Source: Mucilaginibacter gracilis (GTDB lineage: Bacteria; Bacteroidota; Bacteroidia; Sphingobacteriales; Sphingobacteriaceae). Taken from it: a stretch of DNA of 64,000 bases. Each line of letters begins with the position of its first letter. The first letter of the stretch is position 1. Under the pieces are notes generated by a model that was not told where the DNA came from, did not search any database, and was given only the letters and a program-made list of their open reading frames with translations. Shown one piece after another: positions 1 through 64,000 of the stretch. Both the position numbers and the translations under genes were made by a program. Where the stretch lies: positions 1,302,001 through 1,366,000 of the forward strand of contig NZ_RBKU01000001.1 of the NCBI RefSeq assembly GCF_003633615.1. The letters run 5' to 3'.

Positions 1-439
1 CGTGAATCACATACTGGTATATTTCACCAAGTCCGGTGGTGATAGGTGCCAGGGAGGGTTCACCTAATCCTTTTGGAATACTATTTTCAGCTTCTTTTAT
101 CTGGGCATTGACCTGTTGCCTGGCCCAGTAAATATCCACGTTGTCTTTAAAAACAATGGTAATAACAGAGATACCCGAACGGGATATGGAACGTTTTTCA
201 ATGATCCCGGCGATATTGGCCATGGATAGTTCTATAGGTGCAGTAATAAACTGCTCTACTTCCTGTGCACCAAGGCTTGGTGCCTGTGTAATGATCTGTA
301 CCTGGTTATTGGTAATATCGGGCTGCGCGTCAACCGGTAGGTTATACGCAGAATAAATGCCCACCAGCACTAACACCAGTGTCATGATCCCGATAGTTAC
401 CTTGTTCCTGATCGAGAACGCGATAATTTGATCAAACAT
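1..439 (-). CDS. CusA/CzcA-type RND heavy-metal efflux pump, N-terminal part (cut by window edge)
   Basis: About 146 N-terminal residues of an inner-membrane resistance-nodulation-division pump, continuing beyond base 1. The start is the ATG complementary to 437-439, beginning MFDQIIAFSIRNK. A hydrophobic first membrane helix follows, then the family-typical stretches NLPVDAQPDI, QEVEQFITAPIE and WARQQVNAQI. These are the first membrane helix and start of the porter domain of CusA/CzcA proteins, which extrude Cu/Ag or Co/Zn/Cd together with a CusB-like adaptor and a TolC-like channel. The metal cannot be told from this piece. The DUF6660-like gene lies 72 bp upstream in the same direction, an arrangement I recall as common for Bacteroidota metal-efflux operons. 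Only the N-terminus is visible, so integrity of the gene is unknown. Confidence 0.9.
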   Translation of the reverse strand, partial: MFDQIIAFSIRNKVTIGIMTLVLVLVGIYSAYNLPVDAQPDITNNQVQIITQAPSLGAQEVEQFITAPIELSMANIAGIIEKRSISRSGISVITIVFKDNVDIYWARQQVNAQIKEAENSIPKGLGEPSLAPITTGLGEIYQYVIH

Positions 440-511
440 AAATGTAAAAATTAATACGATACGGAAAAGCCATGCAAGGTAAAAATGCAGGCGAAAACTA
501 AGAATGTCGTA

Positions 512-826
512 TTAACTGATCTGCGGAGGCTGCCAGATCTTGATCGGCTGATTCTGAATGGCGGGTATGACATAATCAGGATAATCAGTGATCGATACTT
601 CGGCGAAAACTACTATCAAAGGATTTGAACGGAGATACCTTGCACTAGAACAGCAATTGCATGTGCAAAAAGGCGGGCAAGACTCCTGGTTGGCATGGCT
701 ACCGCAGGTTTTGGCTTTAGTCAAGTTTGTAATGGAAGAATGGGGTTCTTTGTCCTCTTTGTCCCGGCAAGGCATCAGAGCAAGGATGGTCATATAGACG
801 CATAATAAGAGGACAAAATACTTCAC
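512..826 (-). CDS. DUF6660-like small Cys-rich exported protein
   Basis: A 104-residue protein with an N-terminal hydrophobic segment (residues about 3-18) that looks like a signal peptide. A histidine/cysteine-rich centre includes CPPFCTCNCC, and a short C-terminal tail ends KIWQPPQIS. The clustered cysteines suggest a metal-binding site. In Bacteroidota, similar short proteins (DUF6660) sit directly upstream of CusA-type pumps, and this one is 72 bp upstream of the RND gene and co-oriented. A role in metal sensing or periplasmic binding is plausible, but the biochemical function is unknown. The plus-strand reading frame over the same bases is treated as a shadow. Confidence 0.7.
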   Translation of the reverse strand: MKYFVLLLCVYMTILALMPCRDKEDKEPHSSITNLTKAKTCGSHANQESCPPFCTCNCCSSARYLRSNPLIVVFAEVSITDYPDYVIPAIQNQPIKIWQPPQIS

Positions 827-1738
827 TTTACGAAGTTAGCTATAATCCGCTGATATTGGTGCGGAAGTCTTGAGTTTTTTTCTTGAAGTACCTTCTTTCC
901 CTGTTGCTAAAATTTATTTCAGATAGAGAAGTTTTTTTCAGACTCATCTGTGGCTCCTGGCCCGCTAACTTTTTAATGTTATACTAATAACTGATCACGT
1001 TATCAGGACTTTAATCAGCAGGATATACGTACCTAACCGACAATGGTGAGTCAATACAGGTAGACGACAGATGTTGCCATCTCCGAACTTATATAAGCCT
1101 TTTTAAGCAAAATACCACAGTTCAAAAAATGACTTTCAATTCAAGTATCCGTTGGGTCTTATTAAAGATCAAACCGTTGAAATCGCACCGTTATTAATGC
1201 TACTATAGGAAGGCTACGAAGGATTTTGCTTTTACTCGTAAGTGACTCCGAAATTTTCCAAAAAAGATTATGAAATTCCGGTTTTTTTTCTGTTTTGAGG
1301 AAAATTACCGGGAGACTATCCTTGGTATAAATTAATAATGCAATCTCCGGATTGTTCCTGCTCGTAGTATCGCGGCCTTACTATGGTAATAATCATAATA
1401 TCATGACCAATTCTTCCATTTACATGACGGTTCTTTTGACAGCCTTACCGAATCTGTTGCAATAAAGACCTAATATAATTATAAAATTTATGTCAGGGCG
1501 CTTTTGAAATAAGGTTTTTACGTATAAGTGTATCACAAAAGTCTTTGCCTTAATGTGCGTGAGATTTTTTAGCATCACAGAACTATGTTAAAACCAAACG
1601 GATAACGCTAACAGCTGTTTACCTCAATGCTCATTCATCTGCTAAGCGTTATGCGTGGGGGTGTATACAGTAATGTCTGAAGTGTTAAAATCATTCCCCG
1701 TACAAAATATAAGACTAATATAATCTCTTATTAAGAAT
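827..1738. other. Long intergenic region, no gene recognised
   Basis: About 910 bp between the start of the DUF6660-like gene and the end of the GH3 gene. No open frame with recognisable similarity was seen on either strand. The segment must carry the promoter of the metal-efflux operon near its left end, but no clear TTTG/TAnnTTTG pair was found there. Close to the GH3 stop there is an inverted repeat, ATAACGCT at about 1601-1608 pairing with AGCGTTAT at about 1644-1651. A palindrome AACAGCTGTT (1609-1618) lies next to the left arm. This could be a weak transcription end for PUL 1. Confidence 0.4.
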
Positions 1739-3910
1739 CTATCTGACAATAAACTTTCCTTGAGTTGGGATTGCAGCACCTAAAGACAAACTTCGTTTTG
1801 AAGGCGACGCCCCCCCTATTCTGACCACATAGCTGCCGGATAACAATACCTCACTTCCGTTAGCATCAACGCTTTTCATTAAATCGGGTGTAATTTGAAA
1901 TTGTACCTTTCTCGATTCGCCTGCTTTGAGATTAACCCTTTTGAAACCTTTTAACGAGTATTGAGGGTTCTTCTCGGTTTGGGGAACCGTGATGTATAAC
2001 TGAACAACTTCTTCACCTTCCATTTTTCCTGTATTGGTTACCATGGTTTCAGCGATAATTGTCATATTCTTTTTAATCTGTTTTTCAGATAAAGTTAACG
2101 ACGAATAAGTATAAGTTGAATAACTTAAGCCATAACCAAAGGTGTACATCGGTTCGGCTGTCATGTAACGGTAAGTGCGCCCTTTCATCGAATAATCTTC
2201 GTAAGGCGGTAATTGCGCAAATGATTTTGGAAAAGTTACCGGTAATCTGCCCGATGGGGATACTTTACCGAATAAGATATCCGCTACAGCGTTGCCTCCT
2301 TCTTCACCTGGATACCAGGCTAATAAAACGGCGTCAGCCAGTTCGTGTACTTCCGAGAGATTCATCGGACTACCGCCTGTAATAATGGCTACTACTTTGT
2401 TTTTGTTCCCTTTTCTAATCTTACGCAGAAAATCAATCTGGTTTTTTGGCAAATTGTAATCCAGTCTGTCTCCGTAATTTGGCGATGCTATGGCTTCGCC
2501 TTCTTCGCCTTCCAGCAAACCAGTAATACCCATCACTACAAAAGTCACATCGGATGCTTTAGCATCGCCGGTAGTCCAGTCTATTGGATTATTATTATCT
2601 CTGTCCAGTAAAATGCCAGGTTTGTATTGCATCTGACTACCTGGTTGAATAGCACCTGCTATACCTTCTAAAATAGTACTCATATGTGGGTTAACACCGT
2701 AATAATTACCCATTAAGGCATCTACACTAGCAGCATTCGGACCGGTAATGTAGTATTTAGATAAGTTGTTTTTCAACGGCAGGCACTTTTCGTTTTTTAA
2801 TAGTACAATAGATTTTAAAGCTACTTCTTTCGCCAATGCACGGTGATCTGTACTATTGATCACACTTACGGGGATATTGTTGTAAGGGCTGTTTTGTTTA
2901 GGGTCAAATAGACCTAATTTAAAGCGGGTTTTAAGCAATGTCGCCAAAGCCTTATCAATTTCCTTTTCAGTAATCAAACCGCGTTTTACGGCCTCAATCA
3001 ATGCGGGGTATTCATCGCCACAGTTGAGGTCTACACCATGTTTAACAGCAAGCGCTACAGCTTCCGGCTGTCCAGGGACCACCTTATGCCCCATATAAAA
3101 ATCCACTATAGCACCACAATCCGATACTACATGCCCTGTAAAATGCCATTCATCCCGTAAAATCTGATCCAGCAATAAATTACTGCCACAGCAAACCTCG
3201 CTATTGGTACGGTTATAAGCGCACATCACTGCTTCAACCCTGGCATTAACTAATGCTTTAAAAGCCGGTAGATAGGTTTCTCGTAAGTCTTTTGGTGATG
3301 CTATGGCATTGAAAGAGTGGCGTAACCGTTCCGGCCCACTATGTACGGCAAAATGCTTGGCGCAGGCCGCTACTTTTAAATGCTCCGGGTCGTCACCTTG
3401 TAAGCCCTGGATAAAGGCTACACCTATTTGTGAAGTTAAAAATGGATCTTCGCCGTAAGTTTCCTGTCCACGTCCCCAACGCGGATCACGAAAAATGTTT
3501 ATATTGGGTGTCCAGAAAGTTAAACCTCCATACTTCTCATTATACCCGTTAACCATAGCTGCGTTGTACATAGCACGAGCTTCGTCGGATATCGCCGTCG
3601 ATTCACGTTTCGCCAGATCCTGATCAAAAGTTGCCCCAAGGGCGATAGCCTGAGGAAAAATTGTAGCGACACCGGAGCGTGCTACACCGTGTAGGGCCTC
3701 GTTCCACCAATTATATTTCGGCAAATTTAAGCGTGGCACCGATGGGCTTACATCCATCATTTGGTGAACTTTCTCTTCAAGTGTAAGTTTGGAAATCAGG
3801 TCTCGAACGCGTACGTCTGTGGGGTTAAAGGGGTCAAGATATGCGTTTTGAGCTCTTACAGATGTAACCGACAATAGTAAGGTTAATAATAAGATTTTAT
3901 GTTTATTCAT
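1739..3910 (-). CDS. GH3 beta-glycosidase (beta-xylosidase/beta-glucosidase type)
   Basis: A 723-residue exported glycoside hydrolase of family 3. Residues 1-20 form a signal peptide ending SVRAQ. The N-terminal TIM-barrel domain contains WWNEALHGVARSG and PNINIFRDPRWGRGQE, both typical of xylosidase-like GH3 enzymes. It also contains the nucleophile motif VVSDCGA, with the Asp at about residue 264. The second alpha/beta domain has EGEEGEA near residue 468, the likely acid/base loop, and AWYPGEEGG. A fibronectin-III-like C-terminal domain closes the protein. There is no room for a PA14 insert, so it is the short form of the family. It would remove non-reducing beta-linked xylose or glucose in the periplasm. 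It is the last gene of PUL 1, 33 bp after the PL10 gene. The sugar specificity is inferred from motif resemblance only. Confidence 0.9.
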   Translation of the reverse strand: MNKHKILLLTLLLSVTSVRAQNAYLDPFNPTDVRVRDLISKLTLEEKVHQMMDVSPSVPRLNLPKYNWWNEALHGVARSGVATIFPQAIALGATFDQDLAKRESTAISDEARAMYNAAMVNGYNEKYGGLTFWTPNINIFRDPRWGRGQETYGEDPFLTSQIGVAFIQGLQGDDPEHLKVAACAKHFAVHSGPERLRHSFNAIASPKDLRETYLPAFKALVNARVEAVMCAYNRTNSEVCCGSNLLLDQILRDEWHFTGHVVSDCGAIVDFYMGHKVVPGQPEAVALAVKHGVDLNCGDEYPALIEAVKRGLITEKEIDKALATLLKTRFKLGLFDPKQNSPYNNIPVSVINSTDHRALAKEVALKSIVLLKNEKCLPLKNNLSKYYITGPNAASVDALMGNYYGVNPHMSTILEGIAGAIQPGSQMQYKPGILLDRDNNNPIDWTTGDAKASDVTFVVMGITGLLEGEEGEAIASPNYGDRLDYNLPKNQIDFLRKIRKGNKNKVVAIITGGSPMNLSEVHELADAVLLAWYPGEEGGNAVADILFGKVSPSGRLPVTFPKSFAQLPPYEDYSMKGRTYRYMTAEPMYTFGYGLSYSTYTYSSLTLSEKQIKKNMTIIAETMVTNTGKMEGEEVVQLYITVPQTEKNPQYSLKGFKRVNLKAGESRKVQFQITPDLMKSVDANGSEVLLSGSYVVRIGGASPSKRSLSLGAAIPTQGKFIVR

Positions 3911-3943
3911 ATTCCTAGGTGCATTAATAGCATTTAATACTAA

Positions 3944-4981
3944 TCAATTCCATTTCCTGAGCCAATCGGGATAATCTTTTGCCAACAATTGCTCAGGCCA
4001 ATTCCCATACCAGGCATAGCCGTTGCGCCGTTCGTAAGAAAGTTCCTGTAAGGTATAAACTTTTATACCATCCCGGTTACAAAAAAAAGGCCTGTCCGTT
4101 CCTATTTCATAATATCTTGCCCACATAATCGAGGTAGGATCAACTGCCATTTTTTTATCTGTTCCTTTCTCCGTCCCGGGAGCCGGAACACTCACCACCT
4201 TATAGCCGACGATTTTTACATCGTTCAACCATTGGACGGCTGCCTTAACAGAGGCTTTCATTTCCTGTGTAGGATAAGGTTGATCCATTAAAAATCGGAT
4301 TATGCCAACGCTTTCCGATCCGCTTACCGAAGGCAGTTCGTAGGCACGGGCTTTTGCTGGCTGCAAAGTACGTTCGTCATATTGCTGGCACCACCCCGTT
4401 AATCTTCCGCTTTGAATGATCTGGGTGTTTAAGATGCATCTAATCCCTCTGTCCACACCATTCCTGCAGGAATCTATTAATTTCCGGTCGATCACATCCA
4501 GGCCATTCCGGCCAAGTGCGACGTCCATGAGAAGATTAAGTGCGTTGATCATCGCATTGTCATTGTAAGTTATCTCGTTACGGTAAAGGCCATGATCCGG
4601 ATAATACTGAGGAAACCCCCCGTTCGGGTATTGGGCTTTTAACAGATAACGTATGCCCCTTTCAGCAGAGGCAAGGTAAAGGGGGTTTGGTATGGATTTG
4701 TATATTTTTACAAGATACCTAATCTCCATGTTTGTGGCGTTATTGTCGATGGTCGCCGCACCTTCTAGAACCTCAAAGGCTATATCCGTTTTATCTGTTG
4801 CTGAGAACTCCTGGTTGTAGCTAAAAGCCTTTCCCCGAAACTGTTTAAACCATCCGCCTGAGGGCCTTTGAAAACGAAGCATATTGTCTGCCCGAAGATC
4901 TTGCGCGCAGAGACGGGCGACAAAAAATATCGCGGCCAAACTCAGCAGGCTTTTAAAAAAACGTGTTTGCATGTTAGACAT
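3944..4981 (-). CDS. PL10 pectate lyase
   Basis: A secreted polysaccharide lyase family 10 enzyme that cleaves de-esterified homogalacturonan by beta-elimination. The frame is open from an ATG at 5017, but a normal signal peptide begins at the internal starts MSNMQ (4981) or MQTRFF (4972) and ends RLCAQ. The upstream start would add a charged, non-signal extension, so 4981 is chosen. Family-typical features are RPSGGWFKQ near the N-terminus, the calcium-site-like stretch ATIDNNATNMEIRYL, QYPNGGFPQYYP, the ITYNDNAM motif and a conserved PSVSGSESVGIIRFLM segment. The length of about 345 residues fits a single PL10 catalytic module with no binding module. It lies between SusD (72 bp upstream) and GH3 and defines PUL 1 as a pectin locus. 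Confidence 0.9.
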   Translation of the reverse strand: MSNMQTRFFKSLLSLAAIFFVARLCAQDLRADNMLRFQRPSGGWFKQFRGKAFSYNQEFSATDKTDIAFEVLEGAATIDNNATNMEIRYLVKIYKSIPNPLYLASAERGIRYLLKAQYPNGGFPQYYPDHGLYRNEITYNDNAMINALNLLMDVALGRNGLDVIDRKLIDSCRNGVDRGIRCILNTQIIQSGRLTGWCQQYDERTLQPAKARAYELPSVSGSESVGIIRFLMDQPYPTQEMKASVKAAVQWLNDVKIVGYKVVSVPAPGTEKGTDKKMAVDPTSIMWARYYEIGTDRPFFCNRDGIKVYTLQELSYERRNGYAWYGNWPEQLLAKDYPDWLRKWN

Positions 4982-5089
4982 TTTTTCATGTTTATTTCTT
5001 AAAACGACCGGTAACATATGCTACCGGACCAGGTTTAATTTCTCGACAGTTTATTTTGGTGACTTTCACTAATTTGATCTCCAAAGAAA

Positions 5090-6880
5090 CTATCTTTTAA
5101 AGGGCAGGTACCAGTTCGCTACACTAGACCCGAGTTGGGCCACACCCGGAGGCACTGATTTCCCAGCGGCTATGAACTTCGCAGCAACAGTTGCCTGCAT
5201 GAACGCCAGCCCAGACCCCGGTATTTCCTTTTCCCGTCTTAGCCCGACCCGGACAAGGTCAGTCCATCGTACCCCTTCAAAAGCCATTTCAAGTGCGTTT
5301 TCCTTCAGAATGAGATCCTCCTGGGCGATCGCCAGACCTTTGGCATCCTTGACAGGTTTATCCCATAGTGCCGGTACCGACATATCAAAGTACTTTACAG
5401 AATCAACTTTAACGGGTACGAGGCTGGCATTTCCCCTAATACCAATATTACCGCTCCATATCCCTACGTAAGGAGGAAACTGCCCAGCTCTGGCATCGAA
5501 ATAATAATCCGGGTTCGCATCAAAGCTTTGCATAATGTTCACCACATTAGCGGGAACAGGAGGAGGACCGGTATAGGCCGCTTTTAAGCCATTGTTTAAC
5601 AAGGCGTAGGCTAATTGGTCACGGCCGTCCCTGTTGGCCGCTTCCAAAAAACGAAGGTGAAGTCCTCTTGATCGCTGAATAATAAATTTTCCTGTTGTTT
5701 CCAAAGGGTTGAGTTTATTAAAGCCCGCGATTAGCTTCTTTACTTCCGGCTCCGGACCCATAGAGTACGATTTGTCAGGCCCCCTATAAATGTCGATGGG
5801 TGAATTATCAGATCGGTACTGTATATCCCAGTTGTTAATGGATTTGGCAGATGGCTTCAGCAGGTATTTTCCCGCGTGCGAAAAAAGACTGATGAAAGGA
5901 TTGCCAGGTTGGAATTTTTTATCAAAGGGCACCTGGCTGATGATATCACTTTTGATATCGCCATCGAAAGGGGATATAAAATCGCTGTCCCAGGTAGGAC
6001 CTGTCGCCTCTCCTTTACTGCCGGTCACCCTGAAAAAATCGGGATATGACCCCGACCCAGAAGAAATTTTTACGTATTCAGATAGATCCATCGCAGCCCG
6101 GTAGTAATGCGCCGCCTCTGCGTAACTTCCTTTCCATAAAAAGACATCGCCAAAAAGAAAGTACCTGTTTAGGAACATTCTCGATGTACTGTAGCCATCG
6201 ATTACACGGATCAATGATGAACCCGCCGTCACGATGATTGGTGTATGTGTTTCGTCCGTCAGGGCTATGGGGTTCAGCACCGGAACCGTTCTGATCATTG
6301 CAATCAGATTATCGATTAGCACGTCAAAACTTACGGTGGGCGATTTTGATGGGTCCTTTACGGCATCGATCGTTGCCAATGGGTCGGTCACAAACGGCAC
6401 TGATCCATATTGAATACCAAGTTGAAGGTATACCCATACCCAAACTGTAGTGACCTCAGAATACCTGATATCAAATTCTGCCTGAGTCATTCTTCTGGTT
6501 CTCAACATCTCTTTGAAATTGTACATGATATCATTGCAGTCAATGACCAGAGCATAAAAGGGCTTCGGATCCGCCCAGGGGTTATCGGTTGTCGCACTAT
6601 GCTCATTGATTTCCTTAAGATATTTATCCGCATTCGGTGTTACATCCATCAGGTCGCCCTGCAATTCATTCAATACGATATATTTATCCATGACCTTTGC
6701 GAATTTCCCATATAAACCCAGGATAACAGCATCGGCGTCATTTACGTCCTGGTAATTTTTCGTGATATCAAGTACGTTCTCGGGCTGGTAATCAAAGATT
6801 TTTTTACAGGAAAAAACACTTATCATAAAAAATAAAAGCAAAATATTCCGCTTAATTAACTTTGTTATATTCATTTTCAT
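5090..6880 (-). CDS. SusD/RagB-family outer-membrane lipoprotein (PUL 1)
   Basis: A 596-residue surface glycan-binding lipoprotein that caps the SusC-type channel encoded 19 bp upstream. The N-terminus has a hydrophobic signal and the lipobox SVFSCKK, so the mature protein would start at that Cys with a lipid anchor. The N-terminal half shows the TPR-like helical pattern of SusD proteins. The C-terminal RagB/SusD region contains ENALEMAFEGVRWTDLVRVGLR, corresponding to the common E-x-x-FEG-x-RW-x-DL-x-R motif, and ends WYLPFKR. It probably binds pectic oligosaccharides, given the PL10 gene next to it. The ligand is not deducible from sequence. Confidence 0.93.
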   Translation of the reverse strand: MKMNITKLIKRNILLLFFMISVFSCKKIFDYQPENVLDITKNYQDVNDADAVILGLYGKFAKVMDKYIVLNELQGDLMDVTPNADKYLKEINEHSATTDNPWADPKPFYALVIDCNDIMYNFKEMLRTRRMTQAEFDIRYSEVTTVWVWVYLQLGIQYGSVPFVTDPLATIDAVKDPSKSPTVSFDVLIDNLIAMIRTVPVLNPIALTDETHTPIIVTAGSSLIRVIDGYSTSRMFLNRYFLFGDVFLWKGSYAEAAHYYRAAMDLSEYVKISSGSGSYPDFFRVTGSKGEATGPTWDSDFISPFDGDIKSDIISQVPFDKKFQPGNPFISLFSHAGKYLLKPSAKSINNWDIQYRSDNSPIDIYRGPDKSYSMGPEPEVKKLIAGFNKLNPLETTGKFIIQRSRGLHLRFLEAANRDGRDQLAYALLNNGLKAAYTGPPPVPANVVNIMQSFDANPDYYFDARAGQFPPYVGIWSGNIGIRGNASLVPVKVDSVKYFDMSVPALWDKPVKDAKGLAIAQEDLILKENALEMAFEGVRWTDLVRVGLRREKEIPGSGLAFMQATVAAKFIAAGKSVPPGVAQLGSSVANWYLPFKR

Positions 6881-6899
6881 TTTTCTTTTATTCTGATTC

Positions 6900-9800
6900 T
6901 TATAAACCGAGTCTTATACCGATCTGCATAGTGCGGAATTGCGGCTCAAGGCCAATATCGGTTCCCTGGCTGAACAGGTTCCCTGAGGCGCTAAATTCAG
7001 GGTCATAACCCAGGTAATTTGTAATAGTGAAGAGGTTATCCGCGGTTAAAAATAATTTAGCTGATTTGATGGTGCTACCAGTTTTCAGAATAGCATAGGT
7101 AACGGAAATAGTTCTTAACCGGAGGTATGCCCCGCTCTCGATCCACCTGTCGGAAAAACGGGAATTTCCCGCCGGATCTCCATATTCCGCCCGAGGCACA
7201 TTGGTGACCTGGCCAGGAATTTTCCACCTATTGATGGCATAATCCAACTGATTTTCGTACCCGCTCATGGAGGAAAGCTGCCTGCGGGTATAATTATAAA
7301 TATCATTTCCACTGGTAAAAGTGACGACCGCATCCATTGACCATCGCTTATAAGATCCCGATGTTATAAAAGAGCCGGTGAAGGCCGGATTAGGGTCACC
7401 AATAACTTGCCTGTCGTTATCATCGATAATCCCGTCATGATTGTTGTCGATGTAGCGCATATCTCCGCCCCTGAAATTGGTTATGGTGCCGTCCGCCCTC
7501 AGGTTCTTTAATCCCGATGCAGCAGCCTCAGCTTCGGAAGCGAAAACACCATTGGTTTTAAAGCCATAGAACAAGTTAGCTGTCTGGCCGACCTGGCTGA
7601 TGATCGTGCCGCCAGCGAATGTCGTCAGTAGCTTATCGTCAGGGATCATGGTGAGCTTATTTTTGTAAAAGGAAATGTTTCCACCGATGTCGAATTTTAC
7701 CCTGGTATTCAGCAAACGTCCGCTTGCTGCAAAAGTAAGGCCCTTTGTTTCCATCGCACCATTATTAGTGATGGCATAACTAAAGCCCGAGATGGTCCCT
7801 GTCGGTTCATAGGTAATCATATCCGTAGTATGATGGTTAAAGTAATCCACGCTCAGGTTCAGCCTTTCCTTAAATAATGAAATATCCATACCCAAATTAG
7901 CTTTTTTAACGGTTTCCCATTTCAAAGAAGGATTGGCGATATTGCCACGTACCAAGCCCTGGCTACCAAGCAGGTTTTGAGAACTATAAAACTGGGCAGT
8001 GGTATAATCACCAATATCATCATTTCCGGTCATACCGTAACCCGCACGAAACTTCAGTATATCGATAAACCTGACACTTTTCATAAAACCCTCACTCGAA
8101 ACAAGCCAACCAAGCCCGATTGAGGGCATCAGGGCTAATTTATTGCCATTGAGAGCAAAAGATGTGCTGGCGTTTTTCCCAAAGCGTGAAGACGCGTCAG
8201 CAGCGATATTCAACGAAGCAAAATATTTGTTCTTTAATTCATAGTCCACATTCCCATAAACATCCATCCAGTTCCATTTACTGTTATAGCCGGTATTTGA
8301 CCTGAGTGCAGGAAGACCTGCGCCGACACTAACATAATCATCGGTCGCTGAACTATAGCCTAACCCAGCATCAGCTTCGCGTTCGCTGTAGCTGTACCTA
8401 GCACCAAAGTTAACAGCAAGTTTTTGATCGTTTCTAAACCTGGAGGCGTAAGAAATCCTCGAATCATTGTAGACCGAATACAGGCTTTTAGTGCTGGTGC
8501 CCGAACTATTTGTAGATATCCCTGTTGCAAGTGTGTCAGGAACGACACCTAATCCCGGTATAAAGAAATTCTCCCGGACCTTATCATAGTTCACTCCGAT
8601 CAGGGTTTGGAGCTTCAATTTTTCATTAAGTTTCATGAAAAAACTAACAGACCCAACAAACCTGTAATTTTTGTTGATCCCCACCATGTCTTCCGTTAGC
8701 GCGTAAGGATTGGAAATATTGAAGGCATCGACATCCGCCGCTATGGGAGCGGTTTCGTTGGTTGAACTTTTCTGGAGCGGCGCTAAGATTGGCGCTTTTA
8801 CCAGGCCGAGGTATAATACATTGGTTTTGGGAGCTATTCCCTGGCTTTTCAAGTTTTGCTGGTTATTCACAAAAGAAAGATTCGCTTGCGCAGAAAGTTT
8901 TTTTGTGAGGTTCAGATCGGCGTTAAAGCGGGTTTGATTACGTTGATGATCCGTGTTCCTGGTGATGCCTTTTTCCCCGAGGTACCCCACTGACAAGCCA
9001 TAAGTGGCGATATTGTCACCGCCAGTGATCTTCATGTAATAATTCTGGTTATAGCTGTTTTTCATTACCTGGTCCTGCCAGTTCGTCGTATTGTGGTACT
9101 GGTAATATAATGGATTCGCAGAATCGTTGATATATGGCTTAAGTTGAATGTTAGCAGGCGTTTCACCCGGAACCGTGACCAAAAGGTCAGAAAGGAAAAT
9201 ACGGTAATTCCGGTCGTTCATGACCGGCAAATTTCCAGGTTTATAATTATAACCACCATAGGCTGCAAAGTCAATATTGGTCACCTGGCTTTTGGCCCGG
9301 TTCGTCGTAATCAAAATAACACCGTTAGCACCTCTTGTCCCATAAAAAGCCGTTCCGTCTTTAATAATGGTGTATGAATCCACGTCTTTGATATCGATAT
9401 TGGATAAGGGATTAGAAATATGTCCCGCGATGGTTGAGGTACCATAGCTGAAATTATCATAGATCATTCCATCGACAACGATAAGGGGTTGATTAGTTGA
9501 GTACAATGAGCTGAAACCATTAAGCAATAAGTTTCCGCCTACACCGGGTGTACCCGACCGGCGGGTAACGTTTAGGCCGGCGACCCGTCCCTGTAAATAG
9601 GTATCCGAACTTTCCGCGGTGCGCTGCCAATTATCATAACTACTCACTGTTTCTACAGCATATGCAGTATGTAATTTTGAGTTTACAGAATAAGGAAGTT
9701 TTACCTCGCTGTAAAATGATTTGTAGGTGTCGGGGTAAAGATCAATAACGATCGTTTTTCTGCCTTTTAAAACGATTTCCTTTTGCTGGTAGCCCTGACC

Positions 9801-10091
9801 GGATACATTAATCACTGCATAATGATCGCTTACCTCAATCCGGAACTCACCTTTCTCATCAGTGATTGTCGCAAGTTCGGTGCCGGAAGCAATGCTGATA
9901 CCCGGCAGTGTTTTCCCTGTTCCGGCATCCCTTACACTACCGGTTAGAAAATTGTCCGCCACGTTTCTTTTTTTACTGGCGGAATCCGGCTTAAGGGAAC
10001 CGATCTGCGCCTTTATACACATGGGTGTAAATCCAATAACCAGTAGGATCAGTATGATGTTTTTTAGTGATGTATTCAATACGTAATTCAT
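6900..10091 (-). CDS. SusC/RagA-family TonB-dependent outer-membrane transporter (PUL 1)
   Basis: A 1063-residue beta-barrel transporter for oligosaccharide import. It begins with a signal peptide ending CIKAQ. A carboxypeptidase-regulatory-like domain follows (about residues 48-118, with GSVRDAGTGKTLPGISI and TDEKGEFRI). The plug domain holds LQGRVAGLNVTRRSG and GTRGANGVILITT, and a long barrel ends in the aromatic-rich QIGIRLGL. The helical segment and TonB-box region are less canonical than in the other SusC proteins of the window. It pairs with SusD 19 bp downstream. Upstream it follows two FAS1 lipoprotein genes with gaps of 20 and 56 bp, consistent with one operon under the HTCS encoded at 17217-21635. 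Confidence 0.94.
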   Translation of the reverse strand: MNYVLNTSLKNIILILLVIGFTPMCIKAQIGSLKPDSASKKRNVADNFLTGSVRDAGTGKTLPGISIASGTELATITDEKGEFRIEVSDHYAVINVSGQGYQQKEIVLKGRKTIVIDLYPDTYKSFYSEVKLPYSVNSKLHTAYAVETVSSYDNWQRTAESSDTYLQGRVAGLNVTRRSGTPGVGGNLLLNGFSSLYSTNQPLIVVDGMIYDNFSYGTSTIAGHISNPLSNIDIKDVDSYTIIKDGTAFYGTRGANGVILITTNRAKSQVTNIDFAAYGGYNYKPGNLPVMNDRNYRIFLSDLLVTVPGETPANIQLKPYINDSANPLYYQYHNTTNWQDQVMKNSYNQNYYMKITGGDNIATYGLSVGYLGEKGITRNTDHQRNQTRFNADLNLTKKLSAQANLSFVNNQQNLKSQGIAPKTNVLYLGLVKAPILAPLQKSSTNETAPIAADVDAFNISNPYALTEDMVGINKNYRFVGSVSFFMKLNEKLKLQTLIGVNYDKVRENFFIPGLGVVPDTLATGISTNSSGTSTKSLYSVYNDSRISYASRFRNDQKLAVNFGARYSYSEREADAGLGYSSATDDYVSVGAGLPALRSNTGYNSKWNWMDVYGNVDYELKNKYFASLNIAADASSRFGKNASTSFALNGNKLALMPSIGLGWLVSSEGFMKSVRFIDILKFRAGYGMTGNDDIGDYTTAQFYSSQNLLGSQGLVRGNIANPSLKWETVKKANLGMDISLFKERLNLSVDYFNHHTTDMITYEPTGTISGFSYAITNNGAMETKGLTFAASGRLLNTRVKFDIGGNISFYKNKLTMIPDDKLLTTFAGGTIISQVGQTANLFYGFKTNGVFASEAEAAASGLKNLRADGTITNFRGGDMRYIDNNHDGIIDDNDRQVIGDPNPAFTGSFITSGSYKRWSMDAVVTFTSGNDIYNYTRRQLSSMSGYENQLDYAINRWKIPGQVTNVPRAEYGDPAGNSRFSDRWIESGAYLRLRTISVTYAILKTGSTIKSAKLFLTADNLFTITNYLGYDPEFSASGNLFSQGTDIGLEPQFRTMQIGIRLGL

Positions 10092-10111
10092 AAAATTATT
10101 TCGAATTTTAA

Positions 10112-11638
10112 TTAGGGGATGGGGACCAGTTTGATATAATCTAAAAGCAATGTATTTGCCCCATTGGTTGTTACCGTATTTCCAAGAAGAAATAAATTTA
10201 ATGAGCCGAAACCGGCAGCTTTCGAGAAATAGAAGGGACTGACAAAGTCACCCAATAATACATCATTATAATTGGGTGAAAAAGTGTGTTTTCCGGTCAC
10301 CGGGTCGACACCATTGTCGACCACGCCTGGCTTGGCCTGCGTAAAGGAGACATTGGTCGGCGTATTGAAAGCCAGTCTCATAGGAAAATAGGTCAGGTCA
10401 GTAGCTGAACCCGTCAGGGCTAATGCATTATCACGCACGACCCGCCAATAAACCCTGTATTTAACGGAGTTGGCGTTTGTCCGATAATTAACCCACATTG
10501 AAGCTGTACCATGATTTTCCAAGAGCATGTCCTGGTATATGGTGTTATTCGGGTTCCTCCGGGTTCGTACACTATAGGTTTTCGTGACCAGCATACTGTC
10601 TATATTTTCTCCTTGGAGCGTGATCGGTTTGATCCTTGCATAGCTATCGTTCCTTTCCCCCAACAACTTGTAACTAATGTTGTTCATCACGTAAACTATA
10701 CCATTGCTAACTTTGCGGCTCTCCACGATGTCACTCTTTCTTAAATGGAATTTGACACTGTCAACAGCGGAATACACTGTATCTGGAAATGCTTCTGAAT
10801 TCAGGACACCTTTGAAAGCAAGCATGCTGATCACATTGAATTTGGTCAGGCTATCCGATTTGGAAAGATTTGTCGTAACAAAGTATTTAAATAGTGAACT
10901 TTGTTGGGCAACGAACAGGGGATCGATGAGCACAATATAGGTATAGAGAGAATCTTCATTACTAATATCGGCCAGATTATTGAACCTATTGAGCGTCGTA
11001 TAGCCTGTCCCGGGTTTATAGATCGGTGCGCCTGTATTGGGATTCACACCCGTCTGTATAGCTGAAGACCGGTCAAAGGCCAGATAATTCAGCGAAATGA
11101 GCTCCTGTTTCTGCAATGTCGTGGTCGACATCAGGTATTCCCAGATACTCGGCTTAGGAATGATCGCATCCCCGATCACATGTAACACGCCGTTGCCGGT
11201 ATATTGATCAGCCACGATGATCGGCGAATCATCAACCGACGCCCTTTTAAAAGTTACATTTTTCCCGTTCAAGGTTTTGATATAAAGCTGCCCACTGATC
11301 GTTGAGGCCAGGTAGGACTGATTTGCGATATGGTTCCCTACAAATTGTTTTAGCCGTACACTATCCTGCATAATCGCCAAATCAACTTTCTGGATGGCCA
11401 CGTTATTCGGCGCCCATACCGTAAATGATTTGGAAGAAGCGATAACTTTATCGTACCCCGTTTTTACAAGAAGACTGTAAAACTGGCTGAGGTCCGGGTT
11501 TCTATTGATCCGCTCTAAAAGACTTTGGGACAGTGCTGAGTCTCTTAAGTTGTTATAATTATCCCATTTCTTGTTACAGGAACAAGAAAGCGTGATCAGT
11601 ACTAGTAAATATGTAAAATGCCGTATTTTTAATATCAT
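10112..11638 (-). CDS. FAS1-domain lipoprotein with C-terminal beta-sandwich (third FAS1 of PUL 1)
   Basis: A 508-residue lipoprotein with a signal peptide and lipobox LSCSCNKKW. Residues about 30-160 form a fasciclin (FAS1) domain, with FTVWAPNNVAIQKVD and the closing NGVLHVIGDAI. A second, diverged FAS1 domain spans about 170-330. It has KSDSLTKFNVISML and the NGIVYVMNNISY ending. Roughly residues 340-508 resemble a carbohydrate-binding beta-sandwich and end in LLLDYIKLVPIP, the typical last strand of CBM6-like folds. FAS1 proteins in Bacteroidota PULs are thought to be surface-exposed accessory proteins. A glycan-binding role alongside SusD is inferred from the C-terminal domain and operon position, not demonstrated. 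Confidence 0.8.
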   Translation of the reverse strand: MILKIRHFTYLLVLITLSCSCNKKWDNYNNLRDSALSQSLLERINRNPDLSQFYSLLVKTGYDKVIASSKSFTVWAPNNVAIQKVDLAIMQDSVRLKQFVGNHIANQSYLASTISGQLYIKTLNGKNVTFKRASVDDSPIIVADQYTGNGVLHVIGDAIIPKPSIWEYLMSTTTLQKQELISLNYLAFDRSSAIQTGVNPNTGAPIYKPGTGYTTLNRFNNLADISNEDSLYTYIVLIDPLFVAQQSSLFKYFVTTNLSKSDSLTKFNVISMLAFKGVLNSEAFPDTVYSAVDSVKFHLRKSDIVESRKVSNGIVYVMNNISYKLLGERNDSYARIKPITLQGENIDSMLVTKTYSVRTRRNPNNTIYQDMLLENHGTASMWVNYRTNANSVKYRVYWRVVRDNALALTGSATDLTYFPMRLAFNTPTNVSFTQAKPGVVDNGVDPVTGKHTFSPNYNDVLLGDFVSPFYFSKAAGFGSLNLFLLGNTVTTNGANTLLLDYIKLVPIP

Positions 11639-11694
11639 GCCGTAAAATTTAAACTTGATCTATAAACACCGCCTGGTATTTATAGATCAATGGG

Positions 11695-13518
11695 TTATGG
11701 TATTGGTGTAAAATCTTGAGTGCCGTCAGGTCTGAATCTTGGCAATACCTGCGAGGGCCAGTCGGTTGGGATAAAATGTATCATATCCAACTTGTTTCTG
11801 TCCAGCGACTGGTTGCCCTGTATCACTTCAAGGCGTACCTGATGCACATTGGTCACGGCGATATCGACAATGCCGACCAGTTTGCCAATAAAAGGCTTCG
11901 ATGAGGGGGCCGTGGCAACGACTGGATTGGACATGTAATATTTCCAGCCTTGGGATTCCAATTCCGACATGGTTGGAACAATCGGCGGGGGCTCAGAAAA
12001 ATCGAAAGGTTTAGCCATTGTAACGCCGTCGACCAGCACCCTGCATTGAACACGTCTGCCCAACGGGTAATCGCCGCCGCCCTGTGAATCCCTTGAGTAA
12101 CAGATCCAAACTTTATACCTGCCTTTTACAATGACCGGGGTCTTCATATAGATCCAAGAGTTGAGCCCGGCTCCGCTGTTGGCCGCTGTTGGAATACTAA
12201 TGGATGGATTCAGCACGTCGTTGTAGCAAGCGCCCGTATAGTTCAGGTATCGCTGATCATATTTGTTATTAGGCGCAGTTGGCGTGCCTGAAGACTTCCT
12301 TTCCCAGTCCCAGCCACTGATCGGCTGATCTGTTGCGGAATATTTCGAAAAGTAGGTCGAAGCCGACCCAGCCTGTCTGAAAATGCTAGGGATAGCCCTG
12401 ATTTCCGGGAAGTCACAAACATCCCAGTATACAGGGACCGGTTTACGGATCTTGATAGCGAAATGCCCCGTAGTTATTCCGGCTGTAGAAGAATAAGGTG
12501 CCATAGCGTGCAGTACCCCGTTAGAGGCAGAAAGATCGCTTGATGACCTTGAGATTAAACTCCCGGGTTCATATATACCGTTAAAAACAATATCATTAAT
12601 GAGGATATTACCTGCACTCCTGGAAATATTCAGGATATCTGGCGGGGCCAGTGTGTTTAGCGAGGTCAGGGTAGCAAAATCTGCCAGATAGTTTGCACCA
12701 GGTATGATGTGGTAACCAATAAAGGTATGCAGGCTATCCATTACATTCTTAGGATCTCCGCTACCCGGGGAAAGGCGGGCTTTAAGGCTGATGAAATCCG
12801 GAAATCCTGCAGCATTCAGTACGCTATTGCTTTCCGCCAGAACAGTCAGGAATTTTCGTGTGGCAATAGGATTATTCGACGGGATGACGTTAAGCGAATC
12901 ATACCAACCAGTTGCTTTAAGAGCCTGAGTAAAAACTGAATAATTGGGATCACTCTCTATCATTTTTGCCAAAGTATTTTTCGCGGGTAAGAGTACCTGG
13001 CTGATCACGTGGATAATCCCGTTGCCGACACGTACATTGGAGGTAAGTATATCTCCCTGCTTATTGACTGTTAGCTTGGTGATCCCAGCAGCCAGAGTTA
13101 CTCCTGTGGTAAGGTATTGACCCTGAAGAGTTAGAGCACTTATCTTACCATCACTGAATTTAGAGGTAGAAATGGTATCATTCAGGATATGAAAATTGAC
13201 AACGTCCTTTAGTTCTCCTAAATCAATGTCGTCCACGGAATTCTTGCCTGCTTTGGCCAAGTAGGCCTTAACCCCATCATTAGTAGGAAGAAAAAGCGTG
13301 TACTTTCCATAGGCCTGCAAAAAGCCGTCGGTTCCCGCCCGCTCAATCATTTTTCTGAATAGTGAAAACTGCTCCGGATATTTATCAAGATAAGAGGTAA
13401 TGTTGACATTACTGCTGGTGTTGATCACCAAAGGCTCTTGTTTGCATTTCGCGAAAAAAAGTGCAATAAAAAAACCGGTAATCACTGTCGCCAGTTGAAG
13501 GCCTTGAGTTTTTTTCAT
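11695..13518 (-). CDS. FAS1-domain lipoprotein with CBM6-like C-terminus (second FAS1 of PUL 1)
   Basis: A 607-residue lipoprotein with lipobox FFAKCKQEP. Two fasciclin domains are visible. The first is at about 35-170, with YTLFLPTNDGVKAYL and NGIIHVISQVLL. The second is at about 175-345, closing with SNGVLHAMAPYS. The remaining 250 residues look like a carbohydrate-binding module. They contain GRYKVWICYSRDSQG, VQCRVLVDGV, HQVRLEVIQG and the final strand LDMIHFIPTDW, a pattern typical of CBM6/35-like sandwiches. The gene starts only 5 bp after the truncated SusD and precedes another FAS1 gene of related design. The likely role is binding pectic polymer at the cell surface. The domain call rests on strand patterns and should be treated as provisional. 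Confidence 0.8.
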   Translation of the reverse strand: MKKTQGLQLATVITGFFIALFFAKCKQEPLVINTSSNVNITSYLDKYPEQFSLFRKMIERAGTDGFLQAYGKYTLFLPTNDGVKAYLAKAGKNSVDDIDLGELKDVVNFHILNDTISTSKFSDGKISALTLQGQYLTTGVTLAAGITKLTVNKQGDILTSNVRVGNGIIHVISQVLLPAKNTLAKMIESDPNYSVFTQALKATGWYDSLNVIPSNNPIATRKFLTVLAESNSVLNAAGFPDFISLKARLSPGSGDPKNVMDSLHTFIGYHIIPGANYLADFATLTSLNTLAPPDILNISRSAGNILINDIVFNGIYEPGSLISRSSSDLSASNGVLHAMAPYSSTAGITTGHFAIKIRKPVPVYWDVCDFPEIRAIPSIFRQAGSASTYFSKYSATDQPISGWDWERKSSGTPTAPNNKYDQRYLNYTGACYNDVLNPSISIPTAANSGAGLNSWIYMKTPVIVKGRYKVWICYSRDSQGGGDYPLGRRVQCRVLVDGVTMAKPFDFSEPPPIVPTMSELESQGWKYYMSNPVVATAPSSKPFIGKLVGIVDIAVTNVHQVRLEVIQGNQSLDRNKLDMIHFIPTDWPSQVLPRFRPDGTQDFTPIP

Positions 13519-13523
13519 AATAG

Positions 13524-14363
13524 TTATTGGTAAAAAGGGTTTTGAACTAAATTTTTGTCAGCCAGCAGCTCATCGAGATTTATAGGTAGGTAATGGCTCC
13601 GCCTGTCTGAATACTTTCCAACGATCAATTGCACCTTATCTCCGGGGGCAATTTCACCTATCATATTAAGGATAAGGTCTATACGGGTATATTTATCACG
13701 TTTAGCATTCCGGAGTACGTCGAACCATCTTTTTCCTTCGAAAGCAAACTCGCGCCTCCGTTCTCTCAGTATATAATCGGCTACATCCTGAACATTGTTA
13801 GGGTCCGGGTTTTCTTCTGTGGCGGCTATGGCCCGGGCGCGGGCGCGGACGGTCTTAACGAGTGCCAAAGCACCAGTGGTATTATTTGAAAAGGTCAGGG
13901 CTTCTGCTTTCAGAAGCAGGATATCCGCGTACCGGTAAAAAAACCAATGTGCGTAGGATTCTCCGGGGGCTCTTAATGAACTGTTCCCTGGCGTTCCAGC
14001 AAACTTCCAGATGACATAATCTGTCGCTCGAACAGCCCCCCCATCTCCCCTGATGTCTTTATTCAGGGGATTGGGATCGTTGCCGTAGACTACGTCGGTC
14101 ACCCTCGGGGCAGCTAAAAAATGCTTTCCACTCAGGTTGATAAACATCGTATAAAAAGGGTTCAGCAATTGGGCATCAAACTGGATCTCAAAAATGCTCT
14201 CATTCGAGTTTCCTGTAAAAAAAACCGTATTGAACCAATCTGCTTGTTTACTACCATCGATCAGCCCAAAATTACCGGAGTTGATTATCTTATCACAGGC
14301 TTTAATGCATTGTGTATAGTATTCCGGATGATCGCTTCCGGCCATCCATTTGAGCGGGAACAT
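13524..14363 (-). pseudogene. C-terminal fragment of a SusD/RagB-family lipoprotein gene
   Basis: An open frame of 279 residues covering only the second half of a SusD protein. It includes CIKACDKIINSGNFGLIDG, the RYADILLLKAEAL motif, ILRERRREFAFEGKRWFDVLRNA, and the C-terminal YLPINLDELLADKNLVQNPFY. Normal SusD proteins are 500-650 residues with a lipobox. This one has neither signal peptide nor lipobox, and its first ATG lies inside the end of the preceding FAS1 gene in another frame (62-bp overlap). Reading upstream in the SusD frame gives no SusD N-terminal sequence, only FAS1 coding DNA out of frame. The simplest reading is a deletion that removed the first half of this susD, and probably the susC normally placed before it. 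Confidence 0.85.
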
Positions 14364-16473
14364 ACCGGGTCGGATCTGTACCGGGATAGAAAACTGTCAA
14401 CGTTTTAGCATTGCCATTGATGTCTTTTAATAGCGTAGGAAAAATCCCGTTTTTTATACCGTCGGCGGCTATGGTATTTCTTTCGACAATGTGGTATAGC
14501 AGGAAATTTATTACTTTTGCCTGGTCGAGGGTTGTTGTGGGGCTGAAGGTTGGCTGCCCCGTGACAGAGTTGCCGGGAAGAAGGTTGTTACGGACCGCCT
14601 GCATGATCGCGGCATTTGTAGGGATAAAAGCTGTATATTGCCCACCTACCGCAGCTCCGATGATGTCTTTGGTAAGTGGTATCCAAAGTGTTCCGCAATT
14701 AATCAGGTATTGGTAAAAGTAGTTGAAGTTAGCAGCCACTACAGGGTCTGTGGAAAGGCCGAGTCGTTCGATGCTCTGACCCAGTGTTTCCGTATTTTCT
14801 GCAAATTGCAGCAAGCCCTTGGTATAATAGACCCTTCCATTGAAGGCGGTTTTCACGCTGTCTATCGTCACAGCAGTTCCCTTCACAACGTTTCCTGCTG
14901 CAAAAACTTTGTTATTCTTAAATTTGACGTATTCCCCTCCAAAAGATTCAGCTATACCTTCCCCGGACAAATTATCGAACTGCCCGTAGGCGGTATAAAG
15001 TAGGGAATTTGCAGCTATTCTGGCCAGCCTTTCCTGTAATGCGCTGGTCGAGGGGGATGACCCAGACGCGTTCGGGTCAGTATACGTCCAAACAGATTGA
15101 TCGGGAATATAATCATACCCTGCTTTTTTGACCTCGAGATCGGACATCATAAACAAGGTATATTTGAAGTTCGTGTTCGTCGAGCCAACTTTGAGATCTG
15201 TCTGACCAAATATCCTGGTCATCAGGCTGTATTTGGGGTCGAGGTAGGCTTTACCATACACAGTGCGAAAGACATTGGCCTGCTGGACCGCTTTTGTACC
15301 GTAAAAGTTTCCGTTACTCAACATTTTAGTATCGATGATGTCCGAAGCCACGAAGGTTGCAGATTGCACCTGAAGATTATTATTGCTGGTCAGAATATCT
15401 CTCGGCCAGATGGTAGAAAGCCACATATGTGCATTAATCAGGTCGGTTAAAACGCTTGGCGGAGCTGCGTCGAATGTGCCGAAATTGGCCAGGATATCTT
15501 TTTCGTAAGCCAGAAGCGCTGAGTTCTTGGGCACGACCATTGTCCACCCGTTTGCCTGGGCATCAGTTTGCGTAAGGGCGAGATAACCCTCATTGTTCGG
15601 TGCGAAGGCGAGCGTAGCCGGATAACTTTTAACATAAACAATATCCGATTTCCCCGTTAGCACTTTATACCGGCTCGTCAGTGCAATGTTAGCTGTGTAG
15701 ATAGCGAGTTTATCCAGAAGCCGCATGAATTCACTATAATCCGGATTCTGAGAGATGTATTGATCTATGCTAGGTATCGGCGGGATAACTTTATCAATTT
15801 CATGCATAATGCCGTTCTCAGCCGGAATATCAGCGGTGATAACCTTGGCGCCGGCGACGTTAAAGCCGGTGAAGGTGGAGGTGGGATAAAAAGCATTATA
15901 GTCAGAAGCAGTAAGGGCATTTATCCCGAAATAGCCGCTCAAAAAATAAGGGATGTATTTGTTGTTATTATCGTTGGCCACGTAGGTCGCATTACGGTTG
16001 TTGGCCACAGAAACCCCGGAATGATTCGGGTCAACAAAAGTGAAGTCATAATAGGCAGTTTTCCTTCTGTAAGCATTGTCGGCAACAGCACCTTTCGCGG
16101 TCTGTAAAATCCCCAATTGGTCTTTTCGATAAGCATTGGCGACAAGACTATAGGTTATAATTCCGGCTGCTTTTGCTGAATCCAGAGCCGCCACGCCGCT
16201 GATACCATTTTCCTGGAAGTAACCTTGGAAAGCGTTGTCATTTGGCACAAAAAAGGTCCAATAACCCGCTGTACCCAAAATAGTTTTGTAACCCGCTTTG
16301 TCTATGAGGGCCAAGGCCGTGGTAAAGTTCCCTTTTTTCTGCAGTTCCTGGTAGATAGGTTGAGCCAAGCCATCAGGGCGGGCATAATAGTCGTCAAACA
16401 TTTTTTTCTGACATGAGCTGAAAATGCTTGTCATGGCCAGTATACATACGATGGAGGTAATGTATTTATTCAT
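14302..16473 (-). CDS. Multi-FAS1-domain lipoprotein with a frameshifted, fused C-terminus (first FAS1 of PUL 1)
   Basis: A 723-residue lipoprotein with lipobox IFSSCQKK and probably four fasciclin repeats. Recognisable pieces are YWTFFVPNDNAFQGYF and GIMHEIDKVIPP (first repeat), SIDQYISQNPDYSEFM (start of the second), YTLFMMSDLEVKKAGY (third), and YTAFIPTNAAIMQAV with FLLYHIVERNTI (fourth). The last repeat lacks its normal end, a strand of the VIHxID type. After QMDGRK the protein runs RSSGILYTMH and stops, and these last residues are SusD coding sequence read in the wrong frame. The gene is otherwise intact and may still make a lipoprotein. It is the first gene downstream of the HTCS and begins PUL 1. 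Confidence 0.8.
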   Translation of the reverse strand: MNKYITSIVCILAMTSIFSSCQKKMFDDYYARPDGLAQPIYQELQKKGNFTTALALIDKAGYKTILGTAGYWTFFVPNDNAFQGYFQENGISGVAALDSAKAAGIITYSLVANAYRKDQLGILQTAKGAVADNAYRRKTAYYDFTFVDPNHSGVSVANNRNATYVANDNNNKYIPYFLSGYFGINALTASDYNAFYPTSTFTGFNVAGAKVITADIPAENGIMHEIDKVIPPIPSIDQYISQNPDYSEFMRLLDKLAIYTANIALTSRYKVLTGKSDIVYVKSYPATLAFAPNNEGYLALTQTDAQANGWTMVVPKNSALLAYEKDILANFGTFDAAPPSVLTDLINAHMWLSTIWPRDILTSNNNLQVQSATFVASDIIDTKMLSNGNFYGTKAVQQANVFRTVYGKAYLDPKYSLMTRIFGQTDLKVGSTNTNFKYTLFMMSDLEVKKAGYDYIPDQSVWTYTDPNASGSSPSTSALQERLARIAANSLLYTAYGQFDNLSGEGIAESFGGEYVKFKNNKVFAAGNVVKGTAVTIDSVKTAFNGRVYYTKGLLQFAENTETLGQSIERLGLSTDPVVAANFNYFYQYLINCGTLWIPLTKDIIGAAVGGQYTAFIPTNAAIMQAVRNNLLPGNSVTGQPTFSPTTTLDQAKVINFLLYHIVERNTIAADGIKNGIFPTLLKDINGNAKTLTVFYPGTDPTRYVPAQMDGRKRSSGILYTMH

Positions 16474-17216
16474 AATATTTTATAAATTTTCAATAAATTA
16501 TTGGGACGGTTAATTCTAACCGTGATTTACCTGGGGCAACCAGGAGATAGGAGTGTAAAGTTTTTACATATTTTTAAGCTTATGGATTGTGAATAATATT
16601 TGTTTTGACGACGGCCTCACTTTTTGATTCGCTGTATACCTTGATCGGGCTACAAAGCCGAGATCAAAAAATAAATGATCAATGCCTGCAGAATAGGTAT
16701 AAACCTTTGCTGACCTCCGGGAGCGTTAATAACAGGGGTTTTGAAAGAGCGGATAATTTCTTCATAATTTTATTAAGTAAAAAGATTTCGCTCCAGGAAA
16801 TTAGCATGACCGGAAGCCACTTTACAATTGGTTATTGTCACACAAATCTATTTGAAGTGATCTGCATGGGGTGAATAAAAATTAGTCTATTGCATTCAAA
16901 AATTGACCTTTATGAGTTTTAGAGCGTTTTAAAGGCTATTTAATGGGTTTCATTTAGAAAAAAAAAGATCATATTCCCTGAAGCCGTTCAAGTCGATATT
17001 TTTGTATTCTTGATGGAAAGATTAGGAGAAATAAAGATTTGGGGGCATCGACCGTAGTACTCCCCGGTGATTCTACATCGCCAACTTTATTTACTTTTAA
17101 GAAAACGTTTATTGATAAAGAGCTAAAGCCTCTGCGATGATTATTTTTGCCTCATAGAAAAAGGGTAGTTCGATGTTCGGAATTCATTTTCGTATTATCA
17201 CGCTGTCTAAGACCCT
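16474..17216. promoter_or_regulatory. Leader/control region of PUL 1
   Basis: About 740 bp between the HTCS stop and the first FAS1 gene, both on minus. It must contain the promoter and HTCS-controlled site for PUL 1. A perfect inverted repeat with 7-bp arms lies at 16506-16523, 33 bp upstream of the FAS1 start. The arms are ACGGTTA and TAACCGT, separated by 4 bp. A TAGATTTG sequence on minus (16843-16850) fits the Bacteroidota -7 consensus, but no TTTG was found at the right distance upstream. A plus-strand frame at 16605-16874 has no recognisable similarity and is not called as a gene. Confidence 0.45.
16506..16523. promoter_or_regulatory. Inverted repeat in the leader of the first FAS1 gene
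   Basis: ACGGTTA and TAACCGT are perfect 7-bp arms around a 4-bp spacer, about 33 bp before the FAS1 start codon at 16473. It could be an operator or an RNA hairpin in the 5' leader. The sequence does not distinguish the two. Confidence 0.4.
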
Positions 17217-20200
17217 TTATTGCAGGTTTTTTATATATTCAGACGGGTTTTGGCCGGAGTAATGCTTGAAACAGGTGCTGAAGTACGCTTGACTTTCGAA
17301 TCCCACCCGGTAAGCGACCTCGGTAATACTTTGCTCTCCTGAATCAAAAAGTATTTTTGCTTTTCTAAGCCGCATTTCACGTAAGAATTCAACTGGGGCC
17401 ATATTGGTCAGGCCCTTAAATTTCCGGTAAAATGGTGAGCGGCTCATATTCGCGTTAGCTGCCATAGATTCAATGCTCAGGGAGGGGTCTGACATTTCTG
17501 CACTGATAAATTGAATTATTTTGTTAAGGAATAATTCATCATGTGAGGTTATGAGAAGATCGCCTCTTTCTTTTTGCGCTGAATTAGGGCGGTTGAAAAG
17601 TTGCCAGAACATCCTGTTTCTTTGTTCCAGAAGATTGCTGACAGCAGCAAGCAGCATCTCGGTGCGGAAAGGCTTGGTCAGATATTGATCGGCACCAAAG
17701 TTCAAAGCATCGATCTTGTTTTCTACAGAAGCTTTTGCCGTTAGCAAAATAACCGGGATATGGCTCGTTTCGTTATGACTTTTTAATTTATCCAGCATGG
17801 TAATACCATCCATTACTGGCATCATGACATCAGATATGATCAGATCCGGATATAAATGCATGGCTTTGGAAAATCCTTCCTCCCCGTTTTCCGCTAACTC
17901 AATGCGATAATGCCCCCCAAGTTCCCCTGACAGAAAAACACGCAGGTCGGAGTTGTCGTCAACTAACAACAGTAATGGCGCTTTCAGAACTTTATAGCCC
18001 GTTTCCTGTGCCCTTCCTTTTTCCGTAGTATCTTGCTCCGGCGATTTAACCTCTGATATAGCTGTTTGCGTTCGCATCGTGCCCGGTTTTTTTTGGAACT
18101 GGCAGAGTTCTAAACTTGTTCCGAGTTCAATCGTAACGATCAGCCCATTTGTATCTGCACTATTTTCGGCATAAATCTTACCTCCGTGAAGTCGTACGAA
18201 TTCACTGGAAACCGAAAGGCCGATCCCAGTACCTTTTAATTGTCCTGCTCCGCCTATTTGACCTTCGTAATAAAGCCGGAATATATCAGTAAGTTGCGTT
18301 TCATCGACACCGGGTCCCTCGTCACGGATGGCGATTGCGCATACAGATCCATTCTCTTTGAAATTGACCGAGATCTCTATCACTCCATCTTGAGGACTGT
18401 ATTTCAGGGCGTTGGCAAGAATATTATAAAAAACTGTTTCCATCTTTTCTGGATCAGCGCAAATCTCCAAGACCAGGTTATCCGGGACTATGCTGAACCG
18501 GATATTTTTCTCACGAAAGGCCTCAGTAAAATAGCCGGCGACTTTATCGATCAGAGAAACCAGGCTGACGCGGGAAATATTTAACTGCGCGTTCCCTGTT
18601 TGCACTTTCCGTAAATCCAGTAACTGGCTGACGAACCTTTCCATACGCTCGGTATTCCTCTTGATGATCTCAATATACCTTCTTCCTCTTTCAGATAGGT
18701 CTTCCTTGGACAAGAGTGCTTCAACAGGGCTCATAATCAAAGTTAAAGGGGTGCGTAATTCATGCGAAATATTGGTAAAGAAATTCAGCTTTAGTTCCGT
18801 AAGCTCCTGTTCAACTTGTATGCGCTGGCGAAGTTTAAACATGGTCGAAATGATACGCCAGGTCATCCGCAGCAAGACCGCGATGAATAAGATGTAAGCT
18901 ATTTTTGCCCATCCTGTTCGCCAGGGCGGTGGTAGGATCTTAACCGAAAGTTGTTTGAACGGTACTTCAAGATATTGATCCTGTCCCACCGTTTTAACCT
19001 GGAAAATATAGCTGCCGGGAGGTAGGTTTGAGTAGGTTGCCTTCCGCTGATTAGGATCGCTTTGTATCCAGACTGAATCCATGCCCAATAACCGATACGC
19101 GTAATTTTGCCTGTCCCCATTGCGATAGTCCAGGACATTGAAGGTAAAACTCAGGTCATCTTCGTCATATTTTAATACTAGTTCGGTCAAGTAGTTAATA
19201 TCTGATTTCAAAACAGATTGCTTATGGTCCGAAATGTCAATATCTCTGCCATTCACCTGCAGGCCGGTTATAGCTATATGCGCATTGGTCTTGTGGTGAC
19301 TGATCATTGCGGGATTGAAGGAAAGGTATCCCTGGAATTCTCCGAAGACTATGTTTCCACAAGGCTGTTTTAGGCAGGCACTTTCCGAAAAACCGAATTT
19401 TGGCAATCCCTCGATCGCGTAATAATTTTTGAAATGTTGTATTTCGGGATCAAATTGTGAAAGGCCCTTTTGGGTGGCCAGCCAAATTTTACCGAAATTA
19501 TCTTCTACGCAACTTAGTGTAAAATCATTGGCCAACCCGTCCCCGATTGTATAGTTACGGAACTTTAACCCTTTCTGAGAATCCTTCCCGACCGCCCTGT
19601 CAAATCCGCCCCCGGCTGTGCATAGCCACATACGTTGCTGCCTGTCCTTTAATATGAACTGAATATCATTATTTCCTAAACTTTGCGGATCACCTGGTAT
19701 TTTGTTGTATTCGAAAAACCGGTAGTCTTGGGGTTGTTCATCGGTAGCATCGACGATGAGTAAGCCGTCCGTGGTCCCCACCCATATGTTTCCTTTTGGA
19801 CCGATCGCCAGGTGCCGGACTCCGTTATAAGCGCCCCTTGGGTGATTGGAAAACCCATTTCTGATGTTGTAAAACTTCGTTTTTCCTTTGATGCTCACCA
19901 CTTGATTTAAACCGCCGCCTATTGTACCCGTCCAGATCCGTCCCTTCTCATCCTCCACAACGGAATACACAGCGTTACCACTAATACTGGTCGTGTCCTT
20001 TGGGTCGTTTGTATATTGGGCCAGGCGATACCTGGTATGATTCTGATCAAGTGGTTCTGCCTTAAAAAGTCCTTTGCCCTTAGTCCCGAGCCAGATATTT
20101 CCTTTCCGGTCTTCGCATATCGTATAAACCCAGCCAAGTCCGCCGGGGGGCTCATTGGTGAACATCCCTTGGATTTTTTTTCCCCCTTTGAAGACCGAAA

Positions 20201-21635
20201 GTTTTCTTTTAGTTGCGATCCATAGTCGCTGCTGATGATCAGAATATAAGGCTCGGACCTCATTTTCCGATTGTACATAGGTGTGGTCCACTAAAAGATG
20301 CTGATGGAAGTCATCATTTAGGATCACTACTTTTTCCAATCCCTTTTGGTCCGTATTCAACCATAGGATTCCCTCACTGTCGTAAAAGTGATGAACAACC
20401 CTATTGTTAAATCTATAGTCGTCAAATCGTGGATCGTTGTAGAAGCGATCAATTGTGCCTGTGGCCTCGTTATAATAACCGAAACCATGCCCTTTCATAT
20501 TGACCCAAACTCTGCCATTTATATCTTCGAATACCTCGTATGGTGTACCCGTATTGATCAAAGAATAATCCGGCTGCGTGAAACGCCGGAGGTTGCCCCG
20601 CCAGGGGTCATACCGGAATACACCGTTCTCACTAGGTTCGAGCCACAAGCAGCCCGACTTGTCTTCCAAGATAGATAAGATCGGGTGCTGGTCGATTCTG
20701 ACAGTTGCGCGAAGGCTCAGATCGGCCTTGTTTAGTATTATTAGCTCGCCTTTAGCCGTTGAGCAATATACTAAATCGCGTTTTGAGGCAAGACATACCG
20801 AATTTAATTGCATATCAGGTAAGATTTTCTTTTTAAGGAACCTCCCGTTCTGCTTATTATGAATGATTAAATAACCATCCTGTGTCGTGAAAGCGATATT
20901 GACTTTATCTTCTGCCACGGATTTGAAATTGCACTTGTTTAAAACATCAAGATCCAGGGGCTTGCTTGAATAATATCCAGAGGCGTCGGGCCTGAGTATT
21001 GATATACCGCCTACGGTTCCTATCCAGATTTTTCCCTGGTTGTCTATCCGGAAGAAATTAATCTTATCAGAAGGAAGATTAAAGCGCCCAACCTGATCCT
21101 GTGCATATCTGGTGATAACAGGTTCCGGCGATCCGGGTTTAGACAATGCGATAAGGCCTTGATCCGAACTCAAAAGCCAGACCAGGTTTTTTCCTGACGG
21201 CAGAATACCCGTACAGGAAAATCTTTTTCCCGCGACCTTTTTCAGTCTTTTCAATACATAAAGGAATTTTCCAGTTCTTTTATCAAATCTATAAACCTGA
21301 TTGCCATCGGTTTTAACCCATAAATACCCGTTGTCATCTTCGACGATATCATTGATCCGGTTGCTGTTCAGGCTGGAACTGTCACCAGCATAAGATTTAA
21401 ACGTGGTAAAAGTCTGCCCATCGAAACGGTTGATGCCATCCCAGGTACCGAACCACATAAATCCTTCCCTGTCTTTGATTATAGAGGTCACCTTGTCATG
21501 TGACAGGCCATCCTGGGTAGAATAATGGGTGATCCGGCATTTCAACTGGGCAAACGAAAAGCAAGGGGCAAAAATGCAGAATAGATGTAATATTGCAGTA
21601 CATTTTATCCTGGATAAATTAAATTTTATAAGCAT
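17217..21635 (-). CDS. Hybrid two-component system (HTCS) sensor histidine kinase/response regulator, AraC type
   Basis: A 1472-residue one-protein two-component regulator of a type widespread in Bacteroidota PULs. A signal peptide ends CFSFAQ. Repeated two-bladed propeller motifs follow (for example REGFMWFGTWDGINRFDG, GKIWIGTVGGISIL, KGNIWLGTKGKGLF) over about residues 30-770. Next comes a Y_Y_Y domain (about 800-870, with YAYRLLGMDSVW), one membrane helix near 910, and a HisKA box NISHELRTPLTL with His near 958. The HATPase region has DEGPGVDE and GTGIGLS. The receiver domain (about 1220-1330) has DDNSDLR, the phospho-Asp in IISDVMMPVMDG, and KPF. An AraC HTH (about 1370-1472) includes VAYRVGFESQAYFSTCFK. 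The periplasmic propeller probably binds a pectic oligosaccharide and activates the adjacent PUL 1. All catalytic motifs are present. Confidence 0.96.
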   Translation of the reverse strand: MLIKFNLSRIKCTAILHLFCIFAPCFSFAQLKCRITHYSTQDGLSHDKVTSIIKDREGFMWFGTWDGINRFDGQTFTTFKSYAGDSSSLNSNRINDIVEDDNGYLWVKTDGNQVYRFDKRTGKFLYVLKRLKKVAGKRFSCTGILPSGKNLVWLLSSDQGLIALSKPGSPEPVITRYAQDQVGRFNLPSDKINFFRIDNQGKIWIGTVGGISILRPDASGYYSSKPLDLDVLNKCNFKSVAEDKVNIAFTTQDGYLIIHNKQNGRFLKKKILPDMQLNSVCLASKRDLVYCSTAKGELIILNKADLSLRATVRIDQHPILSILEDKSGCLWLEPSENGVFRYDPWRGNLRRFTQPDYSLINTGTPYEVFEDINGRVWVNMKGHGFGYYNEATGTIDRFYNDPRFDDYRFNNRVVHHFYDSEGILWLNTDQKGLEKVVILNDDFHQHLLVDHTYVQSENEVRALYSDHQQRLWIATKRKLSVFKGGKKIQGMFTNEPPGGLGWVYTICEDRKGNIWLGTKGKGLFKAEPLDQNHTRYRLAQYTNDPKDTTSISGNAVYSVVEDEKGRIWTGTIGGGLNQVVSIKGKTKFYNIRNGFSNHPRGAYNGVRHLAIGPKGNIWVGTTDGLLIVDATDEQPQDYRFFEYNKIPGDPQSLGNNDIQFILKDRQQRMWLCTAGGGFDRAVGKDSQKGLKFRNYTIGDGLANDFTLSCVEDNFGKIWLATQKGLSQFDPEIQHFKNYYAIEGLPKFGFSESACLKQPCGNIVFGEFQGYLSFNPAMISHHKTNAHIAITGLQVNGRDIDISDHKQSVLKSDINYLTELVLKYDEDDLSFTFNVLDYRNGDRQNYAYRLLGMDSVWIQSDPNQRKATYSNLPPGSYIFQVKTVGQDQYLEVPFKQLSVKILPPPWRTGWAKIAYILFIAVLLRMTWRIISTMFKLRQRIQVEQELTELKLNFFTNISHELRTPLTLIMSPVEALLSKEDLSERGRRYIEIIKRNTERMERFVSQLLDLRKVQTGNAQLNISRVSLVSLIDKVAGYFTEAFREKNIRFSIVPDNLVLEICADPEKMETVFYNILANALKYSPQDGVIEISVNFKENGSVCAIAIRDEGPGVDETQLTDIFRLYYEGQIGGAGQLKGTGIGLSVSSEFVRLHGGKIYAENSADTNGLIVTIELGTSLELCQFQKKPGTMRTQTAISEVKSPEQDTTEKGRAQETGYKVLKAPLLLLVDDNSDLRVFLSGELGGHYRIELAENGEEGFSKAMHLYPDLIISDVMMPVMDGITMLDKLKSHNETSHIPVILLTAKASVENKIDALNFGADQYLTKPFRTEMLLAAVSNLLEQRNRMFWQLFNRPNSAQKERGDLLITSHDELFLNKIIQFISAEMSDPSLSIESMAANANMSRSPFYRKFKGLTNMAPVEFLREMRLRKAKILFDSGEQSITEVAYRVGFESQAYFSTCFKHYSGQNPSEYIKNLQ

Positions 21636-21831
21636 CCCGGAAAGTTAAGTCCTTGGTAAGATAGGTTTATTTTTAGCAGTTGAGACCCTATGTAATATAC
21701 TGCAAACATTTGCTTTCATCTCTGTCTTCATAAAATTCGGCTCCTATTTGTGATAAGATTGACAATGTTGAGATTTATTTTATCTGATCTGAATTAGCTG
21801 GTATGACTCGCACAATTGTAGCCCATTTCGT

Positions 21832-22836
21832 TTAAAGGGATTGCCTGATAATGATCTTAAATGGGTTTATGATTTGGGCGGGCTTGTTTTCCAGTATCAT
21901 TTTCGCGGTCATTTTCCCCATCGCTTCTAAATCAGTAGTAAGTACCGTAATACCGAGCAATTCTTTGAAGGGTGTATCATGGTAAGATATCAGTCCAATC
22001 TCGTTGCCGGCCAGCAGACCATTTTCTTTTATTTTCTTTAATAAAATGATGAGTTCCGATTCGTCCAGCGTCAGGTAAACTTCGCCTTTATACGGCCCAT
22101 TTTTCTCCACCATATTCCTGATTTCCAAGCCAAGTGATGATTCAGTCGCAAATCGCATTAAGCCCTCGATGATTCCCTGCTGGTGGCCTGTTGAGGGGAT
22201 GAGTAAAATCAGCTTTTCATACTTGGCCAAACGCGCCGAATTTTTTCTGAGCACATTTAAAATGTCGTTGGTATAATCTTGGCAAACAGAATAAGCTGGC
22301 TTGAAACCGGTTATGGTTTTGTCCAATAAAATAAGTTGGCTATCAGGCACTTTACGTAATGTGCTGATGCAAACACTTTCATTGATTCCCTCTCTGAACA
22401 AGGGAAGGATAACATAATAGTGGTATAAGCTGAGCGATTGGTCAATGATTTCATCCAGTAAAGCCAAATCACCATGATGGATCCTAAGGTCAACTTTTAC
22501 CTTTGCCCCGAGCGATGAGACGATTGAATCAAAAACGATCTTTTTATGGGAACTGAGTTCATTAAAGATCAGAAGAACATTGATCGTTTTATTGGACTTG
22601 ACATTAACGAAGTAACCTTTGCCTTTAACGGAGCTGATATAACCAGCTGTTCGCAAACGGGTATAGGCCTTTTCAATGGTATCTCTCGCTACGCCGTATT
22701 GTCTACTGTAAGTATTGATGGAAAGCAGTTGCTGATTCCTTTTATACACACCCTTTTCAATATCCCGGCTTATAGTCATCACAATTTGCTCTACCAGTGG
22801 CACAGTATTATTATAATTGATCTTTGCTTTAGCCAT
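21832..22836 (-). CDS. GntR-type regulator with LacI-like sugar-binding domain
   Basis: A 334-residue transcription factor. Residues about 10-75 are a GntR winged helix, with VEQIVMTISRDIEKGVYK, the recognition part YGVARDTIEKAYTRL, and SVKGKGYFV at the wing. The rest resembles the periplasmic-binding-protein fold of LacI regulators: NVLLIFNELSSHKK, LILLDKTI, GLISYHDTPFKELL and LTTDLEAMGKMTAKMIL. This domain pairing is common in Bacteroidota (FucR-type regulators) and normally senses a sugar. The gene stands alone between PUL 1 and PUL 2, 197 bp from the HTCS and on the same strand. Its upstream region has an inverted repeat and a sequence close to the palindromes found at two SusC control regions, so it may act on those loci. 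The effector is unknown. Confidence 0.88.
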   Translation of the reverse strand: MAKAKINYNNTVPLVEQIVMTISRDIEKGVYKRNQQLLSINTYSRQYGVARDTIEKAYTRLRTAGYISSVKGKGYFVNVKSNKTINVLLIFNELSSHKKIVFDSIVSSLGAKVKVDLRIHHGDLALLDEIIDQSLSLYHYYVILPLFREGINESVCISTLRKVPDSQLILLDKTITGFKPAYSVCQDYTNDILNVLRKNSARLAKYEKLILLIPSTGHQQGIIEGLMRFATESSLGLEIRNMVEKNGPYKGEVYLTLDESELIILLKKIKENGLLAGNEIGLISYHDTPFKELLGITVLTTDLEAMGKMTAKMILENKPAQIINPFKIIIRQSL

Positions 22837-23009
22837 TTCATATGATAAAACATACCGACAGTTTTAATTCCAATTGAAAGCATTCACGCCTTGATTTTTT
22901 AAGTCCGGCGAAAAGTATAGATAACTGCTTGTTTCGAATCTGAATTATAACCAGATCGGTATTTTTGGTTTTATTTGGATGGGATAATATTGAAAAATTC
23001 CCTTTACTA

Positions 23010-23032
23010 ATATAGCGAGAGATTCGCTATAT
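23010..23032. promoter_or_regulatory. Perfect 9-bp inverted repeat upstream of the GntR hybrid
   Basis: ATATAGCGA and TCGCTATAT flank a 5-bp spacer about 175 bp upstream of the GntR start. The symmetry and position suit an operator, possibly autoregulatory. A hairpin in a long leader is the alternative. Confidence 0.4.
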
Positions 23033-23046
23033 ATACAAATAATTTT

Positions 23047-23062
23047 AAAAAATCGGTTGCAA
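23047..23062. promoter_or_regulatory. Putative operator related to the ATACAATCGGTTGCAT palindrome
   Basis: AAAAAATCGGTTGCAA matches the site at the PUL 2 SusC promoter at 13 of 16 positions. It lies about 211 bp upstream of the GntR-hybrid start. One arm (GGTTGCA) is perfect and the other is degenerate, so it is the weakest member of the proposed set. Confidence 0.35.
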
Positions 23063-23426
23063 ATTGCGTGTATTATAAAAAATAATTGATAAATATATAA
23101 AATTAATAATTTAAGTGGAACAATATTGAATATTTGATCAAACATAAAGGACGATTTGGGGCAGTCCGATAAGATTCTTGATAAAAGAATTAGGGTAAAA
23201 TTTTCGTTTGTTACCTATTTTTAGTCCATTACCGGGATTTTTAATTACTATAATTTTCTTTTTTTTATTAAACCCCGTTCCTAAACATATAAAAGTAGCA
23301 AATCATCGACCTTAATCCACTGCCTAACTATAGGTTAATGAAATGGTTATTCCCGGCAGATAATGAAGAGATCGAATTAAAGAGTAAATCCTTCCGTTGT
23401 AATATAGGACAATGAATCGAAATATC

Positions 23427-24191
23427 TTAACCGGCAATTATGATTTCAATTTCTTGATTGCGGAACATGTCCTTATGCTTTTCCTCGATACCGCTGTCTG
23501 TAATAATGTAGCTGATGAGTGATAGGGCACCGAGGCTTGCAAAAGCGCTTTTCCCGAACTTAGTTGAATCTGCCACAAGATAAGTGGTCTCAGCCGCATC
23601 TATCATTGCTTTTTTTACGACGATATCGCTGATACTTGGATATGTTAAACCAGATTTTAAGGAAAGTCCTGCTGTAGCCAGAAACAACTTTTGGATATTA
23701 ATGCCTTTAAAAAAATCTGCCGCTTTTTGGCCTGTAAGCGATAAAGTTGGGGGTTTAAATTCACCTCCGGTCATGATCACCTCAATGCCAGGTTCTGCGC
23801 CTAACATCAACGCTATATTCAAAGCATTAGTAATGACAGTTACCTTCCGATTTCCTTTAAGTTTCCGGGCAATTTCTGTGGTAGTTGAACCGGAATCCAG
23901 AATTATAGTATCCCCATTTTGAATAAATTCAAGACATTTGATCGCAATAATTTCTTTCTTATCCAGATTCTCATGGTTAGCTAATGAAAATGAACTAACC
24001 TGGTCCTGAATATTCTTCAAATAAGCTCCGCCATGCTCTTTAACTAGCAAGCCTTCTTTCTCCAGCTTTTCTAAATCCTGCCGAATGGTAACTTCCGTAA
24101 CTTTAAAGATTTTTGCCAGATTGATTACTTTTGCGGTGCCATCTTCCTGAAGTAATTCCAGAATTTTTTCACGACGTTGATATGCGAGCAT
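23427..24191 (-). CDS. DeoR/GlpR-family sugar-phosphate-responsive repressor
   Basis: A 254-residue DeoR-family regulator of normal length. The N-terminal helix-turn-helix covers residues about 5-60, with RREKILELLQEDG and VTEVTIRQDLEKLEKEG. The C-terminal sensor domain (about 75-235) contains the family signature GDTIILDSGSTTTEIA, TVITNALNIA and MTGGEF. It also has DSTKFGKSAF near the end. Such proteins usually release DNA on binding a phosphorylated sugar made by the pathway they control, which fits the FGGY kinase in the divergent operon. It lies 84 bp downstream of SusD of PUL 2, behind a strong terminator, with its own promoter. A 15-bp sequence at that promoter recurs at the promoter region of the 29362 operon. 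Confidence 0.93.
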   Translation of the reverse strand: MLAYQRREKILELLQEDGTAKVINLAKIFKVTEVTIRQDLEKLEKEGLLVKEHGGAYLKNIQDQVSSFSLANHENLDKKEIIAIKCLEFIQNGDTIILDSGSTTTEIARKLKGNRKVTVITNALNIALMLGAEPGIEVIMTGGEFKPPTLSLTGQKAADFFKGINIQKLFLATAGLSLKSGLTYPSISDIVVKKAMIDAAETTYLVADSTKFGKSAFASLGALSLISYIITDSGIEEKHKDMFRNQEIEIIIAG

Positions 24192-24202
24192 TTTAAATAA
24201 TT

Positions 24203-24221
24203 ATAAATACTGACAAAAATA
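24203..24221 (-). promoter_or_regulatory. deoR promoter -7 element with overlapping candidate DeoR operator
   Basis: On minus, TATTTTTG (24214-24221) matches the Bacteroidota -7 consensus TAnnTTTG. Nineteen bases upstream is TTTC, one base from the -33 TTTG. The -7 runs directly into TCAGTATTTAT, giving the 15-mer TTTGTCAGTATTTAT (24203-24217). That 15-mer is repeated exactly at 29199-29213. Its position over the expected start site suits repression by DeoR. Confidence 0.65.
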
Positions 24222-24234
24222 ACATAAAAACGAA

Positions 24235-24274
24235 GTAAAAGAAAGGGCTAGATTTCTCCAGCCCTTTCTTTTAC
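24235..24274 (-). terminator. Intrinsic terminator after SusD of PUL 2
   Basis: A perfect 15-bp inverted repeat, GTAAAAGAAAGGGCT with AGCCCTTTCTTTTAC, around a 10-base loop. It begins 1 bp after the SusD stop codon. It should end the susCD transcript and separate it from the independently promoted deoR gene. The A-rich base of the stem could also serve a transcript from the other strand. Confidence 0.85.
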
Positions 24275-24275
24275 C

Positions 24276-25940
24276 TTAATTGTATCCTGGGTTTTGCGTA
24301 AAGACGTCTTTATTCGTAGTCGGGTCAAGCTGGCTGGCCTGTGGTATAGGCCTGACCAGATGATAAGATTTAAAATTTGCCGCAGCATCGGGATTCATTG
24401 TCTGGATTCTGCTGGCTAACTTACCCGTCCTTTTCAGATCGAACCATCTTAACTGTTCTCCGCCCAACTCTCTAGCTCTTTCATCCAAAATGAAATCAAT
24501 CGAAACTTGAGCTGGTGTGATCTGCATTTGTGCTACTTTTCCGGGCTTAGCAGCACGGGTTCTGATTACGTTAATATAAGTAGCAGCAGTGCCCGGATCT
24601 CCAAGATTAAACTTCGCTTCGGCTGCAACAAGGTACATTTCTGCTAGTCTTATTACAAAGACATCTCTTGCACTTTGAGCTTCAGCAACGCTAGCGCGCG
24701 TTGAATCTTTGAACTTTGATAAAGAAATGACAAACTTACGTTGAATCGGTATGCTTGTGGCCATATCGTAAACTTTTGGAAGATCATAAGTGATATATTT
24801 TTTGCTTTGCGATGCTAAGGGAATAGTAGCATTTGGAGTATAACAAATAGTATCTCCAACTTTAATAGCGTTACCGTTATAGTTTCCTGCTTTGTTAGCA
24901 TACCATACGTTCTGGAACGAACCACTGTAACGGGAATCGTTCGCTTGATCGAACAAATTCAGATAAGCCAGTGTCGGCATATATCGATTAAAGGGACGGC
25001 CGTTTGGAATATCGCGGGCAAGCAAAGCAGAGTTGACCTGATCGTAAACCATTAGATACATCATGTGCCCGTTATTGGATCCGCGATAATGACCATAGGG
25101 ATAGGTTGATGAACTTAAATCGTTATTAGCCAAATTGGTAGAGTAGTCAATTGCCCATATGACTTCTTTGTTTTTGAGATTGCCCATGTTCCATAGGTCA
25201 ACAAACCGGGGTTGCAGCGCATAACCGTAGTTTTTTATGACATCATCCGCCAAGGCGAAAGCTTCAGCATTCATACCTCTTGTTAAGTACATGCGGGCTA
25301 AGAACGCTTTGGCAACCGGAATCGTCGCACGGCCGTAATCTGTCGTACTTACAGGTAAATTTGCCACAGCAAATTTTAGGTCAGTAAATATCTGCGTATA
25401 AAATGTTTCAACAGGTGTTCTGTTAGCCGTTGTAACTGCTCCGTCGGTAGGTGTGGTCGTAAAGTTTACACCTCCCCACGTTTCTACGATATGCCAATAA
25501 TAAAATGCCCTTAGGAATCGTAATTCTGCTTCCCTGGTCGTTTTTTGAGCTGCAGTATAATCCGTGACGTTACCGATACCGGCAATGCCGGTATTACACA
25601 AATTTACCCCTGCATAAAGATTGTTCCACAATAATGGCAGCGGGTCAGCTGTCCCTTGTAAATTGTAATATTGCGTGAACATAGGATATGGGTCCCCTGC
25701 TCCACTTGTCCAGATATCTGTTCCCATTTCTGCTGCAAGATAGCCTTCTTCCTTACCATACCAAAACCTGGAAAAAGTATACGCTGCATTAACCAATGTT
25801 TCAAAGCCTACTGCCTTGGTATAAAATGTAGAAGCCGTAAAACCACTTGGATTATATTCGTCAAGTTTCTTTGTGCATGAGCTAAACATCAATATGCCAG
25901 CCAAAAGGATTAAAATCCCGCTATAAATAATTTTTTTCAT
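24276..25940 (-). CDS. SusD/RagB-family outer-membrane lipoprotein (PUL 2)
   Basis: A 554-residue lipoprotein with signal peptide and lipobox LMFSSCTKKLDEYNP. Typical SusD elements are LWNNLYAGVNLCNTGI, RFLRAFYYWHIVETWGG and AKAFLARMYLTRGMNAEA in the TPR-like half. The C-terminal half has RLAEMYLVAAEAKFNLG, INVIRTRAA, DFILDERARELGGEQLRWFDLKRTGKL and the ending TQNPGYN. It follows SusC by 20 bp and would form the lid of that transporter. It belongs to the same locus as the divergent ABC/catabolic operon and may capture an apiose-containing or related pectic glycan. That ligand is an inference from neighbours. Confidence 0.95.
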   Translation of the reverse strand: MKKIIYSGILILLAGILMFSSCTKKLDEYNPSGFTASTFYTKAVGFETLVNAAYTFSRFWYGKEEGYLAAEMGTDIWTSGAGDPYPMFTQYYNLQGTADPLPLLWNNLYAGVNLCNTGIAGIGNVTDYTAAQKTTREAELRFLRAFYYWHIVETWGGVNFTTTPTDGAVTTANRTPVETFYTQIFTDLKFAVANLPVSTTDYGRATIPVAKAFLARMYLTRGMNAEAFALADDVIKNYGYALQPRFVDLWNMGNLKNKEVIWAIDYSTNLANNDLSSSTYPYGHYRGSNNGHMMYLMVYDQVNSALLARDIPNGRPFNRYMPTLAYLNLFDQANDSRYSGSFQNVWYANKAGNYNGNAIKVGDTICYTPNATIPLASQSKKYITYDLPKVYDMATSIPIQRKFVISLSKFKDSTRASVAEAQSARDVFVIRLAEMYLVAAEAKFNLGDPGTAATYINVIRTRAAKPGKVAQMQITPAQVSIDFILDERARELGGEQLRWFDLKRTGKLASRIQTMNPDAAANFKSYHLVRPIPQASQLDPTTNKDVFTQNPGYN

Positions 25941-25960
25941 GATGCTCTGATTAATAATTT

Positions 25961-28960
25961 TTATAATGAAACATTAAGACCTGCCAAAAATAATTTAGTT
26001 AACGGCCTGTCGAAAGATCCACCGCCTTCAGGATCGTAGTCTTTAATTTTAGAAAAGGTTAGAAAATTTTTAGCGCTTATATATAACCTTAAATTAGAAA
26101 CATGAAGGGCTTTGGTTATCCCCGGTGAGAAATTATAACCCAGGCTTGCACTTCTTATTTTCACGAATGATCCATCTTTGTAACCTAGAGTAGAAGCAAA
26201 TGGAGTAGCTGATTTAGAGATATTCGCATTCGGCCTAGGATAGTCATTTGTTGGATTTTCAGGAGTCCAATAATCAACATTAGCGCCGTTTTCTATTGCA
26301 TTCGGTTCATATTTTAATGCGTATTGTGAAACGAACATCTGACCAATTCTTCCATAAACTAATACGTTCAAATCAAAGCTCTTGTATTTAAAATCATTGC
26401 TGAATCCAAAACTATATTTTGGGACAGCTGAACCGAGCACAACCCGGTCTCCGGCGGCAGTGATTGTCCCGCTACCGTCAATATCGGCGACTTTGATATC
26501 GCCGGGCTTATAGCCGTAAACGGCAGCCTGAGCAGCTTCCGATGTCTGCCAGATGCCTAGCTTTTGGTAATCGAAATAGGAAACCACAGGATAGCCTATA
26601 AACCAGTTATTGCCTAAGTCGTTTACGCCGTTAGGCAAATAGGTAATACGTTCTTTATTACGAGTATAGGTAATATTTGACGACCAGGAGAATTTATTTG
26701 TTTTGATATTATTGGTTCGTACGGTAAGCTCAATACCTGTATTCCGGCTCCTGCCCACATTAGCCAATGTTGTAAGGGCTCCTGTCGAAGACGGAAGCTT
26801 CTGACTCAATAACAAGTCCCGGGTTTGAGAGTCATAATAATCGATACTTCCAGAAATTCTATCCCGGAATACACCAAAATCTATCCCCGCATTTAATGTT
26901 CCCGTCAACTCCCACTTTAATTTTTGATTTCCGATGTTGGGGTCCAGTTCATAGGCCAGTGCGGTGATATCATTATAAGAATAGGGCACTAAGATCAGAC
27001 CACTTTGGGTTTGATAGGGTTTAACAGCTGCATTACCAGCTACGCCATAACTTAAACGTGCCTTTAACTCGGATACTACGCTTTGGCTTTTCATAAATGG
27101 TTCGTCAATAATTCTCCAGGCAGCTGCTGCAGAAGGAAAGAATGCCCATTTATTTCCTTTGGCTAAAACCGATGAACCATCAGCTCGCCCTGTCAGGGTC
27201 AACAAATATCTTTCTTTGAAAGAATAATTTAAGCGCAATGCCCCCGATTCAAGATTTTGCCCAACATAATTACTTGATATCTTGAGATTGGCAGGATTGT
27301 TTTGTAAGGCATAGAAAGATTGGTCTGATAACAATTGTCCCGTACCTGACGCCGATGCCTGATCTGAAACGCTTGATTGGTAACTGGTTACACCCGTTAA
27401 CGTAAAGTTATGATGGTTTATTTTTCTCTGGTAGGTAATAATATTCTCCCATATTAAATTATTATCGGTTGAATTGGTTTCAGAAGAAAGAGAACCCGAT
27501 GAAAGCGCCCGGTTTAATGTATTGGTACCTTCGAAATGCCCATTTCTTGAACTGGACAAAGTCACACCTAAATTCGACCGTATGGTAAGGCCGTCTGCCG
27601 GTTTCCATTCCGCGTAGGCAGTGGAAAGCAAATGTGTTATATTATTTTTATTAACATATTGCCCTGCCTCCTCATCATAAAGCGGGTTAACCTGATTTCC
27701 GTTACCCGGAAACTTAGCCAGACTGCCGTCCGCACTGTAGGGATTAAAATATGGAATGATCTTGTTAGCGACAGACAATACGTTATCACTTCTTAAATTT
27801 TGATCGTAATAAGCAAGCTGACTTTGTAAGCCAACTTTAAAATCCTTAAAAAGTTCATGATCAACATTTAAACGCAGGCTGTAACGGCTCGAATAATCAT
27901 TGGTATACAAACCTTTTTCTTTGAAATAGTCAAAAGAAAAGTAAGCTTTTGTTTTATCATTGCCGCCTGAAACACTGGCATTATAGTCCTGTTGCGAGCC
28001 TTTATGCAAAAAATATCCCGGCCAATAATAAGAATCGCCGTTTTGAACTGCTGCAAGATCCCCGGAACTTGTAAAAACTTTCGGGTCGTCGGCTGTCGAA
28101 TTCCAGGTACCTATAGTGCGATAGCCCTCCCGTTTCAAATTGGCGTATTGAGGACCTGTCATCGGCACAGGATAACCGGTAATCTCGCTGACGCCGTAAT
28201 AGCTTCCTGCACTTACCTTCGGCTTACCTTCACCCCCTCTTTTAGTGGTGATAATAATAACTCCGTTTGCACCACGTGAACCGTAAATCGCTGTAGAAGA
28301 TGCATCCTTCAAAAATTCCATGGATGCGATGTCGTTTTGGTTTATATCTTCATAGTTAGAATAAATGATTCCATCGACGATGTATAAAGGGCTGTTACTG
28401 GCATTTAATGAGCGGTTTCCTCTAACCGTTACACCGACTCCGGCTCCGGCTGCGCCGCTAGTCCGGGTAATATCCACGCCAGCAACCTTCCCCTGTAAGG
28501 CCTCCATAGGGTTGGATGCTGCAACTTTTGTAATTTCGTCACCTTTAACGGAAACGACAGATCCGGTAAGGTCTCTTTTACGAACTGTTCCATATCCAAC
28601 GATAATTACTTGTTCTAAAGATTTCACAGAGGGTGTCAATGTGATTTTGAGTGTTGTTTTACCACCAATACTTTGTTCAAGTGGTTCATATCCAATAAAA
28701 CTGTATACTAATATAGCTCCCATTCCAGGTACGTTGATGGAGAAGTTTCCGCCTACATCAGTTGCAACTCCATTGCTTGTACCCTTTAGCTTGACAGATA
28801 CACCGGGAAGGGGGGCCCCTTTTTCATCCAACACAATTCCGGCTATTCTAATCAACTGTTTAGCATTTGCGGATGTTTGCGCCACTGATTGTTTGGGAAG
28901 AACAAACAGCAGCATTTGCGAAAGTAAAATGCATGTTAGTAAGTTTTTGATTGATCTCAT
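25961..28960 (-). CDS. SusC/RagA-family TonB-dependent transporter (PUL 2)
   Basis: A 999-residue outer-membrane transporter with signal peptide ending QSVAQ. A carboxypeptidase-regulatory-like domain follows (about residues 40-115, with GIVLDEKGAPLPGVSVKLKG). Next are the TonB-box-like VIIVGYGT near residue 120 and the plug with LQGKVAGVDITRTSG and AIYGSRGANGVIIITTKRG. A full barrel ends KLFLAGLNVSL. It starts the susCD transcript. Upstream on minus there is a textbook Bacteroidota promoter with a near-palindromic operator next to the -33 element. The gene is divergent from the isomerase/ABC operon across 401 bp, consistent with joint regulation of outer-membrane uptake and inner-membrane catabolism. 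Confidence 0.96.
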   Translation of the reverse strand: MRSIKNLLTCILLSQMLLFVLPKQSVAQTSANAKQLIRIAGIVLDEKGAPLPGVSVKLKGTSNGVATDVGGNFSINVPGMGAILVYSFIGYEPLEQSIGGKTTLKITLTPSVKSLEQVIIVGYGTVRKRDLTGSVVSVKGDEITKVAASNPMEALQGKVAGVDITRTSGAAGAGVGVTVRGNRSLNASNSPLYIVDGIIYSNYEDINQNDIASMEFLKDASSTAIYGSRGANGVIIITTKRGGEGKPKVSAGSYYGVSEITGYPVPMTGPQYANLKREGYRTIGTWNSTADDPKVFTSSGDLAAVQNGDSYYWPGYFLHKGSQQDYNASVSGGNDKTKAYFSFDYFKEKGLYTNDYSSRYSLRLNVDHELFKDFKVGLQSQLAYYDQNLRSDNVLSVANKIIPYFNPYSADGSLAKFPGNGNQVNPLYDEEAGQYVNKNNITHLLSTAYAEWKPADGLTIRSNLGVTLSSSRNGHFEGTNTLNRALSSGSLSSETNSTDNNLIWENIITYQRKINHHNFTLTGVTSYQSSVSDQASASGTGQLLSDQSFYALQNNPANLKISSNYVGQNLESGALRLNYSFKERYLLTLTGRADGSSVLAKGNKWAFFPSAAAAWRIIDEPFMKSQSVVSELKARLSYGVAGNAAVKPYQTQSGLILVPYSYNDITALAYELDPNIGNQKLKWELTGTLNAGIDFGVFRDRISGSIDYYDSQTRDLLLSQKLPSSTGALTTLANVGRSRNTGIELTVRTNNIKTNKFSWSSNITYTRNKERITYLPNGVNDLGNNWFIGYPVVSYFDYQKLGIWQTSEAAQAAVYGYKPGDIKVADIDGSGTITAAGDRVVLGSAVPKYSFGFSNDFKYKSFDLNVLVYGRIGQMFVSQYALKYEPNAIENGANVDYWTPENPTNDYPRPNANISKSATPFASTLGYKDGSFVKIRSASLGYNFSPGITKALHVSNLRLYISAKNFLTFSKIKDYDPEGGGSFDRPLTKLFLAGLNVSL

Positions 28961-29005
28961 AAGTTTAATTTTGGTTCACTTGAAATAACTTTAGTTTTAT
29001 TGTTA

Positions 29006-29034
29006 CAAACATAAGTAATCGTAAACCCAACAAA
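29006..29034 (-). promoter_or_regulatory. SusC promoter of PUL 2 (TTTG-N17-TATGTTTG)
   Basis: Read on minus, TTTG (29031-29034) is followed after 17 bp by TATGTTTG (29006-29013). This is an exact match to the Bacteroidota -33/-7 consensus. The predicted start is about 40 bp upstream of the SusC ATG at 28960. Confidence 0.75.
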
Positions 29035-29049
29035 TGCAACCGATTGTAT
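29034..29049. promoter_or_regulatory. Near-palindromic operator at the PUL 2 SusC promoter
   Basis: ATGCAACCGATTGTAT, or ATACAATCGGTTGCAT on minus, is symmetric at 12 of 16 positions around a central CG and abuts the -33 TTTG. It differs by one base from 53658-53673 in the PUL 3 control region. A central CG with outward TTGCA/TTGTA arms is typical of LacI-family operators, but no classical LacI gene is present in the window. Confidence 0.6.
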
Positions 29050-29194
29050 TTTTTAGAATTATAAAAAAAATCAAGAAATTGTCTGCTTAAATGATAAATA
29101 ATGAGTGGATAATTTATCAGAAAAGAAAAAAATAAAGACAAAAGCAGACTTAAATAGCTAAAAACTTCCAAAATATGAAACTCTTAGTCCCATT

Positions 29195-29213
29195 TAAATT
29201 TGTCAGTATTTAT
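29195..29213 (+). promoter_or_regulatory. -7-like element with candidate DeoR operator for the isomerase/ABC operon
   Basis: TAAATTTG (29195-29202) fits the TAnnTTTG consensus and is followed at once by TCAGTATTTAT, exactly as at the deoR promoter. The -33 position is weak (TATG at 29174-29177, 17-bp spacing). It lies about 150 bp upstream of the isomerase ATG, implying a long leader. Confidence 0.6.
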
Positions 29214-29361
29214 CTATTTCTTCTTTTATTTTCTATTTTAGCCCTGTAAATGATTATAATGGTATTTACAAGTTGCATAAACATCAAAAAAACTATTCAA
29301 CCCGAACTATACTGAACCGCGTTGTTCAGATTTTTACAAAACGATCAGAAATATTAAAAAT

Positions 29362-30771
29362 ATGAGTAATAAAGCAACATTAGGGGTAATTATAGGTAAT
29401 CGTGATTTTTTTCCGGACAGGTTGGTTTCTGAAGCCCGTGCCGATATTATTGCCCTTTTTACCCAACTGAACATTAATGCCATTATGCTGGGCGATACCG
29501 AATCAAAACTTGGCGGTGTTGAAACCTTTAAAGATGCCCAGAAATGTGCCGATTTATTCAAAAAACATCGTGAAGAGATTACAGGTATCATGGTATTCCT
29601 GCCAAATTTTGGCGATGAAAAAGGTGTTGCAGATACCATTAAATTGTCAGGATTAAACGTTCCGGTGCTGATTCAGGCCTACCCCGATGATCTGAATAAA
29701 CTGGATGTAGCACGCCGCCGCGATTCATGGTGCGGTAAAATTTCGGTTTGCAACAACCTTTACCAGTACGGCATCAAATACACCCTAACCGATGATCACG
29801 TCACTCATCCGAGCGACCCCCAATTTATCGCCAACCTAAAAGATTTTGTGGCCATTTGCCGCGTAGTTAAAGGTTTACGCAGTGTTCGCATTGGCGCTAT
29901 TGGTGCCAGGCCGGGAGCTTTTAATACCGTTCGCTACAGCGAGAAGATATTACAGCGTAACGGCATTACCGTAACCACTGCCGACCTGAGTGAGATTTTA
30001 GGCAAAGCCGACAAGTTAACGGCAGAACACCCCGAAGTACAGGCGCACTTAAATAAGATAAATGCTTATGCGCCTAAAGGCCTCACGCCCGACGATGCGA
30101 TGATACAAATAGCCAAACTGGACGTAGTGCTTAACCAGTTTATGGACGAGCATGCATTGGATGCAACAGCCATACAATGCTGGACATCGCTACAGCAAAA
30201 TTACGGCTGCAACGTTTGTACCAGCATGAGCATTATGAGCGAGAATATGCTGCCAAGTGCCTGCGAGGTTGATGTTACCGGAACATTAACCATGTATGCC
30301 ATGCAACTGGCATCGGGTTCGCCAAGTGCGCTGGTAGATTGGAATAACAACTATGCTGATGACCCTAATAAATGTGTGCTGTTTCATTGCGGTAACTGGG
30401 CAAAATCTTTTCTGCCGGATATTCAGATCAGCACCGCCCCTATTTTGGGTACTACCGTTGGTGTAGAAAATACTTACGGCGCTCTGGATGGCCGCACCCC
30501 GGCATCGCCGTTAACCTACGGCCGAATCAGTACCGATGATCCTAAAGGCATCATCAAAGTTTACCTTGGCGAAGGCGAACTGACCGACGACGCGTTAAAC
30601 ACCTTTGGTAACCGCGCTGTAGCGGAGATACCTGATCTGCAAAGTTTGATGCAATACGTTTGCCGCAACGGTTTTGAGCACCACGTGGTAATGAACGCTT
30701 CAAAAACAGCCGGCATATTAAAAGAGGCATTAGGCAATTACATGGGCTGGGAAATTTACGAACACAAGTAA
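29362..30771 (+). CDS. L-fucose/L-arabinose isomerase-family protein (sugar isomerase)
   Basis: A 469-residue cytoplasmic protein of the broad L-fucose/L-arabinose isomerase family (COG2407-like), with no signal peptide. Features include GVIIGNRDFFPDRLV at the N-terminus, VLIQAYPDD, VRIGAIGARPGAFNTVRYSEKIL, and SENMLPSACEVDVTG, which holds acidic residues suitable for the metal site. It also has LFHCGNWAKSF and MNASKTAGILKEAL near the end. The family interconverts aldoses and ketoses at a divalent metal. Here it is the first gene of an operon with a split transketolase, an ABC importer and an FGGY kinase. It is therefore the likely first step after import, for example D-apiose to D-apulose. 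As I recall, published D-apiose isomerases belong to a different fold family, so the substrate is open. Confidence 0.82.
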   Translation: MSNKATLGVIIGNRDFFPDRLVSEARADIIALFTQLNINAIMLGDTESKLGGVETFKDAQKCADLFKKHREEITGIMVFLPNFGDEKGVADTIKLSGLNVPVLIQAYPDDLNKLDVARRRDSWCGKISVCNNLYQYGIKYTLTDDHVTHPSDPQFIANLKDFVAICRVVKGLRSVRIGAIGARPGAFNTVRYSEKILQRNGITVTTADLSEILGKADKLTAEHPEVQAHLNKINAYAPKGLTPDDAMIQIAKLDVVLNQFMDEHALDATAIQCWTSLQQNYGCNVCTSMSIMSENMLPSACEVDVTGTLTMYAMQLASGSPSALVDWNNNYADDPNKCVLFHCGNWAKSFLPDIQISTAPILGTTVGVENTYGALDGRTPASPLTYGRISTDDPKGIIKVYLGEGELTDDALNTFGNRAVAEIPDLQSLMQYVCRNGFEHHVVMNASKTAGILKEALGNYMGWEIYEHK

Positions 30772-30772
30772 A

Positions 30773-31597
30773 ATGACAGACAAAGAGTTAAAAGAAAAAT
30801 CAGTTGGGTATCGTAAAAAGATCCTCAAATATATTGTAGGCGCCAATGCCGGGCACACGGGTGGCAGCCTATCGTGCATTGATGTGTTGAACGTTTTGTA
30901 TAACGATGTGCTGAATGTGAGTCCGGATAATTTTACTTCGCCGGATCGCGACCGTTACATCCAGAGCAAGGGCCATTGTGTTGAAGCGCTTTTTGTGGTA
31001 CTGGCCGACAAAGGCTTCTTCCCGGAAACGGATCTTGAAACATTATGCAAATATAAATCCCATTACATAGGCCATCCTACTAAAAAGGTACATGGCGTTG
31101 AGCAAAATACAGGCGCTTTGGGGCACGGGTTACCAATTGCTGCCGGTGTTGCGCTTGCCGCGAAACTGGATAAAAAAGACTATCGTGTTTTTACCCTTTT
31201 GGGGGACGGTGAACTGCCCGAAGGTTCAAACTGGGAGGCGGCTTTAACAGCTTCGCATTACAAGTTGGATAACCTTTGCGCCATCATCGATAACAATAAA
31301 CTGCAAATTACAGGTACTAATGCCGAGGTATGTAATACTGACCCGCTTGACGCCAAGTTTGAAAGCTTTGGATGGGCCGTAAAACAGGTTGACGGACACG
31401 ATATTCATGCGTTGCGCGAGGCATTTGCCAGTATGCCTTTTGAGCCGGGAAAACCTAACCTGATTATAGCCCATACCATTAAAGGTAAAGGCATCAGCTT
31501 TATGGAAAACTCGGTAAAGTGGCACCACGGTGTACCTAACCACGAACAATATCAAAGCGCCATGACCGAACTGGATGTGGCACTCACCAACATTTAA
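30773..31597 (+). CDS. Transketolase N-terminal subunit
   Basis: A 274-residue protein matching the thiamine-diphosphate-binding half of transketolase. It contains GANAGHTGGSLSCIDVL, SKGHCVEALFVVLAD and GALGHGLPIAAGVALAAK. The TPP/Mg motif runs LLGDGELPEGSNWEAAL to IDNNKLQ, and VKWHHGVPN is near the end. It begins 1 bp after the isomerase stop and overlaps the next gene, so the two halves are probably made in equal amounts. Split transketolases of this kind often act in specialised pentose pathways. In D-apiose catabolism, the pair AptA/AptB converts apulose 4-phosphate plus glyceraldehyde 3-phosphate to xylulose 5-phosphate plus dihydroxyacetone phosphate. Here that role is inferred from context. 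Confidence 0.9.
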   Translation: MTDKELKEKSVGYRKKILKYIVGANAGHTGGSLSCIDVLNVLYNDVLNVSPDNFTSPDRDRYIQSKGHCVEALFVVLADKGFFPETDLETLCKYKSHYIGHPTKKVHGVEQNTGALGHGLPIAAGVALAAKLDKKDYRVFTLLGDGELPEGSNWEAALTASHYKLDNLCAIIDNNKLQITGTNAEVCNTDPLDAKFESFGWAVKQVDGHDIHALREAFASMPFEPGKPNLIIAHTIKGKGISFMENSVKWHHGVPNHEQYQSAMTELDVALTNI

Positions 31598-32570
31598 TAC
31601 CACGAACTTGGGAACAGTTATAAAAAATACTTCGGCTAACGCCAAACCAAACCAGGATGTTTTTGCGGCTACCTTATTAAAGCTTGCCGAAACTGATAAA
31701 GATATTATTGCCGTTACCAGCGATTCGCGCGGTTCGGGCAAGCTGGTTGCATTCGGGCAGCAATTGCCCGAGCAGATTGTAGAGATAGGCATTGCCGAGC
31801 AAAACCTGGTAGGCGTTGCCGCCGGATTGGCTTCGGCAGGTAAAAAAGCATTCGCGGTATCACCAGCTTGTTTTTTAACCGCTAGAGCTTTGGAGCAGAT
31901 CAAAAACGATGTTTGTTACTCAGATAATCCTGTAAGGTTAATTGGCATTAGCGCCGGTGTAAGTTACGGAGCATTGGGAACAACGCACCACAGTCTGCAC
32001 GATTTTGCCGTACTGCGCGCCATCAATAATATTACCATTGTAGTACCTGCCGATAATTTTGAAACCGAGCAAGCTGTAAAATTGGCTGCACAAAGCACCA
32101 AGCCAGTTTACCTGCGCTTCGGTAAAAAACCAATGCCTCTTTTAACCGAAGATGAGAATATTGGTTTTGAGTTTGGCAAAGGCAGGGTGGTGAAAAATGG
32201 CGGCGATATAACAATCATCGCCAACGGCGAAACCGTTTACCCAGCCCTGTTAGCCGCGCAAAAGCTGGAAGAATCGGGCATATTGGCAACGGTAGTGAGC
32301 ATGCATACCATTAAACCTTTAGACGTAACATTGATTGCACAGTTAGCTTCTGAAACAAAAGCCATTATAACGGTGGAGGAGCACATGATCAATGGCGGTT
32401 TAGGTGAGGCCTGCGCATCCTACTTATTACAAAGTGGACACAAAAAGCCTTTTAAAATCATGGGCATCCCTGACGAGTACACCGTTACGGGCTCTCAGGT
32501 TGAGATATTGAACCACTACGGAATTTCGGCAGATGGGATTGCCGATCAAGCCATTAAACTACTATCATAA
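31575..32570 (+). CDS. Transketolase C-terminal subunit
   Basis: The pyrimidine-binding and C-terminal domains of transketolase in up to 331 residues. Key stretches are DIIAVTSDSRGSGKL, the catalytic-Glu motif VEIGIAEQNLVGVAAGLA, TTHHSLHDFAVLRAI, VPADNFETEQAV, and YLRFGKKPMPLL. The region TIIANGETVYPALLAA and KAIITVEEHMINGGLG form the last domain. The ATG at 31575 overlaps the N-subunit gene by 23 bp and gives a poorly conserved leader of about 10 residues. An in-frame TTG near 31608 just before GTVIKNTS is an alternative start. Together with the preceding gene it makes a complete enzyme. Confidence 0.9.
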   Translation: MWHSPTFNTTNLGTVIKNTSANAKPNQDVFAATLLKLAETDKDIIAVTSDSRGSGKLVAFGQQLPEQIVEIGIAEQNLVGVAAGLASAGKKAFAVSPACFLTARALEQIKNDVCYSDNPVRLIGISAGVSYGALGTTHHSLHDFAVLRAINNITIVVPADNFETEQAVKLAAQSTKPVYLRFGKKPMPLLTEDENIGFEFGKGRVVKNGGDITIIANGETVYPALLAAQKLEESGILATVVSMHTIKPLDVTLIAQLASETKAIITVEEHMINGGLGEACASYLLQSGHKKPFKIMGIPDEYTVTGSQVEILNHYGISADGIADQAIKLLS

Positions 32571-32626
32571 GGAAACTGATAAACAAAGAAGAATACCAAT
32601 AATGAAACTTAGATTATATCATTTGA

Positions 32627-33565
32627 ATGAGAAGATTAACACTGTTATTGTTATTTATGCTGGCTTTTGCCGGCTGTAAGGATAATTCAAAATCGGCCAA
32701 AGCCAAAAAGGTAGCGGTTATTGTATCTACACTCAATAATCCCTGGTTTGTGTTTTTAGCGCAAACAGCTTCGGCGCAAGCTAAAAGTTTGGGTTACGAA
32801 ACCAAGATCTTTGATTCGCAAAACAACACCGCTACCGAAACCGATAACTTTGAAAATGCCATCGCCGCTGGCTATGGCGCTATCCTGTTCAATCCTACAG
32901 ATGCCAATGGCTCTGTAGTCAATGTAAATAAAGCCAAAGCAGCCGGTGTAGCAGTTTTTTGCATGGACAGGGAGGTGAACTCTGCCACCGGACCAACATC
33001 GCAGATCTTATCTGATAGTTATTCAGGCTGTGTGAACCTTGGTAAATACTTTGTGAAGCAAATGCGCAAAAAAGGCAAATATGTTGAGATACTAGGCATT
33101 GTTGCCGATAACAACACCTGGAATCGCTCTAAAGGATTCCACAGCGTGGTTGATTATTACCCCGGCTTACAAATGGTAGCCCAGCAAAGTGCCGATTTTG
33201 ACCGCAATAAAGGTCTGGAAGTAATGGAATCCATCTTACAGGCACACCCTGATATCGATGGTGTGTTCTGCGGGAACGATGCCATGGCCATGGGTGCCTA
33301 CCAGGCTTTAGCTGCAGCAGGCAAAGCTAACAAAGTAAAAGTAATGGGTTTTGATGGCGCTGAAGATGCTATACAAGGCATTAAGGATGGAAAGATATTG
33401 GCTACCGCGATGCAGTTCCCTAAGGTGATGGCGCAAACTGCTGCCAATTACGCCGATGAATATTTTAAGGGTAAGCGAGACTTCCCGAAAAAGATTCAGG
33501 TTGGAGTAGAGATGGTAACCGGTAAAAACGTATCTGATTACATAGCCTACGGTAAAAAGAATTAA
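32627..33565 (+). CDS. RbsB-like ABC-transporter substrate-binding lipoprotein
   Basis: A 312-residue periplasmic-binding protein of the ribose/galactose class (peripla_BP_4). The signal peptide has lipobox LAFAGCKDN, so it is membrane-anchored. The positions that contact ribose in E. coli RbsB appear conserved in order: LNNPWF, FCMDR, WNRSKG, CGNDAMAMG, GFDGAED and MQFP. The ligand is thus probably a small furanose- or pentose-like sugar such as ribose, D-apiose or a ketopentose. It starts 56 bp after the transketolase and is followed by the other transporter parts at 3-9 bp spacing. ABC sugar importers of this kind are unusual in Bacteroidota PULs, which mostly use secondary transporters. 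Confidence 0.92.
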   Translation: MRRLTLLLLFMLAFAGCKDNSKSAKAKKVAVIVSTLNNPWFVFLAQTASAQAKSLGYETKIFDSQNNTATETDNFENAIAAGYGAILFNPTDANGSVVNVNKAKAAGVAVFCMDREVNSATGPTSQILSDSYSGCVNLGKYFVKQMRKKGKYVEILGIVADNNTWNRSKGFHSVVDYYPGLQMVAQQSADFDRNKGLEVMESILQAHPDIDGVFCGNDAMAMGAYQALAAAGKANKVKVMGFDGAEDAIQGIKDGKILATAMQFPKVMAQTAANYADEYFKGKRDFPKKIQVGVEMVTGKNVSDYIAYGKKN

Positions 33566-33568
33566 GCC

Positions 33569-34186
33569 ATGAGAAAGGAAATCAAATATGCCATCTGGTT
33601 CGTGATCATTATTTTTATAGGTTATAACTCGGTTTATTTCCGTAAGTTGAGCGAGTTAAAAGCCACCGGAAAAACATTTAACGCTGTTGCTTACGCGCAA
33701 GACCTGCTGACTAATAAACTACCCGCCGTTACAGAAAAGGCTATTACGCTTGATGAATTAATTACGCAACTTAAAGTATCACCGGCTAACACTTTTGCCG
33801 AAAACGGTCATGTCCTCTCTATAGGCAGCACCAAATTTTTCATGGTGAAAGGCACGGGCACCATTACTGATATGGACGATAGCGATGTGAAGCTTTCAAC
33901 CATAGCACATAACGATTTCCAAATAGCTACCGAGTTTGTATTTGGCAATGCCATTCGTGATGCCTCGGGTTTGGTTGATCTGAACGATTTTACCAATACA
34001 GTAGATCTGAGCAATATTTCTTCGGAAATCAATAAGATCATCCGCGCTAAGGTGATCCCACCATTTAAATCGGCAGCTAAAAAAGGCGATAAGATTGAGT
34101 TTACAGGCGCCGTAGAACTTAATCAGGCACATCTAAACCTAAACGATATTGAGATGCTCCCTGTATCTCTAAAAATAATTCCTTAA
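33569..34186 (+). CDS. DUF2291-family protein, ABC-importer partner
   Basis: A 205-residue protein with one N-terminal membrane segment (IKYAIWFVIIIFIGYNSVYF) and a soluble periplasmic domain. It contains NAVAYAQDLLTNKLPAV, FFMVKGTGTITDMDDSDV, IATEFVFGNAIRDASGL and VIPPFKSAAKKGDKIEFTGAVEL, characteristic of DUF2291. This family is typically encoded between a sugar-binding protein and its ATPase and permease, as here (3 bp and 4 bp spacing). It has an uncleaved anchor rather than a lipobox. Its role is unknown; a helper for ligand delivery or transporter stability is a guess. Confidence 0.82.
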   Translation: MRKEIKYAIWFVIIIFIGYNSVYFRKLSELKATGKTFNAVAYAQDLLTNKLPAVTEKAITLDELITQLKVSPANTFAENGHVLSIGSTKFFMVKGTGTITDMDDSDVKLSTIAHNDFQIATEFVFGNAIRDASGLVDLNDFTNTVDLSNISSEINKIIRAKVIPPFKSAAKKGDKIEFTGAVELNQAHLNLNDIEMLPVSLKIIP

Positions 34187-34190
34187 GGTT

Positions 34191-35693
34191 ATGTTGATAG
34201 CAGATCATATCACCAAAAAATTCCCCGGCGTTATTGCTTTGCAGGATGTTTACATGGAGCTGCATCCCGGCAAGGTAAATGCGATACTGGGCGAGAACGG
34301 CGCGGGTAAATCTACGCTGATGAAAATCCTATCAGGCGTTTATTCTGAATACGAAGGCCGCATTTTATTACAGGATACCGAGGTAAACTTTGCTAATCCG
34401 CGCGAAGCACAGGGCGCGGGCATCGGCATTATTCACCAGGAGCTAAATTTAGTGCCCCACCTCAATATCACCGAGAATATATTCTTAGGACGCGAGTTAA
34501 CCAATAACTGGGGCATGCTGGATGGCAAGGCCATGAAAAACCGCACCCAATACCTTTTAGATAAACTGAAGCTGAAGGTTAGTCCGGATACGTTGATCTT
34601 TGATTTAAAGGTTGGTCAGCAGCAGGTGGTTGAAATTGCCAAGGCCCTGCTAACCGATTGCCAGGTTCTGATTATGGATGAACCAACTTCGGCCATTACC
34701 GAGAGCGAGGTTGAGGTATTGTTCGATATCATCAAAGAACTTCGCGATGAGAATAAGGTGATCGTATACATATCGCATAAGCTGGATGAGCTTTTTAAAA
34801 TAGCCGACCGTTACATTGTGCTTCGCGATGGCAAAACCATCGAATCGGGCGAGATGAAAGATATTAACCACGATACGCTGATCCATAAAATGGTTGGCCG
34901 CGAGATCAACGTCATTCGCAACAAAGGCTACAAAGCCACCGCCGGGCCTGTACTTACTGTACAAAATATTAACCTAAAACATCCTGAAAACCAAAAACGT
35001 GATCTGTTAAAGAACGTATCACTGCAACTTTGCCCCGGTGAGGTTTTGGGCATTTTCGGTTTAATGGGCGCCGGGCGTACCGAATTATTGGAAACCATTT
35101 TCGGTTTGCATAAGGCTCATACCGGTACTATCAGTATCCAACAGCAGGCAACAAAATTTAGATCGCCGGGCGAGGCTATGAAAGCCGGAATAGCTTTGGT
35201 ACCCGAAGACCGCAAGAAAGACGGCCTGGTATTGGGGTTGGATGTAAAAACCAATATTAGCATTACCACATTGGATAATCTGCAAAGCATGGGTTTGCTG
35301 AGCGATGGTAAAGAACAGGAACTGGCGAAAAGATATATCGATTCGCTCAAGATCAAAACACCGTCGGCTAATCAGATCACCAAAAACCTGAGTGGTGGTA
35401 ACCAGCAAAAAATAGTACTGGCTAAATGCCTGGCTACCCAGCCTATTGTGCTGATGCTGGACGAGCCAACGCGTGGTATTGATATCAACGCCAAAAACGA
35501 GATTTACAAACTGATATTAGAACTGGCTGCAGCGGGTATGGGCATCATTATGGTATCATCCGAATTGCCGGAGATACTCGCCATATCCGATCGCATCCTG
35601 GTAATGGCCGAAGGCAGCATTACTGCCGAATTTAAAGCCGCCGATGCATCCGAAGATAACATCCTGAAAGCAGCCATTCCTAAAAACCTATAA
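34191..35693 (+). CDS. RbsA/MglA-like ABC transporter ATPase (two nucleotide-binding domains)
   Basis: A 500-residue cytoplasmic ATPase with two tandem ABC domains, the normal size for the RbsA/MglA class. The first domain has Walker A GENGAGKSTLMK, a signature region LKVGQQQVVEIAKAL and Walker B VLIMDEPTSAI. The second has the usual degenerate Walker A FGLMGAGRTELLE, the signature NLSGGNQQKIVLAKC and Walker B VLMLDEPTRGID. The EDRKKDGLVL motif between them is typical. It powers import of the sugar bound by the upstream lipoprotein through the permease 9 bp downstream. Confidence 0.95.
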   Translation: MLIADHITKKFPGVIALQDVYMELHPGKVNAILGENGAGKSTLMKILSGVYSEYEGRILLQDTEVNFANPREAQGAGIGIIHQELNLVPHLNITENIFLGRELTNNWGMLDGKAMKNRTQYLLDKLKLKVSPDTLIFDLKVGQQQVVEIAKALLTDCQVLIMDEPTSAITESEVEVLFDIIKELRDENKVIVYISHKLDELFKIADRYIVLRDGKTIESGEMKDINHDTLIHKMVGREINVIRNKGYKATAGPVLTVQNINLKHPENQKRDLLKNVSLQLCPGEVLGIFGLMGAGRTELLETIFGLHKAHTGTISIQQQATKFRSPGEAMKAGIALVPEDRKKDGLVLGLDVKTNISITTLDNLQSMGLLSDGKEQELAKRYIDSLKIKTPSANQITKNLSGGNQQKIVLAKCLATQPIVLMLDEPTRGIDINAKNEIYKLILELAAAGMGIIMVSSELPEILAISDRILVMAEGSITAEFKAADASEDNILKAAIPKNL

Positions 35694-35702
35694 CAAACTT
35701 AA

Positions 35703-36671
35703 ATGACCTTGAATCGCCAACATTTCGCCAAATTCCAATCGCTTATAGCGCTTGTGGTTTTGTGCATCGTATTGAGTTGCCTGTCGGATAAGTTCCTAAC
35801 CGTAGATAACGGCTGGAACGTAATGCGCCAAATATCTGTTAACATTTGTATAGCCGTAGGGATGACACTGGTTGTATTAACCTCGGGAATCGACTTATCC
35901 GTAGGATCGGTATTGGCCCTTTGCGGCGCTATTACGGCAGGACTGATGAAAAATGGTATTGAAGTGCATTCGAGTAACCTCTACATCGGTTTCACATTGT
36001 TGGGCGCTATCCTTGCGGGATTATTTACCGGCGCAGGTGTGGGCGCATTTAACGGCTTTGCCATCACACGTTTCAAAGTGCCACCATTTGTGGCTACACT
36101 GGCCATGCTCACTATTGCAAGGGGCTTAACCTTGTTATGGACACAGGGCTTTCCGATCTCTGTATTCGGCGAAAAATTCGGTTACATCGGTACCGGCTGG
36201 TTTTTAGGTATACCGGTTCCGGTTTGGATCTCGGCTATTGTTGTTTTAACAGCGGTTGTTATCACGATGAAAACTCCGTTGGGCCGATATATTTATGCCA
36301 TTGGCGGTAACGAAAATGCGGCTAAATTATCAGGCATCAACATCAGCAAAGTCAAGATCATCGTTTACAGCATGGCCGGAGCACTGGCCGCCGTGGGTGG
36401 TTTGATCGTCACTTCAAGATTGGATTCTGCTCAGCCAAATGCCGGTATTAGTTACGAACTGGACGCTATCGCAGCTGTGGTGATTGGCGGCACTTCCTTA
36501 TCGGGAGGCAAAGGCACCATTTGGGGAACCGTGCTTGGCGCAGTTATCATTGGTGTGCTTAACAATGGACTGGTATTGCTTAACGTATCGCCTTTTTGGC
36601 AGCAGGTGGTTAAAGGCGGCGTAATTTTACTCGCCGTGATTATTGACAAGGCTAATTCTAAATCCGAGTGA
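35703..36671 (+). CDS. RbsC-like ABC transporter permease
   Basis: A 322-residue integral membrane permease of the branched-chain/ribose type. Eight to ten hydrophobic segments are visible, beginning SLIALVVLCIVLSCLS. The family stretches TLVVLTSGIDLSVGSVLAL, FNGFAITRFKVPPFVATLAML, YIYAIGGNENAAKLSGI (cytoplasmic loop contacting the ATPase) and AVVIGGTSLSGGKGTIWGT are all present. As usual for this class it forms a homodimer. Its stop codon overlaps the possible starts of the sugar kinase gene. Confidence 0.95.
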   Translation: MTLNRQHFAKFQSLIALVVLCIVLSCLSDKFLTVDNGWNVMRQISVNICIAVGMTLVVLTSGIDLSVGSVLALCGAITAGLMKNGIEVHSSNLYIGFTLLGAILAGLFTGAGVGAFNGFAITRFKVPPFVATLAMLTIARGLTLLWTQGFPISVFGEKFGYIGTGWFLGIPVPVWISAIVVLTAVVITMKTPLGRYIYAIGGNENAAKLSGINISKVKIIVYSMAGALAAVGGLIVTSRLDSAQPNAGISYELDAIAAVVIGGTSLSGGKGTIWGTVLGAVIIGVLNNGLVLLNVSPFWQQVVKGGVILLAVIIDKANSKSE

Positions 36672-38170
36672 TGATGGATCAAAAATATATACTGGCGATA
36701 GACCAGGGCACCAGCAGCACCAAGTCGACTATTTTTGATGAAAAGGGTAATGCCATCGCACGGGGCCAGGTGGACTTGGCTACGCAGTTTTTAGATGGAG
36801 GAATGGTAGAACAAGATCCTTTAGGGATATTTGAAAATGTGTTGGCATCTGTTTCCCTTTGCCTTGAGGCTTTTCGCCGAACAGGTAAAGATACAGGATC
36901 CATCTTAAGCATTGGGATATCCAATCAGCGGGAAACCTTTGTCGTATGGGACGCTAACGGAGATCCCTTGCACAATGCTGTTGTGTGGCAATGCAAACGT
37001 TCGATCGATATCTGCAACCAATTGATTAATGGCGGGTTTAAAAAAACGGTAAAAGAACGTACAGGGCTGATCATCGACCCCTACTTCTCTGCATCAAAAT
37101 TGATATGGTTATATCAAAATAAAGATAAAGTCAGGGCGGCCATAGACACTGGCAATGCTTATTTTGGCACGATTGACACCTGGCTTTTATTTAAACTGAC
37201 AGGGGGCAAGCGCTATCTCACTGATCACACAAATGCTTCACGGACAATGCTTTTTAACTTATCAACATTAAACTGGGACACCTATCTTTTGGCAACTTTC
37301 GGTTTAGATAAGATAAATCTACCGGAAGTAATTGCCTCTTCGTCTGATTTTGGCGCAAGCGACTTTGGTGGGTCATTTGACCGGGAGATACCGATCGGGG
37401 CGATGATCGGCGATTCCCATGCCGCGGCATTTGGCGAAGGTTGTTTTGAGCAAGGCCAGGCGAAAGCAACATTGGGAACAGGCTGTTCCATTATGATGAA
37501 TGCCGGTACGGATTTGCCTTCCGGTAGCGAGGGGGTTGTTACGACAATATGTTGGAGTACATCAACGAGAGTGGATTATGGGCTTGAGGGTGTGATCGTT
37601 TCCTGTGGTTCGACGATGGAGTGGCTGCGCAGGGAGCTCACTCTTTTTAGTGATATCAAGCAAACGCAGGATATGGCCAATAGCGTGCTTGATAATAACG
37701 GTGTTTATATTATCCCGGCATTCAGCGGCATGGGTGCACCGTATTGGCAGATGGACAGAAAAGGGGAGCTTCTTGGCTTAACTTTTAACACCTCCAAAAA
37801 CCACATCGTCAGGGCTGGTTTGGAGTCAATCGCTTACCAGATCCGGTCTGTGATCGACGCAATGGAAAATGCCGCGCAACTGGACCTACGCATGTTGATT
37901 GTCAATGGCGGTATAATCTCTAACAACTTTGTTTTAGGTTTTCTTACCGATCTTTTAAACAAACCCTTGTATTACGGAATATCGGATGCGTCTGGCTTGG
38001 GTGCTGCTATGCTAGCGGGTTTGCAGGCCGGACTTTTTGAAAGCCTTGAAGAGATCAAGGCATTGGCTAAGCCTAAATCTACCGTGATGCCAACAATAAA
38101 CCCAACCTCGGTTCAGGTAAACTACCATACATGGTTAGCTCACGTAAACAGAACCTATACAGATAAATGA
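36671..38170 (+). CDS. FGGY-family carbohydrate kinase (GlpK-like in sequence)
   Basis: A 499-residue kinase with both FGGY ATPase domains. It shows YILAIDQGTSSTKSTIFDEKG (phosphate-1 loop), SIGISNQRETFVVWD, VVWQCKRSIDICNQL, the hinge/catalytic region MIGDSHAAAFGEGC, ATLGTGCSIMMN and GMGAPYWQMDRKG. It also has the adenosine-site region MLIVNGGIISNNFVL and ASGLGAAMLAG. A GTG at 36668 is also possible, but the ATG pair at 36671/36674 is more natural; either start overlaps or abuts the RbsC stop. The sequence resembles glycerol kinase, yet no glycerol genes are near. Beside an isomerase and transketolase, a ketose such as D-apulose is a better candidate substrate. D-apulose kinases (AplK) belong to the same FGGY family. 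Confidence 0.9.
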   Translation: MMDQKYILAIDQGTSSTKSTIFDEKGNAIARGQVDLATQFLDGGMVEQDPLGIFENVLASVSLCLEAFRRTGKDTGSILSIGISNQRETFVVWDANGDPLHNAVVWQCKRSIDICNQLINGGFKKTVKERTGLIIDPYFSASKLIWLYQNKDKVRAAIDTGNAYFGTIDTWLLFKLTGGKRYLTDHTNASRTMLFNLSTLNWDTYLLATFGLDKINLPEVIASSSDFGASDFGGSFDREIPIGAMIGDSHAAAFGEGCFEQGQAKATLGTGCSIMMNAGTDLPSGSEGVVTTICWSTSTRVDYGLEGVIVSCGSTMEWLRRELTLFSDIKQTQDMANSVLDNNGVYIIPAFSGMGAPYWQMDRKGELLGLTFNTSKNHIVRAGLESIAYQIRSVIDAMENAAQLDLRMLIVNGGIISNNFVLGFLTDLLNKPLYYGISDASGLGAAMLAGLQAGLFESLEEIKALAKPKSTVMPTINPTSVQVNYHTWLAHVNRTYTDK

Positions 38171-39765
38171 TACAATCTCTTATGCAGACAAACAAAACAT
38201 TTTTCTTATTTTTTGTCTTTGTAGTTTTATTGGTGTTCCTTTTTTTATTTGGCGCACATGCGCAAGTGAAAGTAGAACGCTGGAACCGGTTCGAGATAAG
38301 TTTGAAAGGCCCTGTAACAGGTAATCCTTTTACAGAAAATCATTTTTCCGCTATATTTTCGAATAACTCCAAACGTGTCAGTGTTGATGGTTTTTATGAC
38401 GGCGAAGGTAACTATCTAATAAGATTTATGCCAATGGAACTTGGTAAGTGGAATTACATCACAGTAAGTAATATTGCTGCATTAAACCATCGGTCTGGAT
38501 TATTTACCTGCGTAGCTCCAAACAACGCAAATCATGGCATGATACGCGTTGCGGACACGTATCATTTCAGATACGAAGACGGTAAGCCATATTATCCTTT
38601 TGGTACCACCGCTTACGCTTGGATCCATCAGGGGCCAGAACTTGAGGAAGCGACATTGACCACACTTAAAAGCTCCGCTTTTAACAAAATCAGGATGTGC
38701 ATTCTCCCTAAATATTATACTTATGTAACTAATGAACCCCTTTTCTATCCTTACGAAAAAGGAGATGGAAAAAACAGGTGGAACTTTAAGCGGTTTAACC
38801 CTGCCTTTTTCAGGCATCTGGAAAAACGGATCGATGATTTAAACGCGCTTGGAATAGAGGCTGATCTGATCATTTTCCACCCTTATGATAAAGGGCATTG
38901 GGGGTTTGACAGTATGGGTAAGGAAAATGATCTATTGTATATTAAATATCTTGCGGCACGCCTTTCGGCTTTCAGGAACGTCTGGTGGTCGATGGCCAAC
39001 GAATTTGATTACATCAAAAGTAAGCCCCGTGCGGTATGGGATGATTATGCAGCGGCTGTAGTGGGGCATGACCCCTACCGCCATCTGTGCTCGATCCATA
39101 ATGGCAGTGTGTATTACGATAACTGGAAGCCGTATTTTACCCATGTTAGCATACAAAACGGCGCACCTGTCGAAGATTTCGGCCGTGCTGGTTTATTACG
39201 CGATGTGTATTTCAAACCCGTGATTTATGATGAGGTTTGTTATGAAGGAAATCTTCCTCAAAGATGGGGGCGTCTTACAGGTCAGGAAATGACAGCTGCG
39301 GTCTGGCAGGGCATAATAGCCGGAACATATGTCACACATGGTGAAAGTATCAAAGGCAATGGAGATACAATATTTTGGGCCAAGGGCGGCATATTAAAGG
39401 GCGAAAGCCCAGCCCGAATCGCTTTTCTCAGGACCTTATTAGAAAACGGCCCCGGTCCTTTACATCTCGCTGATAACTGGAAGGATAATCAAACCGCGCA
39501 AACAGATAGCACGTATTACCTCATCTATCTTGGCAAACCAAAGCAAAAGGAATGGATGTTCAGCTTGCCTAAAAAAGGTGGGCCACCCGTAGGCACAAAA
39601 TACAAGGTTGACCTGATTGACACATGGAAAATGTCCGTAACGCCCATTAATCAGGTTTTCGAGACCAGTAAAGCCGATGGTTATCGAATTTATGATAAAA
39701 ACCATAGCTTGGTAAGCTTACCTGATGATTCTTATCTGGCATTTCGAATACATTTAATAAAATAA
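38167..39765 (+). CDS. DUF5060-domain glycoside hydrolase (clan-A TIM barrel)
   Basis: A 532-residue secreted enzyme whose ATG overlaps the kinase stop as ATGA, implying coupled translation. A long hydrophobic signal segment ends AHAQ. Residues about 35-125 resemble the DUF5060 beta-sandwich, with RWNRFEISLKGP and GFYDGEGNYLIRFMP. A TIM barrel follows from GKPYYPFGTTAYAW. The putative acid/base Glu is in WWSMANEFD and the nucleophile Glu in VIYDEVCYEG, the arrangement of retaining clan GH-A enzymes. A small beta-domain closes the protein. Relatives sit near the GH140-like DUF4038 families. The substrate is unknown, but placement after a sugar kinase suggests it feeds the same pathway. Confidence 0.82.
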   Translation: MIQSLMQTNKTFFLFFVFVVLLVFLFLFGAHAQVKVERWNRFEISLKGPVTGNPFTENHFSAIFSNNSKRVSVDGFYDGEGNYLIRFMPMELGKWNYITVSNIAALNHRSGLFTCVAPNNANHGMIRVADTYHFRYEDGKPYYPFGTTAYAWIHQGPELEEATLTTLKSSAFNKIRMCILPKYYTYVTNEPLFYPYEKGDGKNRWNFKRFNPAFFRHLEKRIDDLNALGIEADLIIFHPYDKGHWGFDSMGKENDLLYIKYLAARLSAFRNVWWSMANEFDYIKSKPRAVWDDYAAAVVGHDPYRHLCSIHNGSVYYDNWKPYFTHVSIQNGAPVEDFGRAGLLRDVYFKPVIYDEVCYEGNLPQRWGRLTGQEMTAAVWQGIIAGTYVTHGESIKGNGDTIFWAKGGILKGESPARIAFLRTLLENGPGPLHLADNWKDNQTAQTDSTYYLIYLGKPKQKEWMFSLPKKGGPPVGTKYKVDLIDTWKMSVTPINQVFETSKADGYRIYDKNHSLVSLPDDSYLAFRIHLIK

Positions 39766-39803
39766 AACTAATTAATATGAATGGCATATATTACTATAAG
39801 AAC

Positions 39804-41972
39804 ATGAAAAGGACATTTACCTTGATCGTATTCTTCATTATCCTTTTAATTACTGATAGCGCTCTTGCTCAAAAAGCCACATGGATATACTACCCCGGCG
39901 ATTTTGATATTTGGCTGGGCAACAAGATGCAGAACCGACGTACAGATCGTGGTGCGTTTTTACCAGTGCTTTGGAAAATGGATAGCCATTATGTTTTGGT
40001 AGAGTTCCATAAAGATTTTGACGTACCAGCAACAGAAGAGGTTAAACTTTATGTTGAAGGAATGTATAATGTAAAGGTTGATGGACAGGCCTTTGTGGGC
40101 TATCCTAAGAGTATCACTGTTCCTTCAGGTCATCACAAGGTGAGTTTAAAAGTTTATTGTCAGGATAGGGTACCAGCAATATTTGTTCAAGGGAAAACTA
40201 TAGTATCCGACGATAGTTGGCTGGTTACTTTTGAAGATAAAGAGTGGATTGATGCCACGGGCAAGGTATCTGATAAATCGGGAACAACTTACCTGAACGC
40301 TGGTGCATGGAATTTTAACGATCCTTTATCACCCCCGTCTAAATTCAGTTTGCCAACTGTACCGCAACATGCCATGAGTAGCGATAAAAAAGCCAACTCG
40401 TTCTTTTTAGATTTTGGTAAAGAAACTTTTGGCTTTGTTAAATTACATGGTTTAAAAGGGAAAGGTAAGCTGCATATTTATTACGGTGAGTCGAAGGAAG
40501 AAGCACAGTCGGTGGATCATTGCGAAACTTTGGATGAATTGATGATTAACGAATCTGCCAAAAAGGATTCTGTAATGGAGTTGTCAAAAGCATTACGATA
40601 TGTAAATGTTCAGTTTGATTCAGGTGTTTCTGTTGATTCTGTATCAATGCTTTATGAGTATGCGCCGTTAACCCAACGCGGGGCTTTCAGATGCTCTGAT
40701 GAGGAAATCAATAAGATCTATGATATTTCTAAGTACACCCTTCAGTTAGCCACACGCGAGTTTTTTATCGATGGGATAAAAAGGGATCGGTGGATATGGT
40801 CGGGCGATGCTTACCAGAGTTATGCGATGAATTACTATTCATTTTTTGATTCGCCAACAGTAACCCGTACTATTTTGGCTTTGCGCGGAAAAGATCCTGT
40901 AACGAGCCATATCAATACCATAATGGATTATACTTTTTATTGGTTTTTGAGCATTAACGATTATTACCAGTATACAGGCGATAAAACCTTTATTAAGCAG
41001 TTTTACCCGCGTATGCAAACGCTAATGGATTATTGCTTATCGCGGCGGGATAAAAATGGCATGATGGCCGGCTTACCAGGTGATTGGCTGTTTATTGACT
41101 GGGCAGATGGTTTAAGCAAACAAGGGGAGTTGAGTTTTGAGCAGTTGTTATTCTGCCGTAGTTTAGAAACTATGGCTATCTGCGCCAAGCTCAACAACGA
41201 TAACGAAGGAGCCGCTAAATACCAGGCCTTAGCTGATGAGTTGAAAGCTAAGATATTTAAACTGTACTGGAACGAGCAAAAACATGCGTTGGTGCATAGC
41301 TTAATTGATGATAAGCAAAGCGATAACGTTACCCGTTATACTAACATGTTTGCCATTTTTTTTAACTACTTTAACGAGCAGCAAAAGCAGGATGTAAAGA
41401 AAAACGTGTTGCTGAACAATAATATCCAGAAGATAACAACACCGTACATGCGCTTTTACGAGCTTGAGGCGCTTTGCGCAATGGGCGAGCAGGGTTATGT
41501 ATTAAAGCAAATGAAAGATTACTGGGGCGGTATGTTAAAGCTTGGTGCTACGTCTTTTTGGGAAGAGTATAATCCGGATAAAAAGGGCGCTGAGGTTTAC
41601 GCTATGTATGGTCGTCCGTTCGGTAAAAGCCTTTGTCATGCATGGGGTGCAAGCCCAATATACCTGTTAGGTAAATATTATCTGGGTGTAAAGCCTTTAA
41701 CGGCAGGATACTCCACATGGGTAGCCGAACCTAATTTAGGTGGTTTGAAATGGATGGAAGGCACTGTGCCGACACCAGAAGGAAACATCAAAATGTATTG
41801 CAGTAACACGCATATTAAAATTAAAGGAGAAAATGGCACAGGAACTTTACGTATAAAAAGCAAATCGAAACCAAGCTGTAAAGACGCTTCTGTTATATCA
41901 AAAGGTAATCATATATATGAACTAATAATCACTAAGGATAAAGCCTATAATATTACCTATACCGAACTATAA
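39804..41972 (+). CDS. GH78-like (alpha-L-rhamnosidase-type) glycosidase
   Basis: About 722 residues from the ATG at 39804, which starts a clean signal peptide ending DSALAQ. An ATG at 39777 would add nine residues, including a tyrosine run, before it. The N-terminal part has beta-sandwich domains, with WIYYPGDFDIWLGNKMQNRR and FFLDFGKETFGFVKL. The (alpha/alpha)6 barrel contains FFIDGIKRDRWIWSGDAYQS, TFYWFLSINDYYQYTGD, and ATSFWEEYNP with SLCHAWGASPIYLLGKYYLG. These are hallmarks of GH78 and related enzymes. The conserved acid-rich motif reads RDR where classic GH78 sequences usually carry a Glu, so specificity may differ from rhamnosidase. It lies between two clan-A hydrolases in the proposed apiose operon. 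RG-II side chains contain rhamnose next to apiose, which would fit. Confidence 0.8.
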   Translation: MKRTFTLIVFFIILLITDSALAQKATWIYYPGDFDIWLGNKMQNRRTDRGAFLPVLWKMDSHYVLVEFHKDFDVPATEEVKLYVEGMYNVKVDGQAFVGYPKSITVPSGHHKVSLKVYCQDRVPAIFVQGKTIVSDDSWLVTFEDKEWIDATGKVSDKSGTTYLNAGAWNFNDPLSPPSKFSLPTVPQHAMSSDKKANSFFLDFGKETFGFVKLHGLKGKGKLHIYYGESKEEAQSVDHCETLDELMINESAKKDSVMELSKALRYVNVQFDSGVSVDSVSMLYEYAPLTQRGAFRCSDEEINKIYDISKYTLQLATREFFIDGIKRDRWIWSGDAYQSYAMNYYSFFDSPTVTRTILALRGKDPVTSHINTIMDYTFYWFLSINDYYQYTGDKTFIKQFYPRMQTLMDYCLSRRDKNGMMAGLPGDWLFIDWADGLSKQGELSFEQLLFCRSLETMAICAKLNNDNEGAAKYQALADELKAKIFKLYWNEQKHALVHSLIDDKQSDNVTRYTNMFAIFFNYFNEQQKQDVKKNVLLNNNIQKITTPYMRFYELEALCAMGEQGYVLKQMKDYWGGMLKLGATSFWEEYNPDKKGAEVYAMYGRPFGKSLCHAWGASPIYLLGKYYLGVKPLTAGYSTWVAEPNLGGLKWMEGTVPTPEGNIKMYCSNTHIKIKGENGTGTLRIKSKSKPSCKDASVISKGNHIYELIITKDKAYNITYTEL

Positions 41973-42014
41973 AAATAATGTTACGGACTTTAACAAATTA
42001 AACTCGCAAAAAAC

Positions 42015-43403
42015 ATGAAGAAAAGAGCGTTGACAGGTTGGTTGACCTTTATTATGCTGACTACGCTGACCGCCCGTGCGCAATTCGCGGTTAGCCCACT
42101 CACCATTTCACCTAACCACAGATACTTTCGTACAGACGGAAAGCCTTTTTTCTGGCTTGGGGATACCGGTTGGTTATTATTTTCAAAACTGGATCGTGCA
42201 AGTGCGGAGCAATATTTGGAAACAAGGAGCAAACAGGGGTTTAATGTTATTCAGGCAATGGTAATACATGATATCGCCGAAGTAAATTGCTATGGCGACT
42301 CTGCCTTAATTGATCAAAAAATTGCGCATCCCAAGATTACTCCGGGTAACGATTTTAATAAAAACAAAGAATATGATTATTGGGATCACATAGACTGGAT
42401 CATCAGTAAAGCACAAGAAAAAGGTTTGTATGTTGCTTTAGTACCGATATGGGGAGGTGTGGTAAAGGGTAAACGCATTACGCCCGAGCAAGGACGTAAT
42501 TACGCTGACTTCCTGGCTAAAAGGTTTGGAAGCAGGCCAAATATCATTTGGATGAACGGAGGGGATATTGCAGGAAATATTTATGAAAATACCTGGAGAG
42601 CAATTGGATCAGCACTGCACGAAGCCGATCCCAATCATTTGATTACATTTCATCCCAGAGGACGGACGCAATCCTCAACCTGGTTTCAGGATGCAGACTG
42701 GTTGAGTTTTAACTGTTTCCAGTCTGGACACCGAACTTATTCGCAGGATGTATCCAAAGAAGATCTAAAATATGGTGAAGACAACTGGCGGTATGTAAAA
42801 GCAGATTACGAAAAAACACCTGTTAAGCCGACGCTTGATGCAGAGCCGTCTTATGAAAATATCCCGTATGGTTTACATGATACGAAACTACCCAAATGGA
42901 CAGACGCGGACGTCCGGAGGTACGGATATTGGTCGGTTTTTGCGGGTGCCTGTGGGTATACGTACGGAAACAACGACGTGATGCAAATGCATCTTCCCGG
43001 AGATAAAAAACCGGCCTATGGTTCAAAAGAATATTGGTACACCTCCATCAATAGCCCCGGAGCCCAGCAAATGATCTTCTTAAAGAAACTGATCCTATCC
43101 AGGCCATACGAAGAACGCGTACCTGATCAGTCTATGATTGCGGGACAGCAAGGACTGCAATATGATCATCTTTTGGCTACACGTGGTAAAAAATTTGCTT
43201 TCATCTACACTTATAATGGCAGGGAGATGCTCATCAATGGAGATAAACTTCTGGGACAAAAGTTACGTGCTGCGTGGTTTAACCCCAGAACAGGTGAAAC
43301 GATAAACATTGGTGTCTTCAGTAAACAAACTTCAATGCATTTTAAGCCTCCCGGTGAAAAAAGAAATGGCAACGACTGGGTGCTTGTTCTCGATTCCATT
43401 TAA
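42015..43403 (+). CDS. GH140-like apiosidase (DUF4038) with C-terminal collagen-binding-like domain
   Basis: A 462-residue secreted enzyme with signal peptide ending TARAQ. The DUF4038 TIM barrel, now named apiosidase-like, is clear: ISPNHRYFRTDGKPFFWLGDTGW, DYWDHIDWIISKAQEKGLYVALVPIWGG, RPNIIWMNGGDIAGN and KPTLDAEPSYENIP. An Asp (residue 184) stands where clan-A enzymes have the Asn-Glu acid/base, and the nucleophile candidate is Glu277. As I recall, the B. thetaiotaomicron GH140 apiosidase BT1012 uses an Asp/Glu pair at similar positions. A C-terminal domain includes KKFAFIYTYNGREML and AAWFNPRTGE. GH140 cuts apiose linkages in rhamnogalacturonan II. It is 42 bp from the GH78-like gene. Confidence 0.88.
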   Translation: MKKRALTGWLTFIMLTTLTARAQFAVSPLTISPNHRYFRTDGKPFFWLGDTGWLLFSKLDRASAEQYLETRSKQGFNVIQAMVIHDIAEVNCYGDSALIDQKIAHPKITPGNDFNKNKEYDYWDHIDWIISKAQEKGLYVALVPIWGGVVKGKRITPEQGRNYADFLAKRFGSRPNIIWMNGGDIAGNIYENTWRAIGSALHEADPNHLITFHPRGRTQSSTWFQDADWLSFNCFQSGHRTYSQDVSKEDLKYGEDNWRYVKADYEKTPVKPTLDAEPSYENIPYGLHDTKLPKWTDADVRRYGYWSVFAGACGYTYGNNDVMQMHLPGDKKPAYGSKEYWYTSINSPGAQQMIFLKKLILSRPYEERVPDQSMIAGQQGLQYDHLLATRGKKFAFIYTYNGREMLINGDKLLGQKLRAAWFNPRTGETINIGVFSKQTSMHFKPPGEKRNGNDWVLVLDSI

Positions 43404-43425
43404 ATATTTTAATTAAATAACGATC

Positions 43426-44793
43426 ATGAAATCTATCAGAAATTTTTTAAGCTCTTTCTGTCTGCTCTTATATACAGGAGTTACTTTCGCTCAGATCCCT
43501 GACAGTATCAAAACTAATATCTCGATCATTCGGCAGCAAGTCTTTAGTGATTATAAGGGGATGTTTAGAAAACCGGTTGGCATACTGCATCAACCGTTTA
43601 TTACTCCGGGGAGTAATGCCTATGCTAACGATCTCTGGGATTGGGACTCCTGGCTAAGTAATATTGCGTTACGACAAATTTTAGAGGATCACGGTTCTGC
43701 AGGTGATAAAAGCGAGGCTGTTATGTACGAACGGGGTTGTATCCTTAATTATCTTGATAACACCGGGTTTGACGGTTACATGCCGATCCTGATCGCCAAA
43801 AATTCCGATCCCGCTAAAATGAAGCCGGCAAATATTTACAGGACTAATATGCATAAACCTGTGATCGCACAGCACGCGGCATTTCTGACCAAAATTAACC
43901 ATGGCGACGCGGAGTGGCTCCGTGAAAAGTTTAGTCTGATGCAAGCCTTTATTAATAATTATGAATCCCATCACCGTAATCGCGCAACCGGCTTATATTA
44001 CTGGCAGGACGACCTTGCTATCGGAACAGACAATGACCCTTCAACATTTTTCAGGCCTAACGGAAGCTCGGGTTCAATCTTCTTGAATTGCCTGATGTAT
44101 AAGGAGTTGAATGCGATGGTCTACTTGGCCGGTTGCTTGAAACTGACCGATATCGCAGCAGAATATAGTAAAGATGCAGAAAACCTTAAACTAGCCGTCC
44201 AAAAAAACTGCTGGGATGAAAAGGACGGTTATTTTTATTCTGTTGACTTGAATTTGAAACCCGTGACAGAACAACCTACAACAATTTTTGGACAAGAGAT
44301 GATTTTACACAGCGGATTTCCGCGTAATTATGATTGCCTGATACAAAGAATAGGCACATGGTCAGGCTTTATGGCGATGTGGGCCGGAATTGCCACTCCA
44401 GAGCAGGCTAAACGTATGGTTGTAGAAAACTTGGAAGACAAGCGAACTTTTAACGCGCAGTACGGTATACGTACGCTATCTAAGCTGGAAAAAATGTACA
44501 GTGTTCGGGCCAGTAACAACCCATCTAACTGGTTGGGACCGATTTGGGGTATTTCCAATTATATGACCTTCCGGGGACTGGTCAAATACGGATTTAAAGA
44601 TCAGGCAAAACAGCTGGCATTCAAAACAATTATGCTTTTTGGAAAGGATTATAAAAAGAACGCAGCCCTTCATGAGTATTACGAACCAGACACAGGCGAA
44701 CCGATATTAAACAAAGGTTTCCAAAACTGGAACTACCTAGTTATCAATATGATTGATTACATAAACGGAGAGCCCGTAATAGAGGAATTTTAG
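43426..44793 (+). CDS. MGH1/GH63-like (alpha/alpha)6-barrel glycoside hydrolase
   Basis: A 455-residue exported protein with signal peptide ending VTFAQ. The (alpha/alpha)6 toroid family of mannosylglycerate hydrolase/GH63/trehalase is suggested by NDLWDWDSWLSNIALRQIL, LYYWQDDLAIGTDNDPS, GSSGSIFLNCLMYKELNAM, NNPSNWLGPIWGISNYMTF, YEPDTGEPILNKGFQNWNYL and a tryptophan-rich active site. The acidic residues WDWD and the Glu in HEYYEPDTGE are catalytic candidates. It is 22 bp from the GH140-like gene and is the last gene of the 15-kb operon. The linkage it cuts cannot be told from sequence. Confidence 0.75.
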   Translation: MKSIRNFLSSFCLLLYTGVTFAQIPDSIKTNISIIRQQVFSDYKGMFRKPVGILHQPFITPGSNAYANDLWDWDSWLSNIALRQILEDHGSAGDKSEAVMYERGCILNYLDNTGFDGYMPILIAKNSDPAKMKPANIYRTNMHKPVIAQHAAFLTKINHGDAEWLREKFSLMQAFINNYESHHRNRATGLYYWQDDLAIGTDNDPSTFFRPNGSSGSIFLNCLMYKELNAMVYLAGCLKLTDIAAEYSKDAENLKLAVQKNCWDEKDGYFYSVDLNLKPVTEQPTTIFGQEMILHSGFPRNYDCLIQRIGTWSGFMAMWAGIATPEQAKRMVVENLEDKRTFNAQYGIRTLSKLEKMYSVRASNNPSNWLGPIWGISNYMTFRGLVKYGFKDQAKQLAFKTIMLFGKDYKKNAALHEYYEPDTGEPILNKGFQNWNYLVINMIDYINGEPVIEEF

Positions 44794-45300
44794 CGCCATC
44801 GATTTAGTATCGGGATAAGACAGTAATCGGCGCTGATAAATTGTGATAATGTTTTTATAATAAATGGGCACGCTTGTAGTGGAGTTGCTATTACCAATCC
44901 CCTAAATGAAGCAGCAACGTTTAAAAAGCGCATCATCCTTATCAAATGAGTTGCATATATCAGTGCGCGGTAAGCATTCTTACCTTACGTAAACCAGGTT
45001 ATTAACACGTAAGATAAAGTCCCAGATATGATTCATGTAAGGGTTATCACAGGTTAGGTGAGGCTGTCGTTCTCCATAACAGATAGCGTTTCACCCGCAC
45101 TGCATTGACTTATCTAATCATCAAACTCATGTCTGATTCCGAGCGTGTTAAGGACAATAAAAGTTAAAAGCACAGTGTATGTTAAAGAATTAATTTGATT
45201 GTTTTACATATTTATTGCACGTTTCGGTTGGTTTTACTTGCGAATTAAGGTTAAAAACATAGACAGGGGCTTTTCTTTTTAGTGCAAGAATACGGTTTTA
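44794..45300. other. Convergent intergenic region between PUL 2 and PUL 3
   Basis: About 507 bp between the ends of the MGH1-like gene (plus) and GH2 (minus). No gene was recognised. A 6-bp hairpin, GGTAAG with CTTACC around CATT, lies near 44969-44984. AGCGCC just at the end of the plus-strand gene can pair with GGCGCT about 35 bp later. Neither has a strong T-run, so transcription ends here are only tentative. Confidence 0.4.
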
Positions 45301-48144
45301 TTACCTCTTAATTCCCTTAGTTATTTTTTGATGTCTTACATCTAGTAAATTAGCGCTTGTTGATAAGACGATCTTAGCTGAACCCAGATTTTCAGCTTCC
45401 GCCTTCAATTCAAACTTGCCTGCCGCTTTTTTTAATGATCTTACTATAACCAACGCCATGCCGCTTAATGCTTTTCGTTCCTTTGACGGGAAGGCGACGA
45501 GGTCAGCTGGATCACCGTTATCTGTTGCAACGATTTCTGCTGGTCCGGATATAGAGAAAACAATTTTATTATTGGCTATAGGTACGATGTTCCCATCCTT
45601 ATCCAAAACTTTTACAGTGATAAAAGCAAGGTCAGCGCCATCATCCTTTATTTTCCTTCGGTCAGCCCTTAGTCCTAAACGAACCGGCTGCCCTGCGGTT
45701 TTTAGGGTTTCGGTTGCCCAAAGCAACCTATGCTTATAAGTTAACACTTTGAGTTCACCAGGTTCATATTTAACGTCATCCCATCTGAACCGGTATTGAT
45801 ATTCCACTCTTTTTTTACGCCCCAATGATCTACCGTTAAGAAACAATTCGGCTTCATCGGCCGAAGAAAAAATATGCACGGGAGTGATTTTACCTTCCCT
45901 TCCTAGCCAATTCCAATGAGGTAAAATATGAGCGAAACGAAGATCGGGCCGCCAGCGCGCCTGATAGAGGTAAAATCTGTCTTTTTTAAAACCGGCAAGA
46001 TCTATGATACCGGAATAAGAACTTCTGGCCCCGTAATACGGGGTCGGCTCACCTAAATAATCCCAGCCGGACCAAACAAACTCTCCACATACAAAAGGGT
46101 GCTTATCCTGTGACGCAAATACTTTATCGGGCGAAGCCCCAAATTGAGCTGTATACAATTCATAGGCACTTACATATTGGTTTTGAGCATCACCTCCGGT
46201 AGTATCACTTACAGGTGCGCTAAAATCACTAGTTACTGGAAATATATATGTTCCGCGTGTACTTAGCGTGGATGCCGTTTCACTACTGATGATTAGTTTT
46301 CCCGGGAATTTATCATGAAATGCTGGATATAAGGGGGCTGTTCTAATTCCCTTTAGCTTGGCATAGGCCGGTGCATCCCTGATCCCTTCGCCCTGGTAAT
46401 TTAGTGAAAGAATATCCATAACGGCGGGGAATGGCATATCCGGTTTGGCATAATTCATCGAAGCGGTAGCTGGCCTGGTCGGGTCCTCGTCTTTAACTAT
46501 AGCACTCAATCTCCGGGCTATTGTTGCACCTTCTGTTGCCGTGTACTGCTCGCCAACCTCATTACCAAAGCTCCAGGCAATAATTGAAGGGTGATTTTTA
46601 TCTCTTCTGATAAACGACCTTGTATCCGCCTCAGACCAATCCGGGAAGATCAGGTGAAAATCTAATGGCGTTTTGCCTTGTTCCCAACAGTCAAAAATTT
46701 CATTTATGACTAAAAAGCCCATTTTGTCAGTGATGTCCAATAGCTCGGGGGCCGGAGGATTATGAGATAACCTGATCGCGTTACATCCCATTTCACGTAG
46801 TAATTCCAGTTGCCTTTCAGCCGCCCTGTAATTAAATGCTGCTCCAAGAGCTCCAAGATCGTGATGCTGATTAACTCCCTGTATTTTTACAGCTTTTCCA
46901 TTTACAATTACACCTTTAACAGGATCAAACCTGATGTCTCTGATTCCGAACCGCGTTTCGTAGGTATCAACCAACCTATTATTTGTGTATAAACGGGTAA
47001 CAGCCGCATATAAGTTGGGTTTTTGTGTGGGTAAAGGCTGCCATAAAGCGGGGTTGTTCAGCAACAATTCGCTTTTAACCAAATACTTATTATGATGGTT
47101 CACATTAACAATCGACAAAGGGAAACTGCTTATCTTTTTCACCTTTTGATACTGATTATCCAAACTATAAATATCAGTTAATACTTTTACTTGTTCATCA
47201 TAATCAGCCTTATTTTCAATGTTCACATCCAGATTGACAACGGCCGAAGATTTAGAAATATCCGATGTAGTGATACAAGTGCCCCACTGAGCTATCTGAA
47301 CAGCATTAGTTTTAGTAAGCCAAACATTTCTATACAATCCGCTGCCGGGATACCATCTTGATGAGTTGGGCGGATTATCCAGTCTTATTGCGATTTGGTT
47401 GTCTAATCCAAATTTGATGTAAGGAGTTAAGTCGAGTCTGAAAGAATTGTAACCGTAAGGCCACCCGCCGACCAGGTGTCCGTTTAACCAAACCATAGCA
47501 TAAGACATTGCTCCTTCTATTTCCAGATAAATATTTTTTCCACGATCAGCTATTGGTATGCCGATCTTCCTCCTATACCAGGCAATACCTTGGATTGGTA
47601 ATCTTCCCATTCCTCCGCCCACTATCGCATTGGCTTCTTTGTAGAATGGTCCTTTAACAGCCCAGTCATGAGGAAGATCTACTTTCTCCCAGCTTTTGTC
47701 ATTAAATCCCAGCTGTACAAAGGGGAAATTGCTCCCTGGATCACCCGCCGGCCTTACGTAATGCTTTGACTCGTCTTTAATAAAATCGTTTGCGGTGGGG
47801 AGTATCCACTTCTTTAATACTTTTTCGGAAGTACCCGCAAGGAGAGGTTTTTGTGATGGTTTACTATCGGCCACAACGTCATCTTTGCGATCAAAAACAA
47901 CAGGGCGTTCATCATAGATCAGTTCATCACCTTTGTCTTGATAACGCATGAATCTCCAGCCATGATTTAAACTGATCCTTTCTCTGCCCTCGTTTGTTAT
48001 GATCGCTTTTTTTTGTGCATCACATGGAAAACGGAGCAATATCATAACCAATAGCAAGACCCTTGCCCCAATCCTATTTCTCGTAGAAATAAGTTGGATA
48101 AGAAAAGTATTTAGAATCAATGGTTTTAAGGTCGAAGATTTCAT
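45301..48144 (-). CDS. GH2 glycosidase with DUF4982 (beta-galactosidase/beta-glucuronidase type)
   Basis: A 947-residue exported glycoside hydrolase family 2 protein. The N-terminus has an unusually long n-region before the hydrophobic core ARVLLLVMILL and cleavage near PCDAQ; a later start is possible but no better ATG is evident. The sugar-binding jelly roll has LPHDWAVKGPF, YRRKIGIPI and SRWYPGSGLYRNVWL. The TIM barrel has IRLSHNPPAPELLD, the acid/base in IIAWSFGNEVGEQ and the nucleophile in LIISSETAS. A DUF4982 domain contains AELFLNGRSLGRKK, and an Ig-like end follows. The gene lies behind a terminator after SusD of PUL 3, so it is probably transcribed separately. The specificity, galactose or glucuronate, is not resolved. 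Confidence 0.9.
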   Translation of the reverse strand: MKSSTLKPLILNTFLIQLISTRNRIGARVLLLVMILLRFPCDAQKKAIITNEGRERISLNHGWRFMRYQDKGDELIYDERPVVFDRKDDVVADSKPSQKPLLAGTSEKVLKKWILPTANDFIKDESKHYVRPAGDPGSNFPFVQLGFNDKSWEKVDLPHDWAVKGPFYKEANAIVGGGMGRLPIQGIAWYRRKIGIPIADRGKNIYLEIEGAMSYAMVWLNGHLVGGWPYGYNSFRLDLTPYIKFGLDNQIAIRLDNPPNSSRWYPGSGLYRNVWLTKTNAVQIAQWGTCITTSDISKSSAVVNLDVNIENKADYDEQVKVLTDIYSLDNQYQKVKKISSFPLSIVNVNHHNKYLVKSELLLNNPALWQPLPTQKPNLYAAVTRLYTNNRLVDTYETRFGIRDIRFDPVKGVIVNGKAVKIQGVNQHHDLGALGAAFNYRAAERQLELLREMGCNAIRLSHNPPAPELLDITDKMGFLVINEIFDCWEQGKTPLDFHLIFPDWSEADTRSFIRRDKNHPSIIAWSFGNEVGEQYTATEGATIARRLSAIVKDEDPTRPATASMNYAKPDMPFPAVMDILSLNYQGEGIRDAPAYAKLKGIRTAPLYPAFHDKFPGKLIISSETASTLSTRGTYIFPVTSDFSAPVSDTTGGDAQNQYVSAYELYTAQFGASPDKVFASQDKHPFVCGEFVWSGWDYLGEPTPYYGARSSYSGIIDLAGFKKDRFYLYQARWRPDLRFAHILPHWNWLGREGKITPVHIFSSADEAELFLNGRSLGRKKRVEYQYRFRWDDVKYEPGELKVLTYKHRLLWATETLKTAGQPVRLGLRADRRKIKDDGADLAFITVKVLDKDGNIVPIANNKIVFSISGPAEIVATDNGDPADLVAFPSKERKALSGMALVIVRSLKKAAGKFELKAEAENLGSAKIVLSTSANLLDVRHQKITKGIKR

Positions 48145-48173
48145 TAAGAAAAGTATTATAGATTTATAGTAAA

Positions 48174-48203
48174 AAAAGGAGAGATATGCTTATCTCTCCT
48201 TTT
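48174..48203 (-). terminator. Intrinsic terminator after SusD of PUL 3
   Basis: A perfect 13-bp inverted repeat, AAAAGGAGAGATA with TATCTCTCCTTTT, around the loop TGCT. On the minus strand it lies 28 bp after the SusD stop and just before the GH2 start at 48144. It should separate the susCD transcript from GH2. Confidence 0.8.
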
Positions 48204-48231
48204 AAAAACAATAATGAACTTTTTAAAAACG

Positions 48232-50214
48232 TTAATTGTAACCCGGATTTTGATAGGCCTTTTTATCTACAGGACTCATATCCAATCCGTCTAACTGTGA
48301 TTGAGGAATTGGTTTGAGGTAATTCATTGGTAGGATTGTACGTGTAAATGTTCCAACGGTGTGATCGTTCCAATCGTTAGGGTTGGTTTTACCTGCGATT
48401 ACGAAAGAGCTGCTTAACTCTGTCCATTTTTGTGTGCGGACTAAATCGAACCAGCGGTAACCTTCACCGAAGTATTCACGGCTCCTTTCGGCAAGAATAT
48501 AGTTGATATCAATTGAAGCAGGTGTGGCTGCTATAATTGCCGCACTGTTGTCCTGGACTTTAGCTACCTGGTTCCCATTGTCAAAGCGCCATCGGCCTGC
48601 ACGGGCGCGGATAACATTAATTAGCCCTCTTGCGGTTCCATCGTTAGCATATGATCCACTGATTGCCCTGGTAGCGGCACCCTTCACAGCGGCTTCTGCG
48701 GCAATAAAAAACAACTCCGAGAACTTAGCCACCGGGAACGGACGTGTACTGCTACCGTTTGGCGAACCTAAACCACCGTTATTGTCGGTACGGTAAGGTC
48801 CCAGTTTAAAGTTGCCAGGGTAACATATCCGACTAATATTACTTGGCTCAATGACAAAATCTGCCCTGCCAGGTAAAACACCTGCACCTACAGAACTTTT
48901 ATACACGGAATTGGTGTAATCTACACCACCCACATCATCATTCAAAAAGCTGAGAACAGCATCACCTTCGCCTATTGGCAGGTAATTAGCATTGTAGAGC
49001 GTAGTACCCGTGTAACCAGCCTCTTTTAAATTACAGCGATACCGGGTAACAAAGGTTCCATCATATCGCGAATCATTAAGCTTGTCCGCAAAGGTCACTT
49101 TAAATACACCTTGAGGAGGTGCCAAAAGGGTCCATGGGCGACCTAAAGGTTGTGTTGCCGCACGCTGCACTGAACTATAACCGCTCCAGCTGCTATTTGT
49201 TTTACTGCTTGTAATCGTAGTATAGTTCCATTGCTGAAACCATGAAGCAAAATTGTCAGTACTAAATCCTCCTGAACTGTAGCTCAAGTCGCCTCCATTA
49301 TATTGCGCGCTGGATTGTGTGTGATCCGCGAACAACATCACTTCATTGTTCCGGTCGTTTGTGGCGACGTTTACATCATAAAAACTGGCTTGCAAACTAT
49401 AAGGAGTTGGCGATTCTATACCCGCTGCGGCAACCGTATAGGCTTGGTTGAAGTAATATGCAGCATCGTGCCCGGCAGGGTCGGTCCTAGCTACATCCGG
49501 ATAAGTTGGGATATTATTGGGATTTTGCAGCCACCAGCCATAAGTCAAATAAGCTTTGGCAAGATAGAGACGAGCAACGTTCTTAGTTACACCACCGACA
49601 ACGCGTGGCGCAGTGGGCAGTTTGTCGATCGCTATCAGGAGATCTGGAAAAATGGCCTTAGTATACACTTCGGGTACGGTATTTCGTTTAGACGTCCTTG
49701 CTGTAGAAGTATTGAATTTTAATTCTCCCGCACCCAGGTCAAGTGGCACACCGCCAAATGTTTGCACCAAGAGGAAATAATCGAAAGATCTAAAAAATCT
49801 GGCTTCTGCGATCAGTGCATCCGAAATACCGACCGCTGCACCGTTTTCAATTACGCCACTGGCCGTATTGATATCAGGAAAGTTATTGTTCCATACAATG
49901 CCCGAATTGTCGGTTTGAGGATTTACCGTTCCTACACCCGAAAAATCGATGTTCTTGGTGTTCAGGTCGGCAAGTTGAGCCCAAGTTTCCTCGTCTGTAC
50001 CGGCTTCATTCGAATTAATAAAATAGCCGTTGCCGTACATATAACGCAGGTGACCATAAAGAGAGGTGATACCTCCCTGGACTCCTGCTTGTGTTTTAAA
50101 GAAATCCGGCGTAAAAGTAGCGCGCGGCGTTTCGTCCAGGATCTTCTTGCACCCGGTTAGGGCGAATGCAGTTAACACTGATACTTGAAAGAACTTTCTA
50201 TATACTCGTTTCAT
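48232..50214 (-). CDS. SusD/RagB-family outer-membrane lipoprotein (PUL 3)
   Basis: A 660-residue lipoprotein with lipobox ALTGCKKILDETPRA, somewhat longer than average. SusD features include GVQGGITSLYGHLRYMYGNG, EARFFRSFDYFLLVQTFGGVPLDLG and ARLYLAKAYLTYGWWLQNPNN. The C-terminal half has KFSELFFIAAEAAVKGA, INVIRARAGRWRFDNG, INYILAERSREYFGEGYRWFDLVRTQKW and the ending AYQNPGYN. It begins 11 bp after SusC. Given the surrounding xylan enzymes, the ligand is probably a xylo-oligosaccharide. Confidence 0.95.
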   Translation of the reverse strand: MKRVYRKFFQVSVLTAFALTGCKKILDETPRATFTPDFFKTQAGVQGGITSLYGHLRYMYGNGYFINSNEAGTDEETWAQLADLNTKNIDFSGVGTVNPQTDNSGIVWNNNFPDINTASGVIENGAAVGISDALIAEARFFRSFDYFLLVQTFGGVPLDLGAGELKFNTSTARTSKRNTVPEVYTKAIFPDLLIAIDKLPTAPRVVGGVTKNVARLYLAKAYLTYGWWLQNPNNIPTYPDVARTDPAGHDAAYYFNQAYTVAAAGIESPTPYSLQASFYDVNVATNDRNNEVMLFADHTQSSAQYNGGDLSYSSGGFSTDNFASWFQQWNYTTITSSKTNSSWSGYSSVQRAATQPLGRPWTLLAPPQGVFKVTFADKLNDSRYDGTFVTRYRCNLKEAGYTGTTLYNANYLPIGEGDAVLSFLNDDVGGVDYTNSVYKSSVGAGVLPGRADFVIEPSNISRICYPGNFKLGPYRTDNNGGLGSPNGSSTRPFPVAKFSELFFIAAEAAVKGAATRAISGSYANDGTARGLINVIRARAGRWRFDNGNQVAKVQDNSAAIIAATPASIDINYILAERSREYFGEGYRWFDLVRTQKWTELSSSFVIAGKTNPNDWNDHTVGTFTRTILPMNYLKPIPQSQLDGLDMSPVDKKAYQNPGYN

Positions 50215-50225
50215 ATTCGTGTATT

Positions 50226-53200
50226 TTAAAATGTTACGTTTAATCCTAATAAATAGTTACGTGTACTCGGCGTATTATAACCTACGGTCAGCAACCGACT
50301 TTGTCCGCTACCGTAAGCAACTGCCATATTTGAGCTATCGTTAGCGTAGCTGTTAGGCTCGGGGTCCTGTTTAGAAAGTTTGTAATAGGGCGAGAAGAAG
50401 ATAAACGGATTCTGAGCGGTAGTATAAACATGCAGCTTTTTGATTCCGGCTGACTTCAACCATTTGCCAGCAACATTATAGCCTAAGGTTATGGCACGTA
50501 TCTTCATGTAAGAGGCGTCGAAATAACCTGAAGTAGACCCATATTTAGGATTGTTACTGCTTTTCGGACTGGCAGGATCAGGGAACTGGGCGTTCGGGTT
50601 ATCTGGTGTCCAATAGTCGATATTGATCTGACCGGCCCTACCAGACTCCAAGTTCAGGTAACCGTTTGCGCCGTATAAGGTGCTGTTTAAAATACCTCCA
50701 TGTACAAAGGCGCCGACTATCGAAAAGTCGAACGCTTTGTAGGCAACCCGGGTATTAAAACCTCCCTGAAAGTCGGGATCAGCATCCAGCACCTGTTGAT
50801 CAGCAGCACTGATGTTTCGGGTAGGAGAGCCATCAGGATTATATGTTCCGGTATAGAGCACTTTAACCATTCCGGGAACGCCCGCAGGTCCTTCATACTG
50901 CTTTACGGTAGCAGCTTCGCTTGCTTGCCATATGCCAATTTTCTTGTAGTCATATATCACGTTAAGCGGATGTCCAACAAACAACCAATTGTTTACATCT
51001 TGTTGCTGTCCGGATGCCAGTGCAGTTATACGGTTAACATTACGGTAAAAGTTAACACCTGCTTCCCAGGTCCATCCATTCTTGTTGTTGATGATCACGC
51101 CATTCAAAGTGATCTCAAAACCTTTGTTCGATGTCGAACCTACGTTACCTGTATAACTGCTTACTCCTGATGTTGCAGGCAAGCCGACACTTAGTAAAAG
51201 GTTATCCGTTTCGGTGATATAGGCTTCAGCGGTACCGGTGAGTCGATTATTGAATAAAGAGAAATCCAGGCCCAGGTTCTTGGTCTTAGAATATTCCCAG
51301 CCAAGATCAGGATTAGGTAGCTGGGTAACGTAGTAACCGTTGGCGTTGGTTGCACCAAAGTTGTAAGGTCGTACACTTAACTGACCTAGTGTCGCATAAG
51401 GTGCTACTGATTGATTGGATGTTTCCCCATAACCGACCCTAAGCTTCAAACTATTTACCCAACTGAGATTTTGCATAAATGACTCTTTATTGATATTCCA
51501 ACCAATGGAAACAGCCGGATAGTCATGCCACTTATGTCCTGTAGCTAGTCTGGAGGAAGCATCACGGCGGTAAGTTGCGGTAAGTAAATATCTATCGTCA
51601 TAAGTATAGATGATACGGCCCATCAAAGACATTAATCCGCTTTGGTTGTACGCTTGATTATTAGGATCGATCGTAATATCATCGTTGCTGCCGCTTGAAG
51701 TTTGTCCTAAATTGTAGAATTGAAAGCTATCGCCTGCGATATTCTTTCTGCTGATATTTGACGCATTATAGGTTGTCTGCTCTGATGAGTATAACGCCGT
51801 TACGTTCAGGTTGTGTTTTTGAGCAAAAGTCTTGTCATAAAAAAGCAAATTCTCAACCGTCCATTGCGTTGTCCGCGAATTACCTATCGAGGCAGTATTA
51901 GGATTGTTGGGATCAGTGTTAAATACGCCCACGCCTGTATAGCTGCCTGAATTACTCGTACGGATGTTCCCTCCCAGATTAAGATGATACCTCAAGCCCT
52001 CTACTCCCGGGATCTTCATATCAACGTAAGCAGAGTTATAAGAAGCCAGGTCTTTAGTTGTATTGACGTATTTATCGCCCAAAGCAGCCAGCGTTTCTCT
52101 GGTATATACCCAAGGCTGGTCTGCCGGCAAAACAACGAGTCTCTTCGTGGACCCGTCGGAATTGAAAGGGTTAGCCAGCGGCGACATGTTCAAAACACCG
52201 TACATGCCCAGGTTGGCACCATCCGTAATGCTGTAGTTATCATTTGTCGTAAATCCGATACGAAAATATTTGCCGATTTCCTGATCAACAGATCCGCGCA
52301 ACGAAATACGGTTATACTGAGATAAAGGTATAGGGGCTTCGTCCCTGTAATAACCAACACCAAATTTGTAAGTTCCTTTGCTGGAAGTGGCACCAGTTAC
52401 ATTGATATCATGGTTTTGCGTAGTTGCCGGCTTTCTGTAAAACAGGTCCTGCCAATCGGTATTCGTATTTCCCGTGGCGTCCTCATCCGTACCTGGAGCG
52501 GTGTATAAACCGGCTCTTTTCCTAAGGGCAAGGTATTGCTCAGACTGCATCATCTGATACTTCATTACGTCTTTTACCATACCATAACCGTTGTAAGAAA
52601 TTTGGGGCGCCTGCCCTGTGCTACCTTTACGGGTCGTAATCAGGACAACTCCGTTTGAACCCCGGGACCCATAGATCGCAGTGGCAGAAGCATCTTTAAG
52701 AATATCAACGCTTTTAATATCGTCCGGACTGATATCAGCAATTGTTCCTGCGAAAGGGATACCGTCCAATACGATCAGCGGATCATTTGATGCATTAATA
52801 GAGCGGGTGCCGCGGATACGGATCTGCGCGGTAGCACCAGGCTTGGTGGAGCTTTGCTGAACATCTACGCCAGCTAAACGGCCCTGCAAAGCCTGGGCGA
52901 TGTTAGCGGAAGGAACGGCATTCAAATTAGCTCCGCTAATGGAAGCCACTGAACCGGTGACAGATTCCCTGCGCTGACTGCCATAGCCGATCACCACCAC
53001 GTCCTGTAAGGTTTTGGTGTCAGAAACCAAGGTAATCGTGATTTTTGTTTGGTTATTGACCGCTTTCTCCTGTGTGGCATAACCAATAAAAGATACTTCA
53101 AGCGTTGAATTACCGGGTGCAGAGAGCTGGAAATTACCGTTGGCATCCGTTGTCACGCCGTTTTGAGTCCCTTTCACCCGAATGGAGGCTCCGGGTACCG

Positions 53201-53366
53201 ATTGACCGGCAGGATCCAGAACCCGTCCTTGAATTTTGATGTTTTGCGCATAAAGCGATAAGGAAGAAAGAGATAGTAATACAATAAAAGCTAAAATAAA
53301 GATGCTTTTAAAGCTAGATTCACTATACCTAATTACCTTTTTTTGTGAGTAAACTGTCATTCGCAT
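50226..53366 (-). CDS. SusC/RagA-family TonB-dependent transporter (PUL 3, xylan)
   Basis: A 1046-residue outer-membrane transporter. The signal segment ends SLSLYAQ. The carboxypeptidase-regulatory-like domain (about 45-120) has GRVLDPAGQSVPGASIRVKG and TDANGNFQLS. A TonB-box-like DVVVIGYGSQRRESVTGSV follows. The plug has LQGRLAGVDVQQSSTKPG and AIYGSRGSNGVVLITTRKG, and the barrel ends NYLLGLNVTF. It is divergent from the GH43 gene across 712 bp holding several palindromic operator candidates. No dedicated SusR or HTCS regulator is present beside it, so control may come from elsewhere, possibly a LacI- or GntR-type protein. Confidence 0.96.
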   Translation of the reverse strand: MRMTVYSQKKVIRYSESSFKSIFILAFIVLLSLSSLSLYAQNIKIQGRVLDPAGQSVPGASIRVKGTQNGVTTDANGNFQLSAPGNSTLEVSFIGYATQEKAVNNQTKITITLVSDTKTLQDVVVIGYGSQRRESVTGSVASISGANLNAVPSANIAQALQGRLAGVDVQQSSTKPGATAQIRIRGTRSINASNDPLIVLDGIPFAGTIADISPDDIKSVDILKDASATAIYGSRGSNGVVLITTRKGSTGQAPQISYNGYGMVKDVMKYQMMQSEQYLALRKRAGLYTAPGTDEDATGNTNTDWQDLFYRKPATTQNHDINVTGATSSKGTYKFGVGYYRDEAPIPLSQYNRISLRGSVDQEIGKYFRIGFTTNDNYSITDGANLGMYGVLNMSPLANPFNSDGSTKRLVVLPADQPWVYTRETLAALGDKYVNTTKDLASYNSAYVDMKIPGVEGLRYHLNLGGNIRTSNSGSYTGVGVFNTDPNNPNTASIGNSRTTQWTVENLLFYDKTFAQKHNLNVTALYSSEQTTYNASNISRKNIAGDSFQFYNLGQTSSGSNDDITIDPNNQAYNQSGLMSLMGRIIYTYDDRYLLTATYRRDASSRLATGHKWHDYPAVSIGWNINKESFMQNLSWVNSLKLRVGYGETSNQSVAPYATLGQLSVRPYNFGATNANGYYVTQLPNPDLGWEYSKTKNLGLDFSLFNNRLTGTAEAYITETDNLLLSVGLPATSGVSSYTGNVGSTSNKGFEITLNGVIINNKNGWTWEAGVNFYRNVNRITALASGQQQDVNNWLFVGHPLNVIYDYKKIGIWQASEAATVKQYEGPAGVPGMVKVLYTGTYNPDGSPTRNISAADQQVLDADPDFQGGFNTRVAYKAFDFSIVGAFVHGGILNSTLYGANGYLNLESGRAGQINIDYWTPDNPNAQFPDPASPKSSNNPKYGSTSGYFDASYMKIRAITLGYNVAGKWLKSAGIKKLHVYTTAQNPFIFFSPYYKLSKQDPEPNSYANDSSNMAVAYGSGQSRLLTVGYNTPSTRNYLLGLNVTF

Positions 53367-53476
53367 AAGAATACGTTTAAGTGAATTAATAAAAGGTTAA
53401 TAAAATGGTTGGTCTATTCCGAAATTAGTCGGAGGCTTATAATCGGGGACTAAAATAAATTTAATTATTAATAAAT

Positions 53477-53488
53477 GCAATCGATTGC
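53477..53488. promoter_or_regulatory. Palindromic operator GCAATCGATTGC upstream of SusC (PUL 3)
   Basis: A perfect 12-bp palindrome about 110 bp upstream of the SusC start, flanked as ATGCAATCGATTGCTA. Same core as the other sites of the set. Confidence 0.6.
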
Positions 53489-53657
53489 TAATATTTAATT
53501 AAATTTATTTTCTGCGAATATCTGGCCATCATGAAATTGAAATAATGCCTGTTTAAACAATTATTAGCCGATTTGAATGATGCAAATTATTCAAACCAGC
53601 TAATAAATTCGATCCCGCAATTGCTAAAACATTAAAAAATTAAAACTGAGATGTGCA

Positions 53658-53673
53658 ATACAATCGGTTTCAT
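53658..53673. promoter_or_regulatory. Operator-like site ATACAATCGGTTTCAT
   Basis: Matches the PUL 2 SusC-promoter site, read on minus, at 15 of 16 bases. It lies centrally in the divergent region. Confidence 0.55.
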
Positions 53674-53900
53674 TAATTTAAAGTGAGCATAAGGCCAATT
53701 ACTATGACGGCGTGGACTTTTTCTACCGCTTTGCCTCAATCTTTTGCAATCGAGCCCAAATTATAAATGGTCGCCAGGCATTGAATTTTCAAATTCCTTT
53801 ACGACTGGACATGTTATTTCAGAAAAAGTTCATCAAAGTACAACATTATTGTTTTTTCTGATTCGTGGTCGTCGTAATTACAATCATTATAAACCAATAA

Positions 53901-53916
53901 TTACAATCGATTGTAA
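53901..53916. promoter_or_regulatory. Perfect 16-bp palindrome TTACAATCGATTGTAA
   Basis: A full palindrome 162 bp upstream of the GH43 start. Its last bases TTGT (53911-53914) also sit at the -33 position of a likely promoter whose -7 is TATATTTA (53933-53940, 18-bp spacing). An occupied site would block or recruit RNA polymerase. Confidence 0.65.
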
Positions 53917-53940
53917 AAAGTAAATTATTACGTATATTTA
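53911..53940 (+). promoter_or_regulatory. Likely promoter of the GH43-esterase-deacetylase operon
   Basis: TTGT, 18 bp, then TATATTTA, close to the Bacteroidota TTTG/TAnnTTTG consensus with one mismatch in each element. The -33 overlaps the palindrome at 53901-53916. Confidence 0.45.
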
Positions 53941-54078
53941 TTTAATAAACCAGTAAGGACTTCTTCGGTAGATTGTAATAAGCCAATCCGGCATCGGTAA
54001 TTTGTGGTAAAACCTTCTGATTTATTAAATTAAAAGCCTGTAAATCAATAAATTACTCATAAATTATTTTGAATCGAA

Positions 54079-55137
54079 ATGAAAATATTTAAACCTCTTG
54101 CCCTAGCCATTACAGGCTGCCTATCGATCAGTCAAACTTTTGCACAACAAAAAAAACAGACTTATCTAGCTGAACCGCTTATCAGATCAATCTATACCGC
54201 CGATCCATCGGCCCACGTTTTTAACGGCAAGATATACATTTACCCATCGCATGATATTGACGCGGGCATCCCCGAAAACGATAACGGCGATCATTTTGCC
54301 ATGCGCGATTATCATATTCTATCGATGGATAAAATTGGCGGCAAAGTTACCGACCATGGTGTAGCAATTGATATTGAAGATATACCGTGGGCAGGTCGCC
54401 AGCTATGGGCTCCCGATGCCGCGTATAAAAACGGCACTTACTTTTTATACTTCCCCGTAAAAGATAAAAGTGACGTGTTCCATATCGGTGTGGCTACTTC
54501 AAAAAATCCGGCAGGGCCATTTAAGGCACAACCACGACCTATACCGGGCAGCTTCAGTATCGATCCTGCTGTGTTTACCGATACGAATGGTTCGTCGTAC
54601 ATGTACTTTGGTGGCATATGGGGCGGACAACTGCAACGCTGGGCAACCGGCAAGTACGATGCCAATGGTTCAAAAACCGACTTAGGTAAAGACAATGAAC
54701 CTGCCCTAAGCTGTAAAGTGGTAAAAATGAGTAAGGATATGCTGCATTTTGACGGTAAGGTTAAAGATGTCATCATATTGGATAAACAAGGCAAGCAATT
54801 ACTGACTAAGGATCACGACCATCGCTTTTTTGAAGGCTCGTGGATGCATAAATATCACGGCAAGTACTACTTTTCGTACTCAACAGGTGATACTCATTAT
54901 TTGGAATATGCCATTGGCGACAAGCCATTTGGCCCGTTTGTATACCAGGGCATATTTATGAAACCCGTACAAGGCTGGACAACCCACCACTCTATTGTTG
55001 AGTTTAAAGGTAAGTGGTATATTTTCTATCATGATACCGAACTATCTGGCAAAACTCACCTGCGTAATATTAAAGTAACCGAGCTGCATCACAATGCCGA
55101 TGGCAGTATCGCTATGATTGACCCGTTTAAAAAGTAA
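54079..55137 (+). CDS. GH43 beta-xylosidase (subfamily 1-like)
   Basis: A 352-residue secreted or periplasmic GH43 enzyme, a five-bladed propeller without an extra C-terminal module. The signal peptide ends QTFAQ. The catalytic base Asp is in IYTADPSAHVFNGKIYIYPSHD, the pKa-modulating Asp in SFSIDPAVFTD, and the acid Glu in FFEGSWMHKYHGKYYFSYS. The DYHILSMDKIGG and WAGRQLWAPDAAYKNG stretches are typical of the xylosidase-like subfamily. It would release xylose from xylo-oligosaccharides. It opens a plus-strand operon with two esterase/deacetylase genes, 20 bp before the next. Confidence 0.9.
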   Translation: MKIFKPLALAITGCLSISQTFAQQKKQTYLAEPLIRSIYTADPSAHVFNGKIYIYPSHDIDAGIPENDNGDHFAMRDYHILSMDKIGGKVTDHGVAIDIEDIPWAGRQLWAPDAAYKNGTYFLYFPVKDKSDVFHIGVATSKNPAGPFKAQPRPIPGSFSIDPAVFTDTNGSSYMYFGGIWGGQLQRWATGKYDANGSKTDLGKDNEPALSCKVVKMSKDMLHFDGKVKDVIILDKQGKQLLTKDHDHRFFEGSWMHKYHGKYYFSYSTGDTHYLEYAIGDKPFGPFVYQGIFMKPVQGWTTHHSIVEFKGKWYIFYHDTELSGKTHLRNIKVTELHHNADGSIAMIDPFKK

Positions 55138-55157
55138 ATAAGATAAATAGCTTTAGT

Positions 55158-57092
55158 ATGAGATCACTAACCACGCTGCTGACAGGCATTTTACTGCTTT
55201 TATTTACCACTATAAACGCGCAAATACGCCTGCCTTACCTGGTTAGCGATGGTATGGTGCTGCAACGCGATAGCAAAGTAAACATTTGGGGCTGGGCAGC
55301 GCCTGCCGAAAAGGTAAGCATCGCCTTTAATGGCAAAACCTACAAAACCACTACAGGGGTCGACGGTAAATGGATCTATGCCTTACCGGCGATGAAAACC
55401 GGAGGCCCGTATACTATGGATATCAGCGGAAGCAACCGCGTTACTCTCCATAATATTTTAGTTGGCGATGTCTGGTTTTGCTCAGGTCAATCGAACATGG
55501 TGGTCAAGGTGGAGCGTGTTAAAGAAAAATATCCTGACGAGATTGCCTCGGCAAATTACCCGCAGATCCGTAATTTTCTCATCCCGACAGCGTCTGATGT
55601 TTCCAAGATCCACAACGATCTCCCTCCCGGCAAATGGATGGAAGCTAGTCCCAAAAACGTGGGCGATTTTGGTGCAGTAAGCTGGTTTTTTGCTAAACAC
55701 CTATACCTCAAATATCATGTGCCGATTGGTATTATCAACTCGAGTGTAGGCGGCACACCTATACAGGCATGGATAAGCGCCGAAGGTATTAAACAAATCC
55801 CACAATATGCAAAGCGGTTGGAGCAGTTTCAGGATACAGCTTATCTTAACAAGATAATGAAACCGATGCGTCCTACACCAAAACCATTTAAACAATTAGA
55901 TAAAGGCCTTAACGGCGATATAAAATGGTTCGACGTTAATTATGTACCGAAAGACTGGCACCACTTCTGGTTGCCGGGCTACTGGGCAGACCAGGGCATT
56001 AAAGGTTTAAATGGCGTGGTGTGGTTCCGTAAAGAAATAGAGGTACCAGCAGGTATGACGGGCCAACCGGCTAAATTGTTGATGGGCCGTATTGTTGATG
56101 CCGATCAGGTTTATGTGAATGGCGTATTGGTTGGCAATACCACTTACCAGTACCCCCCTCGTCGTTATACGATCCCGGCAAACCTTTTAAAAGCCGGTAA
56201 AAATATTATTGTGGTACGCATAACCAATACCATCGGGAAAGGTGGCTTTGTGCCTGATAAGCCGTATAACCTTATAGTAGACGATCAAAAAATTGACCTC
56301 CGGGGCGATTGTCAATATAAAGTTGGTCAAGCCTATGCGCCGGGTGATATCCCTTTTGGTGGCGGATTTTCGGCACAAAACGAACCGACAGGTTTATACA
56401 ATACCATGGTGGCACCGGCCATTAATTATACCATAAAAGGTTTTGTTTGGTACCAGGGCGAGGCGAATACCGGCAGGGCTGCTGAATACAATCAATTACT
56501 GCCGGCGTTAATTGCCGACTGGCGCGCCAAATGGAACGAGGGTACATTACCTTTTTTATATGCGCAGTTACCCAACTTTATGGAAGTACAATACTTACCA
56601 TCCGAAAGCCAGTGGGCCGAGTTACGCGAAGCAGAATTAAATTCGCTATCGGTGCCCAATACGGGCATGGCTGTTGCCATCGACGCCGGCGAATGGAACG
56701 ATATACACCCCCTAAGTAAAAAACCAATAGGCGAACGCCTGGCGCTTGCAGCAGAGAAGCTGGCCTATGGCGACAATAACATCGTAGCATCCGGGCCAAT
56801 TTATCAATCGGCAAAAGTAGAAGGCGGTAAGATCACCATCACTTTTAGCAACATCGGCGGCGGTTTAATAGCCAAAGGCGGTGGCGAACTCAATCAGTTT
56901 GCTATTGCCGGTGCGGATAAAAAGTTTGTTTGGGCAAAAGCGGTTATTGATGGCGACAAGGTCATCGTATCCAACCCGGATGTAACAAATCCAATGTACG
57001 TGCGCTACGCCTGGGCCGATAACCCGGATGGTGCCAATTTATACAACAAGGAAGATTTACCGGCGTCGCCGTTCAGAACCGACGGTAAATAA
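55158..57092 (+). CDS. SASA-type acetylesterase (CE20-like) with inserted jelly-roll domain
   Basis: A 644-residue exported esterase with signal peptide ending TTINAQ. The SGNH fold begins with LVSDGMVLQRDSKVNIWGWA and LVGDVWFCSGQSNM, whose Ser is the nucleophile. It continues in PIGIINSSVGGTPIQAWIS and KGFVWYQGEANTGRAAEYN. The Asp/His pair lies in EWNDIHPLSKKPIGERL. A galactose-binding-like jelly roll is inserted at about residues 260-370, with WFRKEIEVPAGM and VDADQVYVNGVLVGNTTY. This domain order is known from sialate O-acetylesterase-like proteins and from CE20 xylan/xyloglucan acetylesterases. In this xylan locus it most likely removes acetyl groups from xylo-oligosaccharides. Confidence 0.88.
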   Translation: MRSLTTLLTGILLLLFTTINAQIRLPYLVSDGMVLQRDSKVNIWGWAAPAEKVSIAFNGKTYKTTTGVDGKWIYALPAMKTGGPYTMDISGSNRVTLHNILVGDVWFCSGQSNMVVKVERVKEKYPDEIASANYPQIRNFLIPTASDVSKIHNDLPPGKWMEASPKNVGDFGAVSWFFAKHLYLKYHVPIGIINSSVGGTPIQAWISAEGIKQIPQYAKRLEQFQDTAYLNKIMKPMRPTPKPFKQLDKGLNGDIKWFDVNYVPKDWHHFWLPGYWADQGIKGLNGVVWFRKEIEVPAGMTGQPAKLLMGRIVDADQVYVNGVLVGNTTYQYPPRRYTIPANLLKAGKNIIVVRITNTIGKGGFVPDKPYNLIVDDQKIDLRGDCQYKVGQAYAPGDIPFGGGFSAQNEPTGLYNTMVAPAINYTIKGFVWYQGEANTGRAAEYNQLLPALIADWRAKWNEGTLPFLYAQLPNFMEVQYLPSESQWAELREAELNSLSVPNTGMAVAIDAGEWNDIHPLSKKPIGERLALAAEKLAYGDNNIVASGPIYQSAKVEGGKITITFSNIGGGLIAKGGGELNQFAIAGADKKFVWAKAVIDGDKVIVSNPDVTNPMYVRYAWADNPDGANLYNKEDLPASPFRTDGK

Positions 57093-57122
57093 ATATCTTA
57101 GCAAAACCTAAATTACCCGTTT

Positions 57123-57926
57123 ATGAAAAAGATATCCATTGGCCTGTTGGCTTCAGCTTTGATGCTCACCAATATATCGGCAATACCACAACAAGGCATT
57201 AAGGTTTGGAACAACAAGCAATGCGCGGTGGTGTTAACTTACGATGATGCCGTGGATATCGATCTGGACAATGTTATCCCTGCGCTCGATTCGGTAAAGC
57301 TGAAGGGTACTTTTTATATCATCGGTTCATCGCCTACAGTGAACAACCGGCTTGATCAGTGGCGGGCAGCAGCTAAAAATGGTCATGAGTTAGGTAATCA
57401 TGCCTTGTTTCATCCCTGCGATGGTAGCCAGCCGGGCCGCAGCTGGGTATCGCCCGATCACGATCTGAGTAAGTATACCATTGGCCGCGCGGTTGACGAG
57501 ATACGAGCCAACAACATTTTATTAAAAGCTATTGATGGAAAGACCGATCGCACGTTTGCCTACCCTTGCGGGGATTTAAAAATTGGCGGTGTAGATTTCT
57601 ATACTGCCCTGCGAAAAGATTTTGCTGGAGCGCGCGGTGTAACCGGCGGCTTACAAACCGCGGCACAGGTAGACCTGGATAATATTGATTCGTACATGAT
57701 CCAAAACCAGCCGGCAGATTATATGATCAACCTGGTCAAAAAAGCGCAGGAAACACATACGCTACTGGTATTTCTTTTTCATGGCATTGGCGGTGGCCAT
57801 AGTATTAACGAAGATCGTAGCGAACACACTAAACTACTACGTTACCTTAAAGCTCACGAAAGCGACATCTGGGTAGCGCCCATGATTGATGTGGCTAAGG
57901 ACATCAACGCAGAGCAGGGAAAGTAA
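57123..57926 (+). CDS. Polysaccharide deacetylase (CE4, NodB-like)
   Basis: A 267-residue exported protein with a short signal peptide (MKKISIGLLASALMLTNISA). The NodB fold is shown by motif 1, CAVVLTYDDAVDIDL, whose Asp pair includes the metal ligand. Motif 2, NGHELGNHALFHPCDG, carries the metal-binding histidines. Later come the FAYPCGD stretch and the LVFLFHGIGGGHSI end motif. CE4 enzymes remove N- or O-acetyl groups using a divalent metal; some are acetylxylan esterases. Beside GH43 and the CE20-like gene (30 bp upstream), acetylxylan deacetylation is the best guess. It is the last plus-strand gene before the convergent GH115. Confidence 0.9.
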   Translation: MKKISIGLLASALMLTNISAIPQQGIKVWNNKQCAVVLTYDDAVDIDLDNVIPALDSVKLKGTFYIIGSSPTVNNRLDQWRAAAKNGHELGNHALFHPCDGSQPGRSWVSPDHDLSKYTIGRAVDEIRANNILLKAIDGKTDRTFAYPCGDLKIGGVDFYTALRKDFAGARGVTGGLQTAAQVDLDNIDSYMIQNQPADYMINLVKKAQETHTLLVFLFHGIGGGHSINEDRSEHTKLLRYLKAHESDIWVAPMIDVAKDINAEQGK

Positions 57927-57951
57927 CTCTTTAATTATTTGTCAATAGCTT

Positions 57952-58036
57952 GGGCGTTTCCCTGCGGGCCGCGCTTTCCGCTCATACGCCTACAGGCCTT
58001 AGTCACGGGACGGTATCCGCTGCAATCGCTAACGCT
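57952..58036. repeat. GC-rich intergenic repeat-like element with GCGTT/AACGC ends
   Basis: An 85-bp segment between convergent genes, from GGGCGTTTCCC through GGCCGCGCTTTCCGC and TATCCGCTGCAATC to GCTAACGCTT. Its ends are short inverted repeats (GCGTT with AACGC), and it is clearly more GC-rich than nearby intergenic DNA. GCGCTTTCCG recurs at about 58069-58078, and AGCTTGG occurs on both sides (about 57948 and 58091). From memory, similar GCGTTxCC-to-CTAACGC elements recur in Sphingobacteriia and Flavobacteriia genomes. Only this one copy is in the window, so dispersal cannot be shown here. Confidence 0.5.
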
Positions 58037-58058
58037 TTATTTCTCATCCGTCAGCCTT

Positions 58059-60899
58059 CTACAACCTCGCGCTTTCCGGCGGGCCTAAATAGCTTGGTTT
58101 TAATCCGCCGCAATCAAGCACCAATTTCTGCAATACCACGCCAAGACTGATCATCCAATATTTAATGGTATGTACGCCAGGTTTTGCAACGGTATGTGTC
58201 GACGTTAAAATGTTAACGTTATCGCTTACGTGTTTACCCCAGGCCTTTTGTGAATTATCGCCTTGCAGGTTCATCACCTGTGGCTCTTCACCGTCAATCG
58301 AAACGGCAAACTTTAAGCCGCCCAGGTTATTAAAATCGAGCGAGGGTGATACATAGGTCATCAGTTTAAATTCACCGCTCTTGCTCAGGTTAACCTGATA
58401 TTCCAGATGGGGCGTCGCGCCACTTAATGTTTGTACAGCTATAACAACCGGGAATGTTGTTACAGCCGATAAAGTACGGCCGTGATCGGGCAAAATACCC
58501 CATTTGATACCCTCGGCATTTACCGCTTTGGTATAATGCACAGCCTCTATTGAAACATATCCGTTGGTCTCCGCAAAACCTTTAATGTTTGCAGGCTGGT
58601 TATTTATCCAAACCTTAACCGCAACCTCTTTGCCGCTTGGTCCTTTAATGGCGATGGGATATTCGTGATTACCCTTTGGCGCTTTCTGCCAATCGACGCT
58701 CACCATTAGGCGTTTTTGCTGGCCGACTTTATCGGCCACATTGGTGATATTGATAAACGGTTCGGCTTGAATAGTGTACGTAAATGCGGCTTTGCCTTTG
58801 TTAAATATCTCGATGTAACGGTTGCCTTTATCTATCGAATTAAATGCAGGCAAAGTATTACTACCAGCCTCATCCGATCCTTCAACCGCTACGCCCATAT
58901 CAGCAGCTTCGGGCAGATCGATTTGTTTAACCTCGGGCATTTTGTTAACCAGCGGCTGCTGCCAGTAAGTATAACCAATATGTGTTTGATCCATCATATG
59001 ATCCCATTTACCATTAGCCAGAGTATGATTATAGTAATCGGATATCTCGGCATCTTTGGCGTACAAAGCTTTTACTTCGTTAGCCGTTTCGTTGGTCGCT
59101 GCCCTGCCCTGTTGAGCATATAGCTTGTTTTTGGCAACCGTAAAATACAGCTGATTTAAGTTGGCGCATGCCTTTACTGGATGTAATACCAATTCAAAGT
59201 AAGCGTCTTTATATTCCGACGGTAGTTTTTTCCAAAGCTGCTCAGCTTCGGTTGCCAGGTTATTATAGTCGGCTGCTACGGTTTCAAACTCCCGGTAATT
59301 TGTTATGCTATAGGTATTCTCATTCAGCAGCTCGGGTTTGCGCCTACCGTTGTATTTGGTATATTTTGATAGGATATTGGCAATTTGTACTGCATGCGTT
59401 TTAGCAAATTGTTGCGCTGCCCATTCTTCGGTATATTTTTGTAAACCGTTTGCGGGGATCTTACTCGGGTTCCAGGCATAATCCAAAAAGAACGATATCG
59501 GGAATTCCATTGGTTTGATGTCACCCACGTTCACTATCCAAACCTGGTTGGCACCATACTCATAAGCCAGGTGCATTTGCTCCCATGTTTTTGATATTGG
59601 ATTGGTGTTTAACCACTTGTAATTTCGCGGATCGCCCACGTAATCAAAGTGATAATAAATACCGTAACCGCCTGCCCGTTTAGGTTCTCCCAGTTTAGGC
59701 AGTTTGCGGTTATTACCCCAATTATCATCGCACAATAACAAAGTAACATCATCAGGTACGCGCAAGCCTTTATCGTAATAATCCTGCACTTCTTTATATA
59801 GCGCCCACATTTGCGGCGTTTTTGATGCGTCCTTGCCCGTAACGTCGGCTATAATTTGGCGTTGATCTTTTACTATTTTCTCCAGCAAAGCCACGTTGCT
59901 GCCTTCGGTCATGGCCATATCGCCATCGCCGCGCATGCCTACGGTAACCAGGGTTTCTTTGCTGCCCATGTTTTCGATGCCTTTTTTCCAGAAGGCTTTC
60001 AGTACATCGGCATTTTTTTCATAATCCCATATCCCGTTGCCATAACGTTTCCATTCCTGCTGTGCCCTGTCCATAGGCTCATGGTGCGATGTGCCCATCA
60101 CAATACCATATTCATCGGCCAAAACCGGGTTCGATTTATCATCATCGTTAAAAGCATTGTTCCACATTGCCGGCCACAGGTAGTTGCCTTTCAGGCGAAG
60201 GATCAGCTCAAATACTTTTTCGTAAGCCAAATGGTTAACCCCGCCAAATTTCTCTTTCGTCCATCCCGAAAAGGCAGGCGCCTCATCGTTAATAAATATA
60301 CCGCGGTATTTTACAGCCGGGGTGCCTTGTGTATGCCTGCCGGGCAGCACATATAGGTTAGCCTGTTTTTTAACCGGCACATCGGCCCACCAGTACCAGG
60401 GCGATACGCCGATTTGTGCCGAAAGATCGTAAATGCCATATATCGTTCCGCGTTTATCGCTCCCGGCAATTACCAGCGCAGTGCTCACACCGGGCATAGG
60501 TTTTTTTACGGTTTGCAGGATAAAGTTTTCCCATTTACCTGCGATTCCGGAAACATCCAGCTTATGCGATTTAATCAATCCGTCGATCAATGTGCTTTTA
60601 CCAATAGTGCCTATCAACACAACTTGTTTTTCGGGCATTTCGTTATTGGTAAACAGTTGAGGTCTATTCCCTGTAACTGAAGTAATATCTGTTTGCAGGT
60701 CTTTCATCGCTCTTATCACTCCCGGATAATCGTCGTTGCCGCCATAGATGGCTGCAGGTTTACCCGCAACGGATAGGGCAAAACTACCTGGCGTACTTTG
60801 TGCAGATACGTATTTGGGTTCGTCGCCAGCATTGGCTGTAAACCGGCTGATGGTTGATACCACCACTATCAATAAAACACGAACGATATATGTCTTCAT
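58059..60899 (-). CDS. GH115 alpha-glucuronidase (xylan-active)
   Basis: A 946-residue exported GH115 enzyme, full length for the family. The signal peptide ends RFTANA. Family features are KPAAIYGGNDDYPGVIRAM, KRGTIYGIYDLSAQIGVSPW, FINDEAPAFSGWTKEKFGGV, NYLWPAMWNNAFNDDDK, MGTSHHEPMDRAQQEW, TLLLCDDNWGNNRKLP, YYHFDYVGDPRNYKWLNT and QVWIVNVGDIKPME. A C-terminal beta-domain ends GGLKPSYLGPPES. It removes (4-O-methyl-)glucuronic acid side groups from glucuronoxylan, including internal positions. The gene lies 14 bp after GH10 on the same strand and is convergent with CE4. The last codons border a GC-rich repeat. Confidence 0.95.
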   Translation of the reverse strand: MKTYIVRVLLIVVVSTISRFTANAGDEPKYVSAQSTPGSFALSVAGKPAAIYGGNDDYPGVIRAMKDLQTDITSVTGNRPQLFTNNEMPEKQVVLIGTIGKSTLIDGLIKSHKLDVSGIAGKWENFILQTVKKPMPGVSTALVIAGSDKRGTIYGIYDLSAQIGVSPWYWWADVPVKKQANLYVLPGRHTQGTPAVKYRGIFINDEAPAFSGWTKEKFGGVNHLAYEKVFELILRLKGNYLWPAMWNNAFNDDDKSNPVLADEYGIVMGTSHHEPMDRAQQEWKRYGNGIWDYEKNADVLKAFWKKGIENMGSKETLVTVGMRGDGDMAMTEGSNVALLEKIVKDQRQIIADVTGKDASKTPQMWALYKEVQDYYDKGLRVPDDVTLLLCDDNWGNNRKLPKLGEPKRAGGYGIYYHFDYVGDPRNYKWLNTNPISKTWEQMHLAYEYGANQVWIVNVGDIKPMEFPISFFLDYAWNPSKIPANGLQKYTEEWAAQQFAKTHAVQIANILSKYTKYNGRRKPELLNENTYSITNYREFETVAADYNNLATEAEQLWKKLPSEYKDAYFELVLHPVKACANLNQLYFTVAKNKLYAQQGRAATNETANEVKALYAKDAEISDYYNHTLANGKWDHMMDQTHIGYTYWQQPLVNKMPEVKQIDLPEAADMGVAVEGSDEAGSNTLPAFNSIDKGNRYIEIFNKGKAAFTYTIQAEPFINITNVADKVGQQKRLMVSVDWQKAPKGNHEYPIAIKGPSGKEVAVKVWINNQPANIKGFAETNGYVSIEAVHYTKAVNAEGIKWGILPDHGRTLSAVTTFPVVIAVQTLSGATPHLEYQVNLSKSGEFKLMTYVSPSLDFNNLGGLKFAVSIDGEEPQVMNLQGDNSQKAWGKHVSDNVNILTSTHTVAKPGVHTIKYWMISLGVVLQKLVLDCGGLKPSYLGPPESARL

Positions 60900-60913
60900 A
60901 GGTTAGCTTTATT

Positions 60914-61999
60914 CTATTTAAAATCTACAACGCTCCAGTAAGCTTTTTTAGGTTGCTGGTTTTGATCGAATAATAGTGGATAATTCTTTCTGCCTTTTAC
61001 AGGATATTCGTCAAGCCAGGTATACTGATCGCATACGTTCCAAAAAGTAACGCCGGTGATCACCTTTTTGTACTCGCGGAATATTTTAAACACCTCGGTA
61101 TATTTTTCCAGTTGCTTTTGCTCTAGCTCCGGCGTAAGCTTATCCGATTCGCCTGGCTTTAGCTGCCGCGGATTTTTCTCCCAGGGGTATATCGACACAT
61201 CCAGTTCGGTAACCTGAACCTTTAATCCTAAGGACGAAAATTTTTCGATAGTGGCACGCAGATCCTGAGCCGATGGTTCGTAAACCGACCAATGAGCCTG
61301 TATGCCTACGCCATTAACGGGCACTCCCCTGTCAACAAGCATTTTGAGCAATTTATAAACCCGGTCGCGCTTTTGCGGGCGCTCGGTATTATAATCATTA
61401 TAAAACAACTGCGCTTTGGGGTCGGCTTCGTGGGCATATTCAAAAGCTTTGATAATAAAATCGTCGCCGCATATCTGGTACCATAACGAGTTACGCAAAA
61501 ATTTGGTGCTGTCGTCGTCAATGGCTTCGTTCACTACGTCCCAGGCATAGATCTTTCCTTTGTAGCGGTTCACAACGGTATTGATATGATCGTGTAAGCG
61601 CTTTAATAAAACAGCCTTAGTAACCCGGCCACCTACCGAATCTTTAAACAACCAGTAAGGTGTTTGCTCGTGCCAGCATAAATTATGGCCGCGAACCCGC
61701 AGGCTATGCGCCTGTGCAAAGTTGACGATCGAATCTGCATCGCGCCAGTTATACCTGTTCTCCTGAGGATGGATCGGCCCCATTTTCATGGCGTTCTCAG
61801 GCGTAAGGCTGTTAAATTGTGAGATGACAAGGTTGACATTAGCGCCATTTAGCGTATTTACTGCTACCGCTCCCCCGATAGGGAAATAGTTTTTATAATA
61901 ATCTTTTAACCCCTTTACAGTGGGGGTGTTTTTTTGCGCTTTCGCAGATGTCACAATAAGTGCTGCAATTAAAAACAGCTTCAGGTTTTTGTTATACAT
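60914..61999 (-). CDS. GH10 endo-1,4-beta-xylanase
   Basis: A 361-residue single-domain GH10 xylanase with signal peptide ending SAKAQ. The fold's markers are SLTPENAMKMGPIHP, VRGHNLCWHEQTPYWLF, the acid/base Glu in YAWDVVNEAIDDDST, FYNDYNTERPQKRDRVY, VNGVGIQAHWSVYEPS, the nucleophile Glu in VQVTELDVSIYPW and TFWNVCDQYTWLDEYP. No binding module is fused, consistent with a cell-associated or periplasmic enzyme working with SusCD. It lies 26 bp after the uxuA remnant and 14 bp before GH115 on minus. Confidence 0.96.
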   Translation of the reverse strand: MYNKNLKLFLIAALIVTSAKAQKNTPTVKGLKDYYKNYFPIGGAVAVNTLNGANVNLVISQFNSLTPENAMKMGPIHPQENRYNWRDADSIVNFAQAHSLRVRGHNLCWHEQTPYWLFKDSVGGRVTKAVLLKRLHDHINTVVNRYKGKIYAWDVVNEAIDDDSTKFLRNSLWYQICGDDFIIKAFEYAHEADPKAQLFYNDYNTERPQKRDRVYKLLKMLVDRGVPVNGVGIQAHWSVYEPSAQDLRATIEKFSSLGLKVQVTELDVSIYPWEKNPRQLKPGESDKLTPELEQKQLEKYTEVFKIFREYKKVITGVTFWNVCDQYTWLDEYPVKGRKNYPLLFDQNQQPKKAYWSVVDFK

Positions 62000-62025
62000 A
62001 TAAGAAGATTTTTAAATCAGACAGT

Positions 62026-63219
62026 TTATTCTTGATAAAGCGTGTACTTAATACCCATTTCTAAACCTCGCATTTCGGCAAGGCCTTTCAAACGGCCAAT
62101 GGCCGAATACCCGGGATAAGTATCGTAATTAAAATCATCCAATATTTTGTGGCCATGGTCCGGGCGCATCGGTATCGCTACATCATCCCTGGCGACATCA
62201 AACCGTTTCTTTTGTTCTACAACAATGTTCTTCATTACGTTATATATATCTGTGCTTCACCTAAATGGTCAGCTTCGTAAAAACCGCCATCGGGCTCACG
62301 CTGTACATTGCGCAGGTGAATAAAGTGGATGTTCTCCCCTAGCCGGCTCACAATACCAGGCAAATCATTATCCGCACGGGCACCTAACGATCCGGTGCAT
62401 AATGTTATCCCGTTTGATGGTGAAGGGCAATAATTAAGCAGATCGCTAAGGTCCTGCTCAGTCGATACTACACGGGGCAAACCCAAAATAGGGAAAGGCG
62501 GATCATCAGGATGAATACACATTTTAATACCTGCCTTCTCTGCTTCAGGTACAATAGCCTGTAAAAAATCAGCCAAGTTCTGTTTCAGCTTAGCGGCATT
62601 GGTTTCGGCGTAACGCGCCAAATGTTCCTTAAATTCGGCGATAGTAAATACTTCATCCATACATGGTAACCGGCCATAATAGTATTGGTGAGATAGTTTT
62701 TTCGTCAGCAGTAATGCTTTCCAAAAAAGCCCTGGCCTCATGCTTTTGCTGTGTTGTAAAATCGTTTTCGGCACCTTCACGCTTTAAAATATAAAGATCA
62801 AAAGCGGCAACCGCCGGGGCATGATAACGCAGCGCCGAAGCATTATTTGTCAACCTGTAATCAAGGTTGGTGCGTGACCAATCCAGCACGGGCATAAAAT
62901 TATAGCAAACGGTTTTCAAACCGGCTTTACCCAAATTTTTTAAGCTGTTAATGTATTTTGCCAGATATTCATCGCGTTCAATACTCGCAGTTTTTTTGCT
63001 TTCGTGGATATTTAAGCTCTCCACTACCGACCAGCTTAAGCCCGCTTTGGCGATAGTTCGCTTGCGCAGATCGATCTCTTCTATGCCCCACACCTCACCT
63101 GCAGGTATATGATGCAGAGCCGTTACAATACCCGTCGCGCCCGTTTGCCGGATGTCCGCCGATAAGACTGGATCGTTAGGACCGAACCAGCGAAAGGTTT
63201 GTTCTAAATTGCTGAACAT
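62026..63219 (-). pseudogene. uxuA: Mannonate dehydratase gene, broken by two frameshifts
   Basis: Three successive minus-strand frames together give a UxuA of about 398 residues. Frame one (63219 to about 62700) has FRWFGPNDPVLSADIRQTGA and PAGEVWGIEEI. Frame two (about 62697 to 62255) has CMDEVFTIAEFKEHL, MCIHPDDPPFPILGLPRVV and EADHLG. Frame three (about 62255 to 62026) has DIYNVMKNIV, RPDHGHKILDD and GYSAIGRLKGLAEMRGLEMG. The first shift fits one extra base in a run of six (T6 on plus, 62697-62702). The second fits loss of one base near 62255. UxuA dehydrates D-mannonate in glucuronate breakdown, the expected fate of the acid released by GH115. Both are single-base changes, so sequencing error is a real alternative to true decay. 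Confidence 0.85.
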
Positions 63220-63236
63220 AGTTAGTTATTTAGATC

Positions 63237-64000
63237 TTAATTTTTTAATCGCTGTAAGGTAACAAGATAAACATCATTTTCCCGCATAGGCAACTCCGCC
63301 TTAAATGAACCGGTTATTGCTACATTAATTTTCGAGGTGATAATTGGCGCACCACTATTTTTTTGATTAATAGCCGCCACCTGCCCTTTGCTTAACTGGC
63401 TTGGCAACTGCATATCAAAATAGGTACTATAAGCATCGTTAATGCGATAACCCACCTTATATACATCTAACTGATATTGACCGCGGGCAAGGTGCGAAAC
63501 ATTTATTTTAACCGGTTCAATACCTTTTGATGGGTTATCTCGCTTATAGTAAATTTGGTCGTTAACTGAATCACCCGGATGGGTGATGGTAAAATCCCAC
63601 ATTAAAATCTGCACATCACCGTTCGCACTTTTACAGGCAATAGCGCTTGTATCTTTGCTTTTTAATTCAATGTTGCCTAGCTTGTTTAAAAACTGATAGG
63701 CATAAAATGCCGGTTTCTTAATATTCTGATAATTGAGTAAACCGAAACCGCCGTGAAAAGGTGTACTTCGCGGGCCAAGCTCTTCAAAAATATCCGTGAA
63801 CGTCCAGTAAGACATGGAATTAACATACTTCGAAGCGTGCTTAATTTTGTCCAGAATATAAGCGGCCTGGTAATAAGTATCATGTATTGGGTCGGTTGGA
63901 GTGTACGACGAACTCCACTCCGTATAATGCAGCTCCAGATTTGGCATGACCGAAGCCTGGATTAGTTTCTTAGTATTGATCATGCTTCCATAAACAGCCG
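63237..64000 (-). CDS. GH39 beta-xylosidase, C-terminal part (cut by window edge)
   Basis: The last 250 or so residues of a GH39 enzyme. The frame stays open past the ATG at 63983 to the window end, reading AVYGSMINTKKLIQ upstream of it, so the true start is outside. The nucleophile Glu lies in LELHYTEWSSSYTPTDPIHD. The barrel continues with YVNSMSYWTFTDIFEELGP and HGGFGLLNYQNIKKPAFYAY. A beta-sandwich follows, with GDVQILMWDFT and YQLDVYKVGYRINDAYS, ending LVTLQRLKN. GH39 members include beta-xylosidases, which fits the GH10, GH115 and GH43 neighbours. It precedes uxuA by 17 bp on the same strand. Confidence 0.9.
   Translation of the reverse strand, partial: AVYGSMINTKKLIQASVMPNLELHYTEWSSSYTPTDPIHDTYYQAAYILDKIKHASKYVNSMSYWTFTDIFEELGPRSTPFHGGFGLLNYQNIKKPAFYAYQFLNKLGNIELKSKDTSAIACKSANGDVQILMWDFTITHPGDSVNDQIYYKRDNPSKGIEPVKINVSHLARGQYQLDVYKVGYRINDAYSTYFDMQLPSQLSKGQVAAINQKNSGAPIITSKINVAITGSFKAELPMRENDVYLVTLQRLKN

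Follow-up and report, generated by a model that had tools for sequence, protein, structure and literature searches.

A shared 15-bp promoter end is probably not the operator of a local DeoR-family regulator, which is predicted to recognise a conserved 10-bp tandem array in Bacteroidota

The window, that is, the whole 64,000-nucleotide stretch of Mucilaginibacter gracilis DNA that was analysed, contains a gene for a DeoR-family regulator (deoR, 23427 to 24191, minus strand), followed by susD (24276 to 25940) and susC (25961 to 28960), both on the minus strand and assigned by NCBIfam matches to SusD and RagA/SusC, and, on the plus strand, by a predicted regulated operon (29362 to 38170). This operon, recognised by family searches and its conserved gene order, comprises genes for an isomerase, a split transketolase, a binding protein, a DUF2291 protein, an ABC ATPase, a permease, and an FGGY kinase. 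Glycosidases are encoded behind it (38167 to 44793, plus strand), two of them hydrolases with apiosidase domains (Pfam PF13204) at 38167 to 39765 (66.6 bits) and 42015 to 43403 (385.7 bits). In the gap between susD and deoR, a terminator-like hairpin with a 20-pair stem and a T-rich tail (24233 to 24276, minus strand) was found. The regulator carries both domains by which the DeoR family is recognised, an N-terminal HTH_DeoR (58.2 bits) and a C-terminal DeoRC domain (168.4 bits), each over its Pfam cut-off, and its best NCBIfam score was with the AgaR model (212.9 bits, under the cut-off of 260 for that model). Across 80 aligned sequences, the HTH region had a mean identity of 79% to that of the window. 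An Rfam search of 22800 to 29700 returned a single sub-threshold match and nothing more.

The catabolic operon had previously been described as divergent from deoR; in the window it is not directly so, since susD and susC lie in between. Of the 80 related loci that were fetched, most had deoR directly upstream of the isomerase gene and on the same strand, and the isomerase gene was followed by genes for the split transketolase, binding protein, DUF2291 protein, ABC transporter, and kinase. G324 and L009 had deoR adjacent to and divergent from the isomerase gene with no susCD between them, and in L068 the order was susC-susD-deoR-isomerase, all on one strand. As judged from these loci, DeoR is a local regulator that has been conserved, its gene most often standing immediately before the isomerase operon. 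The SusC proteins of the closest relatives, G313 and G370 (loci L151 and L152), have a longer N terminus (1116 versus 999 amino acids in the window), and their susCD genes adjoin a putative sigma/anti-sigma pair and hydrolases judged pectin-type from sequence alone. That the window SusC is without this N-terminal extension and sits in the DeoR locus suggests a switch of control.

The sequence TTTGTCAGTATTTAT was present exactly at 24203 to 24217 (minus strand), before deoR, and at 29199 to 29213 (plus strand), before the isomerase operon; coordinates and strands of both copies were checked and agreed with the earlier note in which the element had been proposed. Also as claimed there, the TTTG of each copy is the end of a perfect TAnnTTTG box, TATTTTTG at deoR (24221 to 24214) and TAAATTTG at the isomerase operon (29195 to 29202), TAnnTTTG being a known −7 box of Bacteroidota (PMC7366714, PMC9723704). 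Local alignment of the two promoter regions gave exactly 15 bp, with identity ending sharply on either side, and the two copies form an exact inverted repeat flanking susCD. Taking the −7 box as positions −12 to −5, we infer start sites near 24209 (deoR) and 29207 (isomerase operon); both promoters are predicted to be of the sigma-A type, with start sites predicted from the boxes. When the rest of the 6.66-Mb genome was searched, a check proposed together with the element, no further exact copies of TTTGTCAGTATTTAT were found, and matches with up to two mismatches were as numerous as those of a reversed-pattern control (37 versus 37). A 15-mer regulon was looked for among six near matches (L003 to L008) and not found: L003 to L006 and L008 were within coding frames, including both one-mismatch matches elsewhere in the genome (L003 and L004), and L007, a two-mismatch match, was outside frames of at least 90 amino acids. 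A search of a plasmid collection found nothing.

Chance was a tolerable explanation of the match, which had been held to be an unlikely one. Among 300 further genomes from the family, the 15-mer had 3 exact matches and the reversed control had 4, so that a second copy is unexpected genome-wide. Against this, at least one 15-mer common to two intergenic segments arose in 11% of dinucleotide shuffles of all window intergenic segments (mean, 0.12), a figure that disregards the common position behind a −7 box, which would make the pair less likely, and also disregards the many other patterns that might have been reported. Moreover, a longer and unrelated coincidence, which served as an internal control, lies in the same window: the 17-mer ATTTGATCAAACATAAA occurs as an exact direct repeat at 426 to 442 and 23132 to 23148 and has no other exact copies in the genome. 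The copy at 426 to 442 lies across the point where an open-ended, RND-efflux-like coding frame starts, and the copy at 23132 to 23148 is intergenic; once that frame is counted as coding, the real window contains one pair of intergenic segments with a common 15-mer. An exact 15-mer pair at matching promoter positions is a somewhat unlikely product of chance, which counts against coincidence; even so, two ordinary promoter ends that are alike by chance are the most likely explanation.

Conservation of the 15-mer was assessed in 172 upstream regions of deoR and isomerase genes from related loci; these include the same genomes fetched by two routes, so the independent regions are somewhat fewer than 172. 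The best match averaged 9.610 of 15 positions, compared with 9.613 for permuted 15-mers. TCAGTATTTAT was sought in every non-identical relative examined and was absent from all of them, including the Mucilaginibacter-group G324 and L009, the DeoR proteins of which are 87% and 82% identical to that of the window. Related promoters retained the −7 box and not the next 11 bases: the deoR −7 boxes of G324 and L009 were TATCTTTG and TAAGTTTG, the isomerase promoter had TAATTTTG in L016 and the variant TAATTTTTG in G324, and in each case the bases behind differed from those of the window. L016 thus kept the isomerase −7 box and G324 almost kept it, with TCAGTATTTAT in neither. G319 was the only other genome with both copies, in the same orientation as in the window; it differs from the window by 1 base in 10.3 kb and was left out, since so near-identical a sequence is no independent evidence of conservation. 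The 15-mer also had no 10- to 11-bp direct-repeat periodicity, each promoter having a single 15-bp copy with sharp ends. The earlier note had named lack of conservation in related loci as the outcome that would speak against TCAGTATTTAT as the DeoR operator; this is what the orthologous loci gave, and the operator reading consequently does not hold. On the sequences compared, the 15-mer is not supported as an operator of DeoR.

A tandem repeat with a period of 10 bp, TTTTCGTTTATTTTCGTTTA, was conserved upstream of deoR; this type of repeat presumably resembles the AgaR site of Escherichia coli. Motif discovery in 59 dereplicated deoR upstream regions returned TTTTCGTTTATTTTCGTTT, with no window sequence included in the discovery set or in the matrices. 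Distances between C residues on the T-rich strand of related loci peaked at 10, 20, and 30 bp (85, 46, and 37 pairs), in keeping with the 10- to 11-bp direct repeats of DeoR-type operators. For 51 of 57 loci, the best match of the entire fetched locus was no more than 350 bp upstream of deoR, a count that rests on the loci that trained the matrix. As training was on deoR upstream regions, the untrained isomerase upstream regions provide a fairer test; those of L016, L065, L071 to L073, L099, and L102 scored 17.8 to 23.1, that of L062 scored 13.2, and that of the window scored 18.3. Scores did not exceed 2.9 in L010 to L014, whose fetched flanks are without a deoR, or 2.6 in L075, L078, L079, and L083, which have no deoR nearby. 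The 10-base motif is very probably a true, if predicted, DeoR binding site across Bacteroidota. The isomerase operon is the same in the Mucilaginibacter-group loci L010 to L014, but neither a deoR in the flank nor an array accompanies it, and for G121, G219, and G240, genomes of this group, no DeoR match was listed in a genus search at an E value of 1e-90. In L029, L032, L043, L058, and L080, the strongest operator-like site was farther than 350 bp from deoR on its upstream side, or in another place; these sites, such as that of L058 at 324, possibly mark further regulon members.

In the window, the predicted DeoR operator of the isomerase operon (29207 to 29241, plus strand) consists of tandem 10-bp T-rich repeats that follow closely on the isomerase promoter box and take up positions +1 to +35 or so. 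It was the top window match of the 19- and 31-position matrices, but not of the 25-position matrix; its score was reached by 0 of 1,000 shuffles of its own 212 bp (29150 to 29361) and by 6 of 1,000 shuffles of the whole intergenic region. It aligned with the corresponding sequences of G324 and L016, with TTTTCTATTTT common to them. The array is periodic, conserved and linked to deoR in related loci (51/57), and present at the target promoter (0/1,000), whereas the 15-mer is present yet not conserved. The array and the isomerase-side 15-mer meet in the last seven bases of the latter, which DeoR could therefore occupy without recognising them specifically. A probable candidate site was located upstream of susC (29007 to 29025, minus strand; matrix score, 16.2; reached by 20 of 1,000 shuffles), and in L068 the strongest array site was upstream of its own susC. 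At the deoR promoter, a degenerate and doubtful site (24228 to 24246, minus strand; score, 8.3; reached by 60 of 1,000 shuffles) overlaps the 20-pair stem of the susD terminator and is largely made of that terminator. Two results count against these sites: a whole-genome scan with a covariance model of the array, built on sequence only, was not specific (best E value, 0.9; window operators not listed), and in a cmsearch of the window a coding-region match at 22021 to 22039 ranked over the operators. This strong operator-like match is within a GntR-family gene and is probably a coding coincidence. The isomerase leader contains a small terminator-like hairpin, CTGAACCGCGTTGTTCAG (29312 to 29329), followed by ATTTTT, and in G324 the hairpin at a comparable position of the leader is a different one; folding of the isomerase 5′ leader was no better than that of shuffled sequences (z, 0.60).

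The proposal that DeoR controls both itself and the operon can thus be retained in part. Control of the ABC/catabolic operon, to which the conserved gene linkage and the array by the isomerase promoter point, is likely, although not via TCAGTATTTAT or the 15-mer as a whole; autoregulation is less well founded, the best site at the deoR promoter being weak. Taken together, we consider it quite probable that the 15-mers are coincidental promoter ends and not an operator and that the local DeoR recognises the 10-bp T-rich array. Binding, repression, the inducer, and the start sites are inferred as follows. DeoR would recognise tandem 10-bp T-rich repeats with the consensus TTTTCGTTTA, one per helical turn, with array sites covering roughly +1 to +35 of the isomerase operon (29207 to 29241), probably a second site before susC, and perhaps one at the deoR promoter. 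When no sugar is available, a DeoR oligomer along the array would block transcription, and a phosphorylated sugar intermediate would release DeoR, by analogy with other DeoR-family repressors.

Three other explanations of the 15-mer pair were weighed. That TCAGTATTTAT is a DeoR operator newly evolved in this strain and common to deoR and the catabolic operon, as the earlier note would have it, appears improbable. DeoR binding would then depend on the 15-mer stretch TCAGTATTT and not on the array; an exact, genome-unique pair at equivalent promoter positions favours such an operator, and the simulated chance level, while not negligible, is not high, but the absence of TCAGTATTTAT from all non-identical relatives despite a conserved DeoR and HTH, the lack of a 10-bp repeat structure, and the fact that another motif tracks deoR argue against it. 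We regard it as no less improbable that the 15-mer is a start-site element serving another regulator or promoter strength independently of DeoR: at both promoters it does extend over the predicted start site, but conservation is lacking, and both one-mismatch matches in the genome are in coding frames. There is similarly little to be said for a recombination site or scar, either used in or left by a rearrangement in which the susCD block came to change its place or orientation between deoR and the isomerase gene. Here, the exact inverted repeats that bracket susD-susC and the close relatives G324 and L009 without susCD at this place are set against the position of the copies in promoters rather than at the susCD ends and the unchanged orientation in G319; no recombinase came up in passing.

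Coincidental promoter ends next to a DeoR array thus remain the preferred reading, and the case illustrates how two promoters of one locus can match exactly over 15 bp, and nowhere else in the genome, by coincidence. A false operator is removed, and a testable one is put in its place. A conserved operator of a regulator that occurs from Flavobacterium to Spirosoma would make it possible to predict a regulon for what would be a widespread plant-sugar operon. A limited literature search found no paper on regulation of the isomerase operon, a weak indication that no such paper has been published. As to substrate, the sole NCBIfam match of the isomerase was to the sulfoquinovose isomerase model (92.7 of 700 bits), and a solved-structure sequence search with this protein found nothing. 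Matches to the apiosidase-domain proteins of the window recurred near some related loci. The operon looks like one for catabolism of D-apiose or a pectin sugar; the apiosidase domains, the pathway-like enzymes, and the susCD relatives beside hydrolases judged pectin-type make D-apiose a reasonable guess. Tentatively, and with rather less than even confidence, we propose that the TTTTCGTTTA array serves an uncharacterised DeoR-type regulator as its operator, that this regulator controls D-apiose or related pectin-sugar catabolism in several Bacteroidota orders, and that here a SusCD pair related to sigma/anti-sigma-associated pectin loci has also come under this repressor.

D-Apiose catabolic clusters comprise apsI, aplK, aptA, and aptB (PMC13001218), and the window is similar, at the level of domains, in that an isomerase, a sugar kinase, and a split transketolase are encoded in one operon adjoined by apiosidase-domain hydrolases; it differs in that the window isomerase has an L-fucose-isomerase C-terminal domain. 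Like sigma-A promoters of Bacteroidota, both window 15-mers start inside a perfect TAnnTTTG box; unlike them, the isomerase promoter of the window has no clear TTTG −33 box by eye. DeoR-family repressors with tandem-repeat operators (the RhaR groups and AgaR of E. coli) belong to the same protein family as the window regulator, and other DeoR-family regulators act as oligomers (PMC10991401). The motifs of the RhaR groups are imperfect direct repeats with a 10- to 11-bp periodicity (PMC3870299), and the operator-like motif of the present loci, with its imperfect direct repeats of 10-bp period, is alike. The RhaR and AgaR systems differ from that of the window, where the operator is a predicted one, in both gene set and repeat sequence.
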